Assembly (NCBI RefSeq): GCF_007746075.1
Contig: NZ_CP036339.1
Location: 2,056,885 to 2,120,884 of the forward strand
Source: Lacipirellula limnantheis
Lineage (GTDB): Bacteria; Planctomycetota; Planctomycetia; Pirellulales; Lacipirellulaceae
Length of the DNA: 64,000 nucleotides
Reading direction: 5' to 3'
This document shows, piece by piece, positions 1 through 64,000 of this stretch. The notes below the pieces were generated by a model. The model did not search any database. It saw only the letters and a list, made by a program, of their open reading frames with translations, and was not told the origin of the DNA. The first letter of the stretch is position 1, and each line of letters begins with the position of its first letter. A program made the position numbers and the translations under genes.

Positions 1-145
1 GCCGTCCCTGCATCTCGTGCGTGAACCCCGCCATGACGCTGTTGACGACGATCATCGTCGCCACGCCGAGCGTGACGCTTACGATGCAGAGCAGCGCGAT
101 ATAGCGCGTGCGCAGGTAACGCCAGCAGAGGAGGAGTTTGTACAT
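1..145 (-). CDS. LolC/E-FtsX-type ABC transporter permease, N-terminal fragment
   Basis: Only the first 48 codons are present; the gene runs off the left edge. The start ATG is the complement of 143-145. The translation begins MYKLLLCWRYLRTRYIALL and continues with a hydrophobic segment and a conserved-looking VTLGVATMIVVNSVMAG stretch. That pattern, a short basic amphipathic start followed by the first membrane helix, is typical of lipoprotein-releasing (LolC/LolE) and FtsX-like permeases of the inner membrane. It starts 30 bases after the stop of the lipoprotein gene on the same strand, so it is probably the third gene of the lysS operon. The partner ATPase would lie outside the window. The family call is fairly sure; the substrate is not. 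Confidence 0.72.
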   Translation of the reverse strand, partial: MYKLLLCWRYLRTRYIALLCIVSVTLGVATMIVVNSVMAGFTHEMQGR

Positions 146-175
146 ATCATGCCGTCCTTGGCGAGGAAAAACGTA

Positions 176-829
176 CTAGGGCTTTCTCTTGGAGTCCGAA
201 ACTTCGGCTGGAACTTGCGTTGACACTCGACGGTAAATGCGTCGCTGTAGTGGTCGCGGATCATCCATTCGGTAGATCTCATCGCTATGTTTTTCTAGGC
301 ATGCTGCTAATTCGACTGCCGTCGATGTGATTACTGCAGTGCCCAGCCATCCCACCCCCGGAGTGCCAACCAACTCACCGTCTTTGATCAGCCGATCGAT
401 CACTGTTTGGTCGGCTAGCCAGACGGCGATCCACTCTCCGCGACGTTCACAACGCACGGGAAGCAGGTTTCCCGGCGGAGTATTCGGGTCTTGCTTGGCT
501 GCTTCTACCAGAACCTTTCCATTCAAAGCCGCGCACTCGGCTAGGTCTTCTTCCAAGTAGGTCACATCCCCTATTTTGAACAACCTGAATGGATTTGAGT
601 GCGGATCGCCGCTATCTAAGTCGCGGTGCAAATACAAACCATTCGTATAGTGCTCGATTGCGATCCGACCGCCGCTGCCAAATTCGGGGTCTGACTGCTC
701 CTCCCAGACGCCGACAATTGCCTCATCCGTAACTGCTTGGCCTACCTCGCTTAACTTATGTGTTGTAAACACACAGCCAGCCGTTAGCACAGCAAGACTG
801 ATGGCGGTGGCGATGCTGAGCAATCGCAT
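176..829 (-). CDS. small lipoprotein of unknown function
   Basis: This is a 217-residue protein. The start was placed at the ATG complementary to 827-829 because it opens a lipoprotein signal: MRLLSIATAISLAVLTAGC, with lipobox LTAGC and the lipidated cysteine at residue 19. A longer upstream reading would overlap the end of lysS with arginine-rich low-complexity sequence and was rejected. The mature part is soluble-looking, mixed alpha/beta, with several tryptophans and cysteines and no motif I recognise. It sits 29 bases after lysS and 30 bases before a Lol-type permease gene, so it is probably co-transcribed. The location suggests an envelope lipoprotein, but the function is unknown. Confidence 0.75.
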   Translation of the reverse strand: MRLLSIATAISLAVLTAGCVFTTHKLSEVGQAVTDEAIVGVWEEQSDPEFGSGGRIAIEHYTNGLYLHRDLDSGDPHSNPFRLFKIGDVTYLEEDLAECAALNGKVLVEAAKQDPNTPPGNLLPVRCERRGEWIAVWLADQTVIDRLIKDGELVGTPGVGWLGTAVITSTAVELAACLEKHSDEIYRMDDPRPLQRRIYRRVSTQVPAEVSDSKRKP

Positions 830-858
830 TATCTGCGGCCTCCTTGCCGCCGCAGCCG

Positions 859-2466
859 TCATTTTTCCGGCCGCAGCACCGGGAACAAAATCACATCCCG
901 AATCGATTGGGTCCCCGTCAGCAGCATCACAAACCGATCGATGCCAATCCCGAGCCCCCCCGCCGGCGGCATGCCGTGCCGCAGCGCGCGGATGAAATCG
1001 TGATCCATCTTCGCCATCGAATCTTCTTCGCTCATCCCCGCGAGTTGGCTGCGGAAGAGCTCTTCCTGCAGATCGGGGTCGTTCAGTTCGGTGTAGGCGT
1101 TGGCAATTTCCATCCCGCCGATGAACAGTTCGAACCGCTCCGCCACCGTCGGGTCGCTCGTCTTCCGCTTCGTCAGCGGGCAAATGCTCGCCGGGTAGTC
1201 GATCACGAAGATCGGCCCTTCGAGGGCGTCTTCGACCTTTGCCTCGAAGACGTCATTCTTGATGACGTCAGGATGCCGGCCCGCCGTTTCGATGCCCAGC
1301 TTCTTCGCCAGTGCCGCGACGGCGGCCGAATCGGTCGGATCGACGCCCGCATGCTGTTGGAACAACTCGGCGTAGGTCGCCCGCTTGAACGGCGGCCGGA
1401 AATCGACGGTCTTTCCCGCGAAATCAATGCTGTACGAAGTCGGCTTGCCGTCGCCGCCGCCGCGAATGGCGTGGATCGCCTCGCAGATGCACTCTTCGGT
1501 GAGGTCCATCATCGAACGGTAATCGCCGTACGCCTGATAGACCTCGAGCATCGTGAACTCGGGGTTATGCTTGGGGCTAATACCCTCATTCCGATAGACG
1601 CGGCCCAGTTCGTACACGCGCTCGACGCCGCCGACCAAGAGTCGCTTCAGGTGCAACTCCAGCGCGATTCGCATAAACAGATCGAGGTCGAGCGTGTTGT
1701 GATGCGTTGTGAACGGCCGCGCGGCGGCGCCGCCGGCAATCGTGTGGAGCGTCGGCCCTTCGACCTCAACGAACCCGCGATCACCGAGCGTCTTGCGAAT
1801 CGACGACACGATCCGCGTCCGATCGAGAAACCGGTCGAGGACCCCTTCGTTGTAGGTCAGGTCGAGATACCGCTGGCGCGTCCGTAACTCGGCGTCTTGC
1901 AGGCCGCTATGTTTTTCTGGCGGAGTTTCGATCGACTTGGTCAAGATATGGAGCCGCTCAGCGAAGATCGACAATTCGCCTGTCTTGGTGCGCTTGAGCG
2001 TCCCGTCCACCCCGATGATGTCACCGAGGTCGAAGCATTGAGCCAGCTCCCAGCTATCGCCGACCTGATCGCGGCCGATGAAGAGCTGCACCTGGCCCGT
2101 CATGTCGCGGATGTCGATGAACAGCAGCTTCCCTTTGTCGCGCGACAGGATGATGCGACCCGCGGCGCGAACTTGCGGGCCGACGATCTCGCCGGGGCCT
2201 TGCTCTGCGAGCCAAGGGCGGAACGCGGCACGCTCCTCCTCGGTCTCCAGCGACGGCAAGGTGATGTTCGCCCCGTCCGCCTTGCGGTAGACGATCTCGC
2301 CCGCGCGACCGCGGATCTCGCCGATGAGTTGACGATCGTCGAACCGCGTGCCCCACGGATCGTGGCCCAGCTCGATGATGCGCGCCAATTTGGCGCGGCG
2401 GGCCGCCTCGAGAAACGATTGGTCGCGGGAGGTCTGGTCGTCGCTGGGACTTGGTTGATCGGTCAT
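859..2466 (-). CDS. lysS: lysyl-tRNA synthetase, class II
   Basis: The product (535 residues) charges tRNA-Lys with lysine in the cytoplasm. An N-terminal OB-fold anticodon-binding domain covers roughly residues 40-195 ([19 protein letters not shown] region). The class II catalytic core follows, with motif 2 around residue 290 ([15 protein letters not shown]) and motif 3 near the C-terminus ([14 protein letters not shown]). Length is close to the usual 490-520 residues; the small excess is a variable segment after the first helix. The start used gives [10 protein letters not shown]; an in-frame ATG 21 bases upstream (2487) is possible and neither has a clear ribosome binding site. A good promoter lies about 100 bases upstream. 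It is the first gene of an operon with a lipoprotein and a Lol-like permease. Confidence 0.96.
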
Positions 2467-2562
2467 CGATGGGGCGGCGAGCGTCATGAAAAAATGCGAA
2501 GTCGGAGCTCGAGGGCAAGCCCGCTGCACGGCTGGAATTGCACTAAGGTCAAGAGTGGAAAG

Positions 2563-2590
2563 ATTTTAGTGAAGATCAGCAAGGGGTCAA
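2563..2590 (-). promoter_or_regulatory. sigma70-type promoter for the lysS operon
   Basis: Read on the minus strand there is a -35 box TTGACC (complement of 2585-2590), a 16-base spacer and a -10 box TAAAAT (complement of 2563-2568). The predicted transcription start is near 2556, leaving a leader of about 90 bases before the lysS ATG at 2466. The intergenic stretch 2467-2792 separates two divergent genes; apart from this promoter I see only an AGA-rich stretch before the plus-strand gene and no hairpin I trust. Confidence 0.55.
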
Positions 2591-2792
2591 CGCCACTCCG
2601 GCCGACAGCAAGCGTCCGCGAGGCGCCGCGATCGCTCCAACGCCCCCGAGCAGCTCGCGGGACCCAAATCGGGACAACCCGTGCCGCCGGCGGCCAAACG
2701 AAAATTGACGTTCCTTGACGCCCGACCTACCATTTCTGACCTCCACCTGGCCGCCACCGGCCCCATTGGGAAGAGGCCACGGAGAGAGATTG

Positions 2793-3569
2793 ATGGAAGA
2801 GCATAATCCTGCTGGCGCACGACCGCGACGAATTCGACTGATCGCCGCGGCGGCAATCGCCGTGCTAGCGGTGGCAGCGGTGGCCGGCGTCGTTGCGTTT
2901 CGCGCGACGCAAGCGGTCGACCCGTTCTATGCCGCCGCAGTCGCCGCGAAGCCCGCCGAATCGCGCGAAGCTGGCCAGCGGATGGAGAATCGCGTCGCCG
3001 ATCTCGTCGACCAGGCGGAAACCACCGGACGCTGGCAGTCGATCTTTAGCGACGCCGAAGTCAACGGCTGGCTTGCAACCATCCTCCAGGAGAAGTACCC
3101 GACGCTGCTCCCGCCAGAAGTCGTCGACCCCCGCGTCTCGTTCCAGGACTGGCGCTGCCACATCGGCTACCGCTACGAAGGGGAGAAGTTCCAGGCCGTG
3201 GTGACGATCGAAGGCGAACCGTTCATGGCCAGCCACGATGTCGCGGGGTTACGCCTGCGAAAGGCCCGCATCGGCGTGCTGCCGTTGCCGCTGAGCCGGG
3301 TGATTGAGCACATCAATCGCGGGGCCGACGACCTGCAGATCGCGGTCAAGTGGATTGAGCACGAAGGGGATCCGGTGATGCTAGTCGGGGTCACCAATGC
3401 CCTCTCCACCGACCACGAAGTCCGCCGCCTGGAGGAGATCGAACTTCGCCAGGGGGAACTATCGCTGGCCGGCACGGCGACGCCGCGGCGAGGTAGCGGC
3501 ATTTCGCAGCGCGCTCGAGCAGCGGCCAATGCAGCTGCCGCTGCCGCCGCCGCGGCTGCAGTGCAATAG
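2793..3569 (+). CDS. membrane-anchored protein of unknown function
   Basis: This 258-residue protein has a short basic cytoplasmic N-terminus (RPRRIR), one membrane helix at about residues 16-36 and an extracytoplasmic domain. The start at 2793 is preceded by GGAGAGAG at a suitable distance, which favours it over an in-frame ATG at 2715. The soluble part contains YRYEGEKFQAVVTIEGE and looks like a small beta-rich domain. The C-terminus is a run of alanines with a final VQ, which may be a flexible tail. I do not recognise the family. It is convergent with the E1-like gene downstream and divergent from lysS, so it is probably transcribed alone. Confidence 0.7.
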   Translation: MEEHNPAGARPRRIRLIAAAAIAVLAVAAVAGVVAFRATQAVDPFYAAAVAAKPAESREAGQRMENRVADLVDQAETTGRWQSIFSDAEVNGWLATILQEKYPTLLPPEVVDPRVSFQDWRCHIGYRYEGEKFQAVVTIEGEPFMASHDVAGLRLRKARIGVLPLPLSRVIEHINRGADDLQIAVKWIEHEGDPVMLVGVTNALSTDHEVRRLEEIELRQGELSLAGTATPRRGSGISQRARAAANAAAAAAAAAAVQ

Positions 3570-3617
3570 CTTGCGGACAAATTGCGGCGTCGCCTGGAGT
3601 CGATCGCAGCGTCGACG

Positions 3618-4661
3618 CTACCCGCCGACGTAGCGTGCATGCACCACGCGAGCCTCCGCGACGTCGTCGGTGCCGCCGACAATCGCCCGCCCGTCGGCAA
3701 ACACGGTGATCCGGTACTTCTCAACTTCGAGCCGCAGCAGGTAAGGATTCGCGAAGACCTTGCCGACCGCCGCGAGTTTCGCCGCGAGTTGAGCCAGCGA
3801 CGTCGGCTCGCCTCCGGACGAAGCGAGCTGGACGGCGTTGCGTCCGCACAACGCAATCGCGGCGGCCCCGCGGCGGCCATCCAGCCACGGGAAATCGCGC
3901 TCGACGCACGTACGGCACCGCGGTTCGCCTGTCGCCCGTGAGATGCCGATCGTGCGGAGCTGGTTGCTCCAGAGATCAACCACCGCCAACCGCCGACTGA
4001 CCGCTTCGCGATGGCCGCTTAAAATCTTCAGCGCCTCGGCCGACTGCAACGCGGCGATGGTCGCGACGATGGGTCCGATGACGCCGGCCGTTTCGCATGT
4101 CGGCTGAAGTTCCGCCGGCGGGGGCTCGGGCAGCAGGCAACTGAGGCAAGCCGTCTCGCCCGGCAGGATGGCCAACATCTGCCCCTCGGCCCCGACGCAC
4201 CCACCAAAAACCCAGGGGACATTGTTCGCGACGGCGTAATCGTTCAGCAGATAACGAGTTTCAAAATTATCCGTCCCGTCAACAATCGCATCGACGCGTG
4301 CGGCTAACCGCGCGATATTCGCCACCGTCACGTCGGCCACTTCGGCTTCGATCTCAATTTCGGAGTTGATTTGCCGTAACCGTCGCGCCGCGGCGACCGC
4401 TTTGGGCAACTCCTCCGCCACGTCCCGCTCGTCGAAGAGGATCTGGCGGTGGAGATTGTCGCGTTCCAGAAAATCGCGATCGACGATCCGCACGCGCCCC
4501 ACTCCCGCGCGCACGAGTTGGTCGGCAATGACGCTGCCCAGGGCGCCGCAGCCGCAAACCAGGACGCTCGACGATCGCAGACGACGTTGTCCCTCTTCGC
4601 CTAGCGGCGCGAACCGCATTTGACGGCGATAACGTTCAAACGGTGAAGTCTCGGCATCCAT
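3618..4661 (-). CDS. HesA/MoeB/ThiF-family adenylyltransferase (E1-like)
   Basis: The product (347 residues) belongs to the enzymes that adenylate the C-terminal glycine of ubiquitin-like sulfur carriers (ThiS, MoaD) in thiamine or molybdopterin synthesis. Visible marks are the nucleotide-binding GCGALG at residues 37-42, the VDRDFLERDNLHRQILF segment, a candidate catalytic cysteine in QPTCETAGVIG, and two zinc-binding pairs (CLSC and CRTC). The C-terminal 70 residues form an extra domain ending in FADGRAIVGGTDD. The start was taken at the ATG complementary to 4659-4661; upstream readings overlap the preceding gene. It lies 10 bases after the GH2-like gene and is the last gene of the uvrA operon. 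Its exact pathway cannot be read from the window. Confidence 0.88.
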   Translation of the reverse strand: MDAETSPFERYRRQMRFAPLGEEGQRRLRSSSVLVCGCGALGSVIADQLVRAGVGRVRIVDRDFLERDNLHRQILFDERDVAEELPKAVAAARRLRQINSEIEIEAEVADVTVANIARLAARVDAIVDGTDNFETRYLLNDYAVANNVPWVFGGCVGAEGQMLAILPGETACLSCLLPEPPPAELQPTCETAGVIGPIVATIAALQSAEALKILSGHREAVSRRLAVVDLWSNQLRTIGISRATGEPRCRTCVERDFPWLDGRRGAAAIALCGRNAVQLASSGGEPTSLAQLAAKLAAVGKVFANPYLLRLEVEKYRITVFADGRAIVGGTDDVAEARVVHARYVGG

Positions 4662-4671
4662 AACGCGTCCG

Positions 4672-5541
4672 TCATCTGGCGACGAAGTATCCGGCCAGAT
4701 CGAATTCCGGCGCCAGATCGGCCTGCAGCCGATCACAGCCCGCCCTAGCCTCAACAAAGTCAGCGTAAGTTGCCCCGCGGCGAACCGCAACGACCGGCCG
4801 ACCGCAACTTGCCATCCACCTCGGCGGCCTCTCGCCGCGCTCAACTATCGCCACAGCGACGTTGCAGTCAGCGGCGATGGCATCCGTATCAGTCACGTTG
4901 GACGAGTCGAACCGCCGAGCTACTAGCAACGGGCATTCCATCCCCCGAGCGCTCACTCCCTCCAGCTGGTCGCCGCGCAGCAGCACCGCCGCCGCCGCCG
5001 GCCGCCACGAGAATCGAGCGATGACGTGCGCGAGCTCGCCGGCAATCGCCGTGGCGTCAACCAGCGTGAACACGCCCCAACGCGACGCGGCTACCAGGCT
5101 CGCGTCGTCAACGGAGCGGAGAACAATGGCCGCCTCCGCCGAATGAGCTTCTTGAGTCTCCTGATCGCTCAACGTCAGCGTCGCCGCTCCTCGCAGGACG
5201 ACTCGCTTGCCGCCCAAACGCAGGTTCGGCCCGTGCACTGACAAGTTCCGCAGGCCGAGCGTGTGGACTCGGCCATCGCTCGCTGCGTCGACGCGGCGCA
5301 GCTCGTATAAAAACGGAAGCTCCGGCGACCAATAGCATGGCTCGGTCACCAAAAACTCAACGGCGCCCCTTTCAGTCGCGCTCCCGCGGAAGGTCGATGC
5401 CAGCGTCCGCGCGTACTCGCACCGGGGACCGTACAGTTCCCACGTTCCCTCCAAATCAACCGCGTCGCGAATCGGCGCCAGCGTCACCCGCACGCTCGAC
5501 TCGGTTGGTTCGCGCAGCCTGATGCTCACTCCCTCAATCAT
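4672..5541 (-). CDS. glycoside hydrolase 2-like beta-sandwich protein, probably non-catalytic
   Basis: The 289-residue product has no signal peptide. Residues about 70-125 carry a pattern typical of the junction between the immunoglobulin-like domain and barrel of GH2 enzymes: YWSPELPFLYELR, then GLRNLSVHGPNLRLGGKRVVLRG. The following part is too short to be a full catalytic barrel and I see no paired catalytic glutamates, so if the relation is real the protein is a truncated or repurposed member. The start codon overlaps the end of uvrA by 8 bases, and the E1-like gene follows after 10 bases, so the three are almost certainly one operon. Function is unknown; the GH2 relation is a pattern-based inference. 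Confidence 0.6.
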   Translation of the reverse strand: MIEGVSIRLREPTESSVRVTLAPIRDAVDLEGTWELYGPRCEYARTLASTFRGSATERGAVEFLVTEPCYWSPELPFLYELRRVDAASDGRVHTLGLRNLSVHGPNLRLGGKRVVLRGAATLTLSDQETQEAHSAEAAIVLRSVDDASLVAASRWGVFTLVDATAIAGELAHVIARFSWRPAAAAVLLRGDQLEGVSARGMECPLLVARRFDSSNVTDTDAIAADCNVAVAIVERGERPPRWMASCGRPVVAVRRGATYADFVEARAGCDRLQADLAPEFDLAGYFVAR

Positions 5542-8440
5542 CCGCTTCAGTCGCGACGCGCGCCAACTCCTCCGCCAGGAACGGGCCGGTGATCGAGTCA
5601 GGGTTGCGGGCCACTTCCTCGGGCGTGCCTACCGCCACGACGCGGCCGCCCATTTCCGCCGGGCCGGGACCAACGTCGATGATGTAATCGGCCGCCCGCA
5701 TCATCTGCAGGTTATGTTCCACGACAATCAACGAGTGGCCCATCGCCACCAGCGAATCGAAGCACTCGATCAGCTGCATCACGTCCGAGAAGTGGAGCCC
5801 GGTCGTCGGTTCATCGAGAACGAACAGCGTTCGCCCGCGCCGAGCCGCCGACACATAGTTTGCCAGCTTGAGCCGTTGCGACTCTCCGCCGCTCAGCGTG
5901 TTGGCCGGCTGGCCGAGACGTAGGTAATCGAGCCCCACATCGATCAAGCATTTCAACCGCGCGAGCACCTTCTTATGTCCGCGGAAAAAATTGAACGCCT
6001 CGCGCACGGAGAGATTGAGCACGTCGGCAATGCTCAGGCCGCGATACTTCACCTCCAGCACCTCGCGGCGATACCGCGCGCCGTGACACTCTGGGCACTT
6101 CATGTACACGTCGGCCATGAAGCGCATGTCGATCTTCTTGTAACCATCGCCTTGGCACGCCTCGCAGCGTCCCTCTTCGGCGTTGAAGCTGAAATGGCCC
6201 GCCTTGAACGATCGCGCTTTGGCCTCTGTCGTTTCGGCGAACAGCAGACGGATGGGGTCGAACGCCTTCACATAGGTGACGGGGTTCGACCGTGGCGTCC
6301 GGCCGATCGGACTCTGATCGACGCGCAGCGCGTCTTCCACCTGCCCGGCGCCGATGAGGTCGTCGAATTCCGCCGGCTTCTCGGCTTCGATCCGCAGCTT
6401 TTGGGCGACCGCGGGGAAGAGCGTCTGCTGCACCAAGGTGCTCTTACCGGCGCCGCTGACGCCCGTGACGACGCACAGTAGCCCCAAGGGAAACTCGACA
6501 GAAACGTTTTGCAGGTTGTTGCCGCGAGCGCCGACGAGCTTGAGCCAGCCATGCGTCGCCGGCCGCCGCGACCCTCGATCGGCGCCGATGCGTCGCCCGG
6601 CGAGCCACTCGCCCGTGCGGCTTTCGGGATGCTCCAGCATCTCGGCCGGGGAACCTTGAAAAATTACCTTGCCGCCAAACTCGCCGGCGCCAGGGCCCAT
6701 TTCGACCACATGTTCGGCCGCTTGAATCAGCGAAGGTTCGTGTTCGACAAGCGCCACGGTGTTGCCGCGCCCGCACAGGCCGCGCACCGCTTCCACGAGC
6801 CGCGGTAGGTCGGCAGGATGCAGTCCCGCCGACGGTTCGTCGAGTACATACAATATGCCGGTAAGATTCGACCCGAGCGCGGCCGTGAGCGCCACCCGCT
6901 GCGCTTCGCCGCCGCTGAGAGTTCGTAACGAACGCTCAACCGCCAAGTGGCCAACGCCGACGCGCTCCAAGTAATTCAGTCGGGCCGTCACCTGGTCGAC
7001 CAGCAACTGCCCGACCGAGCGCTGCCAGTCGCTGAGCATCAGTCCGCGCAGCCAGGCAAGCGCCTCGCTGACGCGCATCGCCATCACCTCAGCAATGTTC
7101 CAGCCGCCGATCCGCACCGCCAAGGCCTCTGGCTTAAGCCGAGCGCCGCCGCAGGCGGGGCAGGGGTAGTAGCTGCGCCAGCGGCTGAGAAAGACGCGGA
7201 TGTGCATCTTGTACTTCCGCCGCTCCAGCCAGTTGAAAAACCCGGTGAGCCCGCCGAATTTCTTTTCCGGAACGCCTTCGCGAATGAGCCTCAGATGCTC
7301 TTCATTCAAGTCGCGGAAAGGAACGTCGATCGGGATACCGTACTTCGGCGCTAGCGCCAGCAATTCTTCCAACTCATGGGCGTAGGCCGGCGTGTTCCAC
7401 GGCGCGATCGCGCCGTCGCGCAGCGACTTCTCGGCGTCGGGCACGACCCGCTGCATGTCGACGTCGATGATGTTGCCGAATCCCTCGCAGGCCTTGCAAG
7501 CTCCGAGAGGGTTGTTGTAGTTGAGCAGCTGCGGTTCGACGTCAGGGTACTGGATGCCGCAGCGCTCGCAGCGCAGGCGATTGCTGAAACGCCGCACGGT
7601 CCACGCGCGATCGTCGAGTTGCACGGAGTCGGGAGTCTTTTGCGGTTGGCGAGGTTCCTGAGCAATGGCGTCATCCAGTCGCAAAAGACTCCCGACCCCT
7701 TCTGCGCTGGCTTCAACCCAGGCCACCGCCGCCCCGCGTCCCGCTTCCAGCGAGCTTTCGAGCGAATCACGCAGCCGCGTCGAACCGTCCGGCTGGGCGG
7801 TCACTCGATCGACGACCACCTCAATCTCTTTGAGTTCCGCCAGTCGCGGCGCTAACTCCGGCCTGATCTCCTCGGTCTTCTCCGCCAACACGCAACGGCG
7901 ATAGCCGAGCGCCGCCAAGTCGCCCAGCCACTCTTCTGCATGGCGCTCTTTGCCGCGCTGCGAAACGAAGCCAAGCATCACGCGCGTGCCGCTCGGCAGA
8001 CGCAGCAGTTCATCGGCCGCCGACTCCGCGGAGTCGCGTTCCACGCGTTCCCCGCACTCGTAGCAGATGACTTCGCCAATGCGGGCGAAGAGCAGTTGCA
8101 GGTGTTCATTCACTTGAGTCGAACTGCCGACGGTCGCCCGGCTGGAACGACTTACGTTTTTTCGCGCCACGGCAATCGACGGGGGAATTCCCTCGATGCT
8201 TTCCGCCGCTGGCTTGTCGAGCTGCTCCAGAAACTGCCGCGTGTAGGTCGAAAAGCTTTCGACGTACCGCCGCTGTCCCTCGGTATAGAGCGTGTCGAGC
8301 GCTAGGCTCGTCTTGCCGCTGCCGCTCACTCCGCAAAAGGCGATGAGCCGCCGATGCGGCAAGTCGAGATCGACCTGCTTGAGGTTGTGGACCGCCACCC
8401 CGCGCAGTCGAATCATCGGCGGCGAACCATGGGCATCCAC
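5534..8440 (-). CDS. uvrA: UvrA-family excinuclease ATPase
   Basis: This 968-residue ABC-type ATPase recognises DNA damage for nucleotide excision repair with UvrB. Two nucleotide-binding domains are visible: Walker A GVSGSGKTS near residue 37 and GVSGAGKST in the second half, signature motifs LSGGEAQR and LSGGESQR, and Walker B LYVLDEPSAGLHP and LFVLDEPTTGLHF. Zinc modules are present (CERCG with CKACEGFG, CPACGGARL, and CEACQGDGY with CPECHGARY). The segment before the first zinc module carries an in-frame palindromic insertion (7628-7696). Sequence details such as IPPSIAVARKNVSRSSRATVG differ from standard UvrA, so it may be a second paralogue. An alternative start is the ATG at 8416. It leads an operon with the GH2-like and E1-like genes. 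Confidence 0.93.
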   Translation of the reverse strand: MDAHGSPPMIRLRGVAVHNLKQVDLDLPHRRLIAFCGVSGSGKTSLALDTLYTEGQRRYVESFSTYTRQFLEQLDKPAAESIEGIPPSIAVARKNVSRSSRATVGSSTQVNEHLQLLFARIGEVICYECGERVERDSAESAADELLRLPSGTRVMLGFVSQRGKERHAEEWLGDLAALGYRRCVLAEKTEEIRPELAPRLAELKEIEVVVDRVTAQPDGSTRLRDSLESSLEAGRGAAVAWVEASAEGVGSLLRLDDAIAQEPRQPQKTPDSVQLDDRAWTVRRFSNRLRCERCGIQYPDVEPQLLNYNNPLGACKACEGFGNIIDVDMQRVVPDAEKSLRDGAIAPWNTPAYAHELEELLALAPKYGIPIDVPFRDLNEEHLRLIREGVPEKKFGGLTGFFNWLERRKYKMHIRVFLSRWRSYYPCPACGGARLKPEALAVRIGGWNIAEVMAMRVSEALAWLRGLMLSDWQRSVGQLLVDQVTARLNYLERVGVGHLAVERSLRTLSGGEAQRVALTAALGSNLTGILYVLDEPSAGLHPADLPRLVEAVRGLCGRGNTVALVEHEPSLIQAAEHVVEMGPGAGEFGGKVIFQGSPAEMLEHPESRTGEWLAGRRIGADRGSRRPATHGWLKLVGARGNNLQNVSVEFPLGLLCVVTGVSGAGKSTLVQQTLFPAVAQKLRIEAEKPAEFDDLIGAGQVEDALRVDQSPIGRTPRSNPVTYVKAFDPIRLLFAETTEAKARSFKAGHFSFNAEEGRCEACQGDGYKKIDMRFMADVYMKCPECHGARYRREVLEVKYRGLSIADVLNLSVREAFNFFRGHKKVLARLKCLIDVGLDYLRLGQPANTLSGGESQRLKLANYVSAARRGRTLFVLDEPTTGLHFSDVMQLIECFDSLVAMGHSLIVVEHNLQMMRAADYIIDVGPGPAEMGGRVVAVGTPEEVARNPDSITGPFLAEELARVATEADD
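7628..7696. repeat. palindromic element inserted in frame within uvrA
   Basis: A perfect 17-base inverted repeat has arms at 7628-7644 (GTCGGGAGTCTTTTGCG) and 7680-7696, with a 35-base loop. It lies in the coding sequence and adds about 23-25 residues (LLRLDDAIAQEPRQPQKTPDS in the protein) just before the conserved FSNRLRCERCG zinc-module segment, in a region expected to be a variable loop. The reading frame stays open. This looks like a small mobile palindrome that tolerates translation, comparable in behaviour to Rickettsia palindromic elements. Confidence 0.6.
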
Positions 8441-8609
8441 GCGGTTGGTCCTCTTCCTGTCGTCGTCAGCAAGGTCTGGGCAAACCGCTCAGTGTACCGC
8501 ATCGGCGCCATCGCTCGCCACCCGCCGGATACGGTACCGCCAGTAACATCCGCCTCCGGACAACGCCAATTTAGCCCTGTCGCCCGCGGCAGGCCGGAGC
8601 ATCGCAACG

Positions 8610-8639
8610 TTCACTTTTACGCTCCCGTCGTGGTATACT
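8610..8639 (+). promoter_or_regulatory. promoter of the toxin-antitoxin pair, probably leaderless
   Basis: A -35-like TTCACT (8610-8615), an 18-base spacer and a strong -10 TATACT (8634-8639) stand directly before the antitoxin ATG at 8646. With only six bases between the -10 box and the ATG, transcription should start at or next to the A of the start codon, giving a leaderless mRNA. Confidence 0.5.
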
Positions 8640-8645
8640 TCCGGT

Positions 8646-8924
8646 ATGGACGCATCAATCACGCAATTGCCCGTTCAGCTTCGCGATGCCCTCGACGCTC
8701 AAGGGGGCGCACCCCTTTATCTGCGGGATGACCAGACGCAAAAGGAGTACGTTCTGTTTGAACGGCACATTGTGGCGCCGGTCGACGACGATTACTTGCG
8801 GCGACTGCTGGCGGAAGCGGATGAAGATATCGCACGCGGCGACGTCGCTCCTTTCGATGCCGAAGAGATCATGCGCGAGGGGCGGCGATTGTTCGCGGAG
8901 CGGCAAGCCCGGCTAAACAAATGA
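8646..8924 (+). CDS. putative antitoxin of a type II toxin-antitoxin pair
   Basis: This is a 92-residue acidic protein. The N-terminal half looks like a small beta-rich domain (PLYLRDDQTQKEYVLFE), and the C-terminal half is a charged helix rich in Asp, Glu and Arg (LLAEADEDIARGDVAPFDAEEIMREGRRLF), the usual shape of a toxin-wrapping tail. The stop overlaps the toxin start by four bases (ATGA), as in many such pairs. I do not recognise a standard DNA-binding fold such as MazE, Phd or ribbon-helix-helix. The antitoxin role is inferred from the downstream RelE/ParE-like gene. The promoter places the mRNA start at the ATG. Confidence 0.72.
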   Translation: MDASITQLPVQLRDALDAQGGAPLYLRDDQTQKEYVLFERHIVAPVDDDYLRRLLAEADEDIARGDVAPFDAEEIMREGRRLFAERQARLNK

Positions 8925-9220
8925 GCCGCCTCTTGCGGACGCGCCAAGCTTGCATCGATCTGCAAAGGCTCTGGATTTATGTTGCCGAGCGGAACTTTCC
9001 GGCGGCCGACCGGCTCATCAAGCGATTGGAGCAGACGTTTCGTGTGCTCGAACAGCACCCGCTTGCGGGTGAGTCCGTGGAATACCTTCGCCTCAATACT
9101 CGACGAGTTACCGTCGGCTCTTATGTTGTGCTATTCGAGCCGCTGCCGGACGGCATACGGCTGCTTCGCGTCGTCCATTCATCTCGCCGTATGGAGGCCT
9201 TGTTTGAAGACGACAACTAA
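8921..9220 (+). CDS. RelE/ParE-superfamily toxin
   Basis: The 99-residue product has the size and layout of RelE/ParE toxins: an N-terminal helical pair (ACIDLQRLWIYVAERN, AADRLIKRLEQTFRVLEQHP) followed by a beta sheet (RRVTVGSYVVLFEPLPDGIRLLRVVHSSRR). The motif L..HPLAGE and the final VVHSSRRMEALF segment are typical of ParE-like members. Such toxins act on gyrase (ParE) or cleave ribosome-bound mRNA (RelE); the sequence does not decide between them. The start codon overlaps the antitoxin stop by four bases, so the two are translationally coupled. Confidence 0.85.
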   Translation: MSRLLRTRQACIDLQRLWIYVAERNFPAADRLIKRLEQTFRVLEQHPLAGESVEYLRLNTRRVTVGSYVVLFEPLPDGIRLLRVVHSSRRMEALFEDDN

Positions 9221-9282
9221 GACGATTGACTTTCAGAGAGACCACAGTCCCCTCTAATTATAAGATCAGTTAGCTCTCCTAC

Positions 9283-9588
9283 ATGCCCGCTAAAAAAACC
9301 TTCAACCCGTTCTATGTCCTCCTCATCCCCGCAGGGCTCGTCTTCGCGGTGACGGCGTTCGCCTACGGGTACATGGCGTTCCAGGCGGTCAACGCCATCC
9401 GCGCCGAAGCGGGCGCTCACGCCGGCCATCCGTTGTTTCAATGGCTCCGCGCCCATGGCGACGCGGCGCTGCTGATCGAGCTGGCGCTGCTGGCCGTCCT
9501 CACCGTGGCCGCGATCGCTACCGACAAACTTTGGGATCGTGCGGCGAAAGAACGCCAAGGAATTGAATGCGAAGTGAACCGCCGATGA
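9283..9588 (+). CDS. small protein with two membrane helices
   Basis: The 101-residue protein has helices at about residues 11-33 (VLLIPAGLVFAVTAFAYGYMAF) and 62-80 (LLIELALLAVLTVAAIATD), with a basic C-terminus. The last residues (ECEVNRR) and the stop codon are provided by a dispersed repeat that begins near 9574, so the native C-terminus may have been replaced. Function is unknown. Its codon use resembles that of its neighbours. Confidence 0.62.
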   Translation: MPAKKTFNPFYVLLIPAGLVFAVTAFAYGYMAFQAVNAIRAEAGAHAGHPLFQWLRAHGDAALLIELALLAVLTVAAIATDKLWDRAAKERQGIECEVNRR

Positions 9589-9694
9589 ACGCCGATAGAC
9601 GCAGATAGAAGGAAAAAAGCAGGCGACATTTCGGTCCATTCGCGTTCCCGCATTCCCTTCGTGCTTCCTTCGCGTCTTTGTGCCTTCGTGGTTA
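9574..9694. repeat. dispersed intergenic repeat element
   Basis: The left part (9574-9609) consists of short units of the type GAACGCCGATAGACGCAGATAG, and the right part (9657-9694) of units of the type CTTCGTG/CTTCGCGTCTTTG ending in TTCGTGGTT. The same vocabulary returns in the element at 10141-10310 and, in short form, near 25741-25770. It supplies the stop codon of the preceding gene. Confidence 0.5.
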
Positions 9695-9728
9695 ATCCCC
9701 CAAGCCACCACCTAACCAATCTATCATC

Positions 9729-10115
9729 ATGAAGATCAAACACAACGCCGAAGTCCCCCTGAACGACGTCACCATGGAAGGCGCCGCCGGCTGCAAGGTC
9801 CGCTGGCTCGTCGGCGAGGCCGACGCCGCGCCGAACTTCGCGATGCGGCAGTTCGAACTTGAACCTGGCGGCCATACGCCGCGACATTTCCATCCCTACG
9901 AGCATGAGATCTTCGTGCTGGAAGGCGATGGAGTGATCGTCGACGGCGATCAGCAGCGCCCATTACGCCCCGGCGACGTCGTCCTCGTGTCGCCCGACGA
10001 CGTCCACCAGTTCCGCAACGTCGGCAGCACGCCGTTCAAAATGCTCTGCCTCATCCCTAATTCAGCGGCCGACAAGAAGGTGACGGTCGTCCCCGAGTGC
10101 GGCATCGAGAAGTAG
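9729..10115 (+). CDS. cupin-domain protein
   Basis: This is a 128-residue single-domain cupin. Motif 1 supplies the candidate metal ligands His53, His55 and Glu60 (PRHFHPYEHEIFVLEGDG), and motif 2 is PGDVVLVSPDDVHQFRNVG with a His near residue 94. The double-stranded beta-helix fits its whole length. Small cupins of this type include isomerases, dioxygenases and sugar-binding regulators, and nothing here shows which. It is flanked on both sides by dispersed repeats and has no operon partner. Confidence 0.85.
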   Translation: MKIKHNAEVPLNDVTMEGAAGCKVRWLVGEADAAPNFAMRQFELEPGGHTPRHFHPYEHEIFVLEGDGVIVDGDQQRPLRPGDVVLVSPDDVHQFRNVGSTPFKMLCLIPNSAADKKVTVVPECGIEK

Positions 10116-10140
10116 GCTCGGTTGATCTGACGAATGCGGG

Positions 10141-10310
10141 GAGATTACCCACGAAAAAGACGAAAGGGAATTGCTAAAACTACACCGCTAATTGACGCTG
10201 ATAGGACGCTGATGAAATGCAGTTTTCTATTCTATTAGCGTCCTATCAGCGTTCATTAGCGGTTAGGCAATCTCCGTATTTCATTTCGTGCTGCTCGTCT
10301 TTTTCGTGGT
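10141..10310. repeat. large dispersed palindromic element
   Basis: An outer perfect 15-base inverted repeat has arms at 10149-10163 (CCACGAAAAAGACGA) and 10295-10309. An inner imperfect 29-base pair, about 26 of 29 matching, lies at 10185-10213 and 10234-10262 and contains the unit ACGCTGATAGGACGCT. The whole fills most of the space between the cupin gene and ligA and could fold into a long hairpin. Confidence 0.6.
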
Positions 10311-10313
10311 TAA

Positions 10314-12407
<2,094 letters not shown>

Positions 12408-12526
12408 TCACGAACAATCGAATTCATTCGGCGATGACGACTGATTGCTTCGACCGGAACGTGAGACTACACTACCGTTCTTGTGTTGGCCTTGACTACA
12501 ATAAGCACCATCTGGCGGAACTGCTC

Positions 12527-13525
12527 ATGAAGCGATCAGCGACCGATTGTTACTCTCGCCTCATCGGCGTGCTTGGCGTCATTTGTACCTTAGCGGCGTT
12601 TGTCGCCGTTGACGAAGCGAATGCTCTTCCAGCGTCTTCCGTTCGACGGTTGTTTGTCACGAACAATACTTACATTGGATCGTCTCAGCCAATTATTTCA
12701 TCCAAATTGGATGGCTCCTCTTCCCAGGTGATTGCGTTTTCTCAAGGAGGGGCGCTCGACATTGACGCTTTTGAAAATCACATCTACTGGACGGAGAATA
12801 ACTTTGGTAAAGTTCGCCGCGCTTCGTTAGACGGCTCGGGCATTGAAACGCTCTTTCAAGCGACTCCGTCATTTCCTGCAGTCATGCCTGCGGGGCTCGC
12901 GATTGATCCTGCCGCCAAGATCCTTTACTGGTCCAACCAGCAGATCAACGATATCAGGTCGATGAGTCTTGACGGCGTTAATCCGCAAGTACTTAATATT
13001 TCCGGTCTGGATACGCCGTACGCTCTGGCGGTCGACCATCTCAACGAGAAACTCTACTGGTCCGAATACCGTTTTCGAAGGATTAATCGGGCGAATCTTG
13101 ACGGTTCATCGCCAGAACTTGTAGTGCAGGACGGCGGAGATCTGCCGACGGTTGATGGGCTCGCGCTCGATCTCGTCGAAGGCAAAGTCTATTGGACCAA
13201 TCGCCTTTTGGATCGAGTGCAACGTGCCAATCTTGACGGCTCGCAAGTCGAGACAATCATAATGGCGAGCGGCTCGGGTTCCAATTTGCGCGACATTGAG
13301 ATCGACCCTATCTCCCGCAAGCTTTACTGGGTGGACGATCGCAAGGATATTTCCGAAATGTCCTATATCTATCGCGCAAATTTGGATGGGACTGGAAGTG
13401 AACTCTTGATGGAACTCGTCGGACAGGCGACTGGACTGGCCATCAGCGTGCCCGAGCCGAGCGCAGCGACGTTGTTGGCTTTTGGTTTGATTGGCGCTTC
13501 GTGCTATTGTCGTCGATCGGCGTGA
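12527..13525 (+). CDS. secreted YWTD beta-propeller protein with PEP-CTERM anchor
   Basis: The 332-residue protein starts at the ATG at 12527, which opens a signal peptide of about 32 residues; an upstream in-frame start at 12404 overlaps ligA and was rejected. Five or six repeats of the LDL-receptor YWTD class follow (IYWTENN, LYWSNQQ, LYWSEYR, VYWTNRL, LYWVDDR), each paired with a RANLDG-type loop, enough for one six-bladed propeller. The C-terminus is a PEP-CTERM signal (VPEPSAATLLAFGLIGA followed by basic residues), so the protein is probably processed by an exosortase/archaeosortase system at the cell surface. The binding partner is unknown. Confidence 0.82.
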   Translation: MKRSATDCYSRLIGVLGVICTLAAFVAVDEANALPASSVRRLFVTNNTYIGSSQPIISSKLDGSSSQVIAFSQGGALDIDAFENHIYWTENNFGKVRRASLDGSGIETLFQATPSFPAVMPAGLAIDPAAKILYWSNQQINDIRSMSLDGVNPQVLNISGLDTPYALAVDHLNEKLYWSEYRFRRINRANLDGSSPELVVQDGGDLPTVDGLALDLVEGKVYWTNRLLDRVQRANLDGSQVETIIMASGSGSNLRDIEIDPISRKLYWVDDRKDISEMSYIYRANLDGTGSELLMELVGQATGLAISVPEPSAATLLAFGLIGASCYCRRSA

Positions 13526-13551
13526 TCGAGGCGGATGGTTCGCAAAAGTGA

Positions 13552-14106
13552 GTGACGAAGGGTCGTGCGTTGTTTTCAGATCCTTATCAACCCTCAGCTA
13601 ACCCCGCCGGCGAGTACGCCGCCGAGCCGAACCTCACCGCCGCCCGCCGCGCCGAGTTAATCGCCGTCATCGAACAAGCGCCGCGCGAACTGGAACAAGC
13701 CGTCGCCGGCCTCAGCGACGACCAACTCGACGCCATCTACCGCAACTGGTCGATCCGCCAAATCGTCCAGCACATCGCCGACAGTCACGCCCACAGTTAC
13801 ATCCGCTGCAAGTGGACGCTCACCGAGGAGCAGCCGCTCATCAAGGCGTACGATGAGAACAAGTGGTCCGATTTGCCCGACGCCCGCGCCGGCGACGTCG
13901 CCGCGCCGCTCGCCATGCTCGCCGGCGTCCATCGCTGCTGGGTGCAATTGCTGAGGGCCATGACGCCCGCCGACTTCGCCCGCAGCTTCAACCATCCCGA
14001 AACGGGCAAGGCGGTCGTCCTCAGCGACGCCCTCAGCTACTACGCCTGGCATGGCCGCCATCACACGGCGCAGATCGCTTGGCTGCGCGAGCGGCATGGG
14101 TGGTGA
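13552..14106 (+). CDS. DinB/YfiT-like putative metal-dependent hydrolase
   Basis: This is a 184-residue four-helix-bundle protein of the DinB superfamily (YfiT/BstA branch). The likely metal ligands are the histidine in WSIRQIVQHIADSHAH and the C-terminal pair in WHGRHHTAQI. The N-terminal extension (ALFSDPYQPSANPAGEYAAE) matches the pattern of the YfiT subgroup. The start is a GTG at 13552; no ribosome binding site is obvious. The neighbours are unrelated. Members are thought to be thiol-dependent transferases or hydrolases, and the substrate is unknown here. Confidence 0.85.
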   Translation: MTKGRALFSDPYQPSANPAGEYAAEPNLTAARRAELIAVIEQAPRELEQAVAGLSDDQLDAIYRNWSIRQIVQHIADSHAHSYIRCKWTLTEEQPLIKAYDENKWSDLPDARAGDVAAPLAMLAGVHRCWVQLLRAMTPADFARSFNHPETGKAVVLSDALSYYAWHGRHHTAQIAWLRERHGW

Positions 14107-14410
14107 GTCGGCTTTCCGATTTAAACGTCAAGCGGCGGTAGACGACGCGGTTCGCAAGTTCGCCCGGCGAGCAACATTCCTATGGAAGGTGCGGGTCGCC
14201 TATTTGCGCGCCGATGCCGGCGCTGCGTTAATGGGCTAACACCCCTGAAGGGCGGCCCAAGCCGCGGCAACGCGCATTAAATCGTCATCTCGCGAGAAGG
14301 GGAGGGGGTGCAGTTGCGCGGCTCGCACCGGCAACTCGGCATCAGAAATCGTCGCGGCGTCGTCGAGCTAACGCGTCAGTACGTCGAATCCAAGTTGCTG
14401 CAGCCCCGCC
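14107..14410. other. intergenic start of a decayed island
   Basis: No supported gene. The stretch has stop codons in all frames of interest and no repeat family seen elsewhere in the window. It leads into transposase remnants. Confidence 0.4.
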
Positions 14411-14600
14411 GTGATGGATCGCGAACACTGGTTCAGGACTTGGACCAGCAATCCGCTGGAGCGGTTCATGCGCGAGATCGGACGACGGACTCGTGTCGTT
14501 GGCGCCTTCCCCGACGGCAACAGCGCGCTGATCCTGGCGGCGGCCCGGCTACGACAAGTCGCCGGGACCAAGTGGGGGACGCGCAAGTATCTCGTGACGG
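14411..14600 (+). pseudogene. IS256-type transposase, C-terminal remnant
   Basis: The frame opening at 14411 reads WFRTWTSNPLERFMREI, then GRRTRVVGAFPDGNSALIL, then WGTRKYL. The series NPLER-x3-EI-x-RRTRVVG-x-FPD-x2-SAL is the characteristic C-terminal block of IS256-family (mutator-type) transposases. Only about 60 residues of homology remain; the DDE catalytic part and the terminal inverted repeats are absent. The fragment is overlapped in another frame by the reading that leads into the next gene. Confidence 0.7.
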
Positions 14601-14667
14601 GGACAAACGCCCCTTGGAATTCTACGTCGCGACCTGCCGCGGCCGGACGAAGGGCAACCAGCGGATC

Positions 14668-15171
14668 ATGAAGCATGACGAGACGTTCGTAATCGTCCCT
14701 TCGCGAGGCGACGACGACGCAACGAAGTACGACTTCTACGTTTCGCACGCTCCAACTAGGTTTGCAATCGTTGCCGACCAAGGACTTCTACAAGATTGTG
14801 CCAAGTGCCCGAAGGCGCTGGAAGCCGTTCCGCTCCCGGAGCGCGCGAGCCAATTTGCCTCGACGCCGATTGTCGAGCCAGAAGAGAGCTTCACGCGACG
14901 GGAAGAAGACATCGCGATCGCGGCCGAACTATTGCAGGCGGGCCTGGTGAACGAACGGGAGATTGTCGCGGCTGTCTCGGACTGGTCGATTCACGGCAGC
15001 GTTTCGCTGACGGATCACCTTGAAAAGCGGCAGTTGCTCCGGGCCGAGCAGATCGACGCCTTGCGGCAGCGCGCCGTTGGCGCCGCCGAGCGCCCCCGCG
15101 CTGCACGCCCGACATCTTTGATCGCGGAAGGTGCTAGCCGTTCCCATTCAATCAGCCGTTACAAGACGTGA
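14668..15171 (+). CDS. hypothetical protein within the decayed island
   Basis: This is a 167-residue reading from the ATG at 14668. The second half has regular helix-forming sequence (EEDIAIAAELLQAGLVNEREIV, then SLTDHLEKRQLLRAEQIDALRQ), resembling the small 'two-helix plus hairpin' modules found beside planctomycete regulatory proteins and kinases. The same frame stays open upstream to 14308, but that part is arginine-rich and runs over the transposase remnant, so it was not included. No signal peptide and no catalytic motif. It may be an intact small gene or the tail of a larger broken one. Confidence 0.42.
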   Translation: MKHDETFVIVPSRGDDDATKYDFYVSHAPTRFAIVADQGLLQDCAKCPKALEAVPLPERASQFASTPIVEPEESFTRREEDIAIAAELLQAGLVNEREIVAAVSDWSIHGSVSLTDHLEKRQLLRAEQIDALRQRAVGAAERPRAARPTSLIAEGASRSHSISRYKT

Positions 15172-15239
15172 GTATGCAAGGCGACGACGGCCTTCCCCGA
15201 ATCATGTACCAGCTGTCATGAGAGAGTCAGGGTTAGTGG

Positions 15240-15509
15240 ATGTTTCTCCGCCGGCTCGTTGAGACAGAGCCGGGCGGGTTGGGGACGCGCGAGTTCATCG
15301 GCGTCTTGCGACTCTTGGAAGGGTGCTCCTGGCAGCGACTCCAAGACGCCGTCGAGCACGCTCTCGACATCGGCGTCCATGACGCCGATGCGATCCGGTT
15401 GATCGTCGAGCATCGTCGCCAAGCGCCGGTCGCGCTCTGCTCGCTTGACGGTCGGCCCAAGCTGCGGCTAGTCGACGCTGACCGTAACGAACTCTCGGCC
15501 AGGCGCTGA
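15240..15509 (+). pseudogene. IS21-type transposase (IstA), C-terminal remnant
   Basis: An 89-residue reading contains GTREFIGVLRLLEG, then RLQDAVEHALDIGVHDADAIRLIVEHRR. The arrangement, a VLRLLE helix, then AV..AL.IG....DAI..I and a short proline-containing end, matches the C-terminus of IS21-family IstA transposases. There is no upstream DDE domain and no istB gene, so this is a fossil fragment. The stretch 15510-15790 after it holds no gene I can support, only a hairpin at 15747-15769 before the next gene. Confidence 0.5.
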
Positions 15510-15790
15510 CTCGGAACGGCTCGTCCCCCCGACGGCCGTAGCCGCCCTGCCCCGCAGCGATTCTTCGCTGGCTCGCAAACGCCCCGGATTGCGCCGCCGC
15601 GGCGCGCACTAAATCGATCGCCGTTTCGCGCCACAAATCACTGGGCCTGCTAGCTCGCGCCGAGCAAGCCAAAGCGGCCCCGCGGGCCAGCCGGCAACGC
15701 CTCGCGTTGCTTCGGCCGCGCGCGCGGTTCACGTTTTATTCACCCGACCGCCGCGCCTCTGGCGGCGGTCCCAGCAGAGAGGAAGCTGCC

Positions 15791-16390
15791 ATGTCCCTGA
15801 CGGCAGAAACAACGGAGAGCGTCCGCGCCACGCGGGCGTGGCAAGCCGCGTTCATCGAGATGGCGCCGACGATCGAGCGGTACGCCCGAGTCGCCTTTCG
15901 GAAGCTCGCGCCCGAAGAACGAGACGAAGCCGTGCAGACGACCTTGGCCGCCGCGGCCGTCGACTACGCCCGGCTGGCGGCGTCGGGACGCGGCGGTCGC
16001 GCTTACCCCACGACGCTGGCCCGGTTCGCCGTGCGTCGCTATCGAGCGGGTCGGCTCTTGGGGAGCCGCGACAATGCGGCCGACGTCGGCTCCCGCAAGT
16101 GGCGCTTGCGCGGCCGGCGCACCGAATCGATCGACGTGGCCGCCGAGCTGTGCGACTGTCGCCACGCCACGCCCGCCGAGCTGGCGGCGCTACGGATCGA
16201 CTTCGGCCAGTGGTTCGCCTCGCTGCCGGTGCGCGACCAGCGGGTCGTCCACGCCCTGGCCCAGGGGGAGCGCACCAGCGTCGTCGCGGCGCTCTGTCAA
16301 CTGACCGCCGGACGCGTCAGTCAGCTGCGCCGCGAGCTCTACGACAGCTGGATGACCTTCCTCGGCGAGGGTGCGCCTCGCGGCGCGTAA
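15791..16390 (+). CDS. sigma-70-like (ECF-type) helical protein
   Basis: The 199-residue product starts at the ATG at 15791, preceded by GAGAGGAAG. The N-terminal region (WQAAFIEMAPTIERYARVAFRKLAPEERDEAVQTTL) has the pattern of sigma region 2, and the C-terminal region (WFASLPVRDQRVVHALAQGE, then CQLTAGRVSQLRREL) looks like a region 4 helix-turn-helix. The middle is unusually basic. It may be a transcription factor of a mobile element rather than a housekeeping sigma. It is followed at once by a perfect 15-base-pair hairpin, so it is probably a single-gene unit, within an island of transposase remnants. Confidence 0.6.
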   Translation: MSLTAETTESVRATRAWQAAFIEMAPTIERYARVAFRKLAPEERDEAVQTTLAAAAVDYARLAASGRGGRAYPTTLARFAVRRYRAGRLLGSRDNAADVGSRKWRLRGRRTESIDVAAELCDCRHATPAELAALRIDFGQWFASLPVRDQRVVHALAQGERTSVVAALCQLTAGRVSQLRRELYDSWMTFLGEGAPRGA

Positions 16391-16401
16391 AGCCCGCGGC
16401 G

Positions 16402-16435
16402 GGCTGCCAGCGCCAGACGCCTGGCGCTGGCAGCC
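16402..16435 (+). terminator. strong hairpin terminator after the sigma-like gene
   Basis: A perfect 15-base inverted repeat (GGCTGCCAGCGCCAG and its complement) with a four-base ACGC loop begins 12 bases after the stop codon. A short TCTTTT run follows some 12 bases later. The uridine tract is not immediately adjacent, so termination may be only partly intrinsic. Confidence 0.6.
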
Positions 16436-16544
16436 GCGGGGCGGAGCTCTTTTGGCGCAGGGTGACTTCGTTTAGCTATCAGCGGCGCCGGCGCGGTCAT
16501 CGAGCGGGTGATCAGGCTCGAGGGGCGACCGTACGTTCTCCCTT

Positions 16545-16578
16545 CGCGCCCCGCCGTGGCCGCAGACGGCGGGGCGCG
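16545..16578 (-). terminator. hairpin between convergent genes
   Basis: A perfect 13-base inverted repeat (CGCGCCCCGCCGT at 16545-16557 and its complement at 16566-16578) has an eight-base loop. It lies 56 bases past the stop of the minus-strand gene and would end its transcript, or block plus-strand read-through. There is no T-run on either side. Confidence 0.45.
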
Positions 16579-16633
16579 TTGATACAAACACCAAATTGTC
16601 AAAGAGCAGTGCCGCAAGCGGGGCGGCGATCCG

Positions 16634-17062
16634 TTAGGCCGTCGCCGAAGGCGTCGGCGGCATGCCGCTCGCCGCAGCGTCCCTCGCCTCGCCAACAGCA
16701 GCCCCGCTCGCATAGGTATCAACCGGCCGCAATTTCGCTGCGCTTGCCTTGGCATTCTCCAGCTCATGTACCAATCGCAGGCAACGCTCGGCTTGGCGGC
16801 TCAGCTGGGAGTACTGCCGCAGGTCGTCCGCGACTCGTCCCCGATTCTCGGGCGATGTCGCCGCGTCGAGGAACTCGGCCTTCAGCGGCACGGCGAACTT
16901 CGAAGTGAGCTCGCACACGTCCGCCGTGAGCCAGCCGAGCGCCGCCCCGATAGGCGATGCTTGCTCTTGGGCCCAGCGGCGCAGCGGGTCATGACGCTCG
17001 CCGGCCGGCGCGAGGGTCGGTCCAGAGGGCTGGTCGGCAATCGTTGAAATGGGTTTCGACAT
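16634..17062 (-). CDS. hypothetical soluble protein of the accessory island
   Basis: The 142-residue product opens MSKPISTIADQPSG and is preceded by GAAAGGAAAG, which supports this start (complement of 17060-17062). It is mostly helical with the stretch WAQEQASPIGAALGWLTADVCELTSKFAVPLKAEF and a conserved-looking QYSQLSRQAERCLRLVHELE helix. No membrane segment, signal or catalytic motif. The same reading frame continues without a stop into the gene upstream on this strand, so a fused product is possible if translation begins further up. Function is unknown. Confidence 0.55.
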   Translation of the reverse strand: MSKPISTIADQPSGPTLAPAGERHDPLRRWAQEQASPIGAALGWLTADVCELTSKFAVPLKAEFLDAATSPENRGRVADDLRQYSQLSRQAERCLRLVHELENAKASAAKLRPVDTYASGAAVGEARDAAASGMPPTPSATA

Positions 17063-17512
17063 CTTCTTTCCTTTCACGCGAGAGTCTAGCGCGGGGCGCG
17101 GACCGTGCCGCGCGCAACCGCGCCGTCGCCGCAGAGCCCGGCCGTGAAAGTGCCAGATCGACGCGTCGAGATGGGGCAGCAAGCGAGCCTGCACCGACGC
17201 CAGCAGCCGCCGCCGCTCGCGCTGCAACGCGTTGAGCGTCCGACGGCGGCGGCGTGCTGCTTGCCGCCAGGCGAGGTACGCCGCGATGCGACGGGCCAGC
17301 CGCCGGTCGACGCCGATGTACGCCACGCGCTGCCGGCCGCTGAGGTCGCGGTAGCGGAGCTTGGCGCATCGCGCCCCCGACCGCAGGAACTCAAACGCGA
17401 CGAAGCCTTGCCGATCGAGGCGCGCGAGTTCCTCCGGCGGCAGCCGCGCCGCGAGCCAACGCTGGGCGGCCTACAGGGCGCGCGGCCGACGACGATTAGC
17501 GGTGACTTCCAT
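17063..17512 (-). pseudogene. basic protein gene interrupted by an amber codon
   Basis: From the ATG complementary to 17510-17512 the frame reads MEVTANRRRPRAL, then TAG at 17471-17473 (codon 14), then a long coherent sequence: WLAARLPPEELARL, GFVAFEFLRSGARCAKLRYR, VAYIGVDRRLARRIAAYL, and a highly basic helical stretch rich in RRRR and LQRERRRLL. The part after the amber codon is clearly protein-like, so the stop looks recent. The frame also lacks its own terminal stop and runs into the downstream gene (start 17062). Restart at the GTG at 17326 would give a shortened protein. The fold (short beta domain plus basic coiled helix) recalls small nucleic-acid-binding proteins of mobile elements; this is inference. 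Confidence 0.5.
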
Positions 17513-18349
17513 GGGCACGTTCCTTTTGAGTGCGGACCAGATTACGGACCTCGGCCGACAACCGACACAGACTGGTGACGGAGGCGGATTGTTGGGCGGG
17601 CGACGTGTCGCCGCCCGCCAGGTCGAGCGTTGCCGCGGCGTTGACCTCGGCGAACTGTCCGAACAGGTCGCCACGGCAAGCGGCGGCACGACGCCGCGCA
17701 CCCGCTACCCCTTCAGCCTAATGGCGCCGGCCGACACCATGTCAAGTCCGTTATTGCGCGGGCCGCGCGGAATTTGGGAAGTGATAGTTTTCCCGCAATA
17801 TCCAACGGCGCTGGCGATGCATAAATCGCCTTTTGAGTCAAGATCAATTTGGGCGGGGCGATGTTTTCTTGTGCGAGGGCTCGCTGCGACGTGGGCGGCC
17901 TCGGCTTCACGTCGTATAGCACGCCAACGTTCTCTACCACGTCGCCCGGTGCCTCGGCCTAACTCCACGCGAGCGCGGACGCACGTGAGCGGACTTCCGT
18001 GAAAGTAACGGCGCTCAGGGGCCTGCTGGAGAAGCGCAAGGAGGTCAACGTCGGCGGTCAAGTCGGGGGCAATCTCATTGAGATCGATCCAACCGGCTGA
18101 TACGTGGCGGGCGAGGAAGGCCCTGTATTACCGCAATGTCCTCCCCCACTCGTCATGCCGCCGCTGACGAGGCCTGTGATCGCGCCACCGATGGCGTACG
18201 CGGCAAGCATTCATTCAGCGCCGAGATAGCCGCGATCGTGGGCGGCTGGGCCCAACGCCCAGGGCGTCGGCAGCACGGGCACAATCGCAGTCAGGCAGCG
18301 GCATTCGTGTTGAGATTATACCACTCCCGCCAAAAATTCGAAAAAACAC
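17513..18349. other. gene-poor decayed stretch
   Basis: No gene I can support. Two short minus-strand readings (17705-18061, 17713-17940) overlap in different frames without recognisable domains. Around 18120-18200 the minus strand gives a short glycine-rich stretch that could be a remnant of a membrane or surface protein. It appears to be the right part of the decayed island. Confidence 0.4.
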
Positions 18350-19414
18350 TCACTCCGCCCCGCGCCCCGTCGACTTTCGCACAATCAAATCCGCCCCCAC
18401 CTTGATCGTCGTCGGCGGGCTGTCGTACATCTCCCCGTCGAGCCGGTCGAGAATCAACTGCGCCGCCCGCCGCCCGATCTCCCGCGGCCGCTGCCGCATC
18501 GTCGTCAGTGCCGGCCGCATGTTCGCCGCGAAGTCGAGGTCGGCGAACCCCACCACCGACAATTCTCGCGGAATCTCAATCCCCAGTTCCGCCGCCGCTT
18601 CATAGAGGTACAGCGCCTCATGGTCGGTTACCGCGAACACGGCCGTCGGCCGCGGCGATTGCGTGAGGATCTCGCGCGCGATTTCTAGGCCGTCGGTACC
18701 CCAGGCGTTCAACCGCCAGCTCTTCACCGGCGCGCCGCCGAGATCTTCCACCGCTTGCTCAAAACACTCGCGCCGTCGCACGGCCCACGCCTGCCACGCC
18801 GCTTCGCGCGACGACAGGCAGGCAATCTGCTTGTGACCCAAGCTGATGAGATGCTCCGCCACCGCCCGCGCGCTCGCCGCTTCGTCTGTCTCAATCGAGT
18901 CGGCGATTTGATCCTCAGAATATTCGTGATCGATCACCGCCACCGGGACCTTGCGTTCGATCAGCTCGCGAAAATGATCGTAGTAGGCCACGGCGAACGA
19001 CGGCCACAAAATCAGCCCGTCGACGCGGCGATCGAGCAGGCGACTGATTTGCTTGAACCCCTCGTCCTCATCCTTCTCGAAGTGCGGCATCTCCTGGCAG
19101 TCGCCGACCCACACGGTGATCGGCAGGTAGTCTGCCTGGGCGAGCACCATATGGATTCCCGCCAGCACGTCGACCCAGAATGAATCAAACGGCGGAATCA
19201 TCACGCCGATGGTGCGCGTCCGGCCAGTCTGCATGCCGCTGACGAGCAGGTTGCGCCGCCAACCGAGTTCGCGGGCCGCCTCCAGCACGCGGTCGCACGT
19301 CTCCTCGCCAAACCGTTGTCGCTCGCCTCGCAAAATGCGCGAAGCCGCACTCAGCGAGACGTTCGCCTTCGCCGCCACATCCTTTAGCCGCGGAACCTGC
19401 GAAGAACTTGCCAT
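18350..19414 (-). CDS. LacI-family transcriptional regulator
   Basis: The 354-residue protein has an N-terminal LacI helix-turn-helix at residues 9-28 (RLKDVAAKANVSLSAASRIL) with a hinge helix near 50-60, followed by a periplasmic-binding-protein-like sensor domain (TIGVMIPPFDSFWVDVLAG through PRELSVVGFADLDFA). Length is normal. It is transcribed away from the GH130 gene, with a shared 507-base intergenic region that holds a palindromic operator candidate. By position it most likely represses or activates the GH130/symporter genes in response to a mannose-type sugar. The ligand is inferred from context only. Confidence 0.92.
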   Translation of the reverse strand: MASSSQVPRLKDVAAKANVSLSAASRILRGERQRFGEETCDRVLEAARELGWRRNLLVSGMQTGRTRTIGVMIPPFDSFWVDVLAGIHMVLAQADYLPITVWVGDCQEMPHFEKDEDEGFKQISRLLDRRVDGLILWPSFAVAYYDHFRELIERKVPVAVIDHEYSEDQIADSIETDEAASARAVAEHLISLGHKQIACLSSREAAWQAWAVRRRECFEQAVEDLGGAPVKSWRLNAWGTDGLEIAREILTQSPRPTAVFAVTDHEALYLYEAAAELGIEIPRELSVVGFADLDFAANMRPALTTMRQRPREIGRRAAQLILDRLDGEMYDSPPTTIKVGADLIVRKSTGRGAE

Positions 19415-19921
19415 GTCTCATTTCCCCTCCCTCAAAGGGAAGGGCCAGGGGAGGGATACTCGATCGATCCGTCGGCGAGGAATGGCCATCTAGCGCAAAG
19501 CGGCGGAGCTAGCCCTCTACGAACGACTAGACTCTTCGCTCTGGTCAGAATGACAGGTTTCGACGCCGATGCGCACATCCACGTTGGCGCGAGTTACCTC
19601 GCCACATTGGCCGATCATCGCACAACTACTTGCCAACTAGCGTCGCTGTTCCCCCACTCCATGCCGATCCAGATTCTACTATCTCGACCGCCCGCGCTAG
19701 CATCAATCGCCCCTAAATCCCCGGTTCCGATTTTTCCGCTGTTAAACTAGTTGAACGTTCTCGCGAGGCTAGTTAGACTCGATTTGACGCGGCGACGATG
19801 CCGCTGGACGCCGGTCGGCTCGGCAAGTGGGGCATTGCGTTGGGGGCCCATGCCACCCGACGCCGTTGCCGAGCCCTCGGGCAGCCCCCTCCGGACTTCT
19901 CTTCCACAGGATTTGCCTCGG
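19415..19921. other. regulatory intergenic region between the LacI and GH130 genes
   Basis: About 500 bases without a supported gene. Close to the LacI gene is a G/C-rich inverted segment around 19421-19457. The middle has a few short readings without homology. Close to the GH130 side is an extended -10 element followed by a palindrome (separate entry). Confidence 0.5.
19738..19760 (+). promoter_or_regulatory. extended -10 promoter with overlapping LacI-type operator
   Basis: TGTTAAACT (about 19739-19747) fits an extended -10 box. The predicted transcript start, near 19754, falls inside GAACGTTC (19753-19760), an eight-base palindrome with the central CG typical of LacI-family operators. An operator over the start site would allow repression of the GH130 gene. 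There is no clear -35 box, and the leader would be about 170 bases. Confidence 0.35.
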
Positions 19922-20986
19922 ATGCCAGACCAACTGACTCCCGCCGGCGCCACCGCGCTCGCCTCCAGCAAAACCACGGGCCCCGCGCGCGGCAAGCTCG
20001 CCGCCTCGCCCGCCGCCATTCCGTGGCAAGAACGTCCCGCCGGCGTGAAAGACGTCGTCTGGCGTCACTCGGCCAACCCGGTGATCGGCCGCCGCCCCCT
20101 CCCCGACGTGCTTGGCATCTACAACAGCGCCGTCGTTCCCTTCGGCGATGGCTTCGCCGCCGTCTTCCGCCTGGAGGATCGCACCCGTTTTCCCCGCCTC
20201 CACATGGGCTGGAGCGACGATGGCCTCCAATGGCACATCGAGCCCAAGCCGATCGTGTTCGACAACCGCCCCGGCGACGGCGATGAGATCTCCGACTACG
20301 CCTACGACCCTCGCGTCGTGAAGCTCGAAGACAAGTATTACATCACCTGGTGCGGCGGCACGAACGGCCCGACGATCAGCGTCGCCACGACGACCGACTT
20401 CCAGCGGTTCACCCGCCTCGACAACGCCTTCCTCCCCCACAACCGCAACGGCGTGCTGTTTCCCCGGCGGATCGACGGCAAGTACTTCATGCTGAGCCGT
20501 CCCAGCGACAATGGCCACACCCCGTTCGGCGACATCTACATCAGCCAAAGCCCCGACATGATTCACTGGGGCCGTCACCGCAAGGTGATGGGCCGCGGCG
20601 GCGACGAACACGGCCTCTGGTGGCAGCGCACCAAAATTGGCGCCGGCCCCGTTCCGATCGAAACCGACGACGGCTGGCTAATGATCTATCACGGCGTCCT
20701 CGATACCTGCAACGGCTTCGTCTACCACATGGGCGCCGCGATCCTCGATCTCGACGAACCGTGGAAAGTCGCTTACCGCTGCAAGAACATCCTGTTGGCG
20801 CCAGAAGCCGACTACGAGGTCTTCGGCCACGTTCCGAACGTCGTTTTCCCGGTCGCCGCACTGTGCGACCAGGAGCAGGATCGTTTGGCCGTCTACTACG
20901 GAGCCGCCGATACGGTGACCTGTCTTTGCTACTCGCGGCTAAGCGAGCTGATCAGCTACATTAAGGACAACTCGCTGGTCTTCTAG
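19922..20986 (+). CDS. GH130 glycoside phosphorylase, probably acting on beta-1,4-mannooligosaccharides
   Basis: This 354-residue cytoplasmic enzyme has the five-bladed propeller pattern of GH130: IYNSAVVPFGDGFAAVFR, LHMGWSDDGLQW, DPRVVKLEDKYYITWCGG, NRNGVLFPRRIDGKYFMLSRPSD, and KIGAGPVPIETDDGWLMIYHG. The conserved Asp in the SDYAYDPRV block is the expected catalytic acid. Such enzymes split mannosides with phosphate, giving mannose 1-phosphate. The start at 19922 (MPDQLTPAG) was preferred to 19751, whose extra residues are low-complexity and span the operator candidate. It is divergent from the LacI gene and precedes a sodium:solute symporter by about 150 bases. The subfamily choice rests on motif similarity. 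Confidence 0.9.
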   Translation: MPDQLTPAGATALASSKTTGPARGKLAASPAAIPWQERPAGVKDVVWRHSANPVIGRRPLPDVLGIYNSAVVPFGDGFAAVFRLEDRTRFPRLHMGWSDDGLQWHIEPKPIVFDNRPGDGDEISDYAYDPRVVKLEDKYYITWCGGTNGPTISVATTTDFQRFTRLDNAFLPHNRNGVLFPRRIDGKYFMLSRPSDNGHTPFGDIYISQSPDMIHWGRHRKVMGRGGDEHGLWWQRTKIGAGPVPIETDDGWLMIYHGVLDTCNGFVYHMGAAILDLDEPWKVAYRCKNILLAPEADYEVFGHVPNVVFPVAALCDQEQDRLAVYYGAADTVTCLCYSRLSELISYIKDNSLVF

Positions 20987-20997
20987 CGGCGCGTTTG

Positions 20998-21082
20998 CAG
21001 CCCCGGGCTCGGCCCGGGGGTAGGTTTGGAGCACGTACAGCGTAGCGTTGGGGCGACGTGACCCCCGGCCGGAGGCCGGGCT
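20998..21082. repeat. pair of GC-rich hairpins between the GH130 gene and the symporter
   Basis: CCCCGGGC-TC-GGCCCGGGG (about 21001-21020) and CCCGGCC-GGA-GGCCGGG (about 21064-21080) are each self-complementary. They also pair with one another through AGCC...GGGGGT and ACCCCC...GGCT ends. The element could end or attenuate transcription from the GH130 gene into the symporter, or be a dispersed repeat. Confidence 0.5.
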
Positions 21083-21138
21083 GATATAACAGCCATTCGG
21101 CAACCTCATCGTACGAATTCCCCAGAAGGGCCGCGCCG

Positions 21139-23061
21139 GTGCGCCTTCAACTCCTCGACATTTCCATCCTGCTCGCCTACTTCGTCGCCACGATCCTGAT
21201 CGGACTCTGGGTCTCGCGCCGCGGCAGCAAGGATCTCGACTCCTACTTCCTCGGCGGCAAGTCGCTCCCTTGGTACGTCCTCGGCGTTTCCGATGCCTCG
21301 GGAATGTTCGACATCAGCGGCACGATGGTGATGGTCTTCTGGCTTTTTGTCTACGGACTGAAGAGCATCTGGCTCCCCTTCGTGTGGCCGGTGTTCAACC
21401 AGGTCTTCCTGATGATGTTCCTCAGCGCCTGGCTGCGTCGTTCCAACGTCCTCACGGGCGCCGAGTGGATCCAGTTTCGCTTCGGCCGCGGCACGGGCGC
21501 CAATCTCGCCCATCTCAGCGTCGTGCTGTTTGCCGTGCTGAACGTCATCGGCATGCTCGCGTACGCCTTCAAGGGGATCGGCAAGTTCGCTGAGCGGATG
21601 CTCCCTTGGAACCTGCAGACGATGCTCGCCGACGCGGCCCCGGCGCTCTTCTCCGCCGATCCAGCGTCAACGCTCAACAACGAGAACCTCTACGCGCTCA
21701 TCATCCTGCTCCTCACCTCGCTCTACGCGATCAAGGGGGGTATGGTCAGCGTCGTCATCACTGAGGTCATGCAGTTCTTCGTCCTGACGATCACTTCCGT
21801 CATCATCGGCATCACGGCGATGTATAAAGTCTCGCCGGAGATGATCCGCCAGGCCGTCCCCGAGGGCTGGTACAGCCCTTTCTTCGGCCGCACGCTCGGC
21901 CTCGACTGGAGCAGCCTGCTCGAACAGGCGAACGTCGTCATTCGCGAGGATGGCAATGAGCTCTTCGCCATTGCCTTCGGGTTGATGTTCTTCAAGGGCG
22001 TCCTCGCCAGCCTCGCCGGCCCGGCCCCAAACTACGACATGCAGCGCATCCTCGCCACCCGCACGCCGCGCGAAGCCTGCCTCATGAACGGCATGGTCAA
22101 TCTCGTGCTCTACTTCCCTCGCTACATGATGATCACCGGCATCACCGTGCTGGCGATTGCGTTTTCGATGGAAGAGATGCGCACCCTCAAGGCCGACCAG
22201 TTCGAGGAGCTGCTGCCGATCGTCCTTTCCCGCCACATTCCCACCGGCGTCGTCGGCTTGCTGCTCGCCGGACTTATGGCGGCGTTCATGTCGAACTTTG
22301 CCGCTACCCTCAACGCGGCGCCAGCCTACATCGTCAACGACGTCTACAAACGCTTCATGAATCCCGACTGCACGCCGCGTCGCGCCGTCGCCCTGAGCCG
22401 GCTCGCCTCGATGGCGGTCCTCGCCATCGGCATCGCCTTCGGCATGCTCACCACCCGCATCACCGGCGTCATGATGTGGATCGTCGGCGCCCTCTACACC
22501 GGCTACGTCATGGCCAACGTCCTAAAGTGGTATTGGTGGCGCTTCAACGGCTACGGCTATTTCTGGGGAATGGTCAGCGGCATCGGCGCGGCGATGATCG
22601 CCTCGGAGGTCGCCGCCCAGCCTGCCGTCAAGGCGTGGTTCATCGAGCACATCGGCAACATGAATTCCCTCTACCTCATCCCGCCGATTCTGCTCGCCTC
22701 GGCGATCGGCTGCCTCGCCGGCACGCTCCTGACTCCCCCGGAAGACGAGGAGACGCTCCTTACCTTCTACGTGAAAACTCGCCCCTGGGGCGCCTGGGGA
22801 CCCATCCGCGAACAGGCGATCGCGACCATCCCCGGCTTCCAGCCAAACCACGACTTCCGCGTGAACATGTTCAACGTTGCCATCGGCATCGTCTGGCAGC
22901 TCTGCCTGACGGCGCTGCCGATCTACGTCGTCCTCCAGCAGTGGGATTGGGCAATTCCGATGGCGCTGACGCTGGTCGTGTCCAGCGTCGTGTTAAAATT
23001 CACCTGGTACGACCGCTTGGAACCAGATCCGCCTCCTTCGCTGACTCCCAGTCTCCGCTAG
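21139..23061 (+). CDS. sodium:solute symporter (SSS family)
   Basis: The 640-residue inner-membrane transporter has about 13-14 helices. The early part (LAYFVATILIGLWVSRR, DLDSYFLGGKSLPWYVLGVSDASGMFDISG) carries the SSS signature, and the region LLAGLMAAFMSNFAATLNAAPAYIVNDVY corresponds to the sodium-binding core. A GTG at 21139 is the start. The C-terminal 100 residues include a cytoplasmic loop (PPEDEETLLTFYVKTRPWG) before the last helices. Placed after the GH130 gene, it probably imports mannose, mannobiose or a related sugar with sodium. The substrate is inferred. Confidence 0.92.
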   Translation: MRLQLLDISILLAYFVATILIGLWVSRRGSKDLDSYFLGGKSLPWYVLGVSDASGMFDISGTMVMVFWLFVYGLKSIWLPFVWPVFNQVFLMMFLSAWLRRSNVLTGAEWIQFRFGRGTGANLAHLSVVLFAVLNVIGMLAYAFKGIGKFAERMLPWNLQTMLADAAPALFSADPASTLNNENLYALIILLLTSLYAIKGGMVSVVITEVMQFFVLTITSVIIGITAMYKVSPEMIRQAVPEGWYSPFFGRTLGLDWSSLLEQANVVIREDGNELFAIAFGLMFFKGVLASLAGPAPNYDMQRILATRTPREACLMNGMVNLVLYFPRYMMITGITVLAIAFSMEEMRTLKADQFEELLPIVLSRHIPTGVVGLLLAGLMAAFMSNFAATLNAAPAYIVNDVYKRFMNPDCTPRRAVALSRLASMAVLAIGIAFGMLTTRITGVMMWIVGALYTGYVMANVLKWYWWRFNGYGYFWGMVSGIGAAMIASEVAAQPAVKAWFIEHIGNMNSLYLIPPILLASAIGCLAGTLLTPPEDEETLLTFYVKTRPWGAWGPIREQAIATIPGFQPNHDFRVNMFNVAIGIVWQLCLTALPIYVVLQQWDWAIPMALTLVVSSVVLKFTWYDRLEPDPPPSLTPSLR

Positions 23062-23575
23062 GGAGCGGGGCCTGGGGGCACAGAACTACCAACCTTTGCC
23101 ACAGCGAGCGGAACGTCCTCTCGCCGCGAGTATTTCGCCTCAAAGATTCAATGGCCGCGCCGCACCGCGGTCCGGGGCGATTCCACCATCCCCACCGACG
23201 TCGAGGGCCGCCCGGTCCCGGCTATCAACCACTCGTCTTCCGGCAATTTCGCGCTAGAATGCCTCCGACGCTTTTCACGATTGACTGTGCGCAAACTACC
23301 GCGGCGCCCCTCTGAAGTCATTGTCCTTACAGGAATTTCACAAGTTGCCTTCGCCAGTTTCACGATTCGTAGGTACACTGCGCTCGAGGTGCGACGTTGA
23401 ACGATTCGGGCCCGATCCCCTCGAATTCCGAGGGAAGCTCCGCCAGCCGCGACGCCCCGCTTGAAGGGCGCTACCCGCGTCGACCCCTTTTCTTGTGACT
23501 GCGTATATCATTCAATTGCGCGGCGAGACGCGCCGAACTGTTCGGCGCAGCGAGCCGCATTGAGGGAACAGAACG
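23062..23575. other. intergenic region upstream of the first DUF1559 gene
   Basis: About 510 bases with no supported gene. GC content drops toward the right end. There is no convincing hairpin; the only clear signal is the ribosome binding site GAGGGAAC shortly before the next ATG. Confidence 0.4.
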
Positions 23576-24688
23576 ATGCCGACGCGTTGCCAGATTTCCG
23601 TTTCGCCTGCTCACCCCGCCGCCGCGCCGGCGCCGCGACGGGCACGAGGTGCGTTCACCCTGGTCGAGCTGCTGGTCGTGATCGCCATCATCGGCGTGCT
23701 GGTCGCCCTGCTGCTCCCCGCGGTGCAAGCCGCCCGCGAAGCGGCTCGTCGTTCGCAGTGCGTCAACAACCTCAAGCAGATCGGACTTGCTGCGCAGAAC
23801 TATCACTCCGCCAACAATAAGTTCCCGTGGGGAGTCGTCCTGCAAGAAGGTTCGATGTGGTCGCTCTATCTAGCCCCCTATATGGAGCAGCAGTCGATTC
23901 GCAATCTGGTGACGCTCAATAAGTTCAAGATTCGCAACGGCGAATTCAGTCAGGACAACGATAATTGTAATTGGGCCTATCCGACTCCTTACACCACGGA
24001 ACAAATCCAGGCCTTGCCCAGCTTCGCGGATTACAAGAACCTGATTGCCTGCGAGACGCAGGTCCCCGTCTTTCAATGTCCCTCCGCAGGCTATCGCGGG
24101 GGACAATTCGACAAGTCGGCGGATTGGGTCGTCATGAAACGCCAGCCTTGTTCGTATATTGGCAACGCATCCGGCCTCGCGACCGACCAAAACGGCATTG
24201 GGGAACCAAATCCAGCCCAAAATGCACACAAGAAAATGCGAGCACTCGATGGCGTCCTCTTCACCTACAGTGAAATTGGCATGAAGCACATTATCGACGG
24301 TTCATCCAACACGATGCTCGTCGGCGAAACGTTTCATGACTACGAAGCCGTGGAGCAAAGTGCAGGCAAAGCCGAGTCGGGACTCGGCAACCGTCAAGAT
24401 CATTGGTACTTCGGCAGCGACGACATCGATACCGGCGACGGTTCCGACCCGTCCGAAGGGGTAGGGTCGACTGGCGTTCCCATGAATCAGCAGAATCTTG
24501 GCCCGAATCAGTGTGCGGCGCCGGCCACTCCCGAGTGCCGCAAGCTACAGCTCTCTTTCGGCAGCGTCCACCCCGGCGGCATGAATGCCGTCAATTGCGA
24601 TGGGTCAGTTGCCTATATCAACGAAGACGTCGACGCCGTTCCATGGAGCGCCTTGGGAACTCGTGATTCCCAAGTAACGATCAAGTAA
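23576..24688 (+). CDS. DUF1559 prepilin-like surface protein
   Basis: This is a 370-residue protein of the large planctomycete DUF1559 family. The N-terminus holds a type IV prepilin-like signal: a basic leader, [20 protein letters not shown], then the near-invariant [14 protein letters not shown]. The C-terminus holds the H-x9-DG motif ([12 protein letters not shown]) followed by a short tail. The middle is a variable beta-rich domain with several cysteines. A good ribosome binding site (GAGGGAAC) precedes the ATG. It is followed 44 bases later by a small lipoprotein gene, an arrangement repeated at 31324-32900. The role is probably in surface structures; the exact function of the family is not known. 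Confidence 0.93.
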
Positions 24689-24732
24689 ATCAAGGGATCC
24701 ACGCTCTTTTTTGCTCGTTCCCTGGGGACTGG

Positions 24733-25146
24733 ATGTTGAAGATGGCTCGTCTGTTCGTGCTTGGACTTCGTGACTCCGCGTGCTGCGCGTTGTTCATCTC
24801 CGTCGTCGGGGCCGCCCTGTGCGGTTGCGGTGAGAAGGAGAACGCGGCCCCGCCGGCCGCGACCTATTTCCTGGATGCGCAGCAAGCCCTCGCCAAGGGC
24901 GACAATGCTGCCGCGCTCGCCGCGTTGCAAGCGTCGATCGATGCCGATCCGAATTCCTATGCCTACATGGAACGGATCAAGATCAACGGCAAACAAGGCA
25001 GCGACGCCGCCGTCGAAGAAGATATTCAGGCGCTCGTGAAGCTCGATCCTGAAAATCGGGACGTCGCTTGGATCCGACAAGAAATGAAAAAGCCTGCGGC
25101 GGAGCGGTTCGGTCCAGGATCGACGCCACCAAGTTCGAGGAAGTAG
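24733..25146 (+). CDS. small lipoprotein with a TPR-like region
   Basis: The 137-residue protein has a lipoprotein signal ending in ALCGC, with the lipidated cysteine at residue 32. The mature part has one or two helix pairs of TPR type (FLDAQQALAKGDNAAALAALQASIDADPNS, then AAVEEDIQALVKLDPENRDVAWIRQEM). The in-frame ATG at 24742 is an alternative start. It follows the DUF1559 gene closely and is likely co-expressed with it. Confidence 0.78.
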   Translation: MLKMARLFVLGLRDSACCALFISVVGAALCGCGEKENAAPPAATYFLDAQQALAKGDNAAALAALQASIDADPNSYAYMERIKINGKQGSDAAVEEDIQALVKLDPENRDVAWIRQEMKKPAAERFGPGSTPPSSRK

Positions 25147-25237
25147 CCCGGACCGAGCTGGCACGTAAGAACGCCTCGCCGCGCGTCGCGATGGGACGGG
25201 CCGTCGCGCACCCGCTAGCGTCGCTGGGGCCACTTCC

Positions 25238-25666
25238 ATGACCGACAACTGGCTCGTCTGGGCCCTCCTCTCAGCCGCCTTCGCGGCCGCCACCGCCATC
25301 CTCTCCAAGCTCGGCTTGCGCAACGTCGACCCCGACGCGGCCCAGCTCGCTCGCACCCTGGTGGTGGTCGCCGCCCTCGGCGTCGCGATCCTCGTCGCCG
25401 GCAAGACGCAAGCCTTCGCGGAGTTCACGCGGCAGTCGTGGCTCTTCCTCGTCCTTGCGGGGCTAGCCACGGCCGCCTCTTGGGCCTGCTACTTTCGCGC
25501 GCTGCAGGCTGGCGACGCCGCCCGCGTCGCCGCGGTCGACAAGCTGAGCGTCGTCATGGTCGCCCTCTTCGCCGTCGTCGCCCTCAGCGAACGCCTCAGC
25601 CCCCTCGGCTGGCTCGGCGTTGCCTTCGCCGGCACAGGGGCCGTGCTGCTCAGCATCGCCAAGTGA
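25238..25666 (+). CDS. EamA-domain (DMT superfamily) membrane protein
   Basis: This 142-residue protein holds a single EamA unit of about five helices, half the size of the usual ten-helix transporter: WALLSAAFAAATAILSKLGL, LVVVAALGVAILVAG, WLFLVLAGLATAASWACYFRAL, VVMVALFAVVALSERL, WLGVAFAGTGAVLLS. The motif ALQAGDAARVAAVDKLSVV is typical of the family. Single-unit members are thought to form dimers. The substrate is unknown, and its role in the carbohydrate region is unclear. Confidence 0.88.
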   Translation: MTDNWLVWALLSAAFAAATAILSKLGLRNVDPDAAQLARTLVVVAALGVAILVAGKTQAFAEFTRQSWLFLVLAGLATAASWACYFRALQAGDAARVAAVDKLSVVMVALFAVVALSERLSPLGWLGVAFAGTGAVLLSIAK

Positions 25667-26132
25667 TCCGCTGCCCAGCGGGCCACCCTCAGACCTGAAC
25701 GCTTTTCTGCTGTCGCGACATGTCGCACGACGCCGCTACTTTGCATCTCTGCGCCTCTGCGAGAGATCTGTGTGAACGCCTGAGACCAGCAAAAAATCTC
25801 GCAACTTAGCTACAGATTTTGGCCACCCCCCTCGCTAGGATCGAACAGGTGCAGGCGGCCTTGTCGAATCACCGCTACGCCAGCGCTCAAGCGAGCCGGG
25901 GCGTCCCGCCCCCGACGACCTGATCCCATCGATCAGCCCGACAAATTGTCCAAAGTTGTGACCATGCGTTCGCGTTTTGTCCAAATTGTCATGACAATTG
26001 AAAGCACCAAATCCGCACGAGAAATAGCAACGAAACTTCATGCGACCGACCACGTATTGCCATCGACGCTCAACTTGTCCTCCGTGACAAAACGATCGGC
26101 AGCGACGTAGACGCCAACGGCGAACATTCATC
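25667..26132. other. intergenic region with repeats and operator-like palindromes
   Basis: No gene is supported. Overlapping palindromes TGTCGCGACA and GCGACATGTCGC lie at 25711-25726. A fragment of the dispersed repeat family (CTCTGCGCCTCTGCGAGAG) is near 25745-25765. The AT-richer part 25935-26095 holds the operator-like sites described separately. Confidence 0.5.
25941..26090 (+). promoter_or_regulatory. cluster of AATTGTC half-sites upstream of the mannanase gene
   Basis: A perfect 16-base palindrome, AATTGTCATGACAATT, lies at 25984-25999. Related half-sites occur at 25941 (ACAAATTGTC), 25953 (AAAGTTGT) and 25976 (TTTTGTCC), and a spaced pair TTGTC-N6-GACAA at 26075-26090. The cluster ends some 40 bases before the GH5-like start at 26133 and is the most AT-rich piece of the area. 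It looks like the binding site of a dimeric regulator. Confidence 0.5.
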
Positions 26133-28037
26133 ATGCGACTTCCAATCATCACACTGGCGCTCCTCATGCTGGCCTGTTGGCCGGCTGCGACCGCGCGCGG
26201 CGAACTTCAAGGTTTCATCACCGCGCGGGGCGACCAGCTGTACGACGGCGGCAAACCGTTCCGCTTTATCTCCTTCAACATCCCCAATCTCCAGCTCATT
26301 GAAGACAACTTTGCCGCCGGAGCCAAAACGGCCTGGGCCTGGCCCGACGAGTTCGAACTCAACGATGCGCTCTCGTCCGTCCGGCAAATGGGCGGCACGG
26401 TCGCGCGGACGTACGTCCTCAGCGTTCGCCGCGAGGGGTCCGACATGGGCGACCACGTCTACGTCCGCGGGCCCGGCGAGTTCAACGAAGAAGCGTTCCG
26501 CTCGCTCGACCTCGCGCTCGCAGCGGCGAACCGGCACGGCGTGCGGCTCATCATCCCGCTGGTCGACAACTGGAAATGGCAGGGCGGCATCGGCGAATAT
26601 GCGGCGTTCCGCGGCAAGCCGCCCGAGGCGTTTTGGACCGACGAGCAGGTGATCGCCGACTTCGAGGCGACGGTGCGGCACGTCTTGACCCGCGTCAACT
26701 CTCGCACCGGCGTCGCGTACCGCGACGATCCGGCGATCCTCGGCTGGGAGACCGGGAACGAACTCGACGCCCCGCCGGCGTGGACCGCTCGTATCGCGAA
26801 ACTCATCAAGTCGCTCGATCCGAACCACTTGGTCATCGACGGCTACTCGCTCCACGGCGTCCGCGAGGAGTCGCTCGCCGACCCCAACATCGACGTCGTG
26901 ACGACGCATCACTACCCCAACGTCGGCAAGGGCGAATACATCCAGCCAATTCGCGAGGCCCGCGCCAAAAGTCGCGGTCGCAAACCTTACTTCGTCGGCG
27001 AGTTCGGGTTCATCCCGCCGGAGGAGGTCGGCGCGGTGTTCGACGAAGTGATCAGTAACGGTACAAGCGGAGCGCTTCTTTGGAGCTTGCGGTTCCATCA
27101 TCGCGACGGCGGCTTTTATTGGCATTCGGAGCCTTCCGGCCTGGCGCTCTACAAAGCATATCACTGGCCCGGCTTCGACAATGGCGCGGCCTACGGCGAG
27201 CGCGAGGTCTTGCAACTGACGCGGCGGAAGGCATACCAGATCCGCGGCGAGGAACTGCCGCCGATGGAAGTTCCGGCCCCGCCGCGGCTGGTGCCCATCA
27301 CCGACCCGGCGGCAATCAGCTGGCAAGGCTCAGCGGGCGCGTCGAGCTATACCGTCCAACGCTCGGGCGATCCGACCGGACCTTGGTCGACATTGGCGGA
27401 CGGCATCGACGATGCGGCGATTCAATACCGACCGCTGTTCAGCGACGCCTCGGCGGAACCTGGACGGCGTTACTTTTACCGCGTGACCGCGAACAACGCG
27501 GCGGGCGCGTCGGCCCCGTCCGAAGTGGTCGGGCCAGTGACGGCGGAGTGCGTGACGCTGGTCGATGCATGCCGCGATCTCTCCCAGGTCCATCATGCCG
27601 CCGGCGACGTAAAACCGACGACCGGCGACGATCGCCGCCGCCGTGAAGATCAGCAGCGGATCCGCATCCCGGCCGGCGGATCGGTGACCTACCGCGTAGA
27701 GTCCCCCCTCGATTCGTTCGACGCCGAGCTGTTTCTCGTCGATGACGCGGCCGACGGAGCGGCGGCCGTCGACGTTGCCGTCTCCAGCGACGGCGTCGCG
27801 TTCTCGCCGCTACGGGCGAGTGCGAGACTTGTTGATGGCCATCAAGTTGACGCCGACTACGGCTACCTGCCTCGCCTCCGGCTCGCCGCGAGCGAGATTC
27901 CCGATGATACGCATTACCTCCGGCTTACCCCCCGTCAGGTGGTCGAGCTGTCGCATCTCATGCTGCGCGGGGGGAGAGTCTCGGCCTCTGTCCGGGACGT
28001 TTCAGACGCGGGCGTAAAAAAACGCGGTGAGAGGTGA
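26133..28037 (+). CDS. secreted GH5-like glycoside hydrolase (probable beta-mannanase) with fibronectin-type module
   Basis: The 634-residue protein begins with a signal peptide (about residues 1-22). The catalytic barrel covers about residues 25-385. The acid/base candidate is Glu210 in GWETGNEL and the nucleophile candidate Glu290 in YFVGEFGF, the spacing expected for GH5 enzymes. The pattern KPFRFISFNIPNLQ and DNWKWQGGIGEYAAF resembles the GH5 mannanase branch. A fibronectin-III-like module follows (about 395-480, PAAISWQGSAGASSYTVQRS), then a beta-rich domain (about 510-610) that may bind carbohydrate. No PEP-CTERM or dockerin is present, unlike the GH26 enzyme nearby. With GH26 and GH130 it suggests mannan use. 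Confidence 0.85.
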   Translation: MRLPIITLALLMLACWPAATARGELQGFITARGDQLYDGGKPFRFISFNIPNLQLIEDNFAAGAKTAWAWPDEFELNDALSSVRQMGGTVARTYVLSVRREGSDMGDHVYVRGPGEFNEEAFRSLDLALAAANRHGVRLIIPLVDNWKWQGGIGEYAAFRGKPPEAFWTDEQVIADFEATVRHVLTRVNSRTGVAYRDDPAILGWETGNELDAPPAWTARIAKLIKSLDPNHLVIDGYSLHGVREESLADPNIDVVTTHHYPNVGKGEYIQPIREARAKSRGRKPYFVGEFGFIPPEEVGAVFDEVISNGTSGALLWSLRFHHRDGGFYWHSEPSGLALYKAYHWPGFDNGAAYGEREVLQLTRRKAYQIRGEELPPMEVPAPPRLVPITDPAAISWQGSAGASSYTVQRSGDPTGPWSTLADGIDDAAIQYRPLFSDASAEPGRRYFYRVTANNAAGASAPSEVVGPVTAECVTLVDACRDLSQVHHAAGDVKPTTGDDRRRREDQQRIRIPAGGSVTYRVESPLDSFDAELFLVDDAADGAAAVDVAVSSDGVAFSPLRASARLVDGHQVDADYGYLPRLRLAASEIPDDTHYLRLTPRQVVELSHLMLRGGRVSASVRDVSDAGVKKRGER

Positions 28038-28081
28038 AAAATGGTGGACATCGCTGGCGATCCTGACTATCATGCCGTTGT

Positions 28082-28133
28082 TCAACTATTTGAGCGGAGT
28101 TTCGCGGAGAAACTTGCTCAAGTATTTGAGCGA
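28082..28133. promoter_or_regulatory. direct and inverted repeat cluster after the GH5-like gene
   Basis: TCAACTATTTGAGCG (28082-28096) and TCAAGTATTTGAGCG (28118-28132) form a direct repeat 36 bases apart. Between them an inverted pair, GAGCGGAGTTTC (28092-28103) and GAAACTTGCTC (28109-28119), encloses five bases. It lies in the 342-base gap 28038-28379, about 250 bases before the next gene. Nothing else in that gap is recognisable except a strong ribosome binding site (GGGAGGAG) before 28380. Confidence 0.4.
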
Positions 28134-28379
28134 CCCAGGCAAACTCATCCGCGGGACCCGTTCGGAGATCCCTGACAGGTTCGGGCCGGCTGGCGACGTG
28201 CATCGGTTAGCACATCGGCGGACTCGGCGCGCCATAACGATCAGGCGGTCATTGCAAGTCGTTTTCACGGCTGGGCTTGCTCCTCGACTAACTTGTTCTC
28301 CCTTGTCGTCGCTTGGCCTCGACAAGGCTTTCAGATCGGCAACATCTGTTCTTTTCAACTCTGAGGTGGGAGGAGTCTC

Positions 28380-29552
28380 ATGAAGATTTGTGGGAGGGCA
28401 ACTCAGCTCGCGATCGCCATCGCAGCTCTCGCGTGGGGAAGCATCGCGCACGCGCAACTTCCCGGCGTGTTGTATACCTGGAACGGCACCGGGGATATTC
28501 AGCAGTGGAAGCAAAACTTCGGATCGAACCTCGGTCTGCTCGACAATCTCACGGCGGGGCAGTTGACGATCATCGAAACCGGACCGGTATCGGCCGAAAT
28601 GTCGATCAGCGATGACGCGAATCGTCGTTTGGAGAGCAGCACCGCGGGCGGCGGTCTCGATCTGACCGGGCTCGATTTTCTCGAATTCGATCTGGGACAC
28701 AGCGGACCGAATCCGGTCAACGTCCAGTTCTATGTGCAGGCTTCCACGGGATTCAATTTCGTAGCGTTGGGACCCGACGTGCCGGTGCTGCCGGGGATGA
28801 ACACCTATTCGCTATCGCTGGCTGGGCTGAACTACGCCCAGCAGGCGTACATCCGCACCGTTGGCTTTACGGTACGGGCTCATGCGACGGACCCGCCGCT
28901 CGTGTGGGCGTTGCAGGAAGTCCGCAGCGCCGGCACGCCGCTGACGATCCGCGACTTGGCGACTCATGACCTTGGTTCGTCCGACGGCGGCAAGCAGGGC
29001 GCGTTCGTTAATTTCGACAACGCGGCGGTGCTGGGGAACGACGGCGGCCAGAATCAGACAGGGTTGTCGCAGAACGTTTCCGGCAGCGGCTCGTTGCAAT
29101 GGACCGACAAGGGGGGCGGCAACGGCGCCGCCATCGCCTGGGGCAACGGCACCACGTATAGCGGCAACACGTTTAACGAACGATTGACGAGCCTCAACGG
29201 CTATCAGACCGTGACCTACCGCATGTCGGCGGCCGACGTCGCGGGCGGCAGCCAGAGCGGCGCCATCGACGTGCAGGCCTACTTTCAGACTGGCAGCGGC
29301 TTCAGCTATCAGTCGCCAGGGACGTTGTCCTTGCCGGTTGACGGCGCGTTCCATGACCTGACGTTCGACATCTCGTCGATTACGGACCTGCAGAACGTGC
29401 AGTTTTCAGGCGTTAATCTTGGTTCGCACGCGAACGACGTGGTGATTAACGTCGACCTGATCCGTTACGCAGCGATTCCGGAACCGACGGCTCTGGCGCT
29501 CGCTGGGCTGGCGGTTGTGGCGGGCTTGGCCGTTCGCAGGCGTTCTCGATAG
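28380..29552 (+). CDS. secreted PEP-CTERM protein with carbohydrate-binding-like domains
   Basis: The 390-residue protein has a signal peptide (cut after AHA, about residue 25), two beta-sandwich-like halves (about 28-190 and 195-360) and a PEP-CTERM end (IPEPTALALAGLAVVAGLAVRRR). The first half opens LYTWNGTGDIQQWKQNFGS and contains LEFDLGHSGPNPVNVQFYVQAS, a pattern seen in carbohydrate-binding modules and related lectin-like domains. No catalytic residues are apparent. The ribosome binding site GGGAGGAG is among the best in the window. By position it may hold polysaccharide at the surface. Confidence 0.78.
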   Translation: MKICGRATQLAIAIAALAWGSIAHAQLPGVLYTWNGTGDIQQWKQNFGSNLGLLDNLTAGQLTIIETGPVSAEMSISDDANRRLESSTAGGGLDLTGLDFLEFDLGHSGPNPVNVQFYVQASTGFNFVALGPDVPVLPGMNTYSLSLAGLNYAQQAYIRTVGFTVRAHATDPPLVWALQEVRSAGTPLTIRDLATHDLGSSDGGKQGAFVNFDNAAVLGNDGGQNQTGLSQNVSGSGSLQWTDKGGGNGAAIAWGNGTTYSGNTFNERLTSLNGYQTVTYRMSAADVAGGSQSGAIDVQAYFQTGSGFSYQSPGTLSLPVDGAFHDLTFDISSITDLQNVQFSGVNLGSHANDVVINVDLIRYAAIPEPTALALAGLAVVAGLAVRRRSR

Positions 29553-29689
29553 TGATTTTTAAGGCGGCACAGCGTCGCGCCGGCCGGGGCATCGCTCCGG
29601 CCGGCGGCGGCGAACTTTTAGCGACTGGTGAATAGAACAGAGAACCAAATCAATCGCGGTAGGCGCGTATTGCTTCAGGAGAATTATGC

Positions 29690-31210
29690 ATGGGCAACAA
29701 TCTTCGTAGTCGAATCGTCGCATTCTTGGGAACCACGCTGGTTGTATGCGGACTACTGACAAGCGGATCTGTCCATGGGCAGGGATTGCTCTATTCGTTC
29801 GAGACGCCCGACGATCTCGACACACCGGACTTGAACGAAGGCCTGGAGGGGTGGGACCTGAGCGGCTTCGGCACTGCCATTGGCGTCAACACCTCGACTA
29901 ACGGCGCCAGTCAAGGGACTCACAGCATGCGAGTCGAGAAGGCGCCAGGGTTCAGTTGGGACGTCAACACCTCCGTTTCCTCTGGCGATATCTACGACAA
30001 GTTCAATACGGTTGCGGCCAATCTGGCCGGTTACACGCTCGATTTTGACGTCACGCTGACGCCAGATAGCTTTTCGGCCGTCAGTGCGCCGGGCAGCTTT
30101 TTCCTGATGAACGTCGCGGCCAACAGCGACTCGCCAAACTTTCCGTCGGTGTTCAACGTCACCCCCAATCTTCTCAACCAAATCGGCAAGTTCCCGGTGA
30201 GTATTCCGATGACGAGCTTGCCGGTGGCCGAAAACTCCAGCTACTACCAACTGAACATCGGCTCGAACAGCACCCACACGGCCGGACCAAACGGGGAAGG
30301 CATCAGGTATTACGTCGACAACATTCGCTTCACTGCCTTGCCAACGTTCGTCGAAACGAAGCTCTTCTCGTGGGAGACCCCGGACAACCCCGAGACCGCG
30401 GTGAACGAGCAGTACGAAGGTTGGACCGAAGGCTTTAATCCTGGACACGTCCACTCGATCAGCACGCTTGGGGCGACGGACGGGACCTCGACGCTGCAGA
30501 TCGATCGAACGGGCGTCTCTTCCGGCTTCAGTTGGGGGAGTCAGTTCACGATCAGCGGCGGCGCGGCGAACCCAGCTGGGCAGGCGATCATCGATCAATT
30601 GGTCGCTGGGATCAACGGCGCAACCTCCATCGCGTTCGACGTCCGTTTTGACGATTCGTTCCCCAATTCGCCGACGTTCACGAAGTTCGGTCTACATGTA
30701 ACGGATCACCGCGCCGATGACAGCTTCAGCTTTTTCGGCGGCGAAGGACCGAGCTTCAATGGCGTTCAGACGATCGGCGACACGGCGACCGTCACGATTC
30801 CGCTGACAAGCCTCGTCGACGGCACGCGCGGATCGCTGGCGAGCGCTGGCTTGACGGTCGGGACCGACTTCCTGCGCATCGGCATCTCGACGAACACGAG
30901 CGGCGGCGGCATCTACCAGATCGACAATTTCCGCCTGCTGTCGGTCGCGCCGACATTGGCGGCTGACTTCAACGACGACACGAAGGTCGACGCTGCCGAT
31001 CTCGCCATTTGGAAATCGGGCTTTGGATCGAACGCCACCGGGGACGCCGACGGCGACGGGGACTCGGACGGGGCCGATTACCTGGTCTGGCAGCGTGAAT
31101 TCGGCAGCGGCGTGACGGCGAATGCCGCGGTTGGCGCCGTGCCGGAGCCGAGTTCGTTGGCGCTGGCGGCCGGATTGATGATGGCGGCGGCGGCGTTTCG
31201 CCGGCGCTAA
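29690..31210 (+). CDS. secreted protein with tandem sugar-binding-like domains, dockerin and PEP-CTERM
   Basis: The 506-residue protein has a signal peptide, then two related halves that each begin with a similar phrase (LLYSFETPDDLDT...GLEGWD at about 33-55 and LFSWETPDNPETA...YEGWTEG at about 227-250). Each half is a beta-sandwich of about 190 residues ending in YYVDNIRF or YQIDNFRLL. This internal duplication resembles mannan-binding modules of GH26/GH5 enzymes. A dockerin type I-like pair (DFNDDTKVDAADLAIW, DADGDGDSDGADYLVW) and a PEP-CTERM tail (VPEPSSLALAAGLMMAAAAFRRR) follow. AGGAGAA precedes the start. Confidence 0.8.
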   Translation: MGNNLRSRIVAFLGTTLVVCGLLTSGSVHGQGLLYSFETPDDLDTPDLNEGLEGWDLSGFGTAIGVNTSTNGASQGTHSMRVEKAPGFSWDVNTSVSSGDIYDKFNTVAANLAGYTLDFDVTLTPDSFSAVSAPGSFFLMNVAANSDSPNFPSVFNVTPNLLNQIGKFPVSIPMTSLPVAENSSYYQLNIGSNSTHTAGPNGEGIRYYVDNIRFTALPTFVETKLFSWETPDNPETAVNEQYEGWTEGFNPGHVHSISTLGATDGTSTLQIDRTGVSSGFSWGSQFTISGGAANPAGQAIIDQLVAGINGATSIAFDVRFDDSFPNSPTFTKFGLHVTDHRADDSFSFFGGEGPSFNGVQTIGDTATVTIPLTSLVDGTRGSLASAGLTVGTDFLRIGISTNTSGGGIYQIDNFRLLSVAPTLAADFNDDTKVDAADLAIWKSGFGSNATGDADGDGDSDGADYLVWQREFGSGVTANAAVGAVPEPSSLALAAGLMMAAAAFRRR

Positions 31211-31323
31211 GCATCGCAGTCGCGATGCAGGCGAGTCTGCGGCTGAGCGATCACAACGCGGGAATTGGTCGATTGGGACTGATTTGGAATAGTAGAATGG
31301 GTAACCGTGCCATGGAGGACTTG

Positions 31324-32439
31324 ATGCCTCTCCGCAGGAAGGGTCGAGCGACGGACGGCGGCTTCACGTTGGTGGAACTGCTGGTGGTGATCGCGATTAT
31401 CGGCGTGCTGGTGGCGCTATTACTGCCGGCGGTCCAGGCGGCGCGCGAGGCGGCGCGGCGGACGAAGTGCGCGAACAATCTGCGCAACCTGGCGTTGGGC
31501 GCGATCAATTATCACGATACGAAGCAGCACTTTCCGCTGCCCACGACCAATCGAAAAGGGACGAACGACGATCCCATTCGCGATCAGCGTCTCTTTTCGA
31601 ATTGGGCGATCGCCGTCTTGCCGTACATCGAGCAACAGACGTTGTTTAACCGATTTCAGATTAGCGATACCATCCGGCTTTGGAATCCGGGCAACGACGT
31701 GAATCTCGAACCGCGCGGGCAAGAGATCGAGGTGATGCTCTGCCCAAGCGATACGGGCCCCGGTCAGAAATTCGCCGACAGCGGGGGGAATTGGGCGCGC
31801 GGGAACTACGGGTTGAACGGATTTCAGTTCTGGCCGAATTCATTCTTGGCACGCGAAGCCGCCGGCGACGCCGCCGCGGGGACGACTGACTTCTCAAAGT
31901 ACCTCGACTTCGCCATTGGCATGGGTGGCATCAATGGTCCGGTGATGAACATCAAGCGGATAACGGATGGCACCACCAATACGATCATGCTCGCTGAAAT
32001 GCGCGTCGGTCTGAGTCCGCGCGATCGCCGCGGCGTTTGGGCGATGGGCATGTGCGGTTCTAATTTTCATTGTCGTCATGCGTACAATGGGGTGACCGGG
32101 CCGAACTCTTGCAAAGATGGCGGGGACGACACCTACGGCGCGCCGAACGTCATTGCCGACGTTGGCGAGGCGACGATGCGGCAGGAGTGCATGCACACGA
32201 ACGAGGACAACAGCGGCCAGTCGACGGTCCGCAGTCGGCATGCGGGAGGCGCTTTTATCGCGATGGCCGACGGCAGCGTCAAATTCGTTAGCGATTTCAT
32301 CGACGGCGGCAGCGTGGGCACGGGCGGCTATCTCGGTTCGACGCCGCCAGGAGTTGATATTCTCGAACAGAATTTCGGCGCCTGGCAGCGGTTGAACGTC
32401 TCTGCCGACGGGTTCGTGGTCGGTCAACCTGATACTTGA
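31324..32439 (+). CDS. DUF1559 prepilin-like surface protein, second copy
   Basis: The 371-residue protein has the same plan as the protein at 23576: leader MPLRRKGRATDGG, then [33 protein letters not shown], a variable middle and an H-x9-DG motif (HAGGAFIAMADG) near the end. The start at 31324 is chosen because GGAGG stands five bases before it; ATGs at 31297 and 31312 are in frame. A small lipoprotein gene follows almost at once, as for the first copy. It lies between the carbohydrate-binding PEP-CTERM protein and the GH26 mannanase. Confidence 0.93.
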   Translation: MPLRRKGRATDGGFTLVELLVVIAIIGVLVALLLPAVQAAREAARRTKCANNLRNLALGAINYHDTKQHFPLPTTNRKGTNDDPIRDQRLFSNWAIAVLPYIEQQTLFNRFQISDTIRLWNPGNDVNLEPRGQEIEVMLCPSDTGPGQKFADSGGNWARGNYGLNGFQFWPNSFLAREAAGDAAAGTTDFSKYLDFAIGMGGINGPVMNIKRITDGTTNTIMLAEMRVGLSPRDRRGVWAMGMCGSNFHCRHAYNGVTGPNSCKDGGDDTYGAPNVIADVGEATMRQECMHTNEDNSGQSTVRSRHAGGAFIAMADGSVKFVSDFIDGGSVGTGGYLGSTPPGVDILEQNFGAWQRLNVSADGFVVGQPDT

Positions 32440-32465
32440 GCAGCGTTCGCATGGAGCAGGCGTCG

Positions 32466-32900
32466 ATGGGGGGAATGAGATGCGCGTGGGCCGCTCGGTG
32501 GCTGGTCGTCGCCGTCTGCCTCGGTTGCGGCAACGGTAGCCCGTTTGACTATGTCCCCGTCTCGGGCACGCTCACTTATGAGGACGGCACGCCGATTTCG
32601 GCCGGCGGCATCGAACTACAGTTCTTCGCGCAAGACGCCAAGCCGGTCAATGGCGCCCACGCGCGGCCCGCGGGAACAAAGGTCGACGCCAGCGGCAACT
32701 TCGTCAACGTCACGAGCTACAAATACGGCGATGGGCTGGTGCTGGGAAAACACAAAGTCTCGATCGACTACGCGACCGACGCCAAGGGCAAGCTGCTCGT
32801 CCCGAAGGAATACACGCACGGCGGAACGACGCCGCTGATTGTTGAAATAACGGAAGATTCGGCGGAGGCGCCGCTGGAGATCAAAGTGCCGCGTCCTTAG
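32466..32900 (+). CDS. small lipoprotein with a carboxypeptidase-regulatory-like domain
   Basis: The 144-residue protein has a short lipoprotein signal ending in VCLGC, with the lipid cysteine at residue 21. The mature part (FDYVPVSGTLTYEDGTPISAGGIELQF through KVSIDYATDAKGK) has the beta-sandwich pattern of the transthyretin-like/carboxypeptidase regulatory domain, common next to DUF1559 genes in planctomycetes. A TTG at 32436 overlapping the previous stop, and an ATG at 32451, are alternative starts. Probably in one transcript with the DUF1559 gene. Confidence 0.82.
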   Translation: MGGMRCAWAARWLVVAVCLGCGNGSPFDYVPVSGTLTYEDGTPISAGGIELQFFAQDAKPVNGAHARPAGTKVDASGNFVNVTSYKYGDGLVLGKHKVSIDYATDAKGKLLVPKEYTHGGTTPLIVEITEDSAEAPLEIKVPRP

Positions 32901-32931
32901 CAGGTATTGCGGTTCAAGGAGCAGTCGATCG

Positions 32932-34668
32932 TTGGTAAGCGCCATTTCCAAGTTACGAACGCTCGGTTGCTTCCTGCTGGCCTTGGCCGCCAGCGGGCAG
33001 GCGTCGCTCTTCGCGCAGAATCTGCGCTATGAGGCTGAAACTGCCCAGCGCACCGGCGTCAACGTTGCGAGTTCCGTCGGCGGGTATTCGGGAACCGGAT
33101 ACGTCACGGGCTTCGACAGCGGCGCTGGAACCGACAAGGTGCAGTGGCAAGTTGACGTACCGAACGGCCTCTACGAGATGTGGGTCGGCTATCGCTCGCA
33201 GTTCGGCCCCAAGGGATACAACTTCCACGTCGACGGCGAAGGCGGGAGCGGCATGTTCGACCAGTCGAACGCGTTCACGACGGATCGCGCTGGCCTCTTC
33301 AATTTGCAGAACGTCACGAACACGTTTTCCATCGAGCAGAGTTGGGGCTACTACGACGTCGACTACGTCGAGTTTCGGCCGTTTACGCCGCCGACGCTTG
33401 CGCCCGTCTCGTCGCAACTGGTCGACGACGAGGCGAACGCCCGGACCCGCTTCCTCATGAACTATCTCACCGACATGTACGGCGAGAAGACCCTGTCGGG
33501 GCAGCAGCACAATGTCAGCCAGAACCAGTCGTTTCCGGGCGCGACCTACCTCGCCAAGTCGGGGGGCCTGACGCCGGCGATTCGCGGGTCGGACTTCATG
33601 GAATACTCGCCGTCGCGTCGGCAGTTCGGGTCCAACCCGCGCAATGAGACGGAACAGACGATCGCCTGGGCTCAGCAAACGGGCGGCGTCGTGTCGATGA
33701 TGTGGCACTGGAATGCGCCGGCTAACCTCATCAATACCTCGGGTAAAGAGTGGTGGAGGGGCTTCTACACCGACGCCACGACGTTCAATCTCCCGGGAGC
33801 GCTGGCGAACCCTGCCGGCAGCGACTACCAATTGCTACTGCGCGACATCGATGCGATTGCCGTGGAACTGCAGAAGTTCGAAACGGCTGGCGTCCCGGTC
33901 ATTTGGCGGCCGCTGCACGAGGCGCAAGGGGGCTGGTTCTGGTGGGGGGCTCATGGGCCCGACACGTTCAAGCAGCTGTGGAACCTCACCTACGACCGGC
34001 TGACCAACCATCACGATCTCCACAATCTTATTTGGGAATTCACCTCCTCCGCGGCGGAAGGTAACTTTCGCGATTGGTACCCGGGCGACGACGTCGTCGA
34101 CATGATCGGTCTCGACATTTACACCGACGCCAGCGCTAGCATGAGTGGACAGTGGTACGACATGGTCGAGGAGTACGACGGCCGCAAGATGATCGCTCTC
34201 TCGGAAACAGGGACGCTTCCCAATCCGACCGTGATGGAACAGTGGGGCATCAACTGGAGTTACTTTTCGCCCTGGAGCGGCTCCTTCGTCGACGCGTTCA
34301 CCGCCCAGCAATTGCAGGCCACTCTCGGGCACGAAAACATCATCACGCTCAACGAGCTGCCGATGATGCCCTGGAATGCCGCGGCGCCGGTGTCAGCCGA
34401 CTTCAACGGCGACGGGCTCGTCGACGGCAACGACTTGCTGGTGTGGCAGCAGCAACTCGGTCAGAGCGGCGACCTCGCAGCCGACGGCAACGGCGACGGA
34501 GCCGTCGATGCGGATGATCTGGCCGTGTGGCGCAGCCAATTCGGGCAGAATGCGGGCGCCGCCGGGCAGGCGAGTGTGCCGGAACCTGCCGCGATCGTCA
34601 TGCTGGGCGTTGCGGTCGCGACCTCGCTCGCGGCCAGGCGCTGGCGGCATACCGCCCGACGCTGCTAG
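32932..34668 (+). CDS. secreted GH26 beta-mannanase with CBM35-like, dockerin-like and PEP-CTERM modules
   Basis: This is a 578-residue endo-mannanase. A TTG at 32932, with AAGGAG ten bases upstream, is taken as start. Domains: a signal peptide (about 1-28), a CBM35-like module (about 30-150; RYEAETAQRTGVNVASSVGGYSGTGYV), and the GH26 barrel (about 160-480) with acid/base candidate Glu330 in IWRPLHEAQGGWFWWG and nucleophile candidate Glu425 in ALSETG. The conserved LSGQQHN and MMWHWNAP stretches also fit. Then come a dockerin-like pair (DFNGDGLVDGNDLLVW, DGNGDGAVDADDLAVW) and a PEP-CTERM signal (VPEPAAIVMLGVAVATSLAARR). It acts outside the cell on mannan main chains. Confidence 0.93.
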   Translation: MVSAISKLRTLGCFLLALAASGQASLFAQNLRYEAETAQRTGVNVASSVGGYSGTGYVTGFDSGAGTDKVQWQVDVPNGLYEMWVGYRSQFGPKGYNFHVDGEGGSGMFDQSNAFTTDRAGLFNLQNVTNTFSIEQSWGYYDVDYVEFRPFTPPTLAPVSSQLVDDEANARTRFLMNYLTDMYGEKTLSGQQHNVSQNQSFPGATYLAKSGGLTPAIRGSDFMEYSPSRRQFGSNPRNETEQTIAWAQQTGGVVSMMWHWNAPANLINTSGKEWWRGFYTDATTFNLPGALANPAGSDYQLLLRDIDAIAVELQKFETAGVPVIWRPLHEAQGGWFWWGAHGPDTFKQLWNLTYDRLTNHHDLHNLIWEFTSSAAEGNFRDWYPGDDVVDMIGLDIYTDASASMSGQWYDMVEEYDGRKMIALSETGTLPNPTVMEQWGINWSYFSPWSGSFVDAFTAQQLQATLGHENIITLNELPMMPWNAAAPVSADFNGDGLVDGNDLLVWQQQLGQSGDLAADGNGDGAVDADDLAVWRSQFGQNAGAAGQASVPEPAAIVMLGVAVATSLAARRWRHTARRC

Positions 34669-34792
34669 CGTCCTCGCGCTGCAGTATCGATCTTGACCGA
34701 TCCGTCAATCCGGGCCACATTCCGCTCATCTTGCGCTGGCCGGAGGCCTGCGCCTCCCCGCTTACTTGCTTTCTGCGCAATGGAGTGACGTG

Positions 34793-35392
34793 ATGAAGCG
34801 AGACCTCGACCTGGCCCGCCAGCTGCTGTTGGAAATTGAAAATCGCGGCGCCGATTGTTCGGTGAGCGTTCTGCGCACCGGCCCGAACCACGAGGCCGAA
34901 GAGCGCGTGCGTTATCACCTGCGGCTGCTGATCGACGCCGGACTGCTGAAGGAAGTCGACCGCACTGCCGGCGGCGTGCCCTGCCTGCGCCTGACCGATG
35001 CGGGTCACGAGACGATCGAGTTGACCCGCAGCGAATCGCGGTGGCGCGAGGCCAAGTTCGCCTGTCAGGAACGAACCGGCGGCCTGTCGCTCGCCGTCAT
35101 CCGCAGCCTGCTCGCCCATTGGGCGTTCGAGGCGCCGCGTGCTCGTCCTCGTCGCCGCTACTCCCTGGAGGCGCCGGTATTGGTCGAAGGTCGCTACCGC
35201 GGACGCCGGGCGCCCTATCGGTTCGACTCGCTCATTGACGAGGAAGTCGACGCCATCGCCGACGACGATGTTCGCTATGTGCGCGTGCGGCCCAGCCGCC
35301 TCGATGGCTGGCGGTACGATGGGATCGACGCGGACGCCATCCGCCCCGCGGACTTTGCCGTGGAACCGACGCTGCCGGAGTATTTGCTCTAA
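34793..35392 (+). CDS. DUF2513 winged-helix protein
   Basis: The 199-residue product starts MKRDLDLARQLLLEIE, the signature opening of DUF2513, and continues with a winged-helix pattern (VRYHLRLLIDAGLLKEV, LRLTDAGHETIEL). The C-terminal half is an uncharacterised beta-rich domain. GGAG lies about nine bases before the ATG. DUF2513 proteins are often carried by phages and mobile elements and are thought to bind DNA, but no target is known. It is a single-gene unit closed by a good terminator. Confidence 0.82.
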   Translation: MKRDLDLARQLLLEIENRGADCSVSVLRTGPNHEAEERVRYHLRLLIDAGLLKEVDRTAGGVPCLRLTDAGHETIELTRSESRWREAKFACQERTGGLSLAVIRSLLAHWAFEAPRARPRRRYSLEAPVLVEGRYRGRRAPYRFDSLIDEEVDAIADDDVRYVRVRPSRLDGWRYDGIDADAIRPADFAVEPTLPEYLL

Positions 35393-35423
35393 CCAGCTCG
35401 CCAGCAAGCTTGCCACTGACAGA

Positions 35424-35455
35424 GCCGTCGCTCCGAGGGGAGCGGCGGCTTTTTT
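35424..35455 (+). terminator. rho-independent terminator after the DUF2513 gene
   Basis: GCCGTCGCTCC and GGAGCGGCGGC form an 11-base-pair stem with one G-U pair and a four-base loop, followed directly by six thymines. It is the clearest intrinsic terminator in the window. Confidence 0.85.
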
Positions 35456-35547
35456 GATCGTCGAACGCCGTCAAGAATTAGCGGAATTTCCAGTGCGTTC
35501 GCGTGTTTTTCCTGCATCCGCGCCACTTGCTTGCGCGAAGTATTGGC

Positions 35548-36882
35548 ATGCGGAAACGGATTGCCATCATTGGAGCCGGAGTGAGCGGACTCGTCGCCGC
35601 CCGTCTGCTCTCGGAGCGGCACGACGTCACGCTCTTTGAGGCGGCCGGTCACCTGGGGGGCCATGCGCGGACCGTGGAGTTTGAGGCCTACGGCCATAGG
35701 TTTGCGGCCGACGTCGGTTTCATGGTCTTCAACCATCAGACGTATCCCAACTTTGCGCGGATGCTGGCCCGCCTCGGGGTCGCTTCGCAGCCGAGCGACA
35801 TGAGCTTCAGCGTGCGGATCGACGAGTGCGATCTGGAGTACCAGGGAAGCTCGCTCAACGGCTTGTTCGCGCAGCGCCGCAACCTGGCTCGGCCGACGTT
35901 CCTGCGGATGCTCCGCGACGTGGTGCGATTCAATCGAGACGCCTCGCGAGCGCTGACGGGCGCCCTGGCGGAGTCTCCTGAGCTCACGCTGGGCGAGTTT
36001 GCGGCCGACGCGGGCTACTGCCGCGAGATGCTCGACCACTACTTGTTGCCGATGACCGCCGCCATCTGGTCGGCCCCGCCGCGCGCCGTCGAGCAGTTTC
36101 CAGCCGCGTTCCTGTTCCGGTTCTTCCAGAACCATGGACTGATCCAGCTCCGTGACCGGCCTCAGTGGCGGACGATCGCCGGCGGGTCGCGCCGCTATGT
36201 CGAGGCGCTGGCCGAACCGCTGCGCGAGGCCGCCGCCATTCGCGAGAACTCCCAGATTGTTGCGGTGGAGCGAATGAATGCGGGGGGCGTGAGGCTCCGC
36301 GACGCGGACGGCGACGCGGGGCGTTTTGACGCCGCCGTCCTGGCCACCCATGGTCCGCAGTCGCTGCAGCTACTAACCAACCCCCAACCGATCGAGCGCG
36401 AAGTCCTTGGTTGCTTCGTTACGCAGCAGAACCTAGCCGTTCTGCACACTGACGTTTCCCATCTTCCGCGCCGCCGGCGGGCCTGGGCCAGCTGGAACTA
36501 CCGCGTCGACGGCGACGCAACACGCCCAGCTACCGTCACTTACGACCTAAACCGTTTGCAACGACTCGGCGCCCCGGCCCCGCTTTGCCTGACGCTGAAT
36601 CCGGCGACGCCAATTGCGGCGAAAACGGAATTAGCTCGCTTCGAGTTTGCGCACCCGCTCTACTCAAACGCGGCCATCGCGGCGCAAAGGCGGTGGCCGG
36701 AACTTCACCAGCAGGACGCGATTGCATTTTGCGGGGCTTACTGGGGCAACGGTTTTCACGAAGATGGCGTGACCAGCGCCCTGGCGGTTTGCCGGCGCTT
36801 CGGAGTAGGACTGGACGACCTGATTCCATGCAGAGCTGCCTCTACCAGGGAAACGTCTTCCACGTTCGTCGCCACCCCGTAA
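35548..36882 (+). CDS. FAD-dependent oxidoreductase of the Cfa-associated type
   Basis: The 444-residue flavoprotein has the dinucleotide-binding motif G9-x-G11-x-x-G14 (IAIIGAGVSGLVAARLL), an acidic strand end (VTLFEAAGHLGGHART) and an amine-oxidase-like C-terminus (AFCGAYWGNGFHEDGV). The start at 35548 places the Rossmann fold at the N-terminus; an in-frame start 45 bases upstream was rejected. It overlaps the following DUF1365 gene by 55 bases, so the two are translationally coupled. In other bacteria this enzyme type sits with Cfa-like methyltransferases and acts on membrane fatty acids, for example in methyl-branched or furan fatty acid synthesis. The exact reaction here is inferred. Confidence 0.9.
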   Translation: MRKRIAIIGAGVSGLVAARLLSERHDVTLFEAAGHLGGHARTVEFEAYGHRFAADVGFMVFNHQTYPNFARMLARLGVASQPSDMSFSVRIDECDLEYQGSSLNGLFAQRRNLARPTFLRMLRDVVRFNRDASRALTGALAESPELTLGEFAADAGYCREMLDHYLLPMTAAIWSAPPRAVEQFPAAFLFRFFQNHGLIQLRDRPQWRTIAGGSRRYVEALAEPLREAAAIRENSQIVAVERMNAGGVRLRDADGDAGRFDAAVLATHGPQSLQLLTNPQPIEREVLGCFVTQQNLAVLHTDVSHLPRRRRAWASWNYRVDGDATRPATVTYDLNRLQRLGAPAPLCLTLNPATPIAAKTELARFEFAHPLYSNAAIAAQRRWPELHQQDAIAFCGAYWGNGFHEDGVTSALAVCRRFGVGLDDLIPCRAASTRETSSTFVATP

Positions 36883-37634
36883 TTCACCGTTTTCGCTACC
36901 CGGCGGCAATGGCGTATCTCGACCTGGACGAAGCATCGGACTTGTGTGAGCGGAGCTGGCTCGTCTCGACGTCGCGCTGGGCGCCGCTGGCCTTCCGAGC
37001 CCAGGACCACGCAATCGGAGAGGACGTCGCCTTGCCCAATGTCGGCGAGGTTGACGGGCCTGGGCAACTGGCCAACGATATCCGCCGCCATGTGGCGCGT
37101 GTGACGGGCCGCGACTGCCGTGGGCCCGTCCGCCTCCTCACGCAGTTTCGCCACTTCGGGTGCTACTTCAGTCCACTAAATCTTTTCTACTGCTTCGGGT
37201 CACCGGGCGACGAAACGCCCCAAGCGATCGTGGCCGAAGTCAGCAATACCCCGTGGAACGAGCGACGGCTCTATGTGCTGCACGCCGGCAACCAACGGAC
37301 AGGGCAGGGGAGCGCGCTCCGTTATCGCCACGAGAAGGACTTCCACGTTTCGCCGTTCATGGGGCTTGATGCCGCTTACGATTGGCGGCTAACTGTTCCG
37401 GACGAACACTTGCGCGTGCGTATTCGTTCTACGACCGGCGCCGGCCCGCCGTTCGAGGCGGCGATGTCGCTCGAGCGTCGGCCCTGGAGCGATCGAGCGT
37501 TAGCCTCACTACTTGTCCGCTTTCCTGTTTCCGGCCTGCAAATCCTTGCCGCCATTTATTGGCAGGCGTTTCGACTCTGGCGCAAGCGATGTCCGTTTTA
37601 CCCTCATCCGAACTCGATTTGCGCGGCCGCGTAG
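36828..37634 (+). CDS. DUF1365 protein of the lipid-modification operon
   Basis: The 268-residue protein begins MQSCLYQGNVFHVRRHPVIHRFRYP, the typical opening of DUF1365, with the conserved HFGCYFSPLNLFYCF and AIVAEVSNTPWNERRLYVL blocks. The start at 36828 lies inside the preceding gene (55-base overlap), and its end overlaps the Cfa gene by 46 bases. The family has no proven activity but is nearly always found beside Cfa-type methyltransferases and the FAD oxidoreductase, so a role in the same lipid pathway is likely. Confidence 0.9.
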   Translation: MQSCLYQGNVFHVRRHPVIHRFRYPAAMAYLDLDEASDLCERSWLVSTSRWAPLAFRAQDHAIGEDVALPNVGEVDGPGQLANDIRRHVARVTGRDCRGPVRLLTQFRHFGCYFSPLNLFYCFGSPGDETPQAIVAEVSNTPWNERRLYVLHAGNQRTGQGSALRYRHEKDFHVSPFMGLDAAYDWRLTVPDEHLRVRIRSTTGAGPPFEAAMSLERRPWSDRALASLLVRFPVSGLQILAAIYWQAFRLWRKRCPFYPHPNSICAAA

Positions 37635-38911
37635 GTCGTCGGCCGCGCGGCTCCGCTGCTCCGAGCGCAGGGGCGTCCCCGTTGCCGGCGCTTGGGAGGG
37701 CGGACCGTTGGCTCCGTCGGCGGTTGATCGACCGGTTGACGGCGCTCGACCTCGACGGCGTCGATCTCGTCGACGGAGACGGCGTTCATGCTTTCGGGGG
37801 CGAGCAGAGCCTCGATCCTGCCCGCGACGCTGACCGTAGTCAGGCGGCGATTGCCGTGCAGGATCCGAAGTTCTATCGCTCGGTCGCCTTGGGCGGCAGT
37901 CTCGGCTTTGGCCGAGCGTACGTCGACGGCGAATGGACGACCGCTGACTTGCCGACGCTTCTGCAGCGACTGGCCCGCGCTACGGTCGGGCGCTCGACAG
38001 CCGATGGTCCCGCGAGTTGGCCAGCGCGGATCGTCGGATCGGTCCGCAAGCTTGGGCGCCGCAATACCCGCAGCGGCAGCCGGCGAAACATTCATGCCCA
38101 TTACGACCTGAGCAACGAATTTTTCGCCCTCTTCCTCGACGAATCGATGACTTATTCGTGCGGAATTTTTGAGAGCCCGGAGACCACGCTGGCCGAGGCG
38201 CAATACGCGAAGTACGACCGGATCGCCCAGGGCTTACAGCTGACCGCGGGAGACCACGTTATTGAAATTGGCTGCGGTTGGGGAGGTTTCGCCGAGCATG
38301 CGGCAAGCCGGTACGGCTGCCGAGTCACGGGCATCACCATCTCGGAGGAGCAGTTCCAATTTGCGCGGCGGCGCATCGCCGCGGCGGGGCTCGCGGACCG
38401 GGTGGAAATCCAACTGTGCGACTACCGAGATGTTCAAGGGCAGTTTGATAAGCTCGCTTCCATCGAAATGATCGAAGCGGTCGGGCACGAGTTCCTGCCG
38501 ACCTTCTTCGCGAAGTGTTCGTCGCTGCTCAAACGGGACGGATTGATGATGCTGCAAACCATCACCATCCCCGACCAGCGCTACCAGCAATATCGACGCG
38601 GCGTCGACTTCATCCAGGAGTACATTTTTCCGGGCGGGCATGTTCCCTCGCTCGGCGCCATTTGCCAGGCGGTCGCCGAGTCGACGGATCTGCAACTCTT
38701 GGAACTGGCCGATTTCGCGGGCGACTACGCGCGTACGCTTCTCAGTTGGCGCGAGTCGTGTCACACGAACGCGCGGCCAATCGCGGCCCTCGGCTTCGAC
38801 CAACGCTTTCAACGCACGTGGGACTACTACCTCAGCTATTGCGCGGCGGGATTCATGGAGCGCCACATAGGCTTGGCCCAGATCTTGTTCGCCAAGCCAA
38901 AGGCGCGATAG
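37589..38911 (+). CDS. cfa: cyclopropane-fatty-acyl-phospholipid synthase family methyltransferase
   Basis: The 440-residue protein transfers a one-carbon group from S-adenosylmethionine to unsaturated acyl chains of membrane lipids. The N-terminal lipid-binding part (about 1-140) contains YRSVALGGSLGFGRAYVDGEW. The Rossmann methyltransferase core has the SAM loop EIGCGWGGFAEHA, the ASIEMIEAVGHE segment and the closing YYLSYCAAGF segment of the family. The start at 37589 (MSVLPSSELDL) overlaps the DUF1365 end by 46 bases; upstream starts are low-complexity. Whether it makes cyclopropane rings or methyl branches cannot be told from sequence; the neighbouring FAD oxidoreductase favours a modified product. 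Confidence 0.92.
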   Translation: MSVLPSSELDLRGRVGRRPRGSAAPSAGASPLPALGRADRWLRRRLIDRLTALDLDGVDLVDGDGVHAFGGEQSLDPARDADRSQAAIAVQDPKFYRSVALGGSLGFGRAYVDGEWTTADLPTLLQRLARATVGRSTADGPASWPARIVGSVRKLGRRNTRSGSRRNIHAHYDLSNEFFALFLDESMTYSCGIFESPETTLAEAQYAKYDRIAQGLQLTAGDHVIEIGCGWGGFAEHAASRYGCRVTGITISEEQFQFARRRIAAAGLADRVEIQLCDYRDVQGQFDKLASIEMIEAVGHEFLPTFFAKCSSLLKRDGLMMLQTITIPDQRYQQYRRGVDFIQEYIFPGGHVPSLGAICQAVAESTDLQLLELADFAGDYARTLLSWRESCHTNARPIAALGFDQRFQRTWDYYLSYCAAGFMERHIGLAQILFAKPKAR

Positions 38912-38914
38912 TTG

Positions 38915-39706
38915 ATGACCGTCGACGTGATCCTGCCGCTCTGCATTGGCCTGGTCTTCTCAGCCGCGGCGATGACGGCGCTGTGGCGGGTGCAGCGGCG
39001 GACCGGCAATGCGGGGATCGTCGACGTGGCGTGGGCGGGACTGGTGGGCGGACTTGGCGTCTTCTTTGCCGCTTGGCCTGCCGGCATTGCGTGGCTGCGT
39101 GGGCTGGCGGCCGTGATGATTGCGGTCTGGTCGCTCCGACTGACGGCGTATCTTTACCGGCGCGTCGTTGGACATCCGGAAGAGGGACGTTACGCCGACT
39201 TGCGTCGTCGGTGGGGGCCTGACGCTTCGCGGAAGTTCTTTCAGTTCTTCCTCTTCCAAGCCGTCGCCGCGTGCGTGTTCGCCACGCCGATCTTGGCGAT
39301 CGCTCGCAGCTCCGCCCCGCCCCCTTGGTGGTGCGTTGCGCTGGCGGTCGTTGTCTGGGGCGTTGGCATCGTCGGCGTCTCCCTCGCCGATTGGCAGCTT
39401 GCCCGATTCAAGCTGCGTCCCGAAGCGAAAGGGCGTACTTGCCGCGACGGCCTTTGGCGTTATTCGCGCCACCCGAATTACTTTTTCGAGTGGGTCCACT
39501 GGAACAGCTACGTCCCGTTGGCCGTCGCCTCAGCCTACTGGTGGGCTCCCGTGTTCGTCGCGTGCGGACTACTCTATCTGCTCCTTTTCGTCACCGGCAT
39601 TCCGCCGGCCGAGGCCCAATCGCTGGCAAGTCGCGGCGACGATTACCGCGATTACCAGCGGACAACCAATTCCTTTTTTCCCTGGCTGCCGCGCGCCGAA
39701 AGCTAG
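38915..39706 (+). CDS. DUF1295 membrane protein (steroid-reductase/isoprenylcysteine methyltransferase-like)
   Basis: The 263-residue integral membrane protein has about seven helices. The C-terminal signature is LWRYSRHPNYFFEWVHWNSY, the cofactor-binding motif shared by DUF1295, steroid 5-alpha-reductases and isoprenylcysteine methyltransferases. It starts three bases after the cfa stop (ATG at 38915; a TTG three bases upstream is also open). In the operon it could reduce or methylate the product of the Cfa-type enzyme. Confidence 0.9.
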   Translation: MTVDVILPLCIGLVFSAAAMTALWRVQRRTGNAGIVDVAWAGLVGGLGVFFAAWPAGIAWLRGLAAVMIAVWSLRLTAYLYRRVVGHPEEGRYADLRRRWGPDASRKFFQFFLFQAVAACVFATPILAIARSSAPPPWWCVALAVVVWGVGIVGVSLADWQLARFKLRPEAKGRTCRDGLWRYSRHPNYFFEWVHWNSYVPLAVASAYWWAPVFVACGLLYLLLFVTGIPPAEAQSLASRGDDYRDYQRTTNSFFPWLPRAES

Positions 39707-39811
39707 CGTCGCTCGGGCAAGTTGTCGAGGTCGATGGCGGGCGACCCGCCAGCCTTCGGCCGCCGCATGAACGACGGATTCGCTTAAAGATGGCGCCGAG
39801 CTCCGAATCCC

Positions 39812-40876
39812 ATGATGATACAACTTGCCGAGCGACGGTTGCTTCCCGACGTGGTGATCCGCGGCGGCATTCGACGCCTGCTGGCGCAGCGCTTGGAGCG
39901 CGAACGCACGGCGATGCCTCAGGGCGCCTCGCAGCGCAGCGCGGCGCTGCGGCGGCTATTCGCCGAAGGCGCCATTGCCGAAGAAACGGACGCCGCGCGC
40001 CGCCAGCATTACGAGGCCCCGACTGAGCTCTTTCTGGCGATGCTCGGACCACGTCTGAAGTACAGCGGATGCCTGTGGGAAGCCGGCGTCGACGATCTTG
40101 CGACCGCCGAGGAAGCGATGCTCGCGCTGACCTGCGAACGGGCGCGAATTGCCGATGGTCAACGGATTCTTGACCTCGGGTGCGGCTGGGGGTCGCTCAG
40201 CCTGTGGATGGCTGAGCGCTATCCCAATGCCGAGATCGTCGCCGCGTCGAATTCGCGCACGCAGCACCAGTTCATCATGAAGCGGGCCCTGGAGCGCGGG
40301 TTGCTCAACGTGCGGCATGTCGTCCTGAACGTCGCCGACTTCGCCAGGCAGGAAGGGACCGCCTCCGCCGCGAGCGAGCTTGGGAACGACGAGCGATTCG
40401 ATCGAATTGTCTCCGTCGAAATGTTCGAGCACATGCGGAACATCGACCGACTACTGCGCCACCTTGCCGGCTGGATTCAGTCCGATGGCCGTCTGTTCGT
40501 CCATATTTTCTCCCATCGCGAGCTATTCTATCGCTTCGTCGACGAGGGACGGGATGATTGGATGGCGCGGCACTTCTTCACGGGCGGAGCGATGCCGCCG
40601 CTCGATCTGTTTGAGCACGTGCCCGGACCTTTTCAGTTGCGTCAGCGTTGGGAGACGGGCGGCGAGCACTACGCGCGAACTTGTCGGGCGTGGCTCGACA
40701 ACCTCGACGCCGCTGGCGCCGCCGTGCAGCGTCGTTTTCGGCAGGATCTCGCTCCCGCCGACGCGCGAAGGCAATTCCAGCGTTGGCGGATGTTCGTGAT
40801 GGCGTGCGAAGAACTCTTTGCGTACGACGGCGGCCGGCAATGGGTGGTGAGCCATCACCTGCTGGCTCCGGCGTAG
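39812..40876 (+). CDS. second Cfa-like SAM-dependent methyltransferase
   Basis: The 354-residue protein has the SAM loop LDLGCGWGSLSLWMAE, SVEMFEHMRN and FVHIFSHRELFYRF, placing it in the branch of Cfa-like enzymes that includes coclaurine N-methyltransferase-type proteins. It lacks the longer N-terminal lipid-binding domain of the 440-residue enzyme. It follows the DUF1295 gene by 105 bases, with no strong terminator between, so it is probably the last gene of the operon. Substrate unknown. Confidence 0.85.
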   Translation: MMIQLAERRLLPDVVIRGGIRRLLAQRLERERTAMPQGASQRSAALRRLFAEGAIAEETDAARRQHYEAPTELFLAMLGPRLKYSGCLWEAGVDDLATAEEAMLALTCERARIADGQRILDLGCGWGSLSLWMAERYPNAEIVAASNSRTQHQFIMKRALERGLLNVRHVVLNVADFARQEGTASAASELGNDERFDRIVSVEMFEHMRNIDRLLRHLAGWIQSDGRLFVHIFSHRELFYRFVDEGRDDWMARHFFTGGAMPPLDLFEHVPGPFQLRQRWETGGEHYARTCRAWLDNLDAAGAAVQRRFRQDLAPADARRQFQRWRMFVMACEELFAYDGGRQWVVSHHLLAPA

Positions 40877-40891
40877 CACTCGGTAAAGACC

Positions 40892-40943
40892 GGCCCCGTT
40901 GCTATTTCAGCCGACCAGCCGCTAAAACAGCGGAGAACGGGCC
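40892..40943 (+). terminator. hairpin after the lipid-modification operon
   Basis: Outer arms GGCCCCGTT (40892-40900) and AACGGGCC (40936-40943), with an inner stem CCGCT-AAAAC-AGCGG (about 40919-40933). A short TTT follows. It could end the operon; the poor T-run makes this uncertain. Confidence 0.4.
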
Positions 40944-40976
40944 TTTGCCGAACTCACCCCGCTGACGGTTGGCGCC

Positions 40977-41819
40977 ATGATTTCAACCACGCTTCTGTAT
41001 CGCGCGACGCTGCTGGCCGGCGTCTGTTTCCCCATGGCGCTACCGATGAGAGGTCGGCTCCACGCCGCGGAGACGGAAGTCGGGCAGCGCGACTTCTCCG
41101 CCGAGGCTGAAGCGGCGCACCATGGCGATCGTTTTGAGACCCTGCGCGACCCGGAACTGCGGCGACACTACCTCGATCAAATAGAGAGCGGACAGCGACC
41201 CGAGTTGGAAAAAATGTGGTCGGGCCAGGCTGAACCAGGCCCGAGTAGCCCGCAGCCGCCACAACAGTTGCCGCCCGAAATTCGCCAGCTGCAACAGGCC
41301 CTGGGCGGCCCGCAGGTCGATCGGTACTCCTCGCTGCGAACTGAATCGGCAGCGGGAGATCCGCACCGTCCGCCCCTGAGTCACCCCGCCATCCCCGCAG
41401 CGGGCGCGATCCGGGCACTGCGCGACGGCGCCGCGAAACTCGACGAGATTGCCAATCGGCTGGAGCAGCTTGAGCTTTACCCCCAGGCCGATGCCCTCCG
41501 CCAGCAAGCGCAGCGGTTACGTCTTGATGCCCGCGGACCTGGCGCGTTGGCAATTCCAGCGGAAGCGGCGCCTCGCCCGACTCCTGCGCAGTGGTTCGAT
41601 TCGGGCGCGCCAACGTTGCCTGACGGGGGAAGTCCGACGCCGCACCTGCGGCCTTCACGCCACGCGCCCGAGTTACGCCCCATGCCGTCCGCACCGATCG
41701 CGCCCCCCGCACTCGAACCGGTACCCCAACCGGAAAACCCGAGCGACCCGCCCAAGCCGCAGCCGTTGCTTGACTCGCCCGAGGCGACGCCGCAGCCCGA
41801 CGTCGAGGTGGAGGGGTAA
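40977..41819 (+). CDS. secreted proline-rich protein of unknown function
   Basis: The 280-residue protein begins with a signal peptide (about residues 1-30, cut near LHA). The middle has a helical region (AIRALRDGAAKLDEIANRLEQLELYPQADALRQQAQRLRL), and the last 90 residues are rich in proline with an acidic end (PQPDVEVEG). The helix of spaced leucines may form a coiled coil. No known domain. It stands just before the secretion/pilus locus on the same strand, about 285 bases away, so an envelope role linked to it is possible. Confidence 0.65.
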   Translation: MISTTLLYRATLLAGVCFPMALPMRGRLHAAETEVGQRDFSAEAEAAHHGDRFETLRDPELRRHYLDQIESGQRPELEKMWSGQAEPGPSSPQPPQQLPPEIRQLQQALGGPQVDRYSSLRTESAAGDPHRPPLSHPAIPAAGAIRALRDGAAKLDEIANRLEQLELYPQADALRQQAQRLRLDARGPGALAIPAEAAPRPTPAQWFDSGAPTLPDGGSPTPHLRPSRHAPELRPMPSAPIAPPALEPVPQPENPSDPPKPQPLLDSPEATPQPDVEVEG

Positions 41820-42104
41820 ACGGACGAGCTCACATGCGGGCGTCATGCAGCCCCGCCGCGAAATGGCCGGAACCGTGTTGGTAATCGGCTGACGCCGCCA
41901 TTGGATGGCAGTGGGAGTTGCGCTCGACCGTTGATTGACATTCCAATCTGCCCCCACTAGCCTAAAACATTACGGGCGGCCCGTTTGCGCAATTTGCGAA
42001 ACGCCGACGCGCGCCGCCGCCCTCTCTTCGGGGCGCCTCGCCATCGCGCGCCGTCCGATCCTACCGCTTCGCTTTCCGGAACTCGCAGCAGAGAAGACGC
42101 CGCC

Positions 42105-43811
42105 ATGGCTGATCGATTCGGGGACTTTCTCATCAAAAAGGGGATCATCGGTCCCGAACAGCTCCAAGAGGCGGAGACTGTCGCCAAATCGCGCCGACTG
42201 AAGCTTCAAGACGCCATCGTCCAGCTCGGCTACGCCAACGGCGAGCAAATCGCCAAGTCGCTGGCGAAGCTCCACGGCTACGAATACTACGACCTGAACA
42301 ACGTCCCGATTCCCCCCGCGGTTGTCGAACTCGTGCCCGAATCGGTCGCCCGCGAAAACGCGGTCATTCCCTTCTCGGAAGAAAACGGCGCCCTCAAAGT
42401 ACTGGTGAGCGATCCGCAAGACTTCGAAACCTTCGACAAGCTGCAGTTCATCCTCAACCGCAAGATTGAGATCGGCGTCTCGACCAAGGAAAGCATTCTC
42501 GAAGCCATCAACCGCAACTACGGCCAGGTCGACGGCGAATCGGCCGACTCGATGTTGCAGGAATTCACTGACACGGCGATCGACTTCACCGAAACCGAAG
42601 ACGACGCCGCGAGCGATTCCGACGACGTCGTCGATGAAACCAGCGCCCCGATCGTCCGGCTCGTCCAGCTGATGATCGGCGAGGCGGTCCAGCTGCGGGC
42701 CTCGGACATTCACGTCGAGCCGTTCGAAGACCGCGTCCGCATTCGTTACCGCATCGACGGCATGCTGGTCGAACGCGACAGCCCGCCGCGGCGCTTGCTT
42801 GGCGCCTTGCTGAGCCGCATCAAGATTCTCGCCAAAATGGACATCGCCGAACGCCGCCGCTGCCAGGACGGCCGGATCAAGATCACCGCCGGCGGCAAGG
42901 AGCTCGACCTCCGCGTCAGCATGCTGCCGACGAATCACGGCCAATCGTGCGTCATGCGGCTGCTCGATAAGGACAACATCAAGGTCGGCGTCCGCCAACT
43001 TGGTCTCAGCGAAAAAGACTTCAAGGCGTTCAAGAACCTCATTCGCCGCCCGAACGGCATTTTGCTCGTCACTGGCCCCACCGGTTCGGGCAAAACGACG
43101 ACGCTCTACGCGGCGATGAACGAGCTGAACCGTCCCGACCGCAAAATCATCACCGCCGAGGATCCGGTCGAGTACTACCTCCCCGGCGTCAATCAGGTGG
43201 AAGTCCGCCACAACATCGGGCTCGACTTTGCCAAGATCATCAAGGCGATGCTCCGGCAGGCGCCGAACGTCATTCTCGTCGGCGAAATGCGCGACCACGA
43301 AACGGCGTCGATGGGCATCCAGGCGTCGCTTACGGGCCACTTGGTGTTCAGTACGCTCCACACCAACGATGCCCCGGGCGCCATCACCCGCATGGTCGAC
43401 ATCGGCGTTCCCGCCTACCTGGTGGCGGGCAGCGTCATTGGCGTCCTGGCCCAGCGGCTTGTCCGCGTCAACTGCGCCAAGTGCAAGCAACCCTTCACGC
43501 CGTCGCCGGCCCAGCTGGAACTCGCCGGCATCACGCCCGAGCAGGCCGCCAAGGCCACGTTCATGAAGGGGGTGGGTTGTTCCCATTGCGGCAAGAGCGG
43601 CTACCGCGGCCGCATCGGCATTTACGAGCTGATGCAAATGAACTCGAAGGTCCGCGAGCTCTCGTTCCAGGGAGCCTCGACCCTAGAAATCCGCCGCGCC
43701 GCCGTCAAACAAGGCATGACCACCCTCTACGACGACGGCATCCTCAAGACCCTCCAGGGGATCACCACCCTTGAGGAAGTCTTCCGCGTTTCCAAGCGCG
43801 AGGCGGTCTAA
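42105..43811 (+). CDS. gspE: GspE/PilB-type secretion/pilus assembly ATPase, copy 1
   Basis: The 568-residue cytoplasmic hexameric ATPase drives pseudopilus or pilus extension. It has an N-terminal MshEN/T2SSE-N domain (about 1-150; MADRFGDFLIKKGIIGPEQLQEAE), Walker A GPTGSGKTTT, the Asp box (AEDPVEYYLPGVNQVEV), Walker B LVGEMRDHETA, a His box (LVFSTLHTNDAPGAITR), and a zinc site (CAKCKQ and CSHCGKSGYRGRIGIYE). The start at 42105 opens directly on the N-domain. A second, distinct copy lies at 45441, so the two probably serve different complexes or alternate. Confidence 0.94.
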   Translation: MADRFGDFLIKKGIIGPEQLQEAETVAKSRRLKLQDAIVQLGYANGEQIAKSLAKLHGYEYYDLNNVPIPPAVVELVPESVARENAVIPFSEENGALKVLVSDPQDFETFDKLQFILNRKIEIGVSTKESILEAINRNYGQVDGESADSMLQEFTDTAIDFTETEDDAASDSDDVVDETSAPIVRLVQLMIGEAVQLRASDIHVEPFEDRVRIRYRIDGMLVERDSPPRRLLGALLSRIKILAKMDIAERRRCQDGRIKITAGGKELDLRVSMLPTNHGQSCVMRLLDKDNIKVGVRQLGLSEKDFKAFKNLIRRPNGILLVTGPTGSGKTTTLYAAMNELNRPDRKIITAEDPVEYYLPGVNQVEVRHNIGLDFAKIIKAMLRQAPNVILVGEMRDHETASMGIQASLTGHLVFSTLHTNDAPGAITRMVDIGVPAYLVAGSVIGVLAQRLVRVNCAKCKQPFTPSPAQLELAGITPEQAAKATFMKGVGCSHCGKSGYRGRIGIYELMQMNSKVRELSFQGASTLEIRRAAVKQGMTTLYDDGILKTLQGITTLEEVFRVSKREAV

Positions 43812-43983
43812 CATTGCCTGGCGCTGCGCCCAGCGCGTCCAGCGACGGGAGTGCCGCTCGGGTGGCGGTTGCGCCGATCGAGCGGGTCCCCGACCCCGTG
43901 CCCCCCGCTTCACGCCCTCTGATCCAGCCGCTCGCCACGCCACTTCCCGTCCCCGCCCGACCGCCATTATCCCGTTGAAACTC

Positions 43984-44012
43984 TTGAGTTTAGCCATCGC
44001 CCCCGACATAAT
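43984..44012 (+). promoter_or_regulatory. sigma70-type promoter upstream of pilT
   Basis: TTGAGT (43984-43989), a 17-base spacer and CATAAT (44007-44012) form a good promoter, with start near 44019 and a leader of about 170 bases before pilT. The intergenic stretch 43812-44191 otherwise contains no gene, only a GC-rich inverted segment around 44071-44090. Confidence 0.55.
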
Positions 44013-44191
44013 GCCAAGGTAGGCGCAGAGCAGTTTTGAAGGGGGAAGCGCGGAGCACTCGGCCGCGTTGGCCGGAACAGCCAACGCGACGTCGCCTTCT
44101 TGCCTGGGCCGCTGGCTTTTCACACGGGAAGAGGCTTCCCGGATGGCGCCGCTCGCCCGACGCTGTGCGCCGACGTTACGGGAAAGAATCC

Positions 44192-45298
44192 ATGGGAACG
44201 ATCCTCATCGACAAGCTCCTCTCTGCTCAAGTCAAGCAGGGAGCGAGCGATCTCCATATCGCCGTCGGCCAGCCGCCGGTGTTGCGGCTGCACGGCCACA
44301 TGCAGAAGCTCAAGACCAAGGTGCTCGAGCCGGCCGACACGATGGCGCTCATGAAGAGCATCACGCCCGAACGCTGCCAGCAAGAGTTCCAGGAAACTGG
44401 CAGCGCCGACTTCGGTTTCGCCTTCGGCGACCAGGCCCGCTTCCGCGTGTCGGTCTTCCGGCAAAAGGGCAACGTCTCGATGGTCCTCCGGCAGATTCCG
44501 GTCAACCTCATGTCGATGGACCAGCTCGGCCTGCCGCATATCTTCAAGGATCTCATTCTCCGCCCGCGCGGTCTGCTGCTCGTCACCGGGCCTACCGGTT
44601 CGGGCAAATCGACGTCGCTGGCGGCGATGGTTGATCATCTCAATACCACGGTCGATCATCACATCATCACGATCGAAGACCCGATCGAGTTCTATCACAA
44701 CCACAAGAAGTCGACGGTCAACCAGCGCGAAGTCGGCGTCGACGTCACCTCGTTCGCCGAGGCGATTCGTCGCGCGTTGCGGCAGGACCCCGACGTCATC
44801 CTCGTCGGCGAATTGCGCGACCTCGAAACGATCGAGGCCGCCATCACCGCGGCCGAAACGGGCCACGTCGTGTTCGGCACGCTCCACACCAGTAGCGCCG
44901 CCGGCACGATCAATCGCGTCATCGACGTGTTTCCCAGCCATCAGCAGGACCAGATCCGCACGCAGCTCGCCACGGCGATCATCGGCATTCTCGCGCAGCA
45001 GCTCGTCCCCCGCATCGGCGGCGGCCGCGTCGCCGCCTTCGAGACGCTGGTCGTCACCCCCGGCATCGCGAACCTCATTCGCGAGAACAAGATTTTCCGC
45101 ATTACCTCGGCCATTCAAACCGGCTCGAAATACGGCATGCAACTCCTCGACGATCACTTGTTTCAGCACTGGCGGAACGAGGTCGCCACGAAAGAAGACG
45201 TGCTGATGAAGTCCAACAGTCCCGACGACCTCGCCAAGCGCATCGCCGCCGCCGAACGCGGCATTTTCGACGAACCGCAAGCTAACGAAGGCAACTAG
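44192..45298 (+). CDS. pilT: PilT-type retraction ATPase
   Basis: The 368-residue hexameric ATPase powers pilus retraction. It has the PilT-specific N-terminus (GTILIDKLLSAQVKQGASDLHIAVGQPPVLRLHG), Walker A GPTGSGKSTS, Asp box IEDPIEFYHNHKKSTV, Walker B LVGELRDLETIEAA and His box HVVFGTLHTSSAAGTINR. It lacks the zinc site and the N-terminal domain of GspE/PilB, as expected. The start at 44192 follows GGAAAG; the longer open frame upstream is not coding. Presence of PilT points to a retractable pilus rather than a simple secretion pseudopilus. Confidence 0.94.
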   Translation: MGTILIDKLLSAQVKQGASDLHIAVGQPPVLRLHGHMQKLKTKVLEPADTMALMKSITPERCQQEFQETGSADFGFAFGDQARFRVSVFRQKGNVSMVLRQIPVNLMSMDQLGLPHIFKDLILRPRGLLLVTGPTGSGKSTSLAAMVDHLNTTVDHHIITIEDPIEFYHNHKKSTVNQREVGVDVTSFAEAIRRALRQDPDVILVGELRDLETIEAAITAAETGHVVFGTLHTSSAAGTINRVIDVFPSHQQDQIRTQLATAIIGILAQQLVPRIGGGRVAAFETLVVTPGIANLIRENKIFRITSAIQTGSKYGMQLLDDHLFQHWRNEVATKEDVLMKSNSPDDLAKRIAAAERGIFDEPQANEGN

Positions 45299-45300
45299 AA

Positions 45301-45428
45301 AGCGGTCAGCGATCAGCTGTCAGCTTTCAGCCAGAGAAGACGAAAGCCCACTCGACGATTAGTACGCAATCCACTCTGCAAGAGATTCAACAACCCGCAT
45401 TAGCTGACTGCTGATCGCTGACCGCTGA
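45301..45428. repeat. inverted heptad repeat before the second gspE
   Basis: The left arm (45301-45332) is a seven-base tandem repeat of the type AGCGGTC/AGCGATC. The right arm (45401-45428) carries the same unit inverted (TCGCTGA/CCGCTGA). Seventeen bases of the arms are perfectly complementary. It nearly fills the gap between pilT and the second ATPase gene. Confidence 0.8.
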
Positions 45429-45440
45429 GAGCTTCCCTCC

Positions 45441-47156
45441 ATGGCCCAACGCCGCATCGGACAAATCCTGGTCGACCTCGGTTACGTCTCCGACGACCAG
45501 CTCGAATTGCTCCTCGAAGAGCAACATCAGCGCACTGGCCAACTTCTCGGCCAGGTCGCGCAGGACATGGGTCTGATCAATGACGATCAGCTGGCCCAGG
45601 CCCTTGCCGAACAACTTCACCTCCGCGTCGTCACGGTCACCGACCTCACGATCGACCCGAAGGTGATCGCCATGGTCACCGAGCCGATGGCGCAGATGTA
45701 CCGCATCATCCCCACCGAGTTCGACGGCAACACGCTCACCGTCGCTATGTGCGACCCGCAGAATCTCGGCGTGCAGGACGAGCTGCGCACGTTCCTCGGC
45801 TTCAACATTCGCGTCGTCGTCGCCACCGAGCCCGGCATCCTCAAGGCCCTCGAGCGCTACTACGGCGAGAGCACCGAAAGCGTCGAGTCGATCGTCACGG
45901 CGATGGAGGAAGACTCCGAACTCGCCGCCGCCGCCGCGAAGGTCGCCGGCAACTCGGTCGATCTCACCAGCGTCGAGGCCCTCGCCGACAGCGCCCCCGT
46001 CCGCAAGCTCCTCAACATGGTGCTGCTGCTGGCGATCAAGGACCACGCGAGCGACTTGCACTTCGAGCCGTTCGAGGACGAGTTCCGCATCCGCATCAAG
46101 GCCGACGGCGTCCTCTACGAAATGGTGCCGCCCCCCCGCCACTTGGCCTTTGCGATTACCACCCGCATCAAGGTCATGGCGAACCTCGACATCGCCGAAC
46201 GACGCATGCCGCAGGACGGCCGCATCGAGCTGACCGTCGGCGGTCACCCGGTCGATCTCCGAGTCAGCGTCCTGCCGACCATGTTCGGCGAGAGCGTCGT
46301 CATGCGGGTGCTCGACCGCTCGGTCGTGTCGCTCGACCTCCGCAACGTCGGCCTCGACGAAAAAACGATGGGGCAGTTCCGCGTCGCCATCAGCAAGCCG
46401 AACGGCATTGTCCTGGTCACCGGCCCGACCGGCTCCGGCAAAACGACCACCTTGTATTCTGCCCTGAATGAGCTCAACACAATCCACGACAAGCTCATCA
46501 CCACCGAGGATCCGGTCGAGTACGACATGGAGGGGATCATTCAGGTCCCCATCGACGCCTCGATCGGCAACACGTTCGCCGCTTGCCTGCGCGCCATTCT
46601 CCGGCAGGACCCCGACAAGATTCTTGTCGGCGAGATCCGCGACCTCGAAACGGCCGAAATCGCCGTCCAGGCGTCGCTCACCGGGCACATGGTTTTCAGC
46701 ACGCTCCACACCAACGACGCTCCCAGCACGATCACCCGCCTGAAAGATATGGGCGTGCCGGTGTTCATGATCAGCGCCACGGTCGAAGCGATTCTCGCCC
46801 AACGGCTCGTCCGTCGTATTTGCACGAAATGCCGCGAAGAGCACTCGCCGACCAAGGAAATGTTGGACGATTTGGAGCTTTCGCCCGCCGACCTCAAGGG
46901 AAAACGCTTTTTTCGTGGCTCTGGATGCGAAAATTGCAACAATACTGGGTACAAGGGACGCGTCGGTCTGTTCGAGCTGATGATCCTCAACAACGAGCTT
47001 CGCGAGATGATCATGCAGAACGCCTCGACCGACGATCTCCGCCAGGCGGCCCGCAAGAGCGGCATGGTCACGCTCCGCGACGCCGGCATGAAAGCTTGCT
47101 TCGAGGGAACGACCACCGCCGAGGAAGTCATCCGCGAAACGATTATGGAAGCGTAA
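45441..47156 (+). CDS. gspE: GspE/PilB-type secretion/pilus assembly ATPase, copy 2
   Basis: The 571-residue protein has the same architecture as copy 1: N-domain (AQRRIGQILVDLGYVSDDQLELLLEEQ), Walker A GPTGSGKTTT, Asp box TEDPVEYDMEGIIQVP, Walker B LVGEIRDLETAEIA, His box MVFSTLHTNDAPSTITR, zinc site (CTKCRE, CENCNNTGYKGRVGLFE). The N-domains of the two copies differ strongly while the ATPase cores are close, so they probably bind different inner-membrane platforms. This copy sits next to the gspF gene and the pseudopilins and is the likelier partner of that set. Confidence 0.94.
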   Translation: MAQRRIGQILVDLGYVSDDQLELLLEEQHQRTGQLLGQVAQDMGLINDDQLAQALAEQLHLRVVTVTDLTIDPKVIAMVTEPMAQMYRIIPTEFDGNTLTVAMCDPQNLGVQDELRTFLGFNIRVVVATEPGILKALERYYGESTESVESIVTAMEEDSELAAAAAKVAGNSVDLTSVEALADSAPVRKLLNMVLLLAIKDHASDLHFEPFEDEFRIRIKADGVLYEMVPPPRHLAFAITTRIKVMANLDIAERRMPQDGRIELTVGGHPVDLRVSVLPTMFGESVVMRVLDRSVVSLDLRNVGLDEKTMGQFRVAISKPNGIVLVTGPTGSGKTTTLYSALNELNTIHDKLITTEDPVEYDMEGIIQVPIDASIGNTFAACLRAILRQDPDKILVGEIRDLETAEIAVQASLTGHMVFSTLHTNDAPSTITRLKDMGVPVFMISATVEAILAQRLVRRICTKCREEHSPTKEMLDDLELSPADLKGKRFFRGSGCENCNNTGYKGRVGLFELMILNNELREMIMQNASTDDLRQAARKSGMVTLRDAGMKACFEGTTTAEEVIRETIMEA

Positions 47157-47165
47157 GAGACGTCC

Positions 47166-47245
47166 GTGGTCAGTTGTCAGTAGCCAGTTGCCGGTTAGAC
47201 CAAGCCAACTCCCGCCACTGACGACGGACCACTGACAACCGACAG
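47166..47245. repeat. inverted heptad repeat between gspE and gspF
   Basis: The left arm 47166-47195 is built from units like GTGGTCA/GTTGTCA/GTAGCCA; the right arm 47216-47245 from the inverted units CACTGAC/CACTGAC. The period is seven bases in both arms. Confidence 0.75.
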
Positions 47246-47322
47246 AGTTAAAGGAACGGGACTGAGGACCCATTTCGGACAGCGTCGCTTCAGCGACCAG
47301 TCCGACGCTAAGGACCGCCGCA

Positions 47323-48651
47323 ATGCCAACATTCCAATTCGAGGCGATGGACTCCACGGGCGCGGAGATCAAGGACGTCATCGACGCCGCCACCGAGGAA
47401 GATGCGCAAGCGACTATTCGGCAGATGGGGTACTTCGTTACGAAGATCTCCGTCAAGAAGGCCCGCAAGAAGGCCGAAGCGGGCGGTGCCAAAAAGAAGC
47501 GGGGCTTCGTTTTCGGCGGCGTCAAATCCAAGGACCTCACCGCGTTCACCCGGCAGCTTTCCATCCTGCAGGACGCCGGCCTGCCGATTCTGCGCTCGCT
47601 CCGCATTCTCGGCGAACAAGCGAAGCCCGGCCGGCTCAAATACTCCCTCGAAGACACGTGCGAAGCGATCGAAGGCGGCGACACCCTCTCCGAGGCGATG
47701 GCCAAATCGCCCAAGGCCTTCGATCGTCTCTACGTCAACATGATCAAGGCGGGCGAGGCGGGCGGCGCCCTTGAAGTCATTCTCCAACGTCTCGCCGACT
47801 TCAAGGAACGGGCCGAATCCCTCAAACGCAAGGTCAAGTCGGCGATGATCTACCCGGTCGTCGTCGTCACGGTCGCCGTCGGCATCTTGACCTTCATCAT
47901 GATCAAGATCGTCCCGAGCTTCCAAAGCATCTTCGAGGACTTCGACCTCGAACTGCCGGTCCTCACCGTCTATCTGATCAACGTCGCCAATTGGTGCCAA
48001 ACCTACTGGTATCTCATCCCCGGCATCCCGGTCGCCATTTGGCTGACCATCAAGCTCATTCGCAAATTCAAGCATGGGCGCATCGGCTGGGACCAGTTCG
48101 TCATCAAGGTGCCGATCTTCGGCAACCTCATCGAGAAGAACATCATGGCCCGCACGTCGCGGACCCTCGGCACCCTGATCGCCTCGGGCGTGCCGATTCT
48201 CGAGGCCCTCAACATCACGCGCGAGACGGCCGGCAACGCCATCTTCGAGAAGATGTTCGCCAAAATCAGCGAAAGGATCCGCGAGGGCGACGCCATCGCC
48301 GCCCCGATGAAGGAATACTCGCGCCTCAGTTTCCACCCCGTCGCGGCCTTCTTCTGGTTCTGCTTCATCGGCGGCCCCATCGGCCTGCTGATTTACATGA
48401 TGAAGTACCGCCAACGGGTGGTCGACGACATCGTGGTGAACATGGTCGACGTCGGCGAGGAAACGGGCGAGCTCGACACGATGCTCTACAAAGTGGCCGA
48501 CACCTACGACGAAGAAGTCGCTGTCCTCACCGACGGTCTGACGAAGCTGATGGAACCGCTGCTGATCATCTTCCTCGGCGGCGCCGTCGGCTTCATCGTC
48601 ATCGCCCTGTTCGTCCCCCTGGTCGACCTCATCAACAACCTGTCGGGCTAG
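47323..48651 (+). CDS. gspF: GspF/PilC inner-membrane platform protein
   Basis: The 442-residue polytopic membrane protein forms the platform on which the ATPase acts. The N-terminus is MPTFQFEAMDSTGAEIKDVI, typical of GspF. Two T2SSF domains follow (about 70-200 and 270-400), with the conserved AFTRQLSILQDAGLPILRSL and ARTSRTLGTLIASGVPILEAL motifs and helices at about 175-200, 225-250, 340-360 and 410-435. A basic spacer (KKARKKAEAGGAKKKRG) precedes the first domain. It is one gene downstream of the second gspE, as in standard systems. Confidence 0.94.
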   Translation: MPTFQFEAMDSTGAEIKDVIDAATEEDAQATIRQMGYFVTKISVKKARKKAEAGGAKKKRGFVFGGVKSKDLTAFTRQLSILQDAGLPILRSLRILGEQAKPGRLKYSLEDTCEAIEGGDTLSEAMAKSPKAFDRLYVNMIKAGEAGGALEVILQRLADFKERAESLKRKVKSAMIYPVVVVTVAVGILTFIMIKIVPSFQSIFEDFDLELPVLTVYLINVANWCQTYWYLIPGIPVAIWLTIKLIRKFKHGRIGWDQFVIKVPIFGNLIEKNIMARTSRTLGTLIASGVPILEALNITRETAGNAIFEKMFAKISERIREGDAIAAPMKEYSRLSFHPVAAFFWFCFIGGPIGLLIYMMKYRQRVVDDIVVNMVDVGEETGELDTMLYKVADTYDEEVAVLTDGLTKLMEPLLIIFLGGAVGFIVIALFVPLVDLINNLSG

Positions 48652-49234
48652 GCGGGAAATAATCGAATGACGAAACCCGAATGACGAATGGAGCGGAATC
48701 CACCCCTCATTCGTCATTCGTCATTTAGGCATTCGTCATTCCGCCCCCAGAGGGCGCCGTGGTTAGTTCCCAGTCCCCGTCAAAGTAGTTAAACTCCATC
48801 CGGCACACAGTTTGCGGTTGCTAGCGAAGTCTCGTGCGAACTTGCTATTTTCCGCGGACTTGCGTCGGGGGGCGCCTTATTCCGCTTTGCGAAATCAATC
48901 AACTCGTCTCGTTCTGATACCCTCCGCCCGCAGGGCGAGGGCCAGCTTGAGGGGTTAACAACGCCGTCGTTTCCAGCGCAGCGAGGAAACCCAACGGCGC
49001 GACCAATTTCGCAACTCGGAATGATGCCCTTTTCCCACACAGGCGCTTAACCGCCAACCAGCCGGCTGGCCACGCCAGCCGGGAGGCCCGCCCAGCGGCA
49101 TGGCCCTCCCGGCCCGCGTGGCGGGCCGGCGAACCCGAACCGACCCCAACCCCCGTAAAACCGAACCGGCCCATCGGCCCCGATCCGACGGCCCCGTTGC
49201 ACGCCGACACGAGCCAGACAAGGAGTTCCCGACC
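48652..49234. other. intergenic region with heptad repeat and GC-rich hairpin
   Basis: The repeat at 48663-48745 consists of ATGACGA/ATTCGTC units in opposite orientations. Next comes an AT-richer stretch without a clear promoter. A large GC-rich inverted segment lies at about 49066-49130 (GCCGGGAGG paired with CCTCCCGGC). The ribosome binding site AAGGAG of the next gene is at 49220-49225. Confidence 0.6.
48663..48745. repeat. inverted heptad repeat after gspF
   Basis: Units of the type AATGACG/AATGACG on the left and CATTCGT/CATTCGT/CATTCCG on the right, with period seven and inverted orientation. The arms are separated by only about 15 bases, so a long hairpin is possible just past the gspF stop. 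Confidence 0.75.
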
Positions 49235-50335
49235 ATGCAAGATTCGCAATCAGCCGTCAGCCGTAAGCCGTCAGCGGTCAGCCGCCCCGCTCATCGTCTC
49301 TCCCCTCCGACCTCCGACCTCCGACCTCTGGCCTCCCGCCGCTCGGCATTCACCCTCACCGAACTGCTGATCGTCATCGCGATCATCGGCATCCTGGCCA
49401 GCCTGATCGCCGCCGCCGCGGTGAACGCCATGCGCGCTGCTCGCCGCGGTCAGACCTTGCTGGAGATCAAGAACATCGCCGGGGCGATGGAGAATTTTAA
49501 GAACGACTATGGCGCCTATCCGCCGAATGGGATGAATCCCGACCCGAGCAAGGTTTCCACGGCCGGGTCCCCGGCGGCGCTGGTGAAAAGCGATTTTACC
49601 CGCGCGTTCAAAAAGGCGTTTCCCAAACATCAAGAGCCTCAGCAGTTGATCGATGCCTTGTCGGGAAACGGTCCGTCTGCCGTGAACCTACCGAACGGAA
49701 TGACGGCTGCCGAGGCGCTTTACTTCTGGCTCGGCGGCTTCAGCTCCGACGAGATTTATCCGATTTCCGGACCGAATGGCCCCTCGTTCCTGCAGGCCAA
49801 CGGGGAAGTTTTGGAGAATCGGGCGCGACGCTACGAGTTTGATCTCGGCCGACTCGGCCCGCGCAACGACAACGGCACGTACAAGCAAGGGACCGGCCCG
49901 ACCGACGGCAGGTTCTTGGTGTACCAATCGCCGATCCCGAGCGAGAACAACGCGAATCGGCAGATCAACTTGTGGCGCTATTCGCCCAAGGGGTCCGAGC
50001 AGCCGCTCGTTTACTTCGACACCTCGCGGCATAAGCCGTATCAGTACGATGCGGCTGCCTCGATGACGGCTCCCAATCTCTTTGCATTAAAGAAAGTTCG
50101 CGAGGGTTTGGCCGCGCCAAATACGCTGAAGGATATCGCCTTCGTCGATAACAAGTTCCAGATTCTTCATGCCGGTTTGGACGATGACTGGGGCGACTTT
50201 GGCCCTAGTGCGCTTGTCGCCGCAAATCCCAGCGCTCTAGTGGTGCTCTTCCCCACTGGCCCATTCATTGGACCAATCGCCGATACGCTGACCAACTTCA
50301 CCGACGGCACGCTCGCCGACGAGTCGGAGCAATAA
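49235..50335 (+). CDS. GspG-like pseudopilin
   Basis: The 366-residue protein has a prepilin signal SAFTLTELLIVIAIIGILASL; cleavage before Phe39 keeps Glu5 of the mature protein. The leader of 38 residues is unusually long, and most of it is encoded by heptad repeats (SAVSRKPSAVSRP and PPTSDLRPLAS). The following NIAGAMENFKNDYGAYPPNGMNPD block resembles the GspG major pseudopilin, but the protein is more than twice the usual length, the extra being a beta-rich C-terminal domain. The start is well supported by AAGGAG nine bases upstream. It precedes three more pseudopilins within 4 kb. Confidence 0.85.
   Translation: MQDSQSAVSRKPSAVSRPAHRLSPPTSDLRPLASRRSAFTLTELLIVIAIIGILASLIAAAAVNAMRAARRGQTLLEIKNIAGAMENFKNDYGAYPPNGMNPDPSKVSTAGSPAALVKSDFTRAFKKAFPKHQEPQQLIDALSGNGPSAVNLPNGMTAAEALYFWLGGFSSDEIYPISGPNGPSFLQANGEVLENRARRYEFDLGRLGPRNDNGTYKQGTGPTDGRFLVYQSPIPSENNANRQINLWRYSPKGSEQPLVYFDTSRHKPYQYDAAASMTAPNLFALKKVREGLAAPNTLKDIAFVDNKFQILHAGLDDDWGDFGPSALVAANPSALVVLFPTGPFIGPIADTLTNFTDGTLADESEQ
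49251..49336 (+). repeat. heptad repeats encoding the leader of the first pseudopilin
   Basis: Two blocks of seven-base units lie inside the coding sequence: CAGCCGT/CAGCCGT/AAGCCGT/CAGCGGT (about 49251-49285) and CTCCGAC repeated three times then CTCTGGC (about 49305-49336). Because 21 bases make seven codons, each block gives a seven-residue protein period. Confidence 0.75.
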
Positions 50336-50338
50336 GCC

Positions 50339-51454
50339 ATGCAGAACCAATGCGGAACGTCGAATGGTCGTGGGGGCGCGAACCCTCAATCGCGCCGTCG
50401 CGCGCCGTCATTCCCCCTTCCCCTTTCTCCCTTCGCCCTTCAGCCTTCCCGCCGCCGCCGCGCCGTCACTCTCATCGAGCTGCTGATCACCATGACCATC
50501 ATGGCGATCATCAGCGCGGCGATCCTCGGCACGGCTGCGGCGGCGATCGAAAGCTCCCGCGAGAAGAAGACGCAAAGCCTCATCACCAAGATCCACACCC
50601 TGCTGATGGAACGCTACGCGTCGTACGAAACGCGTCGAGTTGAACTTGATCAGAGATGGATCACGAACTTAGACGGACTTAACCCGACGTTGCGCGGACA
50701 GGCCCTCGCCGACCTTCGTCTGCTCGGGTTGCGAGAGCTGATGAAGTACGAGATGCCCGATCGCTGGAGCGATGCGATTGGCGCCAAGCTTGGCCAGTCG
50801 CCCGTTCGCCCGGTCTTTTTGAGTCAGTTGCCCCCGCTCGCCCAAACGTACATTCGCCGCTCGCAGAACGCGACCGACGAGAACGAGGGCGCCGAATGTC
50901 TCTATTTGACGATCATGATGACCACGGCCGACGGCGAGGCCCGGTCGCTCTTTAACAAGCAAGACATCGGCGATACCGACAACGACGGCGCCCCAGAGTT
51001 CCTCGACGGTTGGGGAAAACCAATCACCTATCTTCGCTGGGCTCCCGGCTACTTCCCGCGGTCGTCTCTCGTGTCTGGCGATGGAGCAAATGATCACGAT
51101 CCGTTCGATCCTTATCAACGCGACCAGCCGGGTGCAATTCCCGCGAGTTACTCTGGCTCGTTGAGCGGGTTGCAGAACTACGTCATCGGCCTGCGCGACC
51201 AATATCCAGCGTTCCGCCTGATGCCGCTGGTTATCTCGGCCGGCCCCGACGGCGAGTACGACATCCTTACCTCGCGCGACAAAGTTGTGAACGTGGTCGG
51301 CGCAAATGAGATCAGCTTCAACCCCTACTTTATCGATTCGTCGTTAACGCCGATCGTCAGCGGAATGCCAACCTACGGATTAGGAATGCCCGACATCAGC
51401 GATAACACTGACACGACCAAAGACAACATCACCAACCACGACGTCCAGTATTAA
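50339..51454 (+). CDS. type II secretion/pilus pseudopilin, second
   Basis: The 371-residue protein starts three bases after the first pseudopilin stop. The prepilin signal is RRRAVTLIELLITMTIMAI, with cleavage expected before Val43, again after a long leader. Part of the leader (SFPLPLSPFALQPS) is encoded by heptad repeats. The rest is helical then beta-rich, with ESSREKKTQSLITKIHTLLMERY after the membrane helix and an acidic aspartate stretch (DIGDTDNDGAPEFLDGWGKPITYLRW) that may bind calcium, as in major pseudopilins. Function within the pseudopilus is not clear. Confidence 0.83.
   Translation: MQNQCGTSNGRGGANPQSRRRAPSFPLPLSPFALQPSRRRRAVTLIELLITMTIMAIISAAILGTAAAAIESSREKKTQSLITKIHTLLMERYASYETRRVELDQRWITNLDGLNPTLRGQALADLRLLGLRELMKYEMPDRWSDAIGAKLGQSPVRPVFLSQLPPLAQTYIRRSQNATDENEGAECLYLTIMMTTADGEARSLFNKQDIGDTDNDGAPEFLDGWGKPITYLRWAPGYFPRSSLVSGDGANDHDPFDPYQRDQPGAIPASYSGSLSGLQNYVIGLRDQYPAFRLMPLVISAGPDGEYDILTSRDKVVNVVGANEISFNPYFIDSSLTPIVSGMPTYGLGMPDISDNTDTTKDNITNHDVQY
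50409..50450 (+). repeat. heptad repeats encoding the leader of the second pseudopilin
   Basis: Six consecutive seven-base units of the form CATTCCC/CCTTCCC/CTTTCTC/CCTTCGC/CCTTCAG/CCTTCCC lie within codons 24-38. Confidence 0.7.
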
Positions 51455-51495
51455 TTCGCCAGCCGCCCTACCGGGCGTGACCGAGAGACGCGGAC

Positions 51496-52827
51496 ATGAA
51501 CCAAGAATGTCGAATGCTGAATAGGGAATGGGGAATGATTTCTCATGCGACGCGCTCCGCGCCTTCATTCCCCATTCCCCATTCCCCACTCCCCATTCGT
51601 CATTCCCGCCCCGCCCTCACCCTCATCGAACTCCTGATCACCATCGTCATCATGGTGACCGTCCTCGCCGGGGCCCTGCCGCTCCTCTCCCCCAACAACA
51701 ACAGCCGCAAGCTCCGCGAAGCCTCCCGCCAGCTCAGCTCGCTCCTTTCGCAGGCCCAGGCCCAAGCCGCCCGCGACGGCCGCCCCGTCGGCGTGGCCTT
51801 CCGCGAAACGGGAACCCAGGCGCCCCACAGCGGCATGGCCCTCGAAGCGTATATGATCGCCGAGCCCCCGCCATTTACGGGCTTCAGCGAGCATTCCCGC
51901 GTCGCGGCAACTCTGCACCAGGACAAAATCACCTACGGCGGAAACGTCAACGGCAATGGCGGTACCATGTTCGCGCCGCGATACACCGGATACCCCATCT
52001 GGCAACTGATTTTCTCGCTCTACGGCGTCGAAGATCAGATTCCGCCGCGGATGCTCCGCAACGGCGACGTCCTGAACATCGGCGGCAATGTCTTTCTGAT
52101 TGTCGACGACGGCGGATCGACCGAAGGCGCCCACCAAATCGATCAGTTTACCGGCTACGTCATGCCCACCAGCCGCATGATCGCCATCTGGCTGAACAGC
52201 AACGGCCAGCAAATCCCGCCCGGCGCCAAGGGTTACTCTTTCGCCCGCCAGCCGGTCAACACGTCCGACCAACCGCTCCAATTCCCGCGCGGCATCGGCG
52301 TCGATCTCGCTGCGTCCGGCGCCGACGGACTCAACGTCCCCGAACAATTCGACGAAGTGTTGCCCATTACCTCTTCGAAGACCACCCCGCTGACGGTCGG
52401 CGTGATGTTCAGCCCGAACGGCTCGCTCGACAGGCTGTACGTCGACGGCGTTCGCAAGGAGGGCGTCGAGCAGGTTTATTTTCTGATGGGGCTCTTTGAG
52501 AACGGCAATTCCGAGGCGCAGGATCCCGCCGACTACGATTTCACCGCCGGCGCCAGCATCACGGACGACGAGCTCGCTCAACGCCGGGCGCGAATCAACT
52601 GGCTCAACCCTGACAGCCGCTGGGTCACGGTCAATCGCGCCGGGAGAATCATCACGACGGATAACTACGTGAGTTTCAATCCACGGCTGTCGCCCTATGC
52701 AGACTCCGTCACCGGCACGCCGCGTGAGCAGAATCTGGCTCGGTTGCGGTTACAGCTTAACGGCAATGGTTCCAATCCAGGCGCCCGCCAGTTTGCCAAG
52801 AACATGATCAACTCCACCGGCCGCTAA
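51496..52827 (+). CDS. type II secretion/pilus pseudopilin, third
   Basis: The 443-residue protein has the prepilin signal SRPALTLIELLITIVIMVTVL, with cleavage before Leu41. It is preceded by a leader in which residues 3-16 and 23-38 are encoded by two inverted heptad repeat arms. The post-helix segment (REASRQLSSLLSQAQAQAARDGRPVGVAFRETG) matches GspH/FimT-type minor pseudopilins. The C-terminal 300 residues are beta-rich and not recognised. It lies 41 bases after the second pseudopilin. Confidence 0.83.
   Translation: MNQECRMLNREWGMISHATRSAPSFPIPHSPLPIRHSRPALTLIELLITIVIMVTVLAGALPLLSPNNNSRKLREASRQLSSLLSQAQAQAARDGRPVGVAFRETGTQAPHSGMALEAYMIAEPPPFTGFSEHSRVAATLHQDKITYGGNVNGNGGTMFAPRYTGYPIWQLIFSLYGVEDQIPPRMLRNGDVLNIGGNVFLIVDDGGSTEGAHQIDQFTGYVMPTSRMIAIWLNSNGQQIPPGAKGYSFARQPVNTSDQPLQFPRGIGVDLAASGADGLNVPEQFDEVLPITSSKTTPLTVGVMFSPNGSLDRLYVDGVRKEGVEQVYFLMGLFENGNSEAQDPADYDFTAGASITDDELAQRRARINWLNPDSRWVTVNRAGRIITTDNYVSFNPRLSPYADSVTGTPREQNLARLRLQLNGNGSNPGARQFAKNMINSTGR
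51503..51607 (+). repeat. inverted heptad repeat encoding the leader of the third pseudopilin
   Basis: The left arm (51503-51540) has units GAATGTC/GAATGCT/GAATAGG/GAATGGG/GAATGAT. The right arm (51565-51607) has CATTCCC three times, CACTCCC, CATTCGT, CATTCCC. The two arms are inverted copies and can fold the first 110 bases of the gene into a long hairpin while remaining open as a reading frame. Confidence 0.8.
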
Positions 52828-52839
52828 CCGCCATCCCTC

Positions 52840-54219
52840 ATGACGAACCCCTCCCGCCACCGCCCAGCCGCAACCGCCGCCCGCCGCGCCCCGCGTGCCG
52901 CGACCGCCGCGCTGGCATGTTCAGCCGCCACCCGCCAGCTGACAGCCGCCGGCCGCCGCCGCTCCCGCCGCGGAATTTCGCTCCTCGAAGTCCTCATTTC
53001 GATGTTCGTCCTCCTCTTCGGCCTCATGGGCGTCGCCGCCATCTTCCCGGTCGGCAACCACTACGCCGGCCGCGGCGAGCAATTCGACCGCGGCTCCGCC
53101 CTCGCCGAAGCTGCCTTCGCCGAACTGAAGGCCCGCGGCATGCTCCAGCCCGAGCAGTGGTATTACGCCAATCCTCCCGCCGCCGACGCCCAGTACACCC
53201 CCCCCGCGGGCACGCCTTCGCCCGTTCTTCTGCCGCCTTCCGCCGGCGCCGCGGCGCAAACGTTCAACGTCCCCTTCGGGTCCGACAACCAGCCCGGCTA
53301 CGCCTTCGTCATCGATCCGATTGGAACCGCGCAGGGCCTCGAGGCGGCGACGCCTATCACCGCCGGCCTCGACTACTTCCCTTACATCAACCTGACCAAC
53401 GCCAGCACGACCGACGGCACGATCAACGCCGACCTCCCGCCCGGGTGGAAATCCGTCGCCATTGAAACCGAACGCTGGCCCGTCCGCCGCGTCACGCGGC
53501 CCGTTCCCAACCCCGCCAATCCCTCGGGTCCCCCCTTGGCGATGACCTCGGCCGTCGCCCAAACCATCTTCCAGCTTCACGACGACGTCACCAACGAGCT
53601 CCCCAAGGAGAACGATCGCCCCGGCATCCAGCGTTGGAACACCGACTCGGCCGGCGCCCTCAAAGAGGAGCCCTGGCGTCACAAACTGCTCTCCCGCTCG
53701 TTCACCGGCGGCTACTCCTGGCTCGCCACGGTCGTTCCTGCATCGATCGAAAGCCTCGTCGCCCTGCAGCCGGTCAACTCCCGTTTCGGCAGCGACCTAT
53801 ACGAGGTCTCCGTCGCCGTCCTCCATAAGCGAGAGGCGCTCCCCCCGTCGACCCCCGTCGAGCGCACGATCGCCGCGCAAATGCTGCAAGGCAACGAGTT
53901 GGTGATCTACGACCCCAATGCCGAAAACGTCGACGCCGCCGTGCAAGACGTTCGCGTCGGCCAGTGGATTCTCGTCGCCGGCGTCCATCCGACGACCGGC
54001 CAGTTCCTCATGAAGTGGTACCGCATTCTCTCGCTCGACGATGAGACGGACGAAACGACCGGCCCGAACCCGCTGCGCCGCGCCATGCTCGACGGACCTG
54101 CTTGGCCGATGACCACCACCAGCGGCGTGGTTACCCCTGCGAACAACCTCCGCGCCATCATCCTCCCCGGCGTCATCAGCGTCGCCACGCAAATGCTGCC
54201 GATGGAGGCCGCTCCGTAG
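52840..54219 (+). CDS. PilV/GspI-like minor pseudopilin
   Basis: The 459-residue protein has a basic alanine-rich leader of 45 residues, then RGISLLEVLISMFVLLFGLMGVAAIFP. The sequence G-I-S-L-L-E-V-L-I with FVLLFGLMG is the signature of PilV/GspI-like minor pilins. The following SALAEAAFAELKARGML block fits. The remaining 350 residues form a large beta-rich domain containing DLYEVSVAVLHKRE and ILVAGVHPTTGQFLMKWYRI; they have no match I can name. It starts 12 bases after the previous gene. This is the fourth pseudopilin in order. Confidence 0.82.
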   Translation: MTNPSRHRPAATAARRAPRAATAALACSAATRQLTAAGRRRSRRGISLLEVLISMFVLLFGLMGVAAIFPVGNHYAGRGEQFDRGSALAEAAFAELKARGMLQPEQWYYANPPAADAQYTPPAGTPSPVLLPPSAGAAAQTFNVPFGSDNQPGYAFVIDPIGTAQGLEAATPITAGLDYFPYINLTNASTTDGTINADLPPGWKSVAIETERWPVRRVTRPVPNPANPSGPPLAMTSAVAQTIFQLHDDVTNELPKENDRPGIQRWNTDSAGALKEEPWRHKLLSRSFTGGYSWLATVVPASIESLVALQPVNSRFGSDLYEVSVAVLHKREALPPSTPVERTIAAQMLQGNELVIYDPNAENVDAAVQDVRVGQWILVAGVHPTTGQFLMKWYRILSLDDETDETTGPNPLRRAMLDGPAWPMTTTSGVVTPANNLRAIILPGVISVATQMLPMEAAP

Positions 54220-54371
54220 AACGAGATGCTAGACGCTGGCTCCGCGCTTCGAAACGTGCGCGAAGCGATCCAGCATCAAGCAACCAGCAACCGTATTCCA
54301 CAACCGACCGCCGACCTCCTCGCCGCACACGCATACTTGGGGCAAAACAAGTATCACAGGATAGTCCCATC

Positions 54372-57300
54372 ATGTTTCGCCTCCCGACCTTTCGACTCCG
54401 CCGCGCCTCCCGCCGCAACGCTCCGCGCCGCAGCGCCCCGCGCCGCGCCCGCGTCGCGCGCACCAGCCGCAGCCGCCCGGCCCGCCGCGCGCGGCTCCTC
54501 ACCCGCCGTGCCAAGCTGAACGCCGCCCGCCGCCCCCGCCGCGGCGTCCTCCTGCTAGTGGTCCTCAGCCTGCTGGTCCTGTTCCTGATGGTCGGCACCG
54601 CGTTCGTGATCACGGCCAAGCAGTCCGAAAAGGCCGCCAAGAGCGCGATGAAGGCCACCGTCCGCATCGCCGGCGAAGCCGCGCAAGCCGACCTCCTCGA
54701 CGAGGTCCTCCTCCAAATCGTCCGCGACACGAACAACCCCTACAGCAGCCTCCGCTTCCACTCGCTGCTGGGGGATATGTACGGGAATGATGGGCTGAAG
54801 GGGGTGGTTGTCGCTGGTTCCTCGGCCTGGGCAGGCGGCATGGCTAGTAACTTTACTGGCGGCCAGATGCTTGAATTTCAAGTCTCGACCGCTGCCAACA
54901 CGCTGCGGGATCTCTACGGCAATACCGTCGACGCCTCGGGCGCTCCGCTCGCCTTCTCCAATCTCGACAACGCCTACAACGGTCAGGTCCTCACCTTCCT
55001 CAGCGGCATCGCCAAGGGACGCAGCACGCGCATCGTCGGGTTCCTCCCGCCCAATACGTTTCGTGTGATGAACGTGCAGCTTGAAGATGGCACGATCATC
55101 ACCGATCCAACGCTGCTATCCAACGCCGCCAATCCCACGCGCGTCCTCATCAACGGCCGCCCCTTCAGCGGCACCGGCGTCGGCTTCAATCCGTGGGCAA
55201 TCGATTCGAACACCGCGAAAGTCCCGAAGCTCAGCGCACAGGAGACCCTCACCGGCGGCCTCGGCCCCTTCCCGCTCGCCCTCATGCCGAACGCGGCCTT
55301 CCAGCTGACCGGTCCCGCGACGGGGTCGTCGCTGGTCAACATCACGCTCCCCGGCACGCCTCCGCCCAGCGCCACGCTTCCGCATCGCGACTACTACTTC
55401 CGTCCGACGACCACGGCGTTCTTCGATTACGCCGGCCGCGGCGGCGCCAACGAAGGCTACGATGCGCCCGATTTCCAAAACATGGCGCTCGCCTACCTGC
55501 CGGCGACGCAACTCATTGAAACTGCGTTACCAGACGTCACGGTAGGGACGCTTCCGTCCGCCCTGTCGCTCGCCGGAGCGACAGGCGCCAGCGCGATGGT
55601 GATCCCTTCATGGCACCGTCCAGACTTAATCAACTACTGGGCCAATCAAACCCCGTTCGCGAGCGGCCCCGATCTCCGGGGCTCGACGCTGGCTACTCCT
55701 CCGGGCGCTGCGCTCCTCCGCCGCATCCTCCTCCGCCCCAACTGGATCGATCACCCCAATTTCACCGGCAGCAATCCCGAATTCGCTGCGATTTCCGCTG
55801 GTCAGCCCGGCCAAAAGCTCGCCCGCATGGTCTACGGCCCCTGGGACGTCGACAACGACAACGACGGCTTCCGCGACAGCGTCTGGGTCGACGTCGGCCT
55901 GCCGGTAATGGCCGGCCCTAACGGCAAGCTGGTCAAGCCCCTTGTCGCCATGCTCATCACCGATATGGACAGCCGCGCCAACGCTAACGCGGCCGGATCG
56001 TGCGATCTGGCCGCCGCCTGGGGCCCGGCTGGTTTGACGGGCATGCCTCCCGGCTCTGGCCAGCGCCTCGCCTCCCCGACGGTCACCTCCGATTTGATGC
56101 CCCACGGCCAAGGTTTCGGTCCCGCCGACGTCAGCCTGGAGCAGGTCATCGGCCGGAACGACTTTCAGACCATGCTCGTCGGCAAGACAGTCGGCGGACA
56201 GGACGTACCTGGTCGGTACGGCCACGCTAACGGGACTTCGGTCCGACCCGGATCGCCCAACACCTACGATTTACTCGCTCAGATTCAGTTTTTTGGTTGG
56301 CCCGCCAAACCCAACGTTCGCTCGAGTTTCGGCACGCCGTCCGACTTGCGCGCTCGCTATGGCCTCGGCGTCAATGCCTACGGTCAGCCAGCCTTCGACG
56401 CGACGCTCAGCAAGGAAGTCAGCGCGATGAACAACGGGCAGGATCCGGGGCTGCTCATGGACTCGCCCTATGAACTGAATCTCTCGCAGAAATCCGCGGC
56501 CGGCGTCCAAGGCTACGCAGCCAGCGGCTACGGCAACGCCGCCGATGCGCCATTCTCGGTCGCCGAGATGGAGCGTCTCCTACGGCCGTTCGACGCCGAC
56601 GCCGGCGCCCTGCCCAGCCGCATGGCCCTCCTATCGGGAGTCTTAAATACGACCAATCCCCAAGATTTCGCGGCCCGCAACAAGATCACCAGCGACAGCT
56701 TCGATCTGCCGACGCCTAACATTTCGCTCCCCCACGAAATGGCGGAAGAGCAAACGATGTATTCGACCGATCCTCGCTTTCGGCGCCCGCCGCGCACTGC
56801 CGCCGAGCTGGTCGAAATGCGTGTCCGCAAGGCCCTGAACTTGCCGCCATTCCCGCTGCCGGTGACCGGTCCGAACGTCCTGAAGTACCGTAACGCGATG
56901 CGCACGCTAGTGGCCCCCGAACTGGTCAACGGTTCGCGGCTCAACGTCAATCGCCCCATAGGCAACGGCTACGACGATCAGACGGCGCCCGGCAATCCCG
57001 GTTACGGCGTCGTCGACGAACCGGGCGAAGAGCAGTCGACCCCGCGCCCGATCTGGCAAGCGACCGATGCGACGATGGCCCGCGCGTCGGGCTTTAACGC
57101 CAACTTCCCGGCGTATGCCACGGAGTACCCCCTCGATCCCTCCAGTCCAGATCCCAATAACCCCAATTACTTGCCGGCCCGCCAGGTCGATCATCGCCAG
57201 CTGCTGGCGCGTCATCTCTACGTCTTGGCGCTCACCACCGCGGCCGAGGCCGACTACGACGGCACGCGCACGGCCGACAAGCAGCTCGCCCAGCGCATTG

Positions 57301-60173
57301 CCCAGTGGGCGATCAACGTCGTTGACTTCCGCGACGCCGACAACATCATGACGCCGTTCGAATACGACCTGAATCCGTTCGACGGCTGGGACGTCAACGG
57401 CTGGCTCGGCGACAAGTCTCCGGGGCCGGACGGACTCGTCGGTACTAACGACGACGTTACCGAGACGCCAGCCGACGACGCCGAAAACTATCGCGGGCTC
57501 GTTTGGGGCGCCGAGCGCCCCGAGCTCCTGATGACCGAGACGCTGGCGTGGCACGACCGCAACACCACCGACGAAGCCGACGAAGATCCCAATCAGGGAG
57601 AAACCCAGGCGACGACCACGGATCGACCGATCCCCGACCCCGACTTCGACCAGCTCTATCGCCCCCGCGGCGCATTCTTTTTGGAACTTTTCAATCCTTG
57701 GCCGTCGACGCTGGCGCCGAGTCTCGATACGCATGCCGCCAACAATCAAGGTCAGGATTACGGCGTCAACCTCGCCGCCGTCGATCAACGCACGGGCAAC
57801 TCGGGCGTGTGGCGCGTGATCGTCACTCGCGACGTCGACCCGTCGAAGGATCCCGATGACCCCGTGAAGGCGAATCAACCCACGGCGATTGATCGTTCGA
57901 TTTACTTCACTGAGAAAGATCCCGGCTTGCCGGATGATGGCGTTGCCTTTTTCAAGCATCCGCGGGACCCGGCGGCGCCTGCGGTGCGACCGGGACGCTA
58001 CATGGTCGTCGGTTCCGGCAAGGAAGACGACAATGAGAAGGGCGTTTACGTTAATCAACTGGGGCAACGCCTCGACCAGACCCCCTCGCAGCGTCCGCGC
58101 AAGCCGCTCCGGCGGATTGAGCTCGATACCACCAACAGCCCTCATGCCGTTCGCTTGATCGATAACGTCACGGCGGACGATGCCGTCGCGCAGAACAGCC
58201 AGACCGGGACGCCCTATCGCCTGGAGGCCCCGTCCGAGCAGGAAGCTGGCAACATCGTCGCGCCGGTCGACGGCAATCAGGGGCAGTCGGTCACCGACGT
58301 CGCCGTGATCAATGGCGTCGGCAACGGCGATCGGCGTCGCTTCACGTTGTCGGAGCCTGCCACGGGCTATCCCAGTCGCGTCGGCAACGTTCAGTTCGTT
58401 CCCTTCACCAACGCCCGCGGCAGCAAGAATGACCCCAGCGAGGAAGGACAGTACTGCCAAGGCGCTGATCCGAATACCCCGAAGGCGATCGACACGCCGC
58501 TGGACGACGGCGATCCCGAACTGATGAAGCTGGGGACCGACTTCAATCGAGGTCGGCGTCTGTTCCTGCAACGGCTCGCCAACCCGCTGCTGCCCCACGA
58601 TGCGACGACCAATCCCTATCTCACCGTCGACGACACGCAGGCTTACATCACCGTCTTCAACGGGCGGCTCAGTTCAACGCAGCAAGAACTCGGCGATCGC
58701 AACACGGTGGTCCGCAGCGGCTTTTCGGGCGTCGAACGCGGCTACGGGGCGCGCAACCAGCAGGCCGATCGCGACCTTTGGAAGACGCGAGCTCAAGATA
58801 CGCAAACCTTCACTGACAAGGACACGAAGCGTCAAGCGATCAACGCCGATCCGATCTACTCGCTGTCGCGCATCCCGCAGACCACGCTCGGCTTCCTGAA
58901 TAGCCCCTACATGAAGGCGGCCGAAGGTAATGCGGTTACCAAGCGCCTTCAACCAGAGCAACCGTTTCCGTGGCTCACTTGGAACAATCGCCCCTATGTC
59001 AGCGGCAATGAACTAATGCTCGTGCCGCGGCATCGATCGTCGCAACTGCTGCGATACTTCCGCTCGGCCGAAAACCCGTCTGGCGCGTGGAACCAATACG
59101 ATCCGGCCGATCCTGACAATCCGAAGCAGCAGCTGGCGAACAAGAATTTCCAGCCCAAGCCCTTCAGCCATCTGGAGAATTTCTTCTCCACCGAGGGCGC
59201 TGCGCCGGTCGCCGGCGTGCCGCTCCACCTCTATCGCATGCTCGATTTGATCGAGACTCCGTCTCTGTTTGCCGGAACGGAGACCTGGTTGAACCCGGCC
59301 AATTTTTCGACTAGCGGCGGCGGCGGTACGGCGACGCCCTTGACCGGAGCAACCGATCCCCGCGTCAATCTTCTGGCGCCCTTTAACCGCATCTCCGAGT
59401 TCCGCGATCCGGGCCGCATCAACGTCAATACCGTCTCGGAGCGCGACTCAGCGTTTCCGACGCGAACCGTCTGGGACGGCATCTTCCATGGCCGCACGTC
59501 GCGCAGCGGCGGCAGCGATTCGAAGACCCACCCCGGCCCCGCGCTGGAGGAATGGGTCGCCTCCCGCCGCGGCTATGGCGCGAACACGGCGCCCGCCGCC
59601 ACACTGAACGCCAACATTCCGACGATGTTTGCCAATCCGCTGCGGGCCGCTGACGCGGGAGACCTGGTGCCGATCCCGGGCATGATGCGCGCGGGCGTCG
59701 ACTGCACGCTCCTGCGCAGCCTGAGCGGTACGGCCGGGGCGGCTGCCGCGCCTAGCGGCGAGCCTCTCTTTAGCGCCGACATGATCGGCAACGGCAACGA
59801 TCATCGCAATTCGCAGCGCAACGGTTTCTTCCGCTACCAGCCGATGGTGCGGCTGAACAACCTCGTCACCAACCGCTCGAACGTCTACGCCGTCTGGATC
59901 ACCATCGGCTTTTTCGAGGTCGAGGAAGCTCCTGACTACGCCCAGTTCCGCACCGACAACGGCGGTCTGCCGGACAATCCTGAGGTGAAGGCCCTCTACA
60001 ACCGCGTCTATCCTGACGGCTACCAGTTTGGTCGCGAGGATGGCGTCGACGTTGGCAACACCCGCCGCCTCCGCGGGTTCTACATGATCGACCGCACGAT
60101 GATGGCCGGCTACGAGCCGGGCGCCGACCACAATGTGGAGAACGTCGTCCGCCTCCGCCGCCGCATCGAGTGA
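54372..60173 (+). CDS. giant GspK-like pseudopilin (1,933 residues)
   Basis: The start at 54372 (MFRLPTFRLRR) follows from the preceding gene and codon use; an in-frame ATG at 54102 lies inside the PilV-like gene. A 58-residue, extremely arginine-rich leader precedes RRGVLLLVVLSLLVLFLMVGTAFV. Like GspK, the mature N-terminus lacks the Glu at position 5. GspK is normally about 300-330 residues, so this is some six times longer. The rest is probably extracytoplasmic, with aspartate-rich stretches that could bind calcium (DNDNDGFRDSVWVDVGLP near residue 497; DVNGWLGDKSPGPDGLVGTNDD near 1010) and a C-terminal block (YAVWITIGFFEVEEAPD) recalling GspK. The whole frame is open, without repeats. It would sit at the tip of the pseudopilus. 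Confidence 0.75.
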   Translation: MFRLPTFRLRRASRRNAPRRSAPRRARVARTSRSRPARRARLLTRRAKLNAARRPRRGVLLLVVLSLLVLFLMVGTAFVITAKQSEKAAKSAMKATVRIAGEAAQADLLDEVLLQIVRDTNNPYSSLRFHSLLGDMYGNDGLKGVVVAGSSAWAGGMASNFTGGQMLEFQVSTAANTLRDLYGNTVDASGAPLAFSNLDNAYNGQVLTFLSGIAKGRSTRIVGFLPPNTFRVMNVQLEDGTIITDPTLLSNAANPTRVLINGRPFSGTGVGFNPWAIDSNTAKVPKLSAQETLTGGLGPFPLALMPNAAFQLTGPATGSSLVNITLPGTPPPSATLPHRDYYFRPTTTAFFDYAGRGGANEGYDAPDFQNMALAYLPATQLIETALPDVTVGTLPSALSLAGATGASAMVIPSWHRPDLINYWANQTPFASGPDLRGSTLATPPGAALLRRILLRPNWIDHPNFTGSNPEFAAISAGQPGQKLARMVYGPWDVDNDNDGFRDSVWVDVGLPVMAGPNGKLVKPLVAMLITDMDSRANANAAGSCDLAAAWGPAGLTGMPPGSGQRLASPTVTSDLMPHGQGFGPADVSLEQVIGRNDFQTMLVGKTVGGQDVPGRYGHANGTSVRPGSPNTYDLLAQIQFFGWPAKPNVRSSFGTPSDLRARYGLGVNAYGQPAFDATLSKEVSAMNNGQDPGLLMDSPYELNLSQKSAAGVQGYAASGYGNAADAPFSVAEMERLLRPFDADAGALPSRMALLSGVLNTTNPQDFAARNKITSDSFDLPTPNISLPHEMAEEQTMYSTDPRFRRPPRTAAELVEMRVRKALNLPPFPLPVTGPNVLKYRNAMRTLVAPELVNGSRLNVNRPIGNGYDDQTAPGNPGYGVVDEPGEEQSTPRPIWQATDATMARASGFNANFPAYATEYPLDPSSPDPNNPNYLPARQVDHRQLLARHLYVLALTTAAEADYDGTRTADKQLAQRIAQWAINVVDFRDADNIMTPFEYDLNPFDGWDVNGWLGDKSPGPDGLVGTNDDVTETPADDAENYRGLVWGAERPELLMTETLAWHDRNTTDEADEDPNQGETQATTTDRPIPDPDFDQLYRPRGAFFLELFNPWPSTLAPSLDTHAANNQGQDYGVNLAAVDQRTGNSGVWRVIVTRDVDPSKDPDDPVKANQPTAIDRSIYFTEKDPGLPDDGVAFFKHPRDPAAPAVRPGRYMVVGSGKEDDNEKGVYVNQLGQRLDQTPSQRPRKPLRRIELDTTNSPHAVRLIDNVTADDAVAQNSQTGTPYRLEAPSEQEAGNIVAPVDGNQGQSVTDVAVINGVGNGDRRRFTLSEPATGYPSRVGNVQFVPFTNARGSKNDPSEEGQYCQGADPNTPKAIDTPLDDGDPELMKLGTDFNRGRRLFLQRLANPLLPHDATTNPYLTVDDTQAYITVFNGRLSSTQQELGDRNTVVRSGFSGVERGYGARNQQADRDLWKTRAQDTQTFTDKDTKRQAINADPIYSLSRIPQTTLGFLNSPYMKAAEGNAVTKRLQPEQPFPWLTWNNRPYVSGNELMLVPRHRSSQLLRYFRSAENPSGAWNQYDPADPDNPKQQLANKNFQPKPFSHLENFFSTEGAAPVAGVPLHLYRMLDLIETPSLFAGTETWLNPANFSTSGGGGTATPLTGATDPRVNLLAPFNRISEFRDPGRINVNTVSERDSAFPTRTVWDGIFHGRTSRSGGSDSKTHPGPALEEWVASRRGYGANTAPAATLNANIPTMFANPLRAADAGDLVPIPGMMRAGVDCTLLRSLSGTAGAAAAPSGEPLFSADMIGNGNDHRNSQRNGFFRYQPMVRLNNLVTNRSNVYAVWITIGFFEVEEAPDYAQFRTDNGGLPDNPEVKALYNRVYPDGYQFGREDGVDVGNTRRLRGFYMIDRTMMAGYEPGADHNVENVVRLRRRIE

Positions 60174-60717
60174 GCGCAGGAAAGAGGACAGAGGTCAGAG
60201 GTCGGAGGTCAGAAGATAGTTGGCCCTAATCCCCTGACCTCCTCGCTCTGCAGATATACATCCGTTCACAATTCCGCCGACTTTTGTGTAGCAATTGGCC
60301 ACCAACTCTGAAACAATCACCATGCGAGCCCCGAGCATCAGCTCGGGGTTTCCCCCGACCCCTCCCCGAGTTTCGTCCGCCCCCAAGTGACAAAACCCCA
60401 CCCCGCCGGCCAGCGAAAAAGAGGCCCAATTTCCGGCACTTTTTGCGTGGCGCGCGGCGCAGGCGGACCAAAACCGGTCAGTTAGGTCACCAAGAATCAA
60501 CTTTCGCGTTCGGACAAAACAGATCCCCAATTGACGGCAATCACGCAACTCACGCCGATTGAGCACCCCCGCCTTCAGGCCGGGCCGACCCAACAATCCG
60601 CTGGCAGTTTTCCCATTTTCCAACGATCATAGACCATACGGAACGAGGACCGCGGCGCCGGCGCAGCTGGGCGCCGACCGCCCCGTGCGGCGACCACTTG
60701 AAGAGGCAACGACGACC
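60174..60717. other. intergenic region with heptad repeat and hairpin
   Basis: Heptad units of the type GAGGTCA/GAGGTCG occur at about 60187-60213, with the inverted unit CTGACCTC at 60233-60242. A stem CCCCGAGC-ATCA-GCTCGGGG at 60329-60348, followed by TTT, could terminate the pseudopilin operon. The rest has no supported gene. Confidence 0.55.
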
Positions 60718-62691
60718 ATGAGCAACCACGACCTGCGGCCAACGATCTCGCGACACCGAACGACAATTCTGCCATGGGCGTTTGCCGCGACGCTGCTGCT
60801 GCTGCTGCTGACGCCGCCTGAACTGCGGGCCGACGTCGTCGGCGAAGGTGATTTCTCCGTCGCCGGCGTCATCGGTCCGCTCCCCATCGACGGCGGCATC
60901 GTCGCGGGCGACATCGTCATTGGCGGGACGGGGTTGTCGGCGGATCCGTTCTACACCTTCGGGCGGATGACGATCGACGTTCCGGCGTTTACAGACCCGC
61001 TCGTCTCGACGAACGGCACGATCGGGTTCAATGAAGACGGCATCGGCGAAGTCGTCGTTGCGGGGTTCCTATCGGAGTGGCAGATTGAGGAAATTCTCAC
61101 CGTTGGGTCCAGCGGACAGGGCTTTCTAACAATTAGCGGCGGCGCGTTGATCCGCACCAACCTCGACGGCACGTCGACCGACCCCGACGGCGTCGTTGGC
61201 GAACTGCTCGGCTCGCAGGGCTGGGTCAATATCAGCGGCCTCGGTTCGCTGATGCAGAATTACGACCTGATTGTCGGCCATCGCGGCACTGGCTCGATCA
61301 ACGTGTCGGGCGGCGCCCGGCTGCAAACGCTCAACGAGGCCATCCTCGGCGAAGAGTCGCGCACCGTCAGCGGAACCCTCGCGATCGGCACGGGCGCCGT
61401 GACGGTCACCGGGACAGGTTCGCGCTGGGCGGTGACCAAGTCGATCGTCGTGGGCCAAGAGGGACGTGGCGAGATTCAAGCCCTGGCGGGCGGCATGATC
61501 CATGCGGAGGAGGATATCATCCTCGGCGAGCTAAACACGACTTCGACGACAATTCCCGCAGTCTACTCGAAGGCCATTGTCTCGGGGCCGAACTCGCTCC
61601 TTTGGGCTGAGGAGTCGATCGTCGTTTCGGCGGCGAACACCAATGCCGAGACGCAGGTTTACGTCCAGGATCTCGGCATCATGCGGGCCGACATCGACAT
61701 CACCATCGGCGAGCGCGGCTTCATCAACCTCATCGGCGGTACGCTCCTTACCCCGAAGATCACCTCGGAAGGCGTGATCCGCGGCACCGGCACCGTCAAC
61801 GGCGCGGTCATCAACAATGGCGACATTCGTAACGCGGCCTCTATTGCCAATGTTCGCGAGATCACGCTGTTCAACGGCGTCGTGACGAACAATGACAACA
61901 TCGAGTCGGTCGGCGGCGAAATGGAGTTCAAAGGCAACGTTACCAACACCAGTCCCAACGGCGACATCTACGGCAAGGACGCGATCTTCCGCTTCCTCGG
62001 CCCCGCCGGGCTGGTCAACAACGGTCGGCTGACATTCGACAACACGCTCGTCGAGTCGACCGTCTTCACCAACAACGCGGCCCTGGCCGTGGTGGCGAAC
62101 GACACGTCGACCATCCTCGGCGACATTACCCTGAGCAGTTCCAGCATCCTGGAGATGGAACTCGGCGACGACTACAGTCAGCTCTGGGTCACCGGCAACG
62201 CGAACATCGGCGGCACGCTCGAATTGTCGCTGGCGCCCAACTACGCTCCGCGCACCGGCGACTCGTTTGAAATCCTGCGCAGCGACGCGCTGGCGGGCAC
62301 CTTCTCGCTGGAAGTCTTGACCGGCAATCCTGGGTTGCTCTGGGACGTTAGCTACGTGAACGATAGCGTGTTCGTCACCTTTGGAGCAGTCGCGCCGCCC
62401 GGGATGGGCGCCGACTTCAATGGCGACAACATCGTCGACGCGAACGACTTGGCGATCTGGCAGACGAACTTCGGCGTCGGCTCGAATCCCCCGCCGGCGG
62501 CCACGCAGGCCCAGGGCGACGCCAATGGCGACGGCGTCATTGACGGCGCCGATTTGCTCTTGATTCAACAGCAGTTCGGCGGGCCTCCGATTGCCTCCCC
62601 AGCGGTGGCCGCCGTGCCGGAACCAAGCTCGGTGCTGCTGGCGCTGGCCGCTTTCGGCTTGCCGCTGGCGGCCCGTCGCCGCCGGAGCTAG
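60718..62691 (+). CDS. large secreted passenger-type protein with dockerin and PEP-CTERM
   Basis: The 657-residue protein starts at 60718 with a signal peptide of about 40 residues (WAFAATLLLLLLTPPELRADV). Residues about 50-480 are repetitive beta-rich sequence with phrases such as LTVGSSGQGFLTISGGALI, DLIVGHRGTGSINVSGGARL, ITIGERGFINLIGGTLL, typical of beta-helix autotransporter-associated repeats. A compact domain follows (about 500-560), then a dockerin-like pair (DFNGDNIVDANDLAIW, DANGDGVIDGADLLLI) and a PEP-CTERM signal (VPEPSSVLLALAAFGLPLAARRRR). No catalytic motif. It probably forms an extended surface fibre. Confidence 0.82.
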   Translation: MSNHDLRPTISRHRTTILPWAFAATLLLLLLTPPELRADVVGEGDFSVAGVIGPLPIDGGIVAGDIVIGGTGLSADPFYTFGRMTIDVPAFTDPLVSTNGTIGFNEDGIGEVVVAGFLSEWQIEEILTVGSSGQGFLTISGGALIRTNLDGTSTDPDGVVGELLGSQGWVNISGLGSLMQNYDLIVGHRGTGSINVSGGARLQTLNEAILGEESRTVSGTLAIGTGAVTVTGTGSRWAVTKSIVVGQEGRGEIQALAGGMIHAEEDIILGELNTTSTTIPAVYSKAIVSGPNSLLWAEESIVVSAANTNAETQVYVQDLGIMRADIDITIGERGFINLIGGTLLTPKITSEGVIRGTGTVNGAVINNGDIRNAASIANVREITLFNGVVTNNDNIESVGGEMEFKGNVTNTSPNGDIYGKDAIFRFLGPAGLVNNGRLTFDNTLVESTVFTNNAALAVVANDTSTILGDITLSSSSILEMELGDDYSQLWVTGNANIGGTLELSLAPNYAPRTGDSFEILRSDALAGTFSLEVLTGNPGLLWDVSYVNDSVFVTFGAVAPPGMGADFNGDNIVDANDLAIWQTNFGVGSNPPPAATQAQGDANGDGVIDGADLLLIQQQFGGPPIASPAVAAVPEPSSVLLALAAFGLPLAARRRRS

Positions 62692-62723
62692 CGATCGGCG
62701 GCAGACGGCGGCCGGGTCGCGTT

Positions 62724-62737
62724 GCTATAGTTAGCGC
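62724..62737 (+). promoter_or_regulatory. possible extended -10 promoter directly before the tlpA-like gene
   Basis: TGCTATAGT (62723-62731) matches an extended -10 box and ends six bases before the ATG at 62738. No -35 box is visible. A leaderless transcript would be expected. Confidence 0.35.
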
Positions 62738-63283
62738 ATGGCAAACCGTGCAAAACTCGGCGACTACTTCGGCGTGATCCTGCTCGTGGCGGCGGTCGTC
62801 GGCGGTGCGCTCGTGCTGCTCACTTCTCCGCGCGGCGGCGAGAGCGAACTGAAGGTCGGCACGCTGATGCCGCCACTGAGCGTCGGCGGCTGGTTGAACC
62901 TTCCGCCGGGCGAAACGTTCAATCCTGTGGACAAAATCGTCGTCGTCGACCTCTGGGCGACTTGGTGCGGACCGTGCCGTGAGGAAATTCCGCGGCTCGC
63001 CAAGGTCGTCGAGCAGTACCGTCCCTTGGGGGTGGCGTTCGTCGGCTTGACGAGCGAATCGAAGCGAGACGTTCCCGTGATCGAGGAATTCTTGGCCAAG
63101 CGGCCAGAGTTTACATGGCCGGTCGGGTGGGGAGCGATGGAATTTTTCGATGCGTTGCCGATCGAAGGAATCCCGACGGTGCTGGTGTTCGGCCGCGACG
63201 GCAAGCTGCGCTGGTCGTCGGTCGGGGCAGGGGAGCCGGGCCTGGAGGCGGCGCTCGATGCGGCGCTCGCCGAGGCTGGTTAG
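62738..63283 (+). CDS. TlpA-like membrane-anchored thioredoxin
   Basis: The 181-residue protein has an N-terminal membrane anchor (about residues 10-28, YFGVILLVAAVVGGALVLL) followed by a periplasm-facing thioredoxin fold with redox pair Cys77-Gly-Pro-Cys80 (WATWCGPCREE) and the cis-proline segment GIPTVLVFGRDG. Such proteins reduce disulfides, often for cytochrome c maturation or envelope protein folding. No partner gene is adjacent; the upstream gene is a surface protein. Confidence 0.9.
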   Translation: MANRAKLGDYFGVILLVAAVVGGALVLLTSPRGGESELKVGTLMPPLSVGGWLNLPPGETFNPVDKIVVVDLWATWCGPCREEIPRLAKVVEQYRPLGVAFVGLTSESKRDVPVIEEFLAKRPEFTWPVGWGAMEFFDALPIEGIPTVLVFGRDGKLRWSSVGAGEPGLEAALDAALAEAG

Positions 63284-63312
63284 AAGCTTCATTCCCCGCA
63301 GCGCGTGACGGA

Positions 63313-64000
63313 CTACAGCGGTTCGCGAACGTAAACCACGCGCGGCTTGTGCTTTGACGAGGCCTGCAGCGTCGTATGATCCGTCGCGTAGCGGAGTCGT
63401 TCACGGCGGCGTTCGGGAACCCGGAAGTTGTCCCCCTTCTGAAAGATGACCATCGGGGTCGGCATCTCGCCGAAGGCCCGCGTCCCCGCGAGTTGGGCCG
63501 GGTACCAGTAACCTTTGCCGGTTTCGTCCTCGAGATAAAACTCGGCGTACTGATGGTTGTCGACCCACACCATGCGAGCGGGAACCTTCATCGTGCGGCA
63601 CATGGCGACGAACAGAGCGGAGAGCCCATAGCAGTCCGCCTGGCCGTTCTTGAGGGCCTCGATCGCGGGCATGTCTTCGGCCCCGTCAAGGTACTTCACC
63701 CTTGCCCGCACGAAGTCGTACAGTGCTTCCACTCGCTCCCAATCGGTCAACTTCTCAATCTTCGCCGCGAGTTCGGCGGCAGCTTGCGGATCGCGTTTCT
63801 CCGCCTTTTTGGGCTTCGCGGCCTCAGCGGTCTTTGAATTGGCTTGTTCCTCTGTCTTTGACGCCTCCTCCGGCGTCGCTGCGGGGGCGACGCCAATACG
63901 GTTGGCGACAACCGCTGCAGAGGCCTTCCGCGTCTCGTCGCTGGTCACACGCAACTGGAGTGCTTCCTCCACGGCGTCGCGAATCTTCCGGTCGCCGACG
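63313..64000 (-). CDS. transglutaminase-like cysteine peptidase-fold protein, C-terminal part
   Basis: The frame stays open to the right edge, so the N-terminus is outside the window; an internal GTG at 63972 was not taken as start. The Cys-His core is visible: QADCYGLSALFVAMCR supplies the cysteine, and MVWVDNHQYAEFYLED the histidine with the nearby acidic residue. The upstream part has a charged, lysine-rich linker (KTEEQANSKTAEAAKPKKAEKRD). The fold is shared by transglutaminases and related peptidases; the activity cannot be assigned. It is convergent with the tlpA-like gene and separated from it by 29 bases. Confidence 0.82.
   Translation of the reverse strand, partial: VGDRKIRDAVEEALQLRVTSDETRKASAAVVANRIGVAPAATPEEASKTEEQANSKTAEAAKPKKAEKRDPQAAAELAAKIEKLTDWERVEALYDFVRARVKYLDGAEDMPAIEALKNGQADCYGLSALFVAMCRTMKVPARMVWVDNHQYAEFYLEDETGKGYWYPAQLAGTRAFGEMPTPMVIFQKGDNFRVPERRRERLRYATDHTTLQASSKHKPRVVYVREPL

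Follow-up and report, generated by a model that had tools for sequence, protein, structure and literature searches.

The heptanucleotide (period-7) arrays that recur through the PilT-GspE-GspF-pseudopilin operon of Lacipirellula limnantheis share a position, starting at the upstream stop codon, and are probably REP-like post-stop RNA hairpins (predicted by folding) with a modulating effect on the preceding message or on how it is translated. The arrays would form the arms of hairpin elements that, as RNA, lie immediately 3' of stop codons and may affect the preceding gene in cis: they would either detain the ribosome at termination or protect the message from 3'-5' decay, with the putative outcome that the relative yields of genes on one polycistronic message are set. 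Heptad families of several unrelated kinds may fill this one role, each dispersed in one genus and swapped in another, and the PilT-GspE-GspF-pseudopilin operon of Pirellulales would be a favoured home. If the next gene begins only a few nucleotides past the stop, the hairpin would be translated as an N-terminus and removed with the prepilin leader.

The window, a stretch of 64,000 nucleotides, was searched for period-7 repeats with TRF and with a scan at lag 7 that required 17 or more matches in 21. These detected arrays at 45301, 47169, 49246, 49297, 50411, 51561 and 60176, and TRF found further period-7 arrays at 48664/48707. The initial annotation had proposed at least seven such sites between 45301 and 60250, listing seven, and none in the other 45 kb; all seven were present, and neither method found a comparable period-7 array in the rest of the window. 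Signals at 52874, 54270 and 54521 were GC-rich low complexity or weak and were set aside. Among periods of 2 to 30 bp, 7 was by far the most frequent in the window. Most arrays were inverted pairs, as had been noted, and strong or moderate hairpins were predicted at five of the seven sites (fold z of -5.6 at 45297, -4.9 at 47160, -4.5 at 48652, -7.2 at 51500 and -1.8 at 60176). The only match to a known RNA family, mir-598, was far below gathering and inside gspF, and was rejected.

The genes and elements of the operon are all on the + strand and are presumably transcribed as one message. The gene for a PilT-like, T2SSE-family ATPase (44036..45298; Pfam PF00437) is followed by a post-stop hairpin (45299..45432; TRF period 7; predicted fold -54.1 kcal/mol, z -5.6) with TCAGCNN arms at 45301-45332 and 45402-45432. 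Some 20 copies of this arm are dispersed through its own genome, and the element was not present in G003 or G004 on locus comparison. Behind the gene for the GspE-like ATPase (45441..47156; PF00437 and MshEN), TRF, folding and ortholog comparison identified a post-stop hairpin of family 1, (GTCMGTN)4-loop-inverted (4), at 47160..47246, the G003 ortholog of which is a perfect 30-bp palindrome. The gspF gene (47323..48651; PF00482) is followed 12 nt past its stop by a hairpin of TCATTCG/GAATGAC units (48664..48742; TRF, z -4.5), common to the window and G003, with 33 matches to the unit pattern in its own genome.

Downstream lie the genes for four pseudopilins with N_methyl matches: pseudopilin 1 (49235..50335), pseudopilin 2 (50339..51454), the GspH-like pseudopilin 3 (51496..52827; weak GspH match) and pseudopilin 4 (52840..54219), the leader of which is GC-rich. 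Three array sites had been placed within genes, between start codon and prepilin cleavage site, and they are indeed located between the start codon and the N_methyl motif of the first three. The leader of pseudopilin 1 contains two different direct arrays, TCAGCCG and CCTCCGA (49244..49336; TRF), with no strong or moderate hairpin on folding of 49246-49336; locus comparison showed arrays in this leader in the window and G034 and none in G003, G002 or G001. The leader of pseudopilin 2 (50350..50452; TRF, relatives) retains a remnant GAATGNN arm with a TTCNNCC array; its 5' arm is decayed, and folding at 50411 gave no strong or moderate hairpin. In relatives this leader holds a heptad hairpin beginning 4-15 nt past the upstream stop. 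Within the leader of pseudopilin 3 is a heptad hairpin (GAATGGG/CATTCCC; 51505..51608; TRF, z -7.2) that is an exception to the stop rule, about 50 nt from the upstream stop. The last gene (54234..60173) encodes a very large protein of ∼1979 aa with no Pfam match, the N-terminus of which, RRGVLLLVVLSLL, reads as GspK/PilX-like and hydrophobic. Its start region carries heptads in relatives too, and about 10 nt past its stop is a post-stop heptad hairpin (AGAGGTC; 60183..60243; TRF, fold) that was missing from G003 and G004 on locus comparison.

Comparison with genome-wide density had been set beforehand as the test that could refute a link between the repeats and this locus, and the operon remained a hotspot, order-wide. 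An evenly spaced 1.92-Mb sample of the same genome contained 27 elements (14/Mb), with at most 4 per 15 kb elsewhere, and the 15-kb operon stretch contained 6 versus 0.21 expected (P about 1e-7). Codon-block shuffles yielded 0 arrays. At 80 named gspF loci across Pirellulales, 143 of 149 arrays fell inside -2.1 to +7.5 kb of gspF, and density reached 329/Mb at +1 to +7.5 kb versus 6-12/Mb in the flanks. The units in the hotspot differed from species to species, and the hotspot was not seen at 20 more distant loci.

Proximity to the stop codon was evident in each set of elements. Among stop-facing family 1 elements, 40 of 44 were within 18 nt of the stop, even in gaps of 300-700 nt (median, 5.5; random placement, 24%), and 37 were within 12 nt. 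Post-gspE arrays in T2SS loci were within 15 nt of the stop in 12 of 18 cases, and intergenic elements of the same genome were within 20 nt in 15 of 31. In the simulated subset of leader arrays, 26 of 51 were within 16 nt of the upstream stop versus 10 expected under uniform placement (maximum of 23 in 20000 runs). In the window, the upstream stop is 585 nt away for the leader of pseudopilin 1 and 50 nt away for that of pseudopilin 3, which counts against this rule, and some post-stop arrays that are single rather than inverted (L026, L054) count against the hairpin reading. The idea that each T2SS gap conserves some hairpin, whatever its sequence, was not clearly supported; array-free T2SS gaps showed no clear excess of other hairpins (12/61 versus 12/100), so not every gap needs one.

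Distance from the upstream stop was a better predictor of array sites than the laxity of leader sequence with which the initial annotation had explained them. Arrays as a general property of prepilin leaders were ruled out, with 30 of 30 DUF1559-type leaders elsewhere in the same genome array-free, and co-directional gaps carried arrays in 18 of 79 cases in the T2SS part versus 0 of 100 in the flanks. When the next gene starts at an array site, the array becomes part of the sequence coding for its N-terminus; array-bearing leaders are presumably tolerated since processing removes the leader of a prepilin. Consistent with the suggestion of an expanding class that tolerates translation, pseudopilin leaders had a median length of 48 aa with arrays and 19 aa without (p 1e-10), and units in leaders more often lacked stop codons in every frame (53/79 versus 23/78).

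Family 1 is a dispersed, genus-level family with arms of four GTC[A/C]GT[N] units (28-30 nt of tandem heptads) and loops of 9-38 nt. Ten ortholog pairs of these elements, which were gathered by pattern so that their apparent invariance is inflated, had changes at 19 of 400 fixed positions (five per unit), 52 of 160 free positions (two per unit; p 5e-17 versus the fixed positions) and 56 of 167 loop positions. The variable letters matched between arms at 3.94 of 8 positions versus 4.31 for random partners, so precise complementarity between arms is not the preserved feature; the idea that one arm is a fresh inverted copy of the other holds for the G003 gspE-gspF element but was rejected for family 1 as a whole. 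The gspE-gspF slot is occupied by GTCMGTN units in the window and G003, TCAGCNN in G004, GCTGGAT-like units in G002 and GCGGAAT-like units in G034. Gain and loss of repeats, which had been anticipated, is apparent from this slot and from the pseudopilin 1 leader among the window, G001-G004 and G034. Overall, 181 arrays comprised 102 distinct unit necklaces. Letter order within units was nonrandom (52 log units, versus 23 ± 3 for units with permuted letters, dinucleotide bias being uncontrolled), and necklaces common to at least three genomes made 21 unit-genome pairs versus 2.4 in a control that ignores dinucleotide bias. We make no claim for a universal unit grammar, NGANNNC; the fitted motif was weak (KKSNGNN), and its control likewise ignores that bias.

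It is possible, as a tentative extension, that Pirellulales keep post-stop heptad hairpins in the T2SS/pseudopilin operon as a conserved slot with exchangeable contents, the family having been replaced repeatedly. If so, a general factor or process would make or read 7-nt units regardless of their sequence, and the coding leaders would be by-products of regulatory RNA.

A selfish or insertion-biased repeat without host function, placed near stops by some process (possibly RNA or hairpin mediated) in an operon that is merely tolerant, is a rather less probable source of the arrays. Such a repeat would fit the genus-level dispersal of family 1 (by pattern, 24 elements found in G000 and 28 in G003, with nearly none in other genera), the turnover of families in the gspE-gspF slot, the lengthening of leaders by insertion and the insertions within an unrelated gene (L068). 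However, five of seven unit positions are constrained in orthologs, and placement is stop-proximal even in long gaps; selection would be at work rather than targeted insertion. No linked transposase was found: there were only two Y1_Tnp (PF01797) matches, and the one inspected (L326) was flanked by other palindromes, not heptads. No target duplication was recognised at the arrays, locus comparison having offered no clean empty site. No plasmid-borne family 1 copies were found; a GGAATGC query gave partial matches in two unrelated records.

Protein-binding sites, in DNA or RNA, for a candidate factor that recognises five core bases in each 7-base step along two opposed arms of four units seem unlikely. 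The fixed GTC-GT- core, with positions 4 and 7 free and no compensation between arms, is what such a factor might leave, and paired hepta/octanucleotide arms in Geobacter metallireducens are proposed as regulator sites (PMC2700814). However, stop adjacency is a translation/RNA coordinate, the unrelated unit families of one genome would each need their own reader, and repeats spaced by 7 bp do not keep step with the turn of the DNA helix.

Neutral slippage biased toward heptanucleotides, of the kind seen in other bacteria rich in LSSRs and tolerated where harmless, is already disfavoured and very improbable: heptanucleotides dominate long SSRs in many genomes (PMC4679880, PMC4692102) and units vary inside arrays, but the 25-50-fold local concentration with quiet flanks, stop adjacency, inverted architecture, dispersed arm families and array-free state of the 30 other prepilin leaders all argue against it. 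That the leader repeats are old coding sequence with conserved peptide features is scarcely credible and is already contradicted by comparison of the leaders, since units and residues differ between species and array-free 19-aa leaders work, even though the pseudopilin 2 leader has arrays in all six species compared.

In E. coli, ribosomes are stalled by REPs that lie no more than 15 nt from a stop codon (PMC12306157). Like E. coli REP/BIME (PMC12306157 and its reference 17), the heptad elements are dispersed 3'-region hairpins in polycistronic operons; they are many-copy, palindromic and extragenic by computed folding, and a large share are within 15 nt of the upstream stop (37/44 of family 1 at ≤12 nt). 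Whereas the REP is a single conserved palindrome of 20-40 nt with a conserved tetranucleotide at its end, the arms here are four tandem heptads, and no common tetranucleotide was seen across families. REP/BIME elements flank an associated RAYT (Y1_Tnp), for which no link was found here, and they lack the many unit families and the translation of some elements into the next gene.

The small dispersed repeats (SDR) of Nostoc punctiforme, from Elhai et al. in 2008, are reportedly short semi-conserved cores embedded in heptameric repeats; those cores sit inside heptamers, whereas here heptads are inverted around a core. The initial annotation had likened the arrays to the STRR of filamentous cyanobacteria (Calothrix, Nostoc; PMC4692102), which are also tandem, mostly intergenic and dispersed with varying units. 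The likeness stands for the period of 7 but not for architecture: STRR are direct arrays of few fixed units, with few paired inverted repeats reported in Nostoc (PMC4692102), whereas here four-unit arms are mostly inverted around a loop. The GGGAATC heptamers of Xanthomonas (PMC4692102) typically form four-unit arrays with convergent inverted pairs and, as here, recur beside the same genes in sister species although their sequence has changed, but they are a single G-quadruplex unit family in another phylum. TAACTGA repeats of Beggiatoaceae, for which a translational role was proposed (PMC4679880), are likewise heptamer arrays at gene borders with a TCAG-containing unit, but they precede start codons as direct repeats, whereas the present elements follow stop codons as inverted arms. 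The sites in G. metallireducens, in which 3-5 short units stand in tandem on each of the two strands at varying distances, are similarly dispersed; the excerpt of PMC2700814 proposes them as IHF/HU sites and describes neither an operon hotspot nor leader coding.

The Pirellulales heptad hairpins look like an equivalent of the post-stop REPs of E. coli that arose independently and for which no RAYT was recognised. They provide a quantified heptad hotspot in one operon across an order, and the stop codon gives the scattered reports of heptamers in cyanobacteria, Xanthomonas, Beggiatoa and Geobacter a testable common coordinate. They also show a route by which a putative regulatory RNA hairpin gets absorbed into a protein N-terminus.

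All seven places at which the initial annotation had reported period-7 repeats were recovered with Tandem Repeats Finder together with a separate lag-7 scan; the sites span 45299..45432, 47160..47246, 48664..48742, 49244..49336, 50350..50452, 51505..51608, and 60183..60243, all on the plus strand. As the initial annotation had also claimed, no comparable arrays were found in the other 45 kb of the window. Hairpin folding was detected at five of the seven sites; the two without it are leader 1, with two direct arrays of differing sequence, and leader 2, whose 5' arm is decayed. The three intragenic sites do lie between the start codon and the N_methyl motif, in consecutive pseudopilin genes (49235, 50339, and 51496). 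Positions 54234-60173 encode a protein of ~1979 amino acids with a GspK/PilX-like N terminus and without a Pfam match, kept at the same operon place in relatives, where its start region also bears arrays.

Bythopirellula, Adhaeretor, and other Pirellulales are the named organisms most closely related to this 6.83-Mb genome. An evenly spaced 1.92-Mb sample of the genome held 27 elements (14 per Mb), and its densest 15 kb elsewhere held four. The locus in the window has 6 elements in 15 kb versus 0.21 expected (P ~1e-7). Thus, the class is genome-wide, yet the link to this locus, which the initial annotation had left to a genome scan, reflects a real concentration. Period 7 (or its double) was the sole abundant period not divisible by three, and codon-block shuffles gave zero arrays.

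In a survey of 80 named gspF loci (1.20 Mb), 149 arrays were spread over 40 loci, and binning by distance placed 143 of them between -2.1 and +7.5 kb of gspF. Arrays reached 329/Mb downstream of gspF, over the pseudopilin genes; the rate was 138/Mb immediately upstream of gspF and fell to 6-12/Mb in the outer flanks. The units were species-specific (GGATTGC, CTCGCGC, ATCAAAC, AAAGCGG, and ATTCATC among them). In 20 additional loci, 4 from other families of the order and 16 from outside it, one array was found in total. With a crude gene caller, arrays were found in 18 of 79 type II secretion system (T2SS) gaps versus none of 100 co-directional gaps in the flanks. Elsewhere in the genome, 30 of 30 leaders of DUF1559-type prepilins were array-free, and arrays are therefore no general property of prepilin leaders.

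Among congeners, the slots have been refilled. The slot behind gspE holds GTCMGTN hairpins in the window and the related genome G003, a TCAGCNN element in G004, GCTGGAT-like units in G002, and GCGGAAT-like units in G034. Among close relatives, the elements at 45301 and 60183 occur in the window only. Leader 1 arrays are present in the window and G034 and absent from G003, G002, and G001; leader 2 has arrays in six of six species, with differing units. Median leader length was 48 amino acids with arrays versus 19 without (p 1e-10). Unit sharing was 52/145 between sites within one genome versus 10/157 between species, and the array at the first site of the window is an arm with ~20 dispersed copies.

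The slot of the 45301 element contains an 8-nt-unit palindrome, GCGCAAAG...CTTTGCGC, and no heptads in G003 and G004 (L179 1950-2090; L180 1730-1880). The gspE-gspF gap of G004 (L180 3620-3980) has several more short palindromes, of the GGGGCGTAAGCCCC type, between two heptad arms, as if nested repeats had accumulated. At ~10300-11450 of locus L068 (G000:C1:6589000-6608999, own genome), GGGTTCA and TGACTCC arrays break, at two places, a gene that we take from its sequence to be RNase-HII-like (MAILIGVDEAGYGPNYGPLAI...); the first interruption is in frame (GFRVQGSATG). The case shows that insertion has occurred within an unrelated gene.

A pattern search for the element type of the gspE-gspF gap (family 1) gave 24 elements in the own genome and 28 in G003. 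With gene borders from a home-made codon-usage caller, 40 of the 44 with a gene reading into them begin ≤18 nt past the stop codon (median distance, 5.5 nt), and this includes gaps 300-700 nt long; random placement in gaps puts 24% within 20 nt of a stop. Families other than family 1 in the own genome follow the tendency as well: when all families are pooled, 15 of 31 intergenic elements lie within 20 nt of the stop. Other species' T2SS loci have 12 of 18 arrays behind gspE ≤15 nt from the stop. Where the next motif of a leader array was measured, 26 of 51 arrays lie ≤16 nt from the stop, versus 10 expected under uniform placement. Many leader arrays are thus the post-stop arrays of the preceding gene, read through because the next gene begins immediately. 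Later leader arrays, ~60-110 nt from the stop, are at least partly 3' arms.

Each family 1 arm consists of four GTC[A/C]GT[N] units and then GC, and the arms flank loops of 9-38 nt; five unit positions are 95-100% fixed and two are free. Often the loops (L328-L367) share TGCTGTCGC at one end, and the opposite end is pyrimidine-rich (TTTA or TTTC), which gives the impression of a small core set between the heptad arms; the orientation relative to genes varies. In ten orthologous pairs (flanks 78-88% identical), changes affected 19/400 fixed, 52/160 free, and 56/167 loop positions (fixed versus free, p 5e-17), a constraint whose strength is overestimated, since both sets came from a pattern that called for three good units in an arm and decayed orthologs fell outside the sample. 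The stop codon result is independent of this ascertainment.

No transposase linked to the elements was found, one of two Y1 transposase genes having been inspected. That gene, a RAYT at L326 1300-1950 in the own genome, has palindromes of the GCCTAGGGCAACGCCC type on its two sides and is a second REP system, unrelated to the heptads. The free letters of the two family 1 arms do not match one another, which argues that the letters matter beyond pairing alone; a sequence reader, or homogenization by some process, is possible.

Heptamer arrays, inverted pairs of these, and dispersed four-unit elements have each been described in other phyla (PMC4692102, PMC4679880, PMC2700814). A stop codon rule for heptads, an order-wide operon hotspot, and leaders made from post-stop hairpins were not found in the literature searched, which is weak evidence of absence because most subscription papers were outside its reach. 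The stop codon is the coordinate common to the coding and noncoding arrays. In Escherichia coli, REPs ≤15 nt from the stop stall ribosomes, and 3' REPs lengthen mRNA life (PMC12306157). By analogy, we infer that the heptad hairpins act likewise, through ribosome stalling or longer mRNA life.
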